Source of the DNA: a virus
Strand: one strand, 5' to 3'
Length of the DNA stretch: 30,052 bases
Virus record (IMG/VR): IMGVR_UViG_3300010233_000180
Span: 1-30,052 of that record
Below the pieces are notes generated by a model. That model was not told the origin of the DNA. It saw nothing but the letters and a program-made list of their open reading frames with translations, and did no database searches. Below are positions 1 through 30,052 of the stretch, one piece after another (positions within the stretch are counted from its first letter, which is position 1; each line of letters begins with the position of its first letter). Both the position numbers and the translations under genes were made by a program.

Positions 1-1
1 C

Positions 2-143
2 GGCATCGTTTCGCCTGCCGGGATTTGCGTCGGTATGGGGGTAGGCGGCTGGTGCGAAACCAAACTGGAATAATGCCGGGACTCCAGCCCCTGCTCCTGC
101 ACAGCCCGCCGCAACGACTGCCGCTGCTCCGTGGAAGCGGTAG
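2..143 (+). CDS. 3' end of an unidentified gene, cut by the window edge and apparently frameshifted
   Basis: No complete gene fits here, but two adjoining reading frames look like one protein tail. The frame beginning at base 2 gives a Gly/Ala-rich segment (SPAGICVGMGVGG) and stops at 71-73. The next frame, which lacks any start codon after its own stop at 42-44, gives AKPNWNNAG followed by a Pro/Ala/Thr-rich tail ending APWKR and stopping at 141-143. Such disordered Pro/Ala tails are common at the C-termini of phage DNA-binding proteins. The simplest reading is one gene whose frame changes by one base between about 45 and 70, through sequence error, mutation or programmed shifting. The family cannot be named from so little sequence. 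Confidence 0.35.
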
Positions 144-152
144 ATTAAGAAA

Positions 153-213
153 GATCGCCCCGGCGCTGGCAGACAATGGTGTGTGCCAGCATCCTTTGGG
201 TGCCGGGGCGGTC
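153..213 (+). promoter_or_regulatory. Two-tier inverted repeat in the leader of the early operon
   Basis: The outer arms CGCCCCGGC (156-164) and GCCGGGGCG (202-210) are perfect complements, and flanking bases extend the stem to 12 pairs with one G-U (153-155 with 211-213). Directly inside, GCTGGCA (165-171) pairs with TGCCAGC (184-190) around a 12-base loop. An 11-base bulge (191-201) separates the tiers on the 3' side. There is no T-run after it, so it is not a textbook intrinsic terminator. It ends 30 bases before the next start codon. It could be a Rho-dependent or pausing site, an RNase III processing site, or a translational control leader. Confidence 0.5.
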
Positions 214-243
214 GCTTAACCATACAGAGATAGGAGAAACATC

Positions 244-645
244 ATGGGTACACGTGCAGATTTCTACATCGGTGAAGGCAAAACAGCGGAATGGCTCGGC
301 AGCGTTTCATGGGATGGTTACCAATGGGAAGCTCCAGATAGCCCGCTCCGCTCTGCAAAATCCGCAGATGATTTTAAAGCGGCTGTTCTCCAAATAAGCA
401 AAGAGCGTGATGATTTCCGTTCTTCTGATAGGGGCTGGCCATGGCCTTGGGATGATAGCCAAACAACCGACTATGCGTATTGCTTTACGCCTGAAGAGGT
501 AAGGGTGTTCGTTTTTGGCAGGCCATATGTACCGGGGCAAGACGAAGAGGCAGAGGGTTATGTAGAGCCGCCCAAAGCAGATTTCCCGAATATGAAAGCA
601 CGGGCGAACGTAACAGACGGCGGATTCATTATTCTGTCGGCATAA
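244..645 (+). CDS. Conserved-type phage hypothetical protein (133 aa)
   Basis: A complete gene with a good ribosome binding site (AGGAGA, six to eight bases before the ATG). The product begins MGTRADFYIG and is Trp/Asp-rich, with segments such as AEWLGSVSWDGYQWE and a Trp-Pro-Trp-Pro-Trp stretch near residue 66. It is acidic and soluble, with no signal peptide, membrane segment or metal-binding cluster. The N-terminal pattern resembles small uncharacterised phage proteins I have seen, but no function is attached to them. It is the first gene after the structured leader and begins the run of replication/recombination genes. It may be an accessory early protein; nothing in the sequence shows what it acts on. 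Confidence 0.8.
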   Translation: MGTRADFYIGEGKTAEWLGSVSWDGYQWEAPDSPLRSAKSADDFKAAVLQISKERDDFRSSDRGWPWPWDDSQTTDYAYCFTPEEVRVFVFGRPYVPGQDEEAEGYVEPPKADFPNMKARANVTDGGFIILSA

Positions 646-673
646 CAGCAACGATGTTTGAGTAGGGAATACA

Positions 674-1507
674 ATGAAGAAATTATGTATTTATCACGGG
701 AATTGCGCTGATGGCTTCGGCTCTGCATGGGTTGTCAGAAAGGCGCTTGGCGATGACGTAGAGTTCCATGCTGGCGTTTATCAGAATGAGCCGCCCGATT
801 GCACTGGCAGGGATGTTTACCTTGTTGACTTCAGTTATAAGCGGCCTGTTATTGAGCGTATGCTTGAAGTGGCGAATACCGTCACCATCATTGACCATCA
901 CAAGACTGCCATTGAAGACCTTTCTGGCCTTGAAACGCAGTATGATAATTACTTCAAGGATTTTTCCCTTGAACATTCAGGTGCTATGCTCACATGGACG
1001 CATTTCTTTCCCGATGTTCCGCCGCCAAGTCTTATCCGGCATATCGAAGACCGCGATTTGTGGAAATTCCAAATTGAAGGAACCCGTGAAGTGCAGGCCA
1101 ATGTTTTCTCTTACCCCTACGATTTCGAGGTATGGGACAAACTCATGCAGACCGATACGGCGCAACTCAGGAGTGATGGCGCTGCAATTGAGCGCAAACA
1201 CTTTAAGGATATAAACGAGTTCATACAGGCAGCAGCAGGCCGCATGGTGATTGACTCCTATAATGTGCCTTGCCTGAATGCCCCTTACTTCTGGTCAAGC
1301 GATGCGGGGCATATAATGGCAAAGGGAGAGCCTTTCGCCGCCTGCTATTGGGAAACCCCAGAAGGCCAGATATTCAGCCTACGCTCGGCTGAGAATGGCG
1401 TGGATGTATCGGCTATTGCAAAGAAGTTTGGCGGCGGTGGGCATAAACATGCTGCCGGGTTCAAACTCCCTCCGCATGAATTTCTTGTGCAAGAATTGAA
1501 GCCTTAA
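674..1507 (+). CDS. DHH/DHHA1-family phosphoesterase (277 aa)
   Basis: A complete DHH-superfamily protein. The metal-ligand motifs are in order: HGNCADG at residues 8-14, VDFSY around Asp52, the name-giving DHH at 74-76 inside IIDHHKTA, an acidic IEDRDLW at 124-130, and the C-terminal DHHA1 signature GGGGHKHAAGF at 253-263. Family members are Mn-dependent phosphoesterases such as RecJ exonuclease, NrnA-type nano-RNases and cyclic dinucleotide phosphodiesterases. The short two-domain layout is closer to NrnA/oligoribonuclease-type enzymes than to full RecJ. In this operon, next to a nuclease and helicase, a role in nucleic-acid turnover or removal of short oligonucleotides is likely. Degradation of a cyclic dinucleotide defence signal is an alternative that sequence alone cannot decide. 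AGGGA lies upstream of the ATG. Confidence 0.93.
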   Translation: MKKLCIYHGNCADGFGSAWVVRKALGDDVEFHAGVYQNEPPDCTGRDVYLVDFSYKRPVIERMLEVANTVTIIDHHKTAIEDLSGLETQYDNYFKDFSLEHSGAMLTWTHFFPDVPPPSLIRHIEDRDLWKFQIEGTREVQANVFSYPYDFEVWDKLMQTDTAQLRSDGAAIERKHFKDINEFIQAAAGRMVIDSYNVPCLNAPYFWSSDAGHIMAKGEPFAACYWETPEGQIFSLRSAENGVDVSAIAKKFGGGGHKHAAGFKLPPHEFLVQELKP

Positions 1508-1535
1508 CCCTATCGAACCGAAAGATGAGTAACCG

Positions 1536-1919
1536 ATGAACATCCATTCCACGCTCAAGGCCCTATACGCCATCATGTGCGAGGCTCAGAACAGCCCTGA
1601 GAAGTCTGGGGTCATGACCTCGCTCCTGCGAATAATATCGGATGAGGACGTGGGGCAGGCTATCACCGAACTGGAATGGATGCTCGGTGAATTAAAGTCC
1701 ATAGACGATAAGATTCGCGGGATGTACATGCTGCATTACATGACCAATACTGACAAGGGAAACGTCATCTTGCAGACGGAGATGGTATATGGGACCGGCA
1801 CTATAAAGGTTAATACGCAGATGGACCAGAAGGCAGCGCAGAGCCTGATTGATGCTCTTGGCATGAGCCTTGCCATGGCGAAGGCCGGGGACAAACTTGT
1901 GGGTGGAGGGAATGCGTGA
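1536..1919 (+). CDS. Hypothetical phage protein (127 aa)
   Basis: A soluble, probably alpha-helical N-terminal half (ALYAIMCEAQN, QAITELEWMLGELKSIDDKI) is followed by a beta-like segment and a C-terminal helix rich in Ala and Met ending VGGGNA. I do not recognise the family. The stop codon overlaps the start of the next gene by four bases (GTGA), so the two are translationally coupled. Its ribosome binding site is weak (GATGAG), so translation may depend partly on the upstream phosphoesterase gene 28 bases away. It may be a helper of the recombination proteins, but this rests on position only. Confidence 0.8.
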   Translation: MNIHSTLKALYAIMCEAQNSPEKSGVMTSLLRIISDEDVGQAITELEWMLGELKSIDDKIRGMYMLHYMTNTDKGNVILQTEMVYGTGTIKVNTQMDQKAAQSLIDALGMSLAMAKAGDKLVGGGNA

Positions 1920-2098
1920 GCAAGAATCATGATATAATAGAAATTGCCGGTGAAGTGCATAATGAGACTGAAAAGGCTTTCTTATTCTTTGACGGCGATA
2001 AAAAGGCATGGGTGCCGAAGTCAAAATGCGATTGGGATGCGGATTCAAAAACCATGCAAATGCCGGAATGGCTGGCGATTGATAAGGGATTTGTGTGA
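1916..2098 (+). CDS. Small hypothetical protein (60 aa), GTG start
   Basis: A 60-residue acidic protein. The pattern IEIAGEVHNETEKAFLFFDGDKKAWVPKSKCDWD suggests a small beta-barrel-like fold. Proteins with a similar 'ETEKA.L...WVPKS' core occur as small phage hypotheticals. The GTG start overlaps the preceding stop (GTGA), and GGAGG lies seven bases upstream in the end of the previous gene. Its own stop overlaps the next start by the same GTGA arrangement, so three genes are chained. The overlaps at both ends are the best evidence that it is real. No catalytic motif is visible. Confidence 0.75.
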   Translation: MSKNHDIIEIAGEVHNETEKAFLFFDGDKKAWVPKSKCDWDADSKTMQMPEWLAIDKGFV

Positions 2099-3057
2099 CC
2101 TCCCTCACATCCATATTAGCCACAGATCCAACTCTTGAAGCCTGTGATCGTGTGTTGGAAAATCATGAGGCGCAAAAGAAACCGCGTGAATATCTTGGCA
2201 TGTCGCAGATTGGCGATTCATGTTCGCGCAAGCTTTGGTATGGCTTCCGGTTTGCAGGGCGTGAGAAGTTTGATGCAGCCACGCTCAAAAGATTCGAGGA
2301 TGGTCACAGAACGGAAGACCTGATTATCAAGCGTCTTCGTATGCTGGATGGAATTACGCTTATAAGTCATAATAAGGACGGAAGCCAGATTGGCTATAAA
2401 GACCATGACGGGCATTTCAGCGGGCATCTGGACGGGGATATTATTGGAATCCTTCAGGCTCCAAAGACTGCGCATGTCCTCGAAGTGAAATGCTGCTCAG
2501 AGAAAAAATTCAATGAACTCAAAAAAGCTGTCACAGAGCTTGGCGAGAAACAGGCTTTGAAGAAGTGGAACTCTGTGTACCATACACAAGGGCAGCTTTA
2601 TTGCCATTACCACAATCGCACAAGGCATTATCTTGTGGTGGCGACTCCCGGTGGACGTGACTGGATGGGAGTACGAACTGATTATGATGCCGCGCATGCC
2701 ATACAGGCCATAGCGAAGGCCAAGCGCATCATTGGAAGCAACGAGCCTCCTGATAGGCTCAGTAACGACCCATCATACTTTGAATGCCGCTATTGTGCGC
2801 ATAGCGGCATATGCCACAAGGGCGATATGCCTGACCGTTCTTGTCGGACATGTGTGCATTCGAGTCCTATTGCCAACTCAGAGTGGCATTGCGCACGCTT
2901 TGGACGCCAGTTAACGCTTGATGAGCAGGTTGCGGGATGTCCAGCCCATCTGATGCTTCCAGGACTTGTGCCAGGGGAGGCCGTTGAGGCTACATCAAAC
3001 TCGATAACCTATCGCCTGAAGAACGGGAATGTCTGGACCGATAGCGAGGTCAAATGA
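2095..3057 (+). CDS. RecB/Cas4-type PD-(D/E)XK nuclease with C-terminal Cys cluster (320 aa)
   Basis: The PD-(D/E)XK core is complete: GHRTED at 70-75, GHLD with Asp113, EVK at 130-132, and the RecB-family QxxxY motif at 165-169 (QGQLY). Cys43 in CSRKLWY together with Cys231, Cys234 and Cys240 (CRYCAHSGIC) matches the split four-cysteine iron-sulphur arrangement of Cas4/AddB-type nucleases. After it lies a second cluster, Cys250, Cys253, His255, Cys266 and Cys282, likely another metal site. The family are DNA exonucleases that resect ends for recombination. Next to a helicase and a RusA-like resolvase this is most likely the phage recombination exonuclease. The GTG start overlaps the previous stop, with AAGGGA upstream. 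An ATGA overlap leads into the HNH gene. Confidence 0.9.
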   Translation: MTSLTSILATDPTLEACDRVLENHEAQKKPREYLGMSQIGDSCSRKLWYGFRFAGREKFDAATLKRFEDGHRTEDLIIKRLRMLDGITLISHNKDGSQIGYKDHDGHFSGHLDGDIIGILQAPKTAHVLEVKCCSEKKFNELKKAVTELGEKQALKKWNSVYHTQGQLYCHYHNRTRHYLVVATPGGRDWMGVRTDYDAAHAIQAIAKAKRIIGSNEPPDRLSNDPSYFECRYCAHSGICHKGDMPDRSCRTCVHSSPIANSEWHCARFGRQLTLDEQVAGCPAHLMLPGLVPGEAVEATSNSITYRLKNGNVWTDSEVK

Positions 3058-3719
3058 TTCCTATAGGTATATCTCCAAAGGGTTTTCTAGGAGGCCATCG
3101 TAAACAAGCGAGAATTCATGGGAAAAAATATTATTTTACTGGTGTAATTTGCTGCAGGGGACACATAGATTTGCGTGTGACTAAAAGCGGTGTTTGCTGT
3201 GAATGTACGCGCCTACGCAGTCTTATTAGGTCGCGTGAATACAGAAAAATCCATCCTAGAAAATCTAAAAAATATGCGCGTGAAATCATGCGAAAGTGGA
3301 GAAAAAATAATCCAGATAAAGTAAAGCTTTCTATCGCCAAGAGAGATAAGGGAAAAATTAGAAAGTCTGCTCGTATTCTTTACCATAAAAATAAGGATAA
3401 ATTTGCTAAAAAGGCAAAAATATATCGGTTAAAAAATAGAGAGTATTTTGCTGTTGCAGCGAGAAATAGGCGTGCGCTTAAATTAGGACGTGGTATTCAT
3501 ACTTTACAGCAAATAAGAAAACTTCTGGAAAAACAAAAATGGAAATGTGTATATTGCAAGAAATCGCTTAAAGACGGCTATCATGCTGATCATATCATTT
3601 CTTTGAAAAAAGGCGGCAGCAATAAAATAAAAAATATTCAATGTCTTTGCCCTCCTTGCAATCTTTCTAAAAATTCCAGAGATGCGGATGAATGGGCGCG
3701 GGAGAAGGGATATGCTTAG
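3054..3719 (+). CDS. HNH endonuclease, probably a free-standing homing-type insert (221 aa)
   Basis: The C-terminal third is an HNH nuclease: zinc ligands Cys165/Cys168 and Cys199/Cys202, catalytic ADH with His180, and Asn194. The last position is Asn203 instead of the usual His (CPPCNLSK), a common HNN variant. The N-terminus carries further cysteines (VICCRG, CCECTR) and the middle (60-145) is extremely Lys/Arg-rich, typical of a DNA-binding linker. The gene is visibly AT-richer and uses more AAA/ATA codons than its neighbours, which suggests recent transfer. It sits between the nuclease and the helicase with an ATGA overlap upstream and an eight-base overlap downstream. Such enzymes cut DNA and promote their own spread; some serve in packaging, but the location argues against that here. 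Confidence 0.9.
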   Translation: MIPIGISPKGFLGGHRKQARIHGKKYYFTGVICCRGHIDLRVTKSGVCCECTRLRSLIRSREYRKIHPRKSKKYAREIMRKWRKNNPDKVKLSIAKRDKGKIRKSARILYHKNKDKFAKKAKIYRLKNREYFAVAARNRRALKLGRGIHTLQQIRKLLEKQKWKCVYCKKSLKDGYHADHIISLKKGGSNKIKNIQCLCPPCNLSKNSRDADEWAREKGYA

Positions 3720-5337
3720 TATGGTAAAAGACCTCTTCACCCACTCCTCACTCAAGCCAATAAAGCGTGTTCCTCGCTATTACCAACGCGCTGCTGTTGA
3801 TTCCATCTGGGCGCGTATCGGTAAAGCCAAGAAGGGCATTCTGGTGTCGATGGCGACAGGAACCGGAAAATCAACCGTTCAGGCTATGGCATGTCAGGAG
3901 GCATTGGAGGGATGGCCCGATACCGGAATCCTGATTGTTACCTCAGTTAAGGAACTTGTGCGGCAGAATTTCGAGGAGCTTATTGAGATATGGCCGGAAG
4001 CTCCAGCCTGTATCTATAGTGCGGGGCTTGGCGTTAAGGATTTATCGAAGCCAATAATCATTGCTGGAATTCAGTCTATTTATAAGCAGTCGCACAAGAT
4101 ACCTCGACGTATAGATTTAATGTTTATAGATGAATGTCAGGATTTAAGCGACGAAGACGGAACCATGTTCCGTCGCTTCATTTCCGAGCTTCTGGTCATC
4201 AATCCCGACATGCGTATATGCGGCCTATCAGCCACGATTTACCGCATGAGACAAGGACTGCTTACCGAGGGTAAGAATGCGCTGTTTGATGAAGTCGTGT
4301 ACGAATATGGAATACTTCAGGGTATCAGCGATGGCTTCTTAAGCCCGCTTATCTCGAAGCCGATGGCCTTACAATTTGATGTCACAGATGTAAAGATCAG
4401 CAGTGGAGAATATCAGGCAGGCCAACTCGAAAGAGCGGTGGACAAAGATTATCTGACAATTGCTGTTGTCGATGAGCTTATAAAATATGGAGAAGACCGC
4501 CGCTGCTGGCTGGTGTTCTGCGCAGGTATTGACCACGCCATTCATGTCAGGGATGAAATCCGCAGCCGTGGAATTTCCTGCGAGACAGTCCATAGCAAGA
4601 CTCCGCATCCTGAACGCGATGCTATTTTCAGAAGATATAAGGCAGGAGAAATACGCTGTATAACCAATGTCGGGGTTATGCAGAAAGGATCAAACATACC
4701 GCAGATTGACTTGATTTCCATGCTCCGCCCTTCAAAGAGTGCAGGATTTTTCGTGCAGTCTGCCGGTCGTGGAACCCGTCTTTATCCCGAAAAGCAGAAT
4801 TGCCTGCTGCTGGATCATGCTGGTCTTTTAGTAGAACACGGCCCGGTGGATATGATAAGGCCAAAGCCAAAAAAGAGAGGTGAGGGAGAAGCTCCAATCA
4901 AGCAATGTCCTCAGTGCAAAACAAATGTCTTTGCGGGTATAAGATTCTGCCCTGTATGCAATTATGAGTTTGAATTTGAGAAACAGGAGATTGACCGCGA
5001 AGCTGCGAACATGGCCGTCCTCTCCACCCAACTCCAGACCGAGACACATGAGGTTTCGGGAGTATTCTACTATCGCCATACCAAGGAAGGTCGTCCGGAT
5101 TCCCTGCGCGTGGAATATCTCTGCGGCCCTACCAAGAGTTTCAGACAATGGTTCCTCTTTGAGTCGGTAGGACGCCTGCGGGAAGAAGCCTGTGCATGGT
5201 GGAGGGCACATGCCGGTACGCAAGCGCCGAACACCATCACCGATGCCATAAATCGCAAGGGTGAGCTTAAAAGTCCGACAAGGATTGATACCTGCCGGAT
5301 TGGGAAATATCACAAGATTGTCCGGGAGGAGTTATGA
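3712..5337 (+). CDS. Superfamily 2 DEAD/DEAH-type helicase with zinc ribbon (541 aa)
   Basis: All main SF2 motifs are visible: PRYYQ near residue 21, Walker A MATGTGKST (47-55), DECQ (140-143) in the DEAD/DEAH position, SAT (173-175), a motif V-like VGVMQKGSNIP (320-330) and QSAGRGTR (349-356). Four cysteines (399, 402, 413, 416) form a zinc ribbon after the helicase core. Such proteins unwind or translocate on nucleic acid using ATP, and phage versions act in replication or recombination. I chose ATG 3712 because GGAGAAGG lies seven bases upstream; a longer start at 3682 lies deep in the HNH gene without a better site. The stop overlaps the next small gene by ATGA. Confidence 0.93.
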   Translation: MLSMVKDLFTHSSLKPIKRVPRYYQRAAVDSIWARIGKAKKGILVSMATGTGKSTVQAMACQEALEGWPDTGILIVTSVKELVRQNFEELIEIWPEAPACIYSAGLGVKDLSKPIIIAGIQSIYKQSHKIPRRIDLMFIDECQDLSDEDGTMFRRFISELLVINPDMRICGLSATIYRMRQGLLTEGKNALFDEVVYEYGILQGISDGFLSPLISKPMALQFDVTDVKISSGEYQAGQLERAVDKDYLTIAVVDELIKYGEDRRCWLVFCAGIDHAIHVRDEIRSRGISCETVHSKTPHPERDAIFRRYKAGEIRCITNVGVMQKGSNIPQIDLISMLRPSKSAGFFVQSAGRGTRLYPEKQNCLLLDHAGLLVEHGPVDMIRPKPKKRGEGEAPIKQCPQCKTNVFAGIRFCPVCNYEFEFEKQEIDREAANMAVLSTQLQTETHEVSGVFYYRHTKEGRPDSLRVEYLCGPTKSFRQWFLFESVGRLREEACAWWRAHAGTQAPNTITDAINRKGELKSPTRIDTCRIGKYHKIVREEL

Positions 5338-5432
5338 CCATCTTTCTCTACGTTCTGCTTTCAAATCTGATATGCCTGTGGGGCGGAGGACGTTTCAATC
5401 CACTCCATGTAAGCGAGAGGAGAAAGCGATGA
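5334..5432 (+). CDS. Very small hydrophobic coupled protein (32 aa)
   Basis: A 32-codon frame with a hydrophobic first half (MTIFLYVLLSNLICLW) and a basic tail (SERRKR), so it could be a single-pass membrane microprotein. The evidence for reality is its fit: it begins in an ATGA overlap with the helicase stop, has GGAGGAG just upstream, and ends in another ATGA overlap with the next start. It could alternatively be only a translational bridge whose product does not matter. No family is recognised. Confidence 0.5.
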   Translation: MTIFLYVLLSNLICLWGGGRFNPLHVSERRKR

Positions 5433-5638
5433 CCATGACGCCACACGATAAATACTCAGCCCTGAAGTATCTGGAGCGCGCATGGGAGGAAATCAACAAA
5501 CTCCCGACCACCACGCCATGCCGGAACTGCCAGCATCTGTCTGTCACGTACTGCAACCACTGGAAGTCCGTCATCCCCGGTGATATACTGGAGAAGGGAT
5601 GTGAAGCATGGACGTTCGACCCACAAAGTCCGGTATAG
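5429..5638 (+). CDS. Small Cys-cluster protein matching the tail of the operon's nuclease (69 aa)
   Basis: The ATG has a strong site (GAGGAG) and overlaps the preceding stop. An N-terminal helix (YSALKYLERAWEEINKL) is followed by Cys31, Cys34, His36, Cys42 and Cys58, a probable zinc-binding module. The same pattern (CRxCxH, then a Cys, exactly 15 residues, then GC) ends the PD-(D/E)XK nuclease at 2095-3057. The module therefore exists here both as a fused tail and as a free mini-protein. It may bind nucleic acid or the same partner as the nuclease; this is inference. Confidence 0.7.
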   Translation: MTMTPHDKYSALKYLERAWEEINKLPTTTPCRNCQHLSVTYCNHWKSVIPGDILEKGCEAWTFDPQSPV

Positions 5639-5829
5639 ACTGGCAGCATGACCGTCTGTTTGTCAGTCAGCCGCGCCGGAAGTTTTATATGATTCCTGAA
5701 TATAAGACTGTGGGCGCAGTCACCCTCTGCCAGACCTATGAGCCGGATATCCTGTGTGGCATGCTGGCAATCAGGATTGGCCTTGTGTGGGCTGCGATGA
5801 CGGTGCTTTATTCGCTTCTTGGAGAGTGA
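5608..5829 (+). CDS. Small hypothetical with C-terminal hydrophobic segment (73 aa)
   Basis: The ATG lies inside the end of the preceding gene (31-base overlap) with AAGGG nine bases upstream. The first half is basic and polar (DWQHDRLFVSQPRRKFYMI) and the second half holds a hydrophobic stretch, roughly residues 47-71 (CGMLAIRIGLVWAAMTVLYSLL), long enough for one membrane span. The 3' end overlaps the end of the oppositely directed RusA gene by 59 bases, so this is either the last early gene or a chance frame. No family is recognised. Confidence 0.5.
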   Translation: MDVRPTKSGIDWQHDRLFVSQPRRKFYMIPEYKTVGAVTLCQTYEPDILCGMLAIRIGLVWAAMTVLYSLLGE

Positions 5830-6154
5830 CTATCTCGACCTCCGCGCCATCCAGTTCGCCCCATTCCAGCACCATGCGATGAATCAGGGAGTCGTCCTTG
5901 ATAATTGATTCGTGTACCAATAGGTCGCTGCAGCATTTTTCGAGGTTGGCAAGGTCACGACGCCGGTTATCAGGCTGTCCGAAGCGATAGGTAATCTGGA
6001 GCGGCACTGCGGCCATTGGCGTCCATTTCTGGCTGCGTAAAGTCTGTCTGGCCTCTATCTCCCATGCCACATACAGTTTGCTCTTGTACCGCCTTCCCTT
6101 GCCCGCGTATAGGGCATTCACACTTATCGGGAAAGGAAGATAGAGAACTATCAT
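5771..6154 (-). CDS. rusA: RusA-like Holliday-junction resolvase (127 aa)
   Basis: RusA enzymes cut four-way DNA junctions. The N-terminal LPFPISVNALY matches the usual LP(W/F)PPS.N start, and the core reads PDNRRRDLANLEK...IIKDDSLI, aligning with the E. coli PDRRRRDLDNLQK...LDDAQVV. Asp67, Asn70, Lys73 and Asp87/Asp88 are kept, but the second Asp of DLDN (Asp72 in E. coli) is Ala69 here. Subfamilies with Gly, Ala or Ser at this site exist, so activity is not excluded. I chose ATG 6154, preceded by AAGGA, over a TTG 54 bases further upstream; 127 residues is also the usual length. The gene faces the early operon and may be the final gene of the late transcript or separately expressed. Confidence 0.88.
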   Translation of the reverse strand: MIVLYLPFPISVNALYAGKGRRYKSKLYVAWEIEARQTLRSQKWTPMAAVPLQITYRFGQPDNRRRDLANLEKCCSDLLVHESIIKDDSLIHRMVLEWGELDGAEVEIVTLQEANKAPSSQPTQGQS

Positions 6155-6161
6155 ATTGTCC

Positions 6162-6189
6162 TTGACTTTTAATGAAATCTCAGTACCAT
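6162..6189 (+). promoter_or_regulatory. Candidate sigma70-type promoter for the small plus-strand gene at 6218
   Basis: TTGACT (6162-6167) and TACCAT (6184-6189) are separated by 16 bases, giving five of six -35 matches and the four most conserved -10 positions. It lies 29 bases before the ATG at 6218, partly inside the start of the RusA gene. It is found by eye only; AT-rich sequence can produce such matches by chance. Confidence 0.35.
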
Positions 6190-6217
6190 AAAAGTTATTA
6201 ACAGTCAATGGATTTAA

Positions 6218-6382
6218 ATGGCGCGCAAGCCTAAAATCCCAAAAGACGCAGAAGATACGGCATGGCCCGTAATTGACTCCTACACCACTGAAGATGGACT
6301 ATTCGTTAAGGTTTACCGGGCTGCTTGGGCGGTCGCAGGCAGCAATCCGTTCAATGTCAGGCCGAAGCGGCTGACTCTTTAA
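6218..6382 (+). CDS. Small basic hypothetical protein at the strand switch (54 aa)
   Basis: The frame encodes MARKPKIPKDAEDTAWPVID followed by SYTTEDGLFVKVYRAAWAVAG and a basic end (NVRPKRLTL). The composition is protein-like, with a charged start and alternating beta-like middle, and the opposite strand over most of this stretch has no gene. Only a weak GGA precedes the ATG. It starts 63 bases from the RusA start in the divergent direction and overlaps the end of the endolysin gene by 26 bases tail to tail. No family is recognised. Confidence 0.5.
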   Translation: MARKPKIPKDAEDTAWPVIDSYTTEDGLFVKVYRAAWAVAGSNPFNVRPKRLTL

Positions 6383-6827
6383 TCTCGCCCCCGGCTTCAA
6401 TATATGCCTTCTCAAGCATCTGGTAAGGCTGTGTGTGTTGCCGATATGAACTTCCCGGAAGGCTTGCCCAAATATTGCAGCACAAGTGAACGGCAAGCAT
6501 GAGATTTCCTTGCTGTATATACTCAAGCGCTCCACGCTCTTTAATCATCTGGAGTGCTATAGCATCCTGAGAAATATGACCGAAATCAGCAAGATTAAGC
6601 TTATCTGCATAAGCGTCATAATAACGTTCCAATATCTGATAACGTCCTGCCGCTGTAGATTTCAATCCATCTCCTAAATCCACAAGAACGCGCGGATGGT
6701 CGGTATAATCAGTAAAACGTGTGCCTCCGACAAGAATATCATAGCCAGAATCCTGCGTTATGGGACATGTGGAGGTTCCTTCGCTTGCCGCAATCATGGA
6801 AAGAAAGGCGGATAGATTGTCGCTCAT
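6357..6827 (-). CDS. Lambda R-type endolysin, lytic transglycosylase (156 aa)
   Basis: The protein follows phage lambda R along its whole length (R is 158 aa): AFLSMIAASEGT with the catalytic Glu16, SGYDILVGGTRFTDYTDHPR, LKSTAAGRYQIL, SQDAIALQMIKERGAL, and CNIWASLPGSSY followed by a C-terminal helix with EAGGE. Lambda R cleaves peptidoglycan between MurNAc and GlcNAc by transglycosylation. There is no signal peptide or signal anchor, so it needs a pore-forming holin, which is encoded just upstream. The ATG at 6827 forms an ATGA overlap with the holin stop, and GGAAGGAA precedes it by nine bases. A longer in-frame extension up to 7097 runs through the holin gene and is not believable. Confidence 0.95.
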   Translation of the reverse strand: MSDNLSAFLSMIAASEGTSTCPITQDSGYDILVGGTRFTDYTDHPRVLVDLGDGLKSTAAGRYQILERYYDAYADKLNLADFGHISQDAIALQMIKERGALEYIQQGNLMLAVHLCCNIWASLPGSSYRQHTQPYQMLEKAYIEAGGEIKESAASA

Positions 6828-7198
6828 TCCTTCGGTTTCCTTCCCGGCAGCCATGACAACGCCCAATTCACAACTGCCATGGGGTTGGCGCTGGCAAGCT
6901 GTGCAAGCTGGACTATAAACGCAAGGATGTAATTGGCGAGGAAGCCGCCAAGGCCGACAAGGCCGTGTGTCATACCGTCCTTGATGCCGTATGCATCGCA
7001 AACAGAACCAATCATGTAGCCGACGAAGAAGGCGAGCACCGTACAGCGTATAAATCCCCAGAAGGTACGCATATCCTTGCTCACGATAGCCGCGCATGCC
7101 CCTGCCATGGCACTTACACCAAGAGCATTGAGGAATAAATCCACTTTATGCTGGTCAACATTTATGTGGGGAAGTACGGATATTGGCTCGTCATTCAT
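6824..7198 (-). CDS. Holin-like membrane protein (124 aa)
   Basis: Three hydrophobic segments, about residues 20-40, 47-66 and 79-101, follow a polar N-terminus (MNDEPISVLP) and precede a charged tail (PGRKPKE), the layout of a class I-type holin. Holins accumulate in the inner membrane and open it at a set time so that the endolysin reaches the wall. Position directly before a signal-less transglycosylase, with ATGA overlaps on both sides, supports the role. The specific holin family is not certain. Confidence 0.82.
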   Translation of the reverse strand: MNDEPISVLPHINVDQHKVDLFLNALGVSAMAGACAAIVSKDMRTFWGFIRCTVLAFFVGYMIGSVCDAYGIKDGMTHGLVGLGGFLANYILAFIVQLAQLASANPMAVVNWALSWLPGRKPKE

Positions 7199-7530
7199 GC
7201 GGCCTCCCTTATCTCTCCATAAAGTGTTGCCCGGCGTTCCTTATTCTTGAAGTGGATGGCATCACGGCCAAACGCCAGATAAAAGAGGATATGGTCAAGA
7301 TTCTTCGCCATTATCAGCAGTCCGACAGTCGTAAGAATCTCCGCATTCTTCGGGTTCATAAGCTCGTCGGGATGGCACCAGATAATCCCGAGGAAGGAGA
7401 TATCTACAGTGAAGCAGAGTGCCACGGCAGCGAACTTAAGGGCAAATCGCTTCCATTCCCCAAGGGCAATGACAGTCGCCCCGGTGATTGCGGAAAATAC
7501 CGCCGACGCTATGATGAAATACTGGATCAT
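7195..7530 (-). CDS. Second small membrane protein of the lysis cassette (111 aa)
   Basis: About three membrane segments are visible (roughly 3-22, 30-51 and 64-84), followed by a charged C-terminal region (FKNKERRATLYGEIREAA). ATG 7530 has a near-perfect AAGGAGG five bases upstream and overlaps the preceding stop by ATGA. A longer in-frame start at 7575 lies within the previous gene without such a site. Placed before the holin-like gene, it may be an antiholin, a second holin or an unrelated membrane helper. No diagnostic motif separates these options. Confidence 0.75.
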   Translation of the reverse strand: MIQYFIIASAVFSAITGATVIALGEWKRFALKFAAVALCFTVDISFLGIIWCHPDELMNPKNAEILTTVGLLIMAKNLDHILFYLAFGRDAIHFKNKERRATLYGEIREAA

Positions 7531-9926
7531 GCAGCCTCCTTGACAGGTTTCTTCGTGTTGCCGTTCTTCAGCCAATCCTTGAATTCAGCCATCGACATGC
7601 GTGTTACCTTGCCAATACGCTGATGCCCCTTACCATCCGAGAATCCAGCCTTGTAAGTGGAAACAGCTTCATCTCTTGATGCGAACCCGAGCATGCATTT
7701 GGCCTCGTCGTATGCCTTATTATGCAGGTGATGCTGATCAATAATATATACGCGATTGCTCTTTTCATGAGGCCCAATATAGCAATCTACGTGTTCTTTG
7801 TCTGCAGCCGTCGTGCCACGGATGTAGCCATAGTCAGCAGGAGAAATATTCTCCCATCCCTTACCGCGTCGTATCTCGCCCTTCTTTGTCTCGATACTTA
7901 TATCAAGACCCTGAAACTTAATATGTTGTTTAGGATAATTACCAGCGGCAATTTGTGCTTCTGAAGGTATAGCGCCGCCCTTGGCATAGCCATTTTTCTT
8001 CAGAAAATCGTCATATTCAGGACCAGAAAGGTTTTTAAGTGTATCCTCCGCAGCTTTGCGTTCGGGAGATTTGTACTCCTGACCTTCAGTAGTCGCCAGC
8101 GGCCTGCTTTTATTCTCCCGCATGAAGTCACGCTGCCACTGCCCACTGCCAGTCATAGGCTCCCGCGTGTCACCATAGGCTGCAGCCGGTTGCGCTTCAC
8201 CTGGAGCCACAGAGGGCCATGCCTGTCGGCTTTGCACACCAGAATTATATTCTTCCGGTGTCTGAGGCCGCGTATTGCCAGCCCAATCCGATACCATTGG
8301 TCTTTCAGGGGCGGGAAGCGCTTGTGTGGTGTAGGGTAACATCTTCTGTGCGGTGGACGCGCTATAACGTGTACCAGCGTTCATACCCTGCCGCGCCAGC
8401 TTCTCATCCAAATGATTCTCATATGCTTCATTTGCCGCCTGCTTCCACTGCTCCATACGGTCGGTGATATGCGTTGCGGCGTCGGGGTCCCAGCCTTCTA
8501 TTGCAGCCTTTGTAGGCAGGGAATCCATGATATTCGACAGGCTCCATCCGTAATTCCCGCGCGAAGCGTAAAGCGCTGCCTTGACTATTTTCTTCACGCC
8601 AGACGGGACAGCGGAATTCTTGGCAATATCAGTCAGAAACTGACCCTGTAATTCCTTGGGTACAAACGCCATCATCTTCTGAAGTTCCGCCTCATTCTTT
8701 ACAGCGGAAAGGGACGATATCTGGTTTATGGTGTCACCCATCAAATCTCCGGGATTATTATCCTTCCCCATGTTAATCTGAAAATCCTTCTGACTCTTTG
8801 GCGACCACTTGCCTGTAAATGCGGTATCATCCTGAGTGGATTTCATTATGTTGTAATGCGCATCGTCAGCCGTATTTATAAGAGTTCCCCAGTTCGGAAA
8901 TTCCTCCTTTGCCGTATTCACGGCGCTATTTACCGGCTGCTGTATAGCCCCATACACTTCACCCTCCGGCGACTTCGGATTCTCACGGAATGCATCGTCC
9001 ACTTGGTCTTTAAGCTTATTAAGGCGTGTCGGGGTAATTGTCCCATCGTCGTTGAACATATCACGCCAGCTATCAAGTTTACGGACCAAGGGTGTGCCGT
9101 CATAAGCCGGATCGGAACTATATTTTGAATGAAGCGCATCAAGCTGCGCTCTGGTATCTGCGGCGTTGAAAGTATGGTCGTTGCCAACTTCATCCGCCAT
9201 CGAATATATGCCGTTCTTTGTCGCCCGAGCGTCCTGAATATTCTGGACGATGCCGCTTGCGTACATTCCACTCTTTACCTTTGAAATCTGCTGTGGAGTC
9301 ATGGCCGCAATCTGATCGGCGCTTATACCGCTATCATCAAGCATCGCCTGCGTTGACGGCAATACGCCAGTCTTTCTGGCGGTGCGCAGGGCAGTATTAT
9401 ATGCAACATCGGAAGATGCGGCATTCAATCCGGATTTAGCTACGTCGCCAGCCATCCCAAGAACAGATTCAACCGGAAGAATTTTAAGGATAGCTTCGGC
9501 ATCGCCTGCAGCCTCGGGGTGAGCCTTCGCAATATCACTTACAGTATTCTCTGCCTCCATTCCTGCATTGCCAAGAGCGCGGAACTGGGGCTTAGTATCA
9601 AGATAGTCAGCAACCGATTGTGCGCCACTCTTGGCCGCGCCGCTTACAGCATCAGCCGCATCCTTCGCATAATCATATCCTGGAATTTTCTTTACCAGAT
9701 TGCCAGCGGCATCCCACGCTGCGCCAGCCTCATTACCCATTGTCTGCAGGGCGGCGGATGGTCCGCTTATCTTGCCAGCCGCAAAGTTGGCAGCTACGCC
9801 CTGTTCATTCTCAAGATTCGGGCTTGGCTCCGGCGCAAGACCGAGCGCCGATGACATCATGTCCGCAGTAGCCTCATCGGGAAAATTGTGAATAGAGCCA
9901 TCAGGCATTGTTACAGTCTGGGTCAT
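7527..9926 (-). CDS. Large ejection-type virion protein with C-terminal pyrophosphatase-like domain (799 aa)
   Basis: The N-terminus (MTQTVTMPDGSIHNFPDEAT) is a short module common at the start of phage virion proteins. A long Ala-rich, probably helical body follows (about 40-640), with a proline-rich linker near 560-620. A YAKGGAI motif at about 647 leads into a compact C-terminal domain, about 662-795, with DYGYIRGT, ADKEHVDCYIGP, VYIIDQ and MSMAEFKDWLKNG. This resembles the inorganic-pyrophosphatase-like (InPase) domain described in phage polyvalent proteins. Size, position and composition suggest an internal protein ejected with the DNA, like T7 gp16 or P22 gp16/gp20. The start overlaps the previous stop by ATGA, and its own stop overlaps the membrane-protein gene. 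Confidence 0.85.
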   Translation of the reverse strand: MTQTVTMPDGSIHNFPDEATADMMSSALGLAPEPSPNLENEQGVAANFAAGKISGPSAALQTMGNEAGAAWDAAGNLVKKIPGYDYAKDAADAVSGAAKSGAQSVADYLDTKPQFRALGNAGMEAENTVSDIAKAHPEAAGDAEAILKILPVESVLGMAGDVAKSGLNAASSDVAYNTALRTARKTGVLPSTQAMLDDSGISADQIAAMTPQQISKVKSGMYASGIVQNIQDARATKNGIYSMADEVGNDHTFNAADTRAQLDALHSKYSSDPAYDGTPLVRKLDSWRDMFNDDGTITPTRLNKLKDQVDDAFRENPKSPEGEVYGAIQQPVNSAVNTAKEEFPNWGTLINTADDAHYNIMKSTQDDTAFTGKWSPKSQKDFQINMGKDNNPGDLMGDTINQISSLSAVKNEAELQKMMAFVPKELQGQFLTDIAKNSAVPSGVKKIVKAALYASRGNYGWSLSNIMDSLPTKAAIEGWDPDAATHITDRMEQWKQAANEAYENHLDEKLARQGMNAGTRYSASTAQKMLPYTTQALPAPERPMVSDWAGNTRPQTPEEYNSGVQSRQAWPSVAPGEAQPAAAYGDTREPMTGSGQWQRDFMRENKSRPLATTEGQEYKSPERKAAEDTLKNLSGPEYDDFLKKNGYAKGGAIPSEAQIAAGNYPKQHIKFQGLDISIETKKGEIRRGKGWENISPADYGYIRGTTAADKEHVDCYIGPHEKSNRVYIIDQHHLHNKAYDEAKCMLGFASRDEAVSTYKAGFSDGKGHQRIGKVTRMSMAEFKDWLKNGNTKKPVKEAA

Positions 9927-12661
9927 GGGGCCTGCACCAGTTTCCCATCTTTTATGACCCAGTTTGTCACCTTCGGGGTTGCAGAATCCTCCGCAGGCTG
10001 CGTGAGTTCTGCCTGCGCCTTATGACCAAGGATATGGGTCTGGAAGTCATTGCGCCCTGTAGCGCTTTCATACTTCTGCTGCAGTCCCTGCATCTGTCCG
10101 TTCATCAGACTCTTGTAAGTCTGTATGACGCCCTTTAAGAGCGCTGGGCTATTGGCCTTGTTCAACTGCGCCTGTGCCGCTTCACGGTCAGTGACGCCAC
10201 CGCCCGAGCCGATGACCGCCTTTACCACCTCATTTGCCACAATCTGCTTTGCGGCATCAAAGTTTGTCGGCGCTGTGGAAAGGCCAAGCTGCGTCTTGGC
10301 TACATTTCCTATCGCATTGACAGCTTTCGTATCTCCATTACCAAGCGCATCCACAAGGCCGCTAAGGGTATCCAGATGCGGAATAGCCACATCTAGCGAT
10401 TTAACGATATTGCTGGACGGCCCCTTGGCAAAATCGAGATAGGTTGGATAGGCCGCAGCGGTGATACCCGGATTTATCTGGCGCGCAAGAGTCGTTGCCA
10501 TGCTATATACCGGACTCTTCGCCGCGACATATACGGTCGGCCACGGCTCCTCGCCGGAAGCAATCATCTCCGCATGCGTTGCGACTGCAGGCGGAAATTT
10601 TCCTACTGCTGCATCTATATTTTCAGACGATGTATAGGGCGAAAGAAGTTTGCTATTCACGCGCTCGCCAACAGAGCCGCCACCGACAGCGGGAATCGTT
10701 GGTCCATATGTACCGCCTGCAGGCGCAGGAGAAGCGGTTGGCGTTGCGCCAGCGCCTCCGGTCGGACTCATATAATCCGGCAGTCCGGTAAGTGGCTGAA
10801 TCTTTGAGGAACCCGGTGTGGCCCACCCAATGTCATTACCCATGATATCCTTGACCATGACAGGTTTGTGTAACTCCTGACCTTTTATACCGAGTTCACC
10901 CTGCTGATTTTTATCTGTATTGAAGTCCCGCAATTTCTCCTCGCCAAGCTTATCCTTCTCCATCTGCGCTTCATCCATCAGCTTCTGCGCATTCTGATGG
11001 AAGGTGCCCTCTTCATAATTCTGCTTCTCAGCCTGCACCTGCTGATTGGTATAATTATTCAGACCGATGAGCGCACCCTGTCCAATGTCCACCAAGGGAT
11101 TGCGCGAACGACCAGCCAGCGTACCGGCAACACCCGCTGCAACCGCAAGCCATGGATTCGCCTCATGCGTGGTCGGCATATCAGACGTATATCCGGCATT
11201 GATAGGATGATCCGGAGCATTGACCGGAGGCGTTGGAGGTGGCGGAGTGATTCCGCCATAAGGTTCCTGACCATTTATAGCAGCCAAGCCAGCCGCAGCT
11301 TGCATATCTTGTGGGGAATCTCCAACATTCCAATCGCTATCTATAGGAGGAGCGCTATTAACTTGTGTAGCTCCGCCATCATCAAAGTGCTGCACAATAC
11401 CACCGCGTTTCATAGTCGGAAAGCTGGGGATAGTCATGGCCGCAGTATTGCCAGTGCCATAGGACTGCCCCTGCTGCATCTGCTGCAGTCTGAGCCGTTG
11501 CGGTATTTGCTGGACATGCTGCACTATACCTTGCGAGGCGTTTATCTCCGGAGTGCCGCCTTGTCCATCCGTAGCCCCACCGGAATCATGATGAACAGGA
11601 CTCCCGTAAATTGACTCAAGGTCTGCCTGACTTGCGGCGTCCATACCAGCTATGGCACCGCCTGTATATGGTGCACCGGAATTAAGTCCACCGCTCGCCG
11701 CAAACTCAGCGTATGTCGGGGCGACGTGAGCACCGCCTGACGGGCCGGAGGATATAGAAGCCGGAGCCGCAGGTTGAGGTGCGACAACGCCAAAGGTATT
11801 GCCGTTTGGCGGGTCTATGGCATTTGGATTGGCTGAATTATAAGCCCACGGCACGCCACGCGAGTTGCCATTCTTATCGTATCCAGCCGCGACACCCGGA
11901 GTCTTGGAACCGCCTGCCGCATATCGCGTAATACCACCGCCGCGCTGCAGTCCGAATAGCCCCTGACTTGGTGCAGTCGTAGAACTGGTGCTTGTTCCAC
12001 CCTCGTTGCTGCCGATGCCCTCTGCGATATTCCCAAGCCATCCTGTTGTCTGGAAGGGATACGCCTGTTGCTGCAGGAATTGCTCATACGGCACATTAAG
12101 TTCAGACTGTGCCTGCTGCTGCTGCAACTGACCTGCGGTAAGCTGCGCATTGGCTCCGGTAAGCGTATTGTTAAACGTATTTTCCTGCTGTGTATTTGCT
12201 TCCTGAAGCGCCTGAGAATAGCCCTGATTGGCAATACCGGCATTCGTGGCATTGTTGGCATAAGCCTGCTGGCCTCCGAGGATTCCTTGCGCCACGCCTG
12301 CGCGGTCGCCGCCCCATGCGCCTGCTGATATAGCGTTGCCCTCAAGCTGTTGCTGCTGCTGGGCATCCTGATTGTTCTCAGCCGCTATCGTGGTATTCAG
12401 CACATCCTTTGTATAAGGACTCTCGTATCCCTGTATCTGACTCGCCGTGACAGGGCCAGTCATGCCCTGCATGTTATTGATGGTATTGTACGCGGAAGTT
12501 TCGGCAGGCGTCTGACCAGCGACGACCGGCCCATGATATTGATTCAGCGGCGCACCGGCAACCTGATTGGCCTGCGCGACAACCTTATTGTACTCCGCTA
12601 AAACGTCTGGAGGTACAGTTGTTGAGGTATTTGAGGTAGTTGTGCCCCCCCCTCCCGACAT
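9923..12661 (-). CDS. Large Gln/Gly/Ala-rich internal virion protein (912 aa)
   Basis: The N-terminal third resembles a widespread podovirus-type virion protein: VAGQTPAETSAYNTINNMQG, YESPYTKDVLNTT, a Gln-rich helical stretch (QQQQQ), and ISAGAWGGDRAGVAQG. The middle is low-complexity Pro/Gly/Ser sequence with recurrent di-glycine motifs (QRGGGITRYAAGGSK at 239-253, MKRGGIVQHFDDGGAT at 417-432). The C-terminal third (about 690-880) is a more regular helical region. It probably sits inside the capsid or tail and enters the cell with the genome, but no enzymatic motif is visible. AAAGGA precedes the ATG by nine bases. I have not assigned it to a named T7 or P22 ejection protein. Confidence 0.82.
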   Translation of the reverse strand: MSGGGGTTTSNTSTTVPPDVLAEYNKVVAQANQVAGAPLNQYHGPVVAGQTPAETSAYNTINNMQGMTGPVTASQIQGYESPYTKDVLNTTIAAENNQDAQQQQQLEGNAISAGAWGGDRAGVAQGILGGQQAYANNATNAGIANQGYSQALQEANTQQENTFNNTLTGANAQLTAGQLQQQQAQSELNVPYEQFLQQQAYPFQTTGWLGNIAEGIGSNEGGTSTSSTTAPSQGLFGLQRGGGITRYAAGGSKTPGVAAGYDKNGNSRGVPWAYNSANPNAIDPPNGNTFGVVAPQPAAPASISSGPSGGAHVAPTYAEFAASGGLNSGAPYTGGAIAGMDAASQADLESIYGSPVHHDSGGATDGQGGTPEINASQGIVQHVQQIPQRLRLQQMQQGQSYGTGNTAAMTIPSFPTMKRGGIVQHFDDGGATQVNSAPPIDSDWNVGDSPQDMQAAAGLAAINGQEPYGGITPPPPTPPVNAPDHPINAGYTSDMPTTHEANPWLAVAAGVAGTLAGRSRNPLVDIGQGALIGLNNYTNQQVQAEKQNYEEGTFHQNAQKLMDEAQMEKDKLGEEKLRDFNTDKNQQGELGIKGQELHKPVMVKDIMGNDIGWATPGSSKIQPLTGLPDYMSPTGGAGATPTASPAPAGGTYGPTIPAVGGGSVGERVNSKLLSPYTSSENIDAAVGKFPPAVATHAEMIASGEEPWPTVYVAAKSPVYSMATTLARQINPGITAAAYPTYLDFAKGPSSNIVKSLDVAIPHLDTLSGLVDALGNGDTKAVNAIGNVAKTQLGLSTAPTNFDAAKQIVANEVVKAVIGSGGGVTDREAAQAQLNKANSPALLKGVIQTYKSLMNGQMQGLQQKYESATGRNDFQTHILGHKAQAELTQPAEDSATPKVTNWVIKDGKLVQAP

Positions 12662-12673
12662 GATGAAAATCCT

Positions 12674-12868
12674 TTACAATATCACAGGGTTGTATATTAT
12701 TAACGAGGCATTATCGCGTTGACGCGCAATAACACCTCTAACCATTATGCAATAGGACTGCACATGGCTGAAGAAATTATAGTGCCGATTAAGAGGAAAT
12801 GGAAACAATACCCCTCTCAAACAGAAAATCATAGAAAAAGCAACAAACACGAATGCGACTAAAATCAT
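12674..12868 (-). CDS. Doubtful small hydrophobic protein (64 aa)
   Basis: The ATG overlaps the GNAT gene stop (ATGA) and has a purine-rich AAGGGGG upstream, as real genes of this operon do. The first 25 residues are strongly hydrophobic (ILVAFVFVAFSMIFCL), enough for a membrane span or signal anchor. The second half looks less like protein and contains an imperfect hairpin (12705-12738). It may be a short membrane protein, a decayed gene or mostly noncoding leader for the 912-residue protein gene. Confidence 0.42.
   Translation of the reverse strand: MILVAFVFVAFSMIFCLRGVLFPFPLNRHYNFFSHVQSYCIMVRGVIARQRDNASLIIYNPVIL
12705..12738 (-). other. Imperfect hairpin before the 912-aa virion protein gene
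   Basis: GAGG (12705-12708) pairs with CCTC (12735-12738), TTAT (12711-12714) with ATAA, and GCG with CGC around a TTGA loop, with small internal loops between the helices. It lies about 45 bases upstream of the 912-residue gene in its direction of transcription. No T-run follows on the minus strand, so a terminator is unlikely. A processing or pausing element is possible. Confidence 0.3.
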
Positions 12869-13395
12869 GTCGCCCCCTTGCTGATAGCAGGGCCGCCTGC
12901 AAGATGCATGTTATGAACAAAGAGCGCCCCGACCTGCGTCATCTTGCGACGATACAATTCTATCTTGGCATTCAGCCGCTCGGTCGTATAAATCTGCATG
13001 CCAAACGGGCGCTGCGTTGAATCGGAAATCCATTTACCGAATTTGATGAGGTCGTTGGCATAGCTGGACTTGCGGTAATCCGGACGCACATTGTTCCAGA
13101 GTTCGTATAATACCCAGTCGTCGCTATACCATGGCTGCGTGTATTCCGCCGCCATGCTGGCTGCTATCTTTCCAGACCCGTCAGGTGCGTCGATGATACC
13201 AATCATCACCAGATGCACAATGCCGCCAGCATCATTCTTCGGCGGGTTGATAGCGTGGTCTATGACCTTCCTCACCTTCTCGTCGCTCCATGTGAACATG
13301 GCGCTCTCGTCATGGCCCTCGCGTGCGAATGCAAGCAACTTACTGCGGTCGCCTTCATTGCAGAATCGGATATGGGGGAATGGATTTTCTATCAT
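12865..13395 (-). CDS. GNAT-like acetyltransferase-fold protein in the virion operon (176 aa)
   Basis: The layout suggests a GCN5-related N-acetyltransferase fold: an N-terminal strand-helix (IRFCNEGDRSKLLAFAREG), a central beta hairpin (VHLVMIGIIDAP, GKIAASMAAEY), then WVLYELWNNVRPDYRKSSYANDLIKFGKW in the position of the acetyl-CoA-binding loop and helix. An IYTTERLNAKIELYRRKM segment and final strand GALFVHN follow. The Q/RxxGxxG/A loop is degenerate (RPDYRKSSYA), so catalysis is uncertain. Such GNAT-like proteins recur among podovirus structural genes. It might modify host or virion proteins, or be a structural reuse of the fold. The start overlaps the preceding stop by ATGA with GGAAGAAG upstream. 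Confidence 0.75.
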   Translation of the reverse strand: MIENPFPHIRFCNEGDRSKLLAFAREGHDESAMFTWSDEKVRKVIDHAINPPKNDAGGIVHLVMIGIIDAPDGSGKIAASMAAEYTQPWYSDDWVLYELWNNVRPDYRKSSYANDLIKFGKWISDSTQRPFGMQIYTTERLNAKIELYRRKMTQVGALFVHNMHLAGGPAISKGAT

Positions 13396-14708
13396 TTCTT
13401 CTTCCCCACTCGGCTTCCAACAGGGTTTGGAAGCTTCAACATTTCTTTAGCTATTTTTCTTCTCATCATGACAACCCAATGATCAAGAATGGCATGACCT
13501 TTCTTTAGACTTCCAAATTTTCGGATTATATCTTTGTCATTGATAACGTGCTCCCCGCCAGCAAGAACAACTGGAGCCATATTAGATTTTATATCATCTG
13601 TTTTTCCGCCCTTTGCATACGCGCCAGCGCTGTTAATAAATTGTGAATCAACAGTCGCCGGTCCAGAATCCGGGTTAACAGGATGAGGCGGGGATGTTGG
13701 TGTTGGACCTCTTCCATGTCTGATTGGACGCGCTTGGATGCCGTGCGGCTGCGTGGAGAACATGCGATCGATGACGGCAGAGCCCGCTAAAGTCGAGCCC
13801 TCACCCAATCCGGAAACTACGTCTGCCGGAATAACATAGGAGCCAGTAGGGACATTCGTATTTATGGTGTCCGTGCGTCCCGGACCAGCGCTATTGAGCA
13901 AGCCACTGGTATGGAATGTCTCGCCTACGCTCCCACCATCTGCGCGCTTTGGAGTATCTTTTTTAGGTTCAGGAATGGGATTGCCCTGATCCGGATGAAA
14001 ATATTTCCATAGAGATGCAGCCGGTTGGGCCATATCATGCGCTTTTTGCTGTTCATCAGAAGATAAATTATCCGGGTCAGATACTGCACCTCCATCGGCA
14101 AGTAATGCAAAGGCAGCGCTTAGCCACGCAGGGAGGGAAGATGCTGCGGCAGTCGCTCCTGCATCTTCTGCAATAGCCGAAGCTCCCGCACCTCCGCCGT
14201 TGATTATGGCGCTGAGTCCGGTATCGGCACCTTCAGTATCAATCTGTGATGCGAGAGCGGCATTCTCGGCTGCACTCGCTGGATTCATGGCCGCAGGTAT
14301 CATGCTCGCGGCACCCTTGCCGAACTGGTTATAAAGTCCGGTAATACCATTGGCTGCACTTGTACCTTCGGCAATCTGCTGCATGCTGTCCTGCTGCTTG
14401 GGCGGTCGTGCTGCCTGTCCCTTCGGAGGACCGGGACCGTTCTGGAGTTGCGGCGATGTGATGAAATTCACATCCACGTTCGGAACACCGGATTCAGAGC
14501 CTATGGGCTGAAACATATTCTGGGAAATATTCTCGGCGTTCGTCATGCCACCGCCTGCAAAATGCATGCGTGGTGCTGCGGCCATGCGTGGTGTGGATAT
14601 ACCAAGGTGCGCGCCTGCGATATGGCCTATGTCAGCCGGATGCGGCGCAAGACTGCCTAGCGTTCTGCGTGTTCCAATTACTCCAGTTTGCGGTATTGCT
14701 ATTGGCAT
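13392..14708 (-). CDS. Gly-rich virion protein with repeated di-glycine motifs (438 aa)
   Basis: ATG 14708 is preceded by AGGAAA and starts one base after the fibre gene stop; another start 18 bases earlier would overlap that gene. The N-terminal half is low-complexity and contains HFAGGGM (49-55) and LLADGGAV (202-209); KRADGGSV (254-261) and YAKGGKT (364-370) follow. The C-terminal half has a pattern I associate with uncharacterised phage structural proteins: GRTDTINTNVPTGSYVIPADVV (277-298), GEGSTLAGSAVIDRMF, then VVLAGGEHVI and GHAILDHWVVMMRRKI. No enzyme motif is visible. It may be an ejection-type or tail-associated protein, given its place before the two large internal proteins. Confidence 0.8.
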   Translation of the reverse strand: MPIAIPQTGVIGTRRTLGSLAPHPADIGHIAGAHLGISTPRMAAAPRMHFAGGGMTNAENISQNMFQPIGSESGVPNVDVNFITSPQLQNGPGPPKGQAARPPKQQDSMQQIAEGTSAANGITGLYNQFGKGAASMIPAAMNPASAAENAALASQIDTEGADTGLSAIINGGGAGASAIAEDAGATAAASSLPAWLSAAFALLADGGAVSDPDNLSSDEQQKAHDMAQPAASLWKYFHPDQGNPIPEPKKDTPKRADGGSVGETFHTSGLLNSAGPGRTDTINTNVPTGSYVIPADVVSGLGEGSTLAGSAVIDRMFSTQPHGIQARPIRHGRGPTPTSPPHPVNPDSGPATVDSQFINSAGAYAKGGKTDDIKSNMAPVVLAGGEHVINDKDIIRKFGSLKKGHAILDHWVVMMRRKIAKEMLKLPNPVGSRVGKKK

Positions 14709-14709
14709 A

Positions 14710-15834
14710 TTAATTTCCTGTCGCAAACCAATCGAAGTTTATAGTTCCTGCCCCAGACCCATTCCTTATCTGGTATTGCGATGTGCTTATTGAATTTCCA
14801 CCAGTGCTTTCATTGGCATTAACTCCTGTATTCGCATTAACATGCTGACTGACGACAAAGGCGAATACATTGGTTGGAAAAGCTATTGGGAAGGAGAAAG
14901 TAGATGTAGTATTTGCACCAACAGATTGTGTGCCCCATTGCAAAAAAACTCCGCTTGGAAGTTCAACATATCCTTGCGTTGCTATGCTGCTGGCGCGATT
15001 GACAAAGGCAGTAGTTGCAAGCTTTGTCGAGGCGTCATTAACCGCCTGAGTGGTGCCGGTTGCTCCGGATGGGATAAGCGGAGTTGCACCGAACAGATTG
15101 GCGAGCGCGGTTACGTTATTCGCCACATCGCTGAGATTATTCGCGGCCAGAAGACCGCCAGAAGGATTCAGCAGGACATATTCCGTTCCATCCCAGAACA
15201 GCGCAATAATATTCCCGGTTATCACTTCACCGCCTGTAAGCGCCACAAGCCCTAAACTGCTTATTCTCTCCACTGCCTTAGCCGCTCCATCCGGGCCCGC
15301 AAAGGTCATGGAAGCATTGTTTGAATGCCCTGCCGTGGCATAGATGATATTTCCGACCGCAAGCGCCCATGCCCCCGGCGTGACAGCGGCAAGAGTCTGG
15401 GCATTTGCTGTGCCACCTGTTGAGGCTTGGCCGACAAAAATATTGTTTATAAGGCCGGTGGGTATCAGGTTATCGGGATTGGAGAATACAAAGGCAGTCT
15501 GTCCCTGCGGTGCAACGAAGTTTGAAGTACCCCCGGTAATAATCACCGTGACGGTGAATGCACCAGTGGTATTATTCTGGATGAAATAAAATCCGCCGAG
15601 AGCAGGAAGTATATACTGGATATTACCCGTCAGGAGTCCGGTCAGGAGATGATAGGCATTCTGCGCGTCGGCAATGGATACATTGACATTGGTATTGCCA
15701 GCGACGTTCGCGTTCTTCCTGCCACCGAAATTCAGGTCAATTGCGGTAAAGTTCTGGTTATTGACAATACCCCATGTACCGACATCACTACCAGTCGCCT
15801 GATTATTATATCCTTTATTCGGTGTCGTGCTCAT
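14710..15834 (-). CDS. Tail fibre protein with gp53-like C-terminal domain (374 aa)
   Basis: The N-terminus (GSDVGTWGIVNNQNFTAID, 15-33) matches the attachment region of many short phage fibres. A linker TQAVNDASTKLATTAFVNRA (262-281) leads to the C-terminal domain with GYVELPSGVFLQWGTQS (288-304) and FSFPIAFPTNVFAFVVS (313-329). This is the pattern of the putative tail fibre gp53-like C-terminal domain, a probable receptor-binding tip. No signal peptide is present, unlike the two spike genes further upstream. ATGA overlap couples it to the small gene before it. Confidence 0.88.
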   Translation of the reverse strand: MSTTPNKGYNNQATGSDVGTWGIVNNQNFTAIDLNFGGRKNANVAGNTNVNVSIADAQNAYHLLTGLLTGNIQYILPALGGFYFIQNNTTGAFTVTVIITGGTSNFVAPQGQTAFVFSNPDNLIPTGLINNIFVGQASTGGTANAQTLAAVTPGAWALAVGNIIYATAGHSNNASMTFAGPDGAAKAVERISSLGLVALTGGEVITGNIIALFWDGTEYVLLNPSGGLLAANNLSDVANNVTALANLFGATPLIPSGATGTTQAVNDASTKLATTAFVNRASSIATQGYVELPSGVFLQWGTQSVGANTTSTFSFPIAFPTNVFAFVVSQHVNANTGVNANESTGGNSISTSQYQIRNGSGAGTINFDWFATGN

Positions 15835-16061
15835 GTATAATAGCCAATCTTAACTGTTTGCCCAGTCGCCGGATTCATAACCGACAAGAAACCAACGTAA
15901 TTAGTAGGCGTAATGCTTCCTGAAACCGCGCTTAATGACGTACCGATTACAGTTGGAAAAACCGTGTCTATCACCTTTGTCTGTGACCCTATTGCCAGTG
16001 AAATCTGGTTAAGAGCATTCACCACGCTTTGTGTAGGATTCTGGTCTTTCTGGTCTGTCAT
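15831..16061 (-). CDS. Small hypothetical virion-operon protein (76 aa)
   Basis: A 76-residue protein beginning MTDQKDQNPTQSVVNALNQI, with a helical first half and a beta-like Ser/Thr/Gly-rich second half (SGSITPTNYVGFLSV) ending in IGYYT. ATG 16061 follows the gp10-like stop directly; a GTG at 16079 would add six residues but lies inside that gene. Its place between tail protein and fibre suggests a small tail or fibre-attachment factor. No family is recognised. Confidence 0.72.
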   Translation of the reverse strand: MTDQKDQNPTQSVVNALNQISLAIGSQTKVIDTVFPTVIGTSLSAVSGSITPTNYVGFLSVMNPATGQTVKIGYYT

Positions 16062-16062
16062 T

Positions 16063-18078
16063 TTACGCCACTCGTCCACTTCCAGTACCTATCCATAGAA
16101 ACTCACCAAGCCTCCAGAAACTTCCGAATCCACTGCTGCTTATCGTAAGTTGCGCGAACCTACCGCGCCCGCGAACTATGATATATTCAGTCGTACCGGC
16201 TACCCACGTGTAAGTCTTGGAAAACAAAGGAGCATCGTCAGGATAGTCTACCATGTTCACGGTTATTTGTATAGAGGTCCCGCTTGCCGCCACAAAATCA
16301 GGTATCATGCGCTCAAGGAAGATGATTACAAGCCCCTCTGCAAGCTTGAAGAAACCTGTGGTTATCGAGGAAGTCATCGGCAAATTGTCCGCATCATTGC
16401 CGCTTTCATGCTGTTGAATCAGCGCCGCTCCATCCACACCTATCGGGTTGTCGGCAAGTATATCATTCTGGTCATACCATGCGGTGCGGACAAGAGTACC
16501 AAAATCCCATGGTCCGGCCTGATTGTACTTTATATACGAATCAATCTCCCCGGTTCCCGACAGGGAGGCATAAAAATAGAAGAATTCATTGAAATGGCTG
16601 TCCGGGGCAAGAAGGAATTTATCCTCCACAGAGAAGTTGGCATTCTGGAAGAAGATATCCCATACTGCACAGGGAAGTGGTGTCACCGCCGCACCATTGA
16701 ACTGGTTAAACTGGTTGAGCGAACACCAGTAGACGATACCGCCAAGAACACCGACAGAGCGCATGGAAATCAACCCGCAGCCCTGGGCTATCTCATTAAA
16801 TCCATAGACGAGCGGAAAGCCGATATATTGCTGGAGCCATACCCCGAGGTCAGTGAAGTGCATGCCATATTGAGGGCCTTGCAACGCCCCTACGATACGG
16901 CTCCCGCGCGATAGCCTGAAAGTGCCCGCCTGATTCGTTGCCGATGCCGTCCAGCTATTAAAATTTGCCACGTCGCACCAGCCGATGAGCATGGGATCCG
17001 GGAGGCTGGTATTAGGATCGGTAATGCCAAAGGCAATGATCTGCTGTTGCTGCATTGCGACAAAGATGCCGATGGCGACAGTCGGTGAGCCTGAGATTAC
17101 GGTCGCGGGATTTTCAAAGAAGCCGGAGGCGGGGTCCCACTCATAGATATGACCGCCAATCGGGCAAGCTATCAGGATGCGCCCAAACTGTCCGAAGGAC
17201 CATTGGCGCAATGGCGTCTGCGCGCCAGATGTGCCGCCTATGCCGTAAGGGCCAAGGCCGTATCCACCCTCGCCATATCCCATCGCCGTGGCTCCTGTGA
17301 CAAGCCCGGTCTGCAGAAGATATAAAATCCTGACCTGACCGCCATTCTCGGAGCCGGTGGTCGTGCTCCCGGCAGAGGTTGGCCCGGTAATCGTGAAATT
17401 GTTCGCATCGAGAACAGTCTGGACGACAAACTGGCCGAACAGGACTATGGTCGCAACAGTAGTCGAGACATAGACGGTATAGATACCCCCCGGAGAAAAC
17501 CCATGGCCTGTGAGAGTCACAATCACTGTTGCCTGTCCGCTATAGGTGTGGAACAGCGCAGTCGTGCCCGCGCCTGCAACCGTTGACGTAGCCGGAGCTT
17601 GCGCTGTGAAGGTATAATGCGAGGCGTCAAGTACGGCAGTGACCTGATAAAGACCCTGCAGAATAAGACCGCCAACCGCAGTCAGGGTGAGCACGTCAAT
17701 CCAGTCGCCTGCGGCAGGACTGGTCGTCGCGTCATGAACGATTATGGTTGATTGTCCGCTATAGGTCGAGAAAGGTGTATTCAGGTTATCGGTCGCATAT
17801 ACCGGAGTGATGTCGTATATCGTACCTGCATTCCAGACCTCAAGGCGTTGCTCCGTCCCTGCTGCGATATACCCCACACCCTGCAAGTCAGCCCATGCAA
17901 AAAGCCCACGGCAGACACCAATGAGCGCAGTGGAGGTGATTCTAGCCCAACCGCCACATTTCTGGGCTAGGCCCTGAAAGAAGCGGATAAGCTGAGAGCC
18001 GCTGAATCCGGACTCATTGAGTAACTGGGACTTTTCGAGGTTGACTCCCGGCAGCATCTTGAGCGGCGTCTGGGACAT
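16063..18078 (-). CDS. P22 gp10-like tail (stabilisation/nozzle) protein (671 aa)
   Basis: The N-terminus (LPGVNLEKSQLLNESGFSGS, with Trp and Gly repeats after it) and the body with propeller-like strands (GRILIACPIGGHIYEW, GIVYWCSLNQFNQFNG, LVRTAWYDQNDILADN) resemble podovirus packaged-DNA stabilisation proteins of the P22 gp10 type, a ring of the short tail. Two tandem beta modules are inserted at about 104-172 and 176-248; both contain TYSGQ and VLDA near their ends. The start overlaps the previous stop by one base (TGATG). The role is assigned from fold-like pattern and gene order, so T7 gp12-type nozzle is an equivalent description. Confidence 0.72.
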   Translation of the reverse strand: MSQTPLKMLPGVNLEKSQLLNESGFSGSQLIRFFQGLAQKCGGWARITSTALIGVCRGLFAWADLQGVGYIAAGTEQRLEVWNAGTIYDITPVYATDNLNTPFSTYSGQSTIIVHDATTSPAAGDWIDVLTLTAVGGLILQGLYQVTAVLDASHYTFTAQAPATSTVAGAGTTALFHTYSGQATVIVTLTGHGFSPGGIYTVYVSTTVATIVLFGQFVVQTVLDANNFTITGPTSAGSTTTGSENGGQVRILYLLQTGLVTGATAMGYGEGGYGLGPYGIGGTSGAQTPLRQWSFGQFGRILIACPIGGHIYEWDPASGFFENPATVISGSPTVAIGIFVAMQQQQIIAFGITDPNTSLPDPMLIGWCDVANFNSWTASATNQAGTFRLSRGSRIVGALQGPQYGMHFTDLGVWLQQYIGFPLVYGFNEIAQGCGLISMRSVGVLGGIVYWCSLNQFNQFNGAAVTPLPCAVWDIFFQNANFSVEDKFLLAPDSHFNEFFYFYASLSGTGEIDSYIKYNQAGPWDFGTLVRTAWYDQNDILADNPIGVDGAALIQQHESGNDADNLPMTSSITTGFFKLAEGLVIIFLERMIPDFVAASGTSIQITVNMVDYPDDAPLFSKTYTWVAGTTEYIIVRGRGRFAQLTISSSGFGSFWRLGEFLWIGTGSGRVA

Positions 18079-19325
18079 CAGGGCCTCGACGGATTGCTCT
18101 CCGGCGTCGGAGAATATTGACTCCAGTTCGGCCCCTGAGATTTCTGCCTCTGTGCTTCCGACATGGCGCTAGTCTTCCTCGCCTGATACATATTCTCCCA
18201 TTTCGTGACATCCTGACCGGGAGGCGCATTTGCGGGCAGATCGGCGTCCTTCTGGTAAGCCATACCAAATACCATACAGGCAGCGAGAAAGAGATCGGGG
18301 TAGCTCGTCCCGAGGTAGGTCGTTTGATTTCCGGAAGACATTGGAATCGGCCTGAATGTGCCCGTAAACTCCACAATATAATTCTGGTCAGGGACAGGAG
18401 CCAACTGGAGCGTCTGGTTATCAATGAATGCGCCATAGCGCGGTACACCTTGCTCACTCAAATCAGTAGGCCAGAGGATATCCAGCACATCCTTGGCGAC
18501 TATTTCAATCCGGTTGCGCGTACCACCCATTCCATTCTTCAAGTACTGGACCTGCAGGTTATTGCCGATATCTGTTCCGACTTCATTACTGTTTATAATA
18601 ACCGGCACCTGAATGCTGAGAGTGCGCGCAGTAGCACTTGCCGCAACTATCGGATAGGAACCTACAGGCAGGACATATCCGGCAGCAGTAAAAGTGACAG
18701 GCAGGCCGACATTCCATAATCCGCCGACAGGCCAGCCCTGAAACTTTCCCTGAATATTTGACATCGTGAGAATGTTCGAGAAATTACTTATATATGTTAT
18801 CTTGAATGTGGTGGTGGAATTTACAAAAGCATTAAAGGGAAGAGTTATGATGAGGCTGGGAGATACCTGAAAGATGGGGTATGGCCCCTGTATAATAAGG
18901 TCTGCCGCTGTTTCCCCAGCATTTATTATATCCACGATGTCTCCGGCTACAAGTCCAGCCGTAGGCGCAGAGGCATCGGTGAGGACAGCCTGATTGGAAC
19001 CAGCGGTATAACTCAGAAGATTTGGCGTAGCAATATTGTGCGTTTCAATCGGATTGATGCCGGTCATTATATTCGCACCCTGCATCACGATGGTCGTTGA
19101 TGGCAGCTTCATGTACTTCTGGTTTATAAGCGCATTGGGCACCCATGCATTGTTGCGCGTGGCGAGAAAGTCGAGTTCACGGTATATACGTTGCTCGGCA
19201 TCGTTGATGATGTTAGGCAGGATATTGTTGAAGTTGGTATCATTTGACGGTGTAGCGCTGGCAGGAGCAGTAATCTGCACCACCATCAGTTCACCAAGCG
19301 CAGTAGTTAAATCAGGATATTGCAT
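18078..19325 (-). CDS. Second connector/adaptor-like tail protein (415 aa)
   Basis: The N-terminus has FNNILPNIINDAEQRIYREL followed by DFLATR (residues 32-57), the helical pattern of phage head-tail adaptors of the P22 gp4/T7 gp11 kind. A central insert (about 104-190) with GLVAGDIVDI and LIIQGPYPIFQV is beta-rich and resembles the modules in the two flanking connector proteins. The C-terminal region (DILWPTDLSEQGVPRYGAFI, TYLGTSYPDLFLAACMVFG) restores the helical adaptor pattern, and the end is Ser/Pro-rich and probably disordered. It likely forms part of the ring between portal and tail. Two adaptor-like genes in one phage is not unusual. Confidence 0.7.
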   Translation of the reverse strand: MQYPDLTTALGELMVVQITAPASATPSNDTNFNNILPNIINDAEQRIYRELDFLATRNNAWVPNALINQKYMKLPSTTIVMQGANIMTGINPIETHNIATPNLLSYTAGSNQAVLTDASAPTAGLVAGDIVDIINAGETAADLIIQGPYPIFQVSPSLIITLPFNAFVNSTTTFKITYISNFSNILTMSNIQGKFQGWPVGGLWNVGLPVTFTAAGYVLPVGSYPIVAASATARTLSIQVPVIINSNEVGTDIGNNLQVQYLKNGMGGTRNRIEIVAKDVLDILWPTDLSEQGVPRYGAFIDNQTLQLAPVPDQNYIVEFTGTFRPIPMSSGNQTTYLGTSYPDLFLAACMVFGMAYQKDADLPANAPPGQDVTKWENMYQARKTSAMSEAQRQKSQGPNWSQYSPTPESNPSRP

Positions 19326-19327
19326 AT

Positions 19328-19747
19328 TTAATCCGGTACATAAATTCCAGAGCCATCCTCGGTGATATAAGACGATGTACCATCCTCAGTTGTGTAACCA
19401 GGGGGTATAAAAATACTGATACTGGTCACATTTCCTGATGGCGGAAGGATGAGAGGAGGAAAGCGTGCTGGAAGTCCTGCTGCATTTTCTTCCTGTGCCA
19501 GAGGCTCAACACGCGGATCAAGTGCAGGAACTGGATCGGGAGGAAGCTTTACCGGCCTATTACCCTCATAAGGCTTGTCCATACAATCAGGACAGACACG
19601 GAATCGTGTATTCGTAAGGGTATCCCCGCGAAAATCATATTGATATTGGAGGTCAGATAATTTGTACTGAAATTGACACCTATCACATGCTCCATGTCCA
19701 GCAGCGTTATAAGGGTCTGGTGTATAGCGACCGTGGTATCTCCACAT
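19328..19747 (-). CDS. Zinc-ribbon structural-operon protein (139 aa)
   Basis: Cys21, Cys24, Cys52 and Cys55 (CDRC ... CPDC) flank an aromatic-rich segment (KLSDLQYQYDFRGDTLTNTR), forming a probable zinc ribbon found in small proteins next to podovirus connector genes. A proline-rich linker follows (residues 64-105), then a tail with two near-repeats, TEDGTSSYI and TEDGSGIYV. It may bridge tail components or help assembly; the family has no function I can name. AGGAT precedes the ATG, and the gene sits exactly between the two adaptor-like genes. Confidence 0.75.
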   Translation of the reverse strand: MWRYHGRYTPDPYNAAGHGACDRCQFQYKLSDLQYQYDFRGDTLTNTRFRVCPDCMDKPYEGNRPVKLPPDPVPALDPRVEPLAQEENAAGLPARFPPLILPPSGNVTSISIFIPPGYTTEDGTSSYITEDGSGIYVPD

Positions 19748-19748
19748 A

Positions 19749-20957
19749 TTACATCCTGTAGTAAGGAGCGAGGTTAGGCACTATATAATTTTCCGCACGT
19801 TCCCTGTTCTCCTCTAGCGCTAAATCCATCGCTTCCTTCGCAAGCGGCTGCAATACAGGAAGCATCGCCTTCGCATACTTCACCGCAAGCCTTGCTGCAA
19901 GTCGTGCGCAAAGAGCATCAAGAAATAGAAAATGGACATCTGGTATTTCATTCATGCTTGGATTGGCATTCTGGATACGCCGCATCAAGTATGTCTGCAG
20001 AACATAAGGACCATTACCATCAGGAACCTGATAGAGCGTCACGGTCGGGTTGACGTTGCGAAGGAACAGATATTGCGTCGGTATGGTCTGTGTGAACTTA
20101 TCAGGGAACATCGCATAGTCGGTACGGCCAATCGGCGTCAGGATGCGGTCAATGGGGTCAACTGTAGTAGATTGCGTCTGGACCTGCACTTGTCCATTAT
20201 TCTCATAAGATGAAGCTATAGCTGACGCTGGTGTAAATGTTTGTATAATAAAATTATTTACATCTGTTACACTGGTTATTTGATATGCACCTTGCAGGAG
20301 TATGCCATCTACCTGTGACAGAGGCACAATATTAAATATCTGACCAGCAGAATATCCATGATTAGGGAGTGTTACCTGCACAAGTGCATTTCCCGTAGCA
20401 GATATAAATAAAGGAGGAACGCCAGCATTGGCTACACCAATAAGCGCATTTCCAGAAGCGGCAAATGTGAAGGAGGCTGAATTCAAAACACTGATAACCT
20501 CGTAGAATCCAAACAGCACAAGACCATCTATGGCAATCGGTGTCGTAATCTGGAACCAGAATCCCGGAAGCATGGCATTATTCGCAATTGTCGCCGTTAT
20601 AATATTGCTTCCGGCAGTCGTGGTGAAGTTAGGAACGACGTTGAACTGATTGGGAAGCTGGAAGGTGCGTATATACGTGTCCAGCATCGTCACAGTATCG
20701 GTCGGCAGATTATAAACCGAGACACCCTGTTGCAGGGGAATCATGGTGGGCGTGGAGTCTATCTTCCAGAGAAGAGGGACCATATTGCCCCATGAAATCA
20801 TCTCCAGATTAATACTCCGCCGCGCGGAAATCATATGCTCGCCAGTAATAGCTGGCGGTCTAATTTCGCACCTGTCCAGCGCTTCCAAAACGCAGTTGCC
20901 TACGCTTAAAAAGAATGAACTATCATTTGAAGTTGCCGAACCTGCAGGGAGTACCAT
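19749..20957 (-). CDS. Head-tail adaptor protein, P22 gp4/T7 gp11-like (402 aa)
   Basis: The N-terminal helical part (FFLSVGNCVLEALDRCEIRP, MISARRSINLEMISWGNMVP) and the C-terminal part (DPIDRILTPIGRTDYAMFPD, LDALCARLAARLAVKYA) match the split helical core of podovirus adaptor/tail-tube proteins. Between them are two tandem beta modules, about 111-180 and 184-257, that recur in the 671-residue tail protein. GAGG lies seven bases before the ATG. The protein should join the portal ring to the tail. The exact gp4 versus gp11 assignment needs structure comparison. Confidence 0.78.
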   Translation of the reverse strand: MVLPAGSATSNDSSFFLSVGNCVLEALDRCEIRPPAITGEHMISARRSINLEMISWGNMVPLLWKIDSTPTMIPLQQGVSVYNLPTDTVTMLDTYIRTFQLPNQFNVVPNFTTTAGSNIITATIANNAMLPGFWFQITTPIAIDGLVLFGFYEVISVLNSASFTFAASGNALIGVANAGVPPLFISATGNALVQVTLPNHGYSAGQIFNIVPLSQVDGILLQGAYQITSVTDVNNFIIQTFTPASAIASSYENNGQVQVQTQSTTVDPIDRILTPIGRTDYAMFPDKFTQTIPTQYLFLRNVNPTVTLYQVPDGNGPYVLQTYLMRRIQNANPSMNEIPDVHFLFLDALCARLAARLAVKYAKAMLPVLQPLAKEAMDLALEENRERAENYIVPNLAPYYRM

Positions 20958-20977
20958 CGTTACGCCTCATTTTGCGG

Positions 20978-20993
20978 ACGCTGCCGCCAGCGT
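20978..20993 (-). other. Short perfect hairpin between a basic-protein gene and the adaptor gene
   Basis: ACGCTG (20978-20983) and CAGCGT (20988-20993) form a six-pair stem with a four-base loop in the 42-base gap before the adaptor start. No T-run follows, so a terminator is unlikely. It might slow ribosomes or nucleases between genes of the late transcript. Confidence 0.3.
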
Positions 20994-20999
20994 ACCGTG

Positions 21000-21323
21000 T
21001 CAGTGTTTCCACTTCGCCATTGTTTGCGCTCGCTTTGCATCCCGCGCTTCTTCAGGATTACTTGAATGAGCCGCTTTTGAAAGTCTAGCCGTGCCTATCT
21101 TTTCGCCTTCAGGGATTCCCATCTCGCGGTGAAGCTTTCCCTTCTCGCCTCCCGGATGAAAGCCTTTTGTCTTGCCACCCCTCGACCGCTTATCAAGACG
21201 CTCCTTTGGCTTCTCACCATAAACCTTCCCACCCCGCTTTTTCTTAGGTGGTGTTTTGGTCTGTTCTTCCTGACCTTCGTCGTCAGGCTCGGAACTGCCA
21301 ACATCATCCTTGGTGTCGGCCAT
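21000..21323 (-). CDS. Small basic protein with RGGK motifs (107 aa)
   Basis: The ATG at 21323 overlaps nothing and follows the previous stop by one base; upstream in-frame sequence to 21470 runs through the neighbouring gene and is rejected. After an acidic start (DDVGSSEPDDEGQEEQ) comes PPKKKRGGKVYG, then ERLDKRSRGGKTKGFHPGG, and a C-terminal domain (GKLHREMGIPEGEKI, ARLSKAAHSSNPEEARDA). The latter pattern recurs in small uncharacterised phage proteins. It could bind DNA or act as an assembly factor. It shares the RLDKR(S/A)RGGK element with the gene just upstream. Confidence 0.78.
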   Translation of the reverse strand: MADTKDDVGSSEPDDEGQEEQTKTPPKKKRGGKVYGEKPKERLDKRSRGGKTKGFHPGGEKGKLHREMGIPEGEKIGTARLSKAAHSSNPEEARDAKRAQTMAKWKH

Positions 21324-21324
21324 A

Positions 21325-21582
21325 TTAGTCGTCCTGTTTCCCGATGGCTTGCTTTTCGCTGAAACCAGCGCGCATCTTGCTTGGCGCAGCACCGGATAAC
21401 GGATGACTTGGCGAAGTGATCTTTCCACCGCGCGCACGCTTATCGAGCCGCATCTTGGCGGCACCGCCATGGGCGTGATGCATCTTCTTCACCTTGCCGC
21501 CCTTTTTCAACGGCTCATCGGGAGTTTCCCCGTCTTCGCCCTTGTCGATATCGACTTTACCGCCTTTTTTGCACGCTTTCAT
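21325..21582 (-). CDS. Small Lys/Gly-rich protein with GGKV repeats (85 aa)
   Basis: AGGAG lies eight bases before the ATG. The sequence has CKKGGKVDI, LKKGGKVKKMHHAHGG and MRLDKRARGGKITS, so three basic di-glycine motifs in 85 residues, and a positively charged, probably unstructured character. The partner gene directly downstream carries a closely similar RLDKR(A/S)RGGK stretch, which suggests an old duplication or shared binding target. DNA binding or a scaffold-like role is possible; there is no proof. Confidence 0.75.
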   Translation of the reverse strand: MKACKKGGKVDIDKGEDGETPDEPLKKGGKVKKMHHAHGGAAKMRLDKRARGGKITSPSHPLSGAAPSKMRAGFSEKQAIGKQDD

Positions 21583-21620
21583 CGTCAGTCTCCTATGGAG
21601 GTGGGTTGATTCTTCAAGCT

Positions 21621-21649
21621 ATTTTAGCATCATTCACAGGGTTTTGCAC
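21621..21649 (-). promoter_or_regulatory. Candidate promoter within the late operon
   Basis: On the minus strand an extended -10 (TGCTAAAAT, 21621-21629) lies 17 bases after GTGCAA (21644-21649, three matches to the -35 consensus), 39 bases before the start at 21582. The gap between the spike gene and this point is the longest clean intergenic stretch in the late operon, which fits an internal promoter. Seen by eye only. Confidence 0.35.
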
Positions 21650-21652
21650 TAT

Positions 21653-23944
21653 CTAATTCTGGTGTACCTGTACTGTTACGGCAATATTTGAAGATGCGCA
21701 TGTACCGGAAGTCTCGGCAAAAGCCACATAATCCCCTGCTGTAATTGATGCATTGCTTACTGTACCATCCGCCACTGTTCCTGCTGCTGTCACAGTCACT
21801 GTCCCGATTGTTACCGGGCTAGATGCGCATGTCGCACTTGTGCCGCATTCAAATACAGTAATTATCGGATTTCCGACACAGGAAAAAGTTGATGCAGATC
21901 CTTCAATATTATCGACTGTTGATGCTTTGGAGAATTTATGGAATACGGCCTTAGTGGCGTTTAGCGCAGTAATAAGACCAGTCTGGTAACTGATATGATC
22001 CACATCGTTGCTGTTGAGCGTATTAGTGCTTTTACCAAGTCCTGTCCCAGCAGCGCTTATAACCTGTACACCATTCTGATTTATGGTTGTGGCATTTATT
22101 GTTCCTGATTTATTCCCCTGAGTAGCATTGCCAAAATCAAAGACTGCCGCAGAATCACGCGATATGCAGGTATCGGCAGCCGCAGCGGCATCGCTAGTGC
22201 TGGAATAGCAGTATAACCCAGTGCTGGCTTGTCGATAGAAGGAATTACCGCTGGCATATCCCAAGGCTGCAAATACACCACTATTGCTTTCATCGGCTAT
22301 GCGAATCTCACCTGCGCCACCATCCGTACCCGATCCGGCACTGGTGATGGAGAAATTATGCCCTCCTGACGAACTATTGTTAAGATTTAATGTAGTTCCA
22401 AGAGTGCTTGAGGATATGAATGTACCGGCATTCTGAGTCGTGCCACTGGTGGAAAAATCCTGCCCAAGAGTAAGAATGGGAGCATATGCAAGACTTCCGG
22501 CGACTATATTATCGCGTGAGATGGAATATTGCGTTGAATCAAGATTGCCACCAATAAAATTTATCTGGTTATTGCCCAGAATATTCTCTGCGAAATAATT
22601 AGGGGCTGTCAGACCGTTGACTCCCGAGCCACCTGAGAATCCGGTGAAGGATATAGTTTTTCCACAAGTGGCATTAAATGCAATAATAGATTCAGCCCCC
22701 TGACTACCTGCAAGACCGCTTCCTGAATAAGAGCCGCTGGTCACATCGTCAGCACAATTCCCATCATAGAATTCATCTACTCCAAAATTAGCCTGAAAAC
22801 GGGTCTTCACCACCCATAGAGGTCCATTTATCTCAAGACCGGGACCTGCTGCAGCGCATACGCCAGAGAACCCGGAATGTCCGTTCTCTTCTACCGTATC
22901 TATATCAAACATGACACCTTCAGTACCGGCATTAGCGCCGACAATGCCGCCACAGGCATTGCCAGAAATAACGCCGCCACGCCAGAACAGATCGGTGATA
23001 TTTCCATTGCCTGCCAAGGCATTTTCACTGACGTTTACATTAAACAGACGCCACCCCATGTAGTTGGAACAGGTAGTACCTGCGCCAGTATATGGTGTGG
23101 CAAAAGTTGACCCGGAGCCTGATGTGTTTATACCGCATCCAAAGGCAGTGCCCTGACCTCCGATGCCTGAATCAAAGATATAAAAACGCGGTATCTGTCC
23201 GACCCCGACGTAATTAAAGGATGTCCCGAAGGCGGATATCCCCTGTTGTCCACCATCTCCGGCAATATTTATTGACCACCATACATTATCAGTCTTGCCA
23301 TTTGCATTGTACCATATGTGGTTAGCCGTCGTGAAGAATCCGGAATTTATATAAACAAGGCAGGAAGCGTTAGGATGCCCTTCAGGGTCATAGGAAATAT
23401 TTTCCGAACTGCAAAAAAATACCAAGCCGTCACAGGGAGAGTTAAACTGCTGCTGCTGATTATATTTACCGGGGTTAAGTTTAACCAGTTTATTACCAGA
23501 AGCGCATGCCGCTGCAGCGGCATTGGCAAAGACAGGCTCATCATCTCCAGACCCGCCTCCTACACCTCCGCCGCCTGTGTGTCCGGGAAAATCATTCACT
23601 AATACATATCCGGCAGATTTTGCACATGTCGTATTAGATGTATTGCAATTTACAGTCGGCGTATTTGTTGTCGCGCTAAGAGTGGTAAAAGTGCCTGCCG
23701 CAGGATTTATTCCTCCGATGGTCACACCATCTATAGTTCCGCCTGTTACGGCCACTCCGCTTGCACTCTGCGTTGACATACTGCCAAGGTGTGTTCGTAC
23801 ATCATTGCCAGTGGCAGGAATAGACAGAACTGTCTGGGTAGCTGGATTATATGAGCCAGCATCGGGAAGTGAACGAAAAGTGGTCTGAGCCAACGCAGGG
23901 AATGCCAGAAGGAGGATGGATAGAAGTGCGATAATCTTCTTCAT
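21653..23944 (-). CDS. Secreted-type spike-like beta-helix protein, Cys-rich (763 aa)
   Basis: The first 19 residues form a clear Sec signal peptide: Lys2-Lys3, a hydrophobic core (IIALLSILLLAF) and ALA before Gln20. Next comes a fibre-like repeat (GGTIDGVTIGGINPAAGTF and TTLSATT), then DDEPVFANAAAAACASGNK with LNPGKY, the usual opening of a right-handed beta-helix of the tailspike/pectate-lyase kind. A C-terminal domain (from about 675) contains FSCVGNPIITVFECG and TGTV-like strands. About 18 cysteines lie after the signal peptide. It probably binds or degrades surface polysaccharide. AGGAA lies seven bases before the ATG. Confidence 0.82.
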   Translation of the reverse strand: MKKIIALLSILLLAFPALAQTTFRSLPDAGSYNPATQTVLSIPATGNDVRTHLGSMSTQSASGVAVTGGTIDGVTIGGINPAAGTFTTLSATTNTPTVNCNTSNTTCAKSAGYVLVNDFPGHTGGGGVGGGSGDDEPVFANAAAAACASGNKLVKLNPGKYNQQQQFNSPCDGLVFFCSSENISYDPEGHPNASCLVYINSGFFTTANHIWYNANGKTDNVWWSINIAGDGGQQGISAFGTSFNYVGVGQIPRFYIFDSGIGGQGTAFGCGINTSGSGSTFATPYTGAGTTCSNYMGWRLFNVNVSENALAGNGNITDLFWRGGVISGNACGGIVGANAGTEGVMFDIDTVEENGHSGFSGVCAAAGPGLEINGPLWVVKTRFQANFGVDEFYDGNCADDVTSGSYSGSGLAGSQGAESIIAFNATCGKTISFTGFSGGSGVNGLTAPNYFAENILGNNQINFIGGNLDSTQYSISRDNIVAGSLAYAPILTLGQDFSTSGTTQNAGTFISSSTLGTTLNLNNSSSGGHNFSITSAGSGTDGGAGEIRIADESNSGVFAALGYASGNSFYRQASTGLYCYSSTSDAAAAADTCISRDSAAVFDFGNATQGNKSGTINATTINQNGVQVISAAGTGLGKSTNTLNSNDVDHISYQTGLITALNATKAVFHKFSKASTVDNIEGSASTFSCVGNPIITVFECGTSATCASSPVTIGTVTVTAAGTVADGTVSNASITAGDYVAFAETSGTCASSNIAVTVQVHQN

Positions 23945-23954
23945 ATTATTTTTC

Positions 23955-26093
23955 CTAAAAATCTATACGCATTTCACAATCCACTGCATAAACAGTGTTT
24001 GCCTGAGAACTGCTTGGAGCATTCACGGAAGCAATGTAATATCCGGATGAATCCTTTGACGGGTATATCCCCAAAGGTTGTGTCGTGGCATTCTGCGGTG
24101 TGCATGTAACAGTGGTGGCGTTACCACGAAAAGCCCCGTACTGCACACGGATAAGATTTCCCGATCCTGCACTGGTTCCTGTTCCGAAGGTCAGGGAAAC
24201 GCCAAAATCGCCCTTGGCAGTCGTCACAAAGGCAGGCGGAGTTCCGCCAAGCGCAGCTTGCGCAGTAAGTGTCGGAACATGACTGCCAGTACCTGAAAAG
24301 ACGCCTTCATTTGTTATTGACCTGCTTCCGCCAGTACCAAAACCTGCAAAAATCCTATAAGCTCCGGTTAACAGATTCCCAAAGAAGCCATCCTCAGTTG
24401 TGAATCCGTTACTTGTATTGCGCGAAACTGGCGCGGTAGATGGCTCAAAATCAGGCGAGATTATGGATATATTGCCTGAATGTCCGGGCGTCAGATCGTT
24501 AAAGGAAAACTGCGCAGCGTCTGGAGGAGTTGTCTCTGGAAAACCATTGGTATGATAATCTTCCAGATTCACCTGCGGACGCACCATGACGTTGAGATTT
24601 TCAGTCCCGGTAGTTCCTGTATTGTTCCCTTGGAAGGTAATTCCGTTCGCGGTCCCTTTCTGGATGAAGTCTATATAGACGCCAAGGAAAACAGCATTCC
24701 CAGCATTTATATTTGTGGAATTGGTCTGCCAGTTAATGCCACCTCCGCCATAGGACTGGATATCATAGAGGCTCACCAGCAGGGAATTAAGGGCGTTATA
24801 GGCGTAGTGATTGCCATCTCCGCCAAAACCCACCAGATTGCGCCATTCCGAATGGAGGATGCCGATATCGGGCTTTCCACCTACCAGTACGGTTGGGGCA
24901 AGATTGATGCCATTTCCTGTATTGATAAAACGTATTTTATCCGCAAATCTCCATCCAAAGTCCTCCAGATTAAGAACTCCCTTGGTAATAGGCGAGCAAA
25001 TAACATCCGTGGCCGCTGTAGTTTGTAAAATCACTGTCCCGCCAAGATAAGGCGCGGTACTATCGGTATCTGTAATTGCTGTAATAGGAAATATTCCGGC
25101 CCCCTTGAACGTGATGGGGTTGGGAAAATTCAGACATGAGCTTATGCGATAAAGCCCAATTGGCGCGAAGAAGGTATTATAGGAAGGCGTGGCATTGATT
25201 GCCGCCTGAAGCGCCGCAGTATCATCAATGCCATACTCAAAACCGCCAGAAGTCTGAAAATTGATATTGAACGTAGCTCCGGTTCCGGCTCCGCTGGTGC
25301 TTCCTTGCGAGACAGGATTTGAGGGCGTAGAGGTATAAAGTCCACCCTGATTGACTGTAACAGCATCCACTCCCATATTTAGCGTCAGGGTCGCCCCAGT
25401 AAGGCTACAATTCGAGGTTACGGGTTCCGCCGCGAGACTTGTCGGATTAGTCGTGTACTGTCCGCCAGTGATAACCGTGCCAAGAGCGGAAATTACATTG
25501 CCGGAAATCGTCGCATTAATCTGGAATAACTGCGGACCTGTTCCTGTCGTGCCAGTCAGAATACAAGCCCCGTTCGTTCCGCCTGATCCCGCTGCGTTTA
25601 CACTGGCAGAAGCAAGAAGTGTGTCGAATACATTCAGGACGGCAGGAGCGGTTGACGAGCCGCCTGTGAGGGTAACAGTATCTCCGGCAGCATAGCTTCC
25701 CGCTCCACTCTGTGTGGCACTGTGTCCAGCAAGATAGGCATTTGATATGGCCGCTGATGTAGTGCTCGAAGCGTTTGTAGTAATGGTGATGTTATTCGTA
25801 TCGATATAAGAAGAAATTCTTGTATTTAGCGCTGCCCCATTAACGCCAGCACCGTAAATTGTGATTAGATGGTTGCTTCCTGCGTCACCGGGCGTGAAAG
25901 TTGCGGAAGGCGCATTCAGGATATTTGATCCTGACTTAATGAGAGCGCCGGAAAGTTGCTTCCATTGTCCTGTAGTGTCAGGCGGCGTATAAACGCCTGT
26001 GCCGGTATTCGGCGGATTATACGCAGCTTCACCCTTACCAGAGAAAATGATCAGGCAGGAGATAAATAATAAAATATTCCTAAGTAATGACAT
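23955..26093 (-). CDS. Second secreted-type spike-like beta-helix protein (712 aa)
   Basis: The N-terminus MSLLRNILLFISCLIIFSGK ending GEA-A is a plausible Sec signal peptide, cleaved near residue 23. A Gly/Ser/Thr-rich beta region follows. From about 290 the pattern YGIDDTAALQAAINATPSYN with FFAPIGLYRIS and FKGAGI is the classic start of a right-handed beta-helix spike or polysaccharide lyase. Six cysteines remain after the signal. The start overlaps the preceding gene by 14 bases. It is probably a receptor-binding or depolymerase spike; the catalytic residues cannot be picked out by eye. Confidence 0.8.
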   Translation of the reverse strand: MSLLRNILLFISCLIIFSGKGEAAYNPPNTGTGVYTPPDTTGQWKQLSGALIKSGSNILNAPSATFTPGDAGSNHLITIYGAGVNGAALNTRISSYIDTNNITITTNASSTTSAAISNAYLAGHSATQSGAGSYAAGDTVTLTGGSSTAPAVLNVFDTLLASASVNAAGSGGTNGACILTGTTGTGPQLFQINATISGNVISALGTVITGGQYTTNPTSLAAEPVTSNCSLTGATLTLNMGVDAVTVNQGGLYTSTPSNPVSQGSTSGAGTGATFNINFQTSGGFEYGIDDTAALQAAINATPSYNTFFAPIGLYRISSCLNFPNPITFKGAGIFPITAITDTDSTAPYLGGTVILQTTAATDVICSPITKGVLNLEDFGWRFADKIRFINTGNGINLAPTVLVGGKPDIGILHSEWRNLVGFGGDGNHYAYNALNSLLVSLYDIQSYGGGGINWQTNSTNINAGNAVFLGVYIDFIQKGTANGITFQGNNTGTTGTENLNVMVRPQVNLEDYHTNGFPETTPPDAAQFSFNDLTPGHSGNISIISPDFEPSTAPVSRNTSNGFTTEDGFFGNLLTGAYRIFAGFGTGGSRSITNEGVFSGTGSHVPTLTAQAALGGTPPAFVTTAKGDFGVSLTFGTGTSAGSGNLIRVQYGAFRGNATTVTCTPQNATTQPLGIYPSKDSSGYYIASVNAPSSSQANTVYAVDCEMRIDF

Positions 26094-26421
26094 AGTTTCC
26101 CGCGCCGTCGTTTATTAAAGTGATGGACTGATTGTTGATATTAAGCGTTTTGCTTGGAAGGTTATCGATAGTTCCAAGTCCTCCGAAGCATGAGATAATT
26201 ATATTCCATGTCCCGCAATTCCCAAGCTTGTCAGAAATCACCAGCCTTCCGTTTGGTGCCATAAGAGAAGGCGGGGGCACATACATGGTCTTTGGGGAAG
26301 CGTCCGGAGCATTCCAGTTCACCGTCATATTAATAGGGCTATGCGCCGGAAGATTGAAGACTGTTCCACTTATTATATTTGCAAGATTAGCATTTGGATA
26401 TTGAACAACAGCCACGCTCAT
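26080..26421 (-). CDS. Small beta-structured virion-operon protein (113 aa)
   Basis: The C-terminal half (GRLVISDKLGNCGTWNIIIS, GTIDNLPSKTLNINNQSITL, INDGAGNYVIT) follows a beta pattern (D..GN....I.I...G.IDN......) often seen as a module in phage fibre and baseplate proteins; here it stands alone. There is no signal peptide. The start overlaps the LamG-like gene by ATGA. A small decoration or spike-base protein is possible. Confidence 0.72.
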   Translation of the reverse strand: MSVAVVQYPNANLANIISGTVFNLPAHSPINMTVNWNAPDASPKTMYVPPPSLMAPNGRLVISDKLGNCGTWNIIISCFGGLGTIDNLPSKTLNINNQSITLINDGAGNYVIT

Positions 26422-27743
26422 ACCGTCTGCGCCTTTAATTGTGAATCGCCCATGGCATAATTGTAATATTTAAAATTCTGCAGCCAGCCGCTGAATGGCC
26501 GATTCCCATCTGTACGATTGCCAAACAACAATTGCGTGATCCCGGCAGGTATAGTAGATGCTCCGAACGCTCCTAGTGTAGGCTTGACACCATTGACATA
26601 GAAATTATTGCTGGCCGACAGATATTGTAGTCCGGTTTTTATTAAGGTATTGTTTACGACAACGACACCAGTAGAGCCATTAGCTCCACCACTTACTACT
26701 AACTGACCTGCTGTGGAAGGATTATTCGCAGTAAAATTCTCGATAGCATTGTTGATAGTTCCATCATCAAAATTATATACTCGCCCCGAAGTCGCTGTTT
26801 CGCCCTCAAGAATAAAATTAACCACTATCGTCCCTGTCGTTGCATTAAACCACGGAATGCTTGAAACTGTGCCGAGATCGGCGGCGCGAGTAACGGCAGC
26901 ATTTGTGGTGAGGATAGGAGAAGTGGCAAAAGGTAATTGCTCCGCTTGAGGCACGCCAACACGAAGACTAATGTCTATAGCTTGTGCGGAACCAGTTGTA
27001 TTTATGAGAATGTATGGCTGAATAAAGGCTGTCGAAGCATTGTTTGTTACTGTTGAAAAAGTGAATCTCTGGAGATTTGCTGTCAGGCTCCCGGTAAAGG
27101 TTGTGCCGCTCAGTGCCGACAGGAAAGCTGGTACATTGCTATACTGGGCAAAGGCCAGAAGTGCCGTCGTTATATTTGCAGTGCTTCCCCCTACAATTGA
27201 AATATAGCAGCTTGAAGTCCATGTCTGCGCATTGGCGGCAGCGATTGAGTTATTAGGCTCGAATAATATCTGGTTGCCTGCGGTGCTGCTTGTCGTTCCA
27301 AAAAAACGTACATCGACATAATTAATGCCATTACTTGTGCCGGAGCCGACGATCTGTGTACTAAGTCCGTTCCCGTTCGTTGTGGCCGTCCAGTTAGTAG
27401 GTGGTGTCCCTGGAGTGCCTGCGACAACACCCTGCATAGTATTATTGCGGATTCCATTGGTGCTGGAGTCTGCTTCCAGCAAAAGACCTCGCAAAGTGGT
27501 ACTTCCCGGAGTGCCATAATCAAAACGTGGGATATTATTAGCTGCTGAAACTAAATTTCCGGAAGAATTAAAATACCACCCTGTAGATGCGCGCGTGAAT
27601 ACAATATCAGATGGCAATGCACCACTAAGAAAATTGAACTGTTTGGTGACTGGATTACCAGATATACCTAAAAACAGGCTTACGCCTGGACTTGTAGATA
27701 ATCCACTATTCCCAGATACACCCGAAAGCCCAGATATTGCCAT
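26418..27743 (-). CDS. LamG/concanavalin-like lectin-domain virion protein (441 aa)
   Basis: The N-terminus is Gly/Ser-rich. FTRASTGWYFNSSGNLVSAA with IPRFDYG and LLLEADSSTNGI is a pattern common to phage head-spike/tail proteins. The C-terminal part, with IVVNFILEG, NNFYVNG, LLFGNRTDGNRPFSGWLQNF and YYNYAMGDSQL, follows the beta-sandwich of LamG/concanavalin-A-like lectins. It likely binds carbohydrate on the host surface. No secretion signal is present, in contrast to the next two large genes. Confidence 0.8.
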   Translation of the reverse strand: MAISGLSGVSGNSGLSTSPGVSLFLGISGNPVTKQFNFLSGALPSDIVFTRASTGWYFNSSGNLVSAANNIPRFDYGTPGSTTLRGLLLEADSSTNGIRNNTMQGVVAGTPGTPPTNWTATTNGNGLSTQIVGSGTSNGINYVDVRFFGTTSSTAGNQILFEPNNSIAAANAQTWTSSCYISIVGGSTANITTALLAFAQYSNVPAFLSALSGTTFTGSLTANLQRFTFSTVTNNASTAFIQPYILINTTGSAQAIDISLRVGVPQAEQLPFATSPILTTNAAVTRAADLGTVSSIPWFNATTGTIVVNFILEGETATSGRVYNFDDGTINNAIENFTANNPSTAGQLVVSGGANGSTGVVVVNNTLIKTGLQYLSASNNFYVNGVKPTLGAFGASTIPAGITQLLFGNRTDGNRPFSGWLQNFKYYNYAMGDSQLKAQTV

Positions 27744-27744
27744 A

Positions 27745-28092
27745 TCATGATGGCCCTCCCGCGCTTCCTGCCTGAATTGATGTCATCTTGACCAGATTGC
27801 CTGCATTAGTGCCAAGAGAATTAAGAAAGACACGCGAGGCCGTTACCGGGTAGGCAAAATTATCATTCTGGTTTGTCGTCGCATTCACCAGATCGGAATT
27901 GTCATGATTGAACCATGTACAGGCATTTGCTCCGATATTTATAATGTCATCACCAGTATGCTGAACTGTATAATTCACCGTTCCAGTTGCTACACAGAAC
28001 AGGCTTATGTTGAACGGGCTATGAAAAATATCATAGACAACCGGCTTACTAGCCCCTGAAATCAGGCTTTGGCTTGTTACTTGAGGTATCAT
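27745..28092 (-). CDS. Small hypothetical virion-operon protein (115 aa)
   Basis: Beta-rich sequence with FNISLFCVATGTVNYTVQHT, CTWFNHDNSDLVNATTNQND and FAYPVTASRVFLNS. It resembles small uncharacterised proteins in phage structural operons, possibly a capsid decoration or fibre-attachment piece. GGAGG lies just upstream of the ATG. It directly follows the 404-residue structural protein. No metal-binding or catalytic motif is visible. Confidence 0.75.
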   Translation of the reverse strand: MIPQVTSQSLISGASKPVVYDIFHSPFNISLFCVATGTVNYTVQHTGDDIINIGANACTWFNHDNSDLVNATTNQNDNFAYPVTASRVFLNSLGTNAGNLVKMTSIQAGSAGGPS

Positions 28093-28102
28093 GGTGAACC
28101 TC

Positions 28103-29317
28103 CTACGCCGGGGTTACACCAAAGAGGAACGTGGGATTATTCGCAGTTGCCCTTACAATATTCTGGAAGGGAAGGGTCTGGAATATGACAAGACGGTTAG
28201 CCCCCTGCGATGCTGTCTGCAGAGAATAAGTGCCGCGCGGATCTCCTGTACTGGTAGTCGCAGGACTTGTCCTGTCGCCCTTTGTCCATCCGGTTGATGA
28301 TGTGATGAATGTCTGACCGAAATAGATATCGAGATTTTCCCAGAAGTCATTGCGCAACGGAAATCCGAACAAATCCTGAGTCACCACAGAATAAGTGTGG
28401 TTGCTATCGGCAAAACCTGGAGTCACCGAGTTGATTACTTTATAGCATTTCACAGACTTTGCCGTGCTTGCGCCAGAAATGAGCGTTACGACCTCACTCT
28501 GCGTCTGTCCGTATATATCCGCACTCTTGATAGTAAATGTTCCGCCAGTGGCCGCAACAGTTCCGACAATCGCAACGCCACGCTCAAGAGCCTGTGTTGG
28601 ATCAAAGAAAAGACCGGCACCACCCGCGATGTAAGGCGCAACAAAGGTGGGGCGTATAGGCCCTGCACCCGTAGTATTGCTCCAGCCCGGCAGGCCAGAG
28701 GCAATGCGGCATGTAGTGGAATTGGTCGCAAGCGCCGCATCGGCAATCGTGATGGTCGTCGAAGTGGGTAACGCAGTGACATAGGTAAATAGTGGGGCAG
28801 TACCTGCTGCATTTCCAGCCTGAGTGATGATAACTGGCTGACCGACACGATATACTGAACTATCAAGGACAGTCACCGTCTTGCTTGCAGAAGTGACGCT
28901 AGGGGTTTCAATTCCGAGGTCGAGAAGAACCGCCCCAGTCGTAAGCGCCTTGGTGGCAAAATTCTGATAGGGAACGTTGCGCGATACACCAACGGAATCA
29001 CCAGTCGCAAGAGACATTGCCACACCGCTGATAGCAGGCTGTGGACTTGCCACATTGGCAGGGCCTCCAGAAGTACCGGCAGTCGAGGGAATGGCGTTTA
29101 CAGCCGTGATTTCCGGAGTATCCTGAAAGGCAAAAATAACACCGGGGTTATCGGTCGCGTCCTTGGGCAGCGGGTAATAGCGAACATCGGGAAAGCCATC
29201 GCCATGATAGGTAATATTAGGACCTGCCACCGGATCGGTATTCTGCGCGGACGCAGAAATAGCATCCATCATGTTGCCAGTGGTGATAATCGGACCTGAT
29301 ACTACTGTAGCGCTCAT
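28103..29317 (-). CDS. Virion structural protein downstream of the coat gene (404 aa)
   Basis: A Ser/Thr/Gly/Ala-rich, beta-dominated protein. Its middle has SVYRVGQPVIITQAGNAAGT, TTITIADAALATNSTTCRIA and FTIKSADIYGQTQSEVVTLI, the last being a pattern seen in phage structural and decoration-like proteins (xxDxYGQ..SE.VTL..). AAGGA precedes the ATG by eight bases. Position next to the coat gene suggests a capsid decoration, head fibre or similar surface protein. The family is not certain. Confidence 0.72.
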   Translation of the reverse strand: MSATVVSGPIITTGNMMDAISASAQNTDPVAGPNITYHGDGFPDVRYYPLPKDATDNPGVIFAFQDTPEITAVNAIPSTAGTSGGPANVASPQPAISGVAMSLATGDSVGVSRNVPYQNFATKALTTGAVLLDLGIETPSVTSASKTVTVLDSSVYRVGQPVIITQAGNAAGTAPLFTYVTALPTSTTITIADAALATNSTTCRIASGLPGWSNTTGAGPIRPTFVAPYIAGGAGLFFDPTQALERGVAIVGTVAATGGTFTIKSADIYGQTQSEVVTLISGASTAKSVKCYKVINSVTPGFADSNHTYSVVTQDLFGFPLRNDFWENLDIYFGQTFITSSTGWTKGDRTSPATTSTGDPRGTYSLQTASQGANRLVIFQTLPFQNIVRATANNPTFLFGVTPA

Positions 29318-29335
29318 TGGCGAATCCTTACAAAC

Positions 29336-30052
29336 CTAGAGTAACGGCTGAGTTCCGGCGATTGCTCTCCAGTCATTGTAACCAAAGCTGTAGCGCTGGT
29401 AGCCCTTCACAAGCACGTTATCAGTCGTGTCATCGGTCCAGATGGTAGTCTCGAACGGAATGCGCTCAAGATAGATAAGTCCTTTGATATTGGTCAGCAC
29501 ATACCAACCGTAAAGCGATGTCAGGAAGTCCAGCACCTCGTAGCCTTCCGGCAACTGGCCGGTAGCAATAAGGGCGTTCACATCGTTGTCGGCGGTGCCG
29601 GGGCGAAGTTCGGTCTTGGTCAGGCGCGATGCCACATACTCAAGGGAAGGCGGTACAAGAAGCTTGCGACCGCGCGCAAATACCTTCAGATTGGCATTGT
29701 TGCGGAAGTTGCGGATCATGATGAGCATGTTATAAAGCGATGTCTCATTCAGATCCACGTCGGTCGTCGGCTGGTTGGCAACCGTGCCGCCATCGACGGG
29801 ATGCGCCGTATTGATAAGCGAAACGCCATCACCGCCGATAAGTGTATTATAGACCGTGGCGGTATTCAGCACGTTTGCGGCAAGGATTTCCTGACCTTGC
29901 TGGAATGATTCCAGAAGACCGAGATTCATTGGGTCGAATGCAGTCTTGTAAAGATTGTCGTCGATTGATTTGCGGGTAAGCGCATAACCAAGGGCGATTT
30001 CGATGTGCTCCTGCGTATATACATAACGCTGGCCGGAGTTGTTATCGAAGGT
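29336..30052 (-). CDS. Major coat protein, 3' part (at least 238 aa, cut by the window edge)
   Basis: The reading frame stays open to the right edge, so only the C-terminal 238 residues are seen. HPVDGGTVANQPTTDVDLNE with LYNMLIMIRNFRNNANLKVF and LLVPPSLEYVA is the pattern of phage major capsid proteins of the gpT-like/HK97-fold group: an extended Asn/Thr loop, then a substrate-like strand with VPP. EVLDFLTSLYGWYVLTNIKG and QRYSFGYNDWRAIAG close the protein. The start lies beyond the window, upstream of the first visible residues TFDNNSGQRY. It is followed after an 18-base gap by the 404-residue structural gene. Confidence 0.88.
   Translation of the reverse strand, partial: TFDNNSGQRYVYTQEHIEIALGYALTRKSIDDNLYKTAFDPMNLGLLESFQQGQEILAANVLNTATVYNTLIGGDGVSLINTAHPVDGGTVANQPTTDVDLNETSLYNMLIMIRNFRNNANLKVFARGRKLLVPPSLEYVASRLTKTELRPGTADNDVNALIATGQLPEGYEVLDFLTSLYGWYVLTNIKGLIYLERIPFETTIWTDDTTDNVLVKGYQRYSFGYNDWRAIAGTQPLL

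Follow-up and report, generated by a model that had tools for sequence, protein, structure and literature searches.

The phage late gene module described here raises the question of where its spike proteins are made. The assembly of tailed-phage virions is assumed to take place entirely in the cytoplasm, and to our knowledge the known tailspikes carry no Sec signal and fold there. The analysed stretch of viral DNA (the window) makes up a complete viral record; it is 30,052 bases long, falls in the class of linear fragments and has 31 predicted genes. It contains two adjacent genes encoding spike-like proteins of 763 and 712 residues, both of which appear to begin with a Sec signal peptide. Are these proteins exported, and if so, could they still become parts of the virion?

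Two late genes with predicted export signals

The two spike genes lie in late orientation, with the gene for the major capsid protein on one side and tail genes on the other (Table 1). One of the tail genes encodes a gp10-like stabilisation protein, and the window phage is therefore assigned to the podoviruses. Directly downstream of the 763-aa gene, at positions 21000-21582, are two small overlapping basic proteins rich in lysine and glycine (KKGGKV and KRGGKT repeats), which gave no family match where searched. Farther away, at positions 7527-9926, a late protein of 799 residues displays PHROG matches that include minor head protein, endolysin and DarB-like antirestriction; it is likely to be a virion protein that is internal or ejected.

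Table 1. Position, strand and supporting evidence of the window features discussed in the text.
Feature	Position	Strand	Evidence and remarks
763-aa gene, putative exported spike/fibre	21653..23944	-	ORF, N-terminus; 18 Cys, all in the mature chain
Predicted Sec signal peptide, 763-aa protein	23888..23944	-	Score and shuffles; predicted cut after residue 19, MKKIIALLSILLLAFPALA/QTTF
Jelly-roll tip domain, residues 642-763 of the 763-aa protein	21656..22021	-	12-contig alignment, AlphaFold2 model, PDB match
712-aa gene, putative exported tailspike	23955..26093	-	ORF, N-terminus; 7 Cys, 6 in the mature chain
Predicted Sec signal peptide, 712-aa protein	26025..26093	-	Score and shuffles; predicted cut after residue 23, MSLLRNILLFISCLIIFSGKGEA/AYN
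Predicted right-handed beta-helix, about residues 273-600 of the 712-aa protein	24294..25277	-	tblastn, alignments, VIA-align
Major capsid protein (partial)	29336..30052	-	PHROG major head protein, E 5.5e-10; same late module as the spike genes and upstream of them
Tail stabilisation (P22 gp10-like) protein	16063..18078	-	PHROG 3287; tblastn to podovirus 'stabilization protein' genes; downstream of the spikes
Tail fibre, gp53-like C-terminus	14710..15834	-	Pfam PF21882; 0 Cys, no signal peptide; internal control

A rule-based signal-peptide score, which requires a positive n-region, an uncharged hydrophobic core and agreement with the (-3,-1) rule, is passed by two of the 31 window genes, and these are exactly the two spike genes. 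When the first 45 residues were shuffled, the observed scores of the two proteins were matched in 0.02% and 0.005% of cases. In the 763-aa frame the ATG is preceded by AGGA and an in-frame stop is found seven codons upstream, while the closest other starts come at codon 18, a TTG that lacks a ribosome-binding site, and at codon 56, an ATG. The 712-aa frame also has an in-frame stop seven codons upstream, and no alternative ATG, GTG or TTG in its first 70 codons. Mis-called start codons are ruled out, since neither gene has a usable alternative start. A first-pass annotation of this DNA had proposed that both spike genes, and no other late genes, carry Sec signals, and this holds, as do its coordinates and lengths for the two reading frames. 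It had also estimated about 18 cysteines in the 763-aa protein; there are exactly 18, compared with 0-7 in the other large late proteins of the window.

Searched as whole proteins, neither chain matches any family in Pfam, PHROG or PADLOC. They contain no lysis domain (Pfam, PHROG) and no defence match (PADLOC), which rules out a lysis or defence protein as their identity, nor do they contain a virion-docking domain recognised by Pfam or PHROG.

Folds and relatives of the two proteins

The tip domain of the 763-aa protein, a jelly roll made up of its C-terminal 122 residues, was modelled with good confidence by AlphaFold2 (pLDDT 88.6, pTM 0.82). The top PDB match of this model in both structure aligners is the tip of the long tail fibre of Agrobacterium phage 7-7-1, with a moderate Z of 8.9. 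At the sequence level, the protein and its tip gave chance hits only against the sequences of solved structures, and no close whole-length relative of the protein was found among 50,697 phage records. The tip is, however, present in 11 other viral contigs, and the alignment of all 12 reveals four invariant cysteines (residues 689, 700, 706 and 749 of the window protein). The proteins carrying it vary from 164 to 1602 aa and their middle parts are mostly unrelated, although the L004 and L005 proteins resemble each other along most of the chain. A signal peptide is present at the N-terminus of all 12, in ten as judged by the score and in two (L003 and L006) by eye. At the sensitivity used, the tip was not found in about 85,000 species, each represented by a single genome, and a captured host gene is thus ruled out.

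Signal-bearing genes cluster somewhat around the tip gene, making up 11 of the 83 genes that lie within 3.5 kb of it and two of the 61 at greater distance (p 0.03). At least three neighbours of the tip gene in L011 also have signals, and together with it they are found between capsid and tail genes, a position that exported spike genes also occupy in L017, and in L015 there are four genes with signals near the tip gene. The L011 cluster of exported fibre-like proteins further includes a gene (10103-10978) with a possible twin-arginine (Tat) signal, ITRRNLLRASLAAPALWLPRSGVSPANA. Contig L003 encodes a 469-aa protein (2796-4205, the same as L010 1885-3294) in which a signal peptide is followed by an N-terminal region like that of the PBR31 tailspike and by a Peptidase_S74 self-cleaving chaperone. 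This protein ends in a C-terminal transmembrane segment, LSMGILISFCVAVAAVVRRRRIA, and it could be a fibre precursor tethered to the inner membrane and freed by S74 cleavage.

The first-pass annotation described both spike proteins as beta-helices, and it is for the 712-aa protein that the model and a structural match to the Sf6 tailspike bear this out; the middle of the 763-aa protein has no relatives on which a model could be based. The overall model is poor (pLDDT 44.8), and residues 3-18 of the signal peptide are helical in a low-confidence part of it, but pLDDT is about 60-87 across most of the beta-helix. VIA-align of this region gave Z values of about 21-22 to ORF18 of Geobacillus virus E2 and to the Sf6 tailspike. 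Bacterial epimerases and lyases that act on polysaccharides rank close behind, and Foldseek alone gave weak scores. The model is thus taken to confirm a predicted right-handed beta-helix of the tailspike type. Only one partial relative of the protein was found among the 50,697 phage records. By tblastn, the minor tail protein (gp23) of Gordonia phage BobBob is 33-34% identical over the beta-helix, and five further homologues of the beta-helix are found in viral contigs (L099-L103). None of these six relatives has a signal peptide, and five of them have odd cysteine counts.

Both homology and synteny support the assignment of the window proteins to tail-spike and fibre modules, the evidence being the Sf6-like beta-helix, the fibre-tip jelly roll, the homologous minor tail protein, the S74 chaperone and PBR31 tailspike-like region of the L003 protein, and the location of the genes amid capsid and tail genes. 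Modules of this type are also found without signals. An 820-aa protein of L003 shares, along part of the chain, 44% identity with the signal-less gp58 of BcepMigl, and the L011 proteins resemble tail proteins of AH2 and MMDA13, both of which are signal-less. A second exported fibre family, described below, has a C-terminus that resembles the tail fibres of Phimunavirus and Drulisvirus, which have no signal. The existence of such homologues indicates that export has been added to ordinary modules several times. Export as a lineage-wide trait of these podoviruses is ruled out by the relative MW202675, which has the same tail module and signal-less fibres; the trait therefore belongs to the spike modules and not to the phage lineage.

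Signal boundaries and cysteine parity in exported fibres

Signal peptides were also found on gp19 of Burkholderia phage BcepC6B, which is annotated as 'tail fiber', and on orf035 of Xanthomonas phage PBR31. The search for relatives of this second family used the first ~80 residues of the mature chain as query, and the signal, being left out, could not bias the result. Matches were obtained in 60 viral contigs, one of which (L066) appears to be BcepC6B itself, and in seven Burkholderiaceae genomes, where prophage copies are present. In all 67 a signal peptide is found directly in front of the match. The first-pass annotation had considered that relatives might start downstream of the hydrophobic stretch. 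This was not seen, as the 12 tip proteins and the 67 loci of the second family all keep the signal.

All 49 unique motif-bearing N-termini of the second family fit the (-3,-1) rule at one and the same mature start: position -1 is occupied by A, G or S and position -3 by A, S, V, G or T. Mean identity is 27% in the last 15 residues before the boundary and 82% in the first 24 after it. A variable signal followed by a conserved mature start at a fixed boundary is the pattern expected of signal peptides that are cleaved. The hydrophobic N-termini might instead be uncleaved membrane anchors or hydrophobic segments that dock the protein on the virion, and hydrophobicity by itself is compatible with an uncleaved anchor. 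Such an explanation does not fit well with small residues that are conserved at -3 and -1 of a fixed mature start while the sequence upstream varies freely, and we consider it very improbable; the cysteine counts given below also argue against it.

A passage in PMC7678975, citing Dutton 2008, states that exported proteins of Gram-negative bacteria prefer even numbers of cysteines. The mature chains of the two window proteins contain 18 and 6, both even. In the tip family the mature count is even in 12 of 12, in five cases only once the signal-peptide cysteines are removed, and among the cysteine-bearing cluster representatives of the second family it is even in 36 of 41. Among 32 curated signal-bearing proteins the even:odd ratio of mature counts is 27:5, compared with 5:11 in a control set of 16 cysteine-bearing fibres and spikes without signals (Fisher p 4e-4), and across all loci it is 62:15 for signal-bearing proteins, including a few probable membrane proteins mis-scored as signals, against 130:158 for the others (p 1e-8); both p-values are optimistic because sequences within families are related. 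The preference appears only when the signal is removed, as whole-chain parity in the 32 curated proteins is near random at 18:14, and this too speaks against an uncleaved anchor. Median cysteine content is 1.55% in the curated signal-bearing proteins and 0.68% in the signal-less fibres and spikes. This difference is seen only against other fibres and spikes; in crude cysteine density across all loci no difference was seen between the signal-bearing genes and the rest. Together, the boundary and the parity are good evidence that the chains would be cleaved and their cysteines fully paired in disulphides.

Burkholderia phage Bm1 contributes a third kind of protein. Its CDS_0099 (L106 2163-5168), deposited as hypothetical, is 1001 aa long; with a signal peptide and as many as 10 cysteines, it resembles an exported fibre of a contractile-tailed phage. 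No signal on these fibres is mentioned in the PBR31 and Bm1 papers. In six loci of the second family (L050, L060, L062, L067, L070 and L083) the exported fibre gene adjoins genes that, by their N-termini, resemble O-acetyltransferases of the acyltransferase-3 type, which may be a hint of receptor modification.

Spikes of the virion or free proteins

For the spikes described here, Sec export, predicted cleavage and probable oxidation are well supported by the sequence evidence. The core of the first-pass annotation, that spike-like proteins carry export signals and putative disulphides, unlike ordinary tailspikes, is borne out and extends to many phages. It had left three functions open: depolymerases exported before lysis, spikes that mature in the periplasm and attach late, and proteins that change the surface of the infected cell. 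Our proposal is that both genes encode receptor-binding tail spikes. The two chains would be made as Sec precursors, the host signal peptidase would remove the signal peptide, and the mature chains would form trimers and acquire their disulphide bonds in the oxidising periplasm. Once the membrane has been broken by holin and endolysin and the compartments mix, the spikes would dock on the tail hubs as the last component of the virion. We regard the chances of this whole scheme being right or wrong as evenly balanced. Late docking we infer from the virion-type architecture of the L003 protein, with its S74 chaperone and PBR31 tailspike-like N-terminal region, and from the behaviour of the P22 tailspike, which is added late and can also be added in vitro. 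No virion proteomics or activity assay of any such exported spike or fibre was found.

The same signals and disulphides would suit a secreted enzyme. The proteins might be depolymerases or glycan binders derived from spike modules that are not virion parts, released to the periplasm and then to the medium at lysis, where, by degrading or masking surface polysaccharide, they would keep progeny from sticking to debris or would exclude siblings. In its fold the 712-aa protein is nearly as good a match to the polysaccharide lyases that bacteria secrete as to tailspikes, an ordinary fibre is also encoded by the window phage, and O-acetyltransferase-like genes, recognised by their N-termini, are found near several second-family loci. 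Further, in BcepC6B and PBR31 the exported fibre gene lies between a signal-less tailspike gene and lysis genes; next to such an ordinary tailspike it could encode an accessory protein. A trimeric-fibre-type tip, an S74 chaperone and the head-binding-like N-terminal region in L003 are nevertheless features of virion appendages, the signal-less homologues are annotated as minor tail or tail fibre proteins, and in L011 and L015 genes for four to five such proteins follow one another, more than one enzyme needs. Free-acting proteins are the main rival reading, less likely but plausible, and the evidence favours periplasmic, disulphide-bonded maturation followed by late attachment.

A change of the cell surface, with an exported receptor blocker giving superinfection exclusion or lysogenic conversion, is unlikely. 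Phage-encoded exported receptor blockers are known, such as the T5 lipoprotein Llp, and the prophage copies of the second family in Burkholderiaceae would agree with such a role. A Sec signal alone, however, leads only to the periplasm and not to the surface, neither window protein has a lipobox or an outer-membrane anchor, and the genes form part of the late structural module and point in the late direction.

If spikes do mature in the periplasm and attach late, the host-recognition part of the virion is made in another compartment, and infectivity can come to rely on the Sec and Dsb systems of the host. Recombinant spikes of such a class would need periplasmic expression to fold. The broader claim, that a widespread class of tailed phages finishes its virions outside the cytoplasm with spikes exported via Sec, oxidised in the periplasm and mounted at lysis, we put at slightly less than even. 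Were it true, spike export would be an optional module, acquired more than once, that ties infectivity to the secretion and disulphide-forming machinery of the host. The idea is directly testable, since the isolate phages BcepC6B, PBR31 and Bm1 encode such proteins. What appears to be new, judged by sequence, is that spikes and fibres of known type are exported, with signals on dozens of phages; the full texts searched, among which subscription journals are thinly covered, yielded no paper that deals with Sec signals on the receptor-binding proteins of tailed phages.

Several known systems share parts of this picture. BcepC6B gp19, PBR31 orf035 and Bm1 CDS_0099 have predicted signals but are not homologous in sequence to the window spike proteins. 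BobBob gp23 shares the beta-helix of the 712-aa protein but has no signal peptide and one cysteine, and its host is Gram-positive. Endolysins and spanins exported by Sec/SAR are likewise phage late proteins that use host Sec, but they differ in fold and role from the window proteins, which lack lysis domains. The long tail fibre of 7-7-1 consists of a beta-helix plus a triple jelly roll (PMC12796354). Its C-terminal jelly roll (PDB 9rkv, residues 473-587, after the beta-helix) is the best match of the 763-aa tip, but the fibre has no signal peptide and four cysteines, and sequence similarity to the tip is undetectable. Disulphide networks have been described in the 7-7-1 capsid (PMC12796354) and, according to the title of PMC10811340, in the tail of phage Milano; no passage on export was found in the latter paper. 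As these virions are rich in disulphides and the 7-7-1 long fibre is signal-less, export is not required for virion disulphides. With the tailspikes of the Sf6/P22 type the window shares the right-handed beta-helix of the 712-aa protein and a late module containing a gp10-like protein, while the window proteins differ from them in carrying predicted export signals and even numbers of cysteines.
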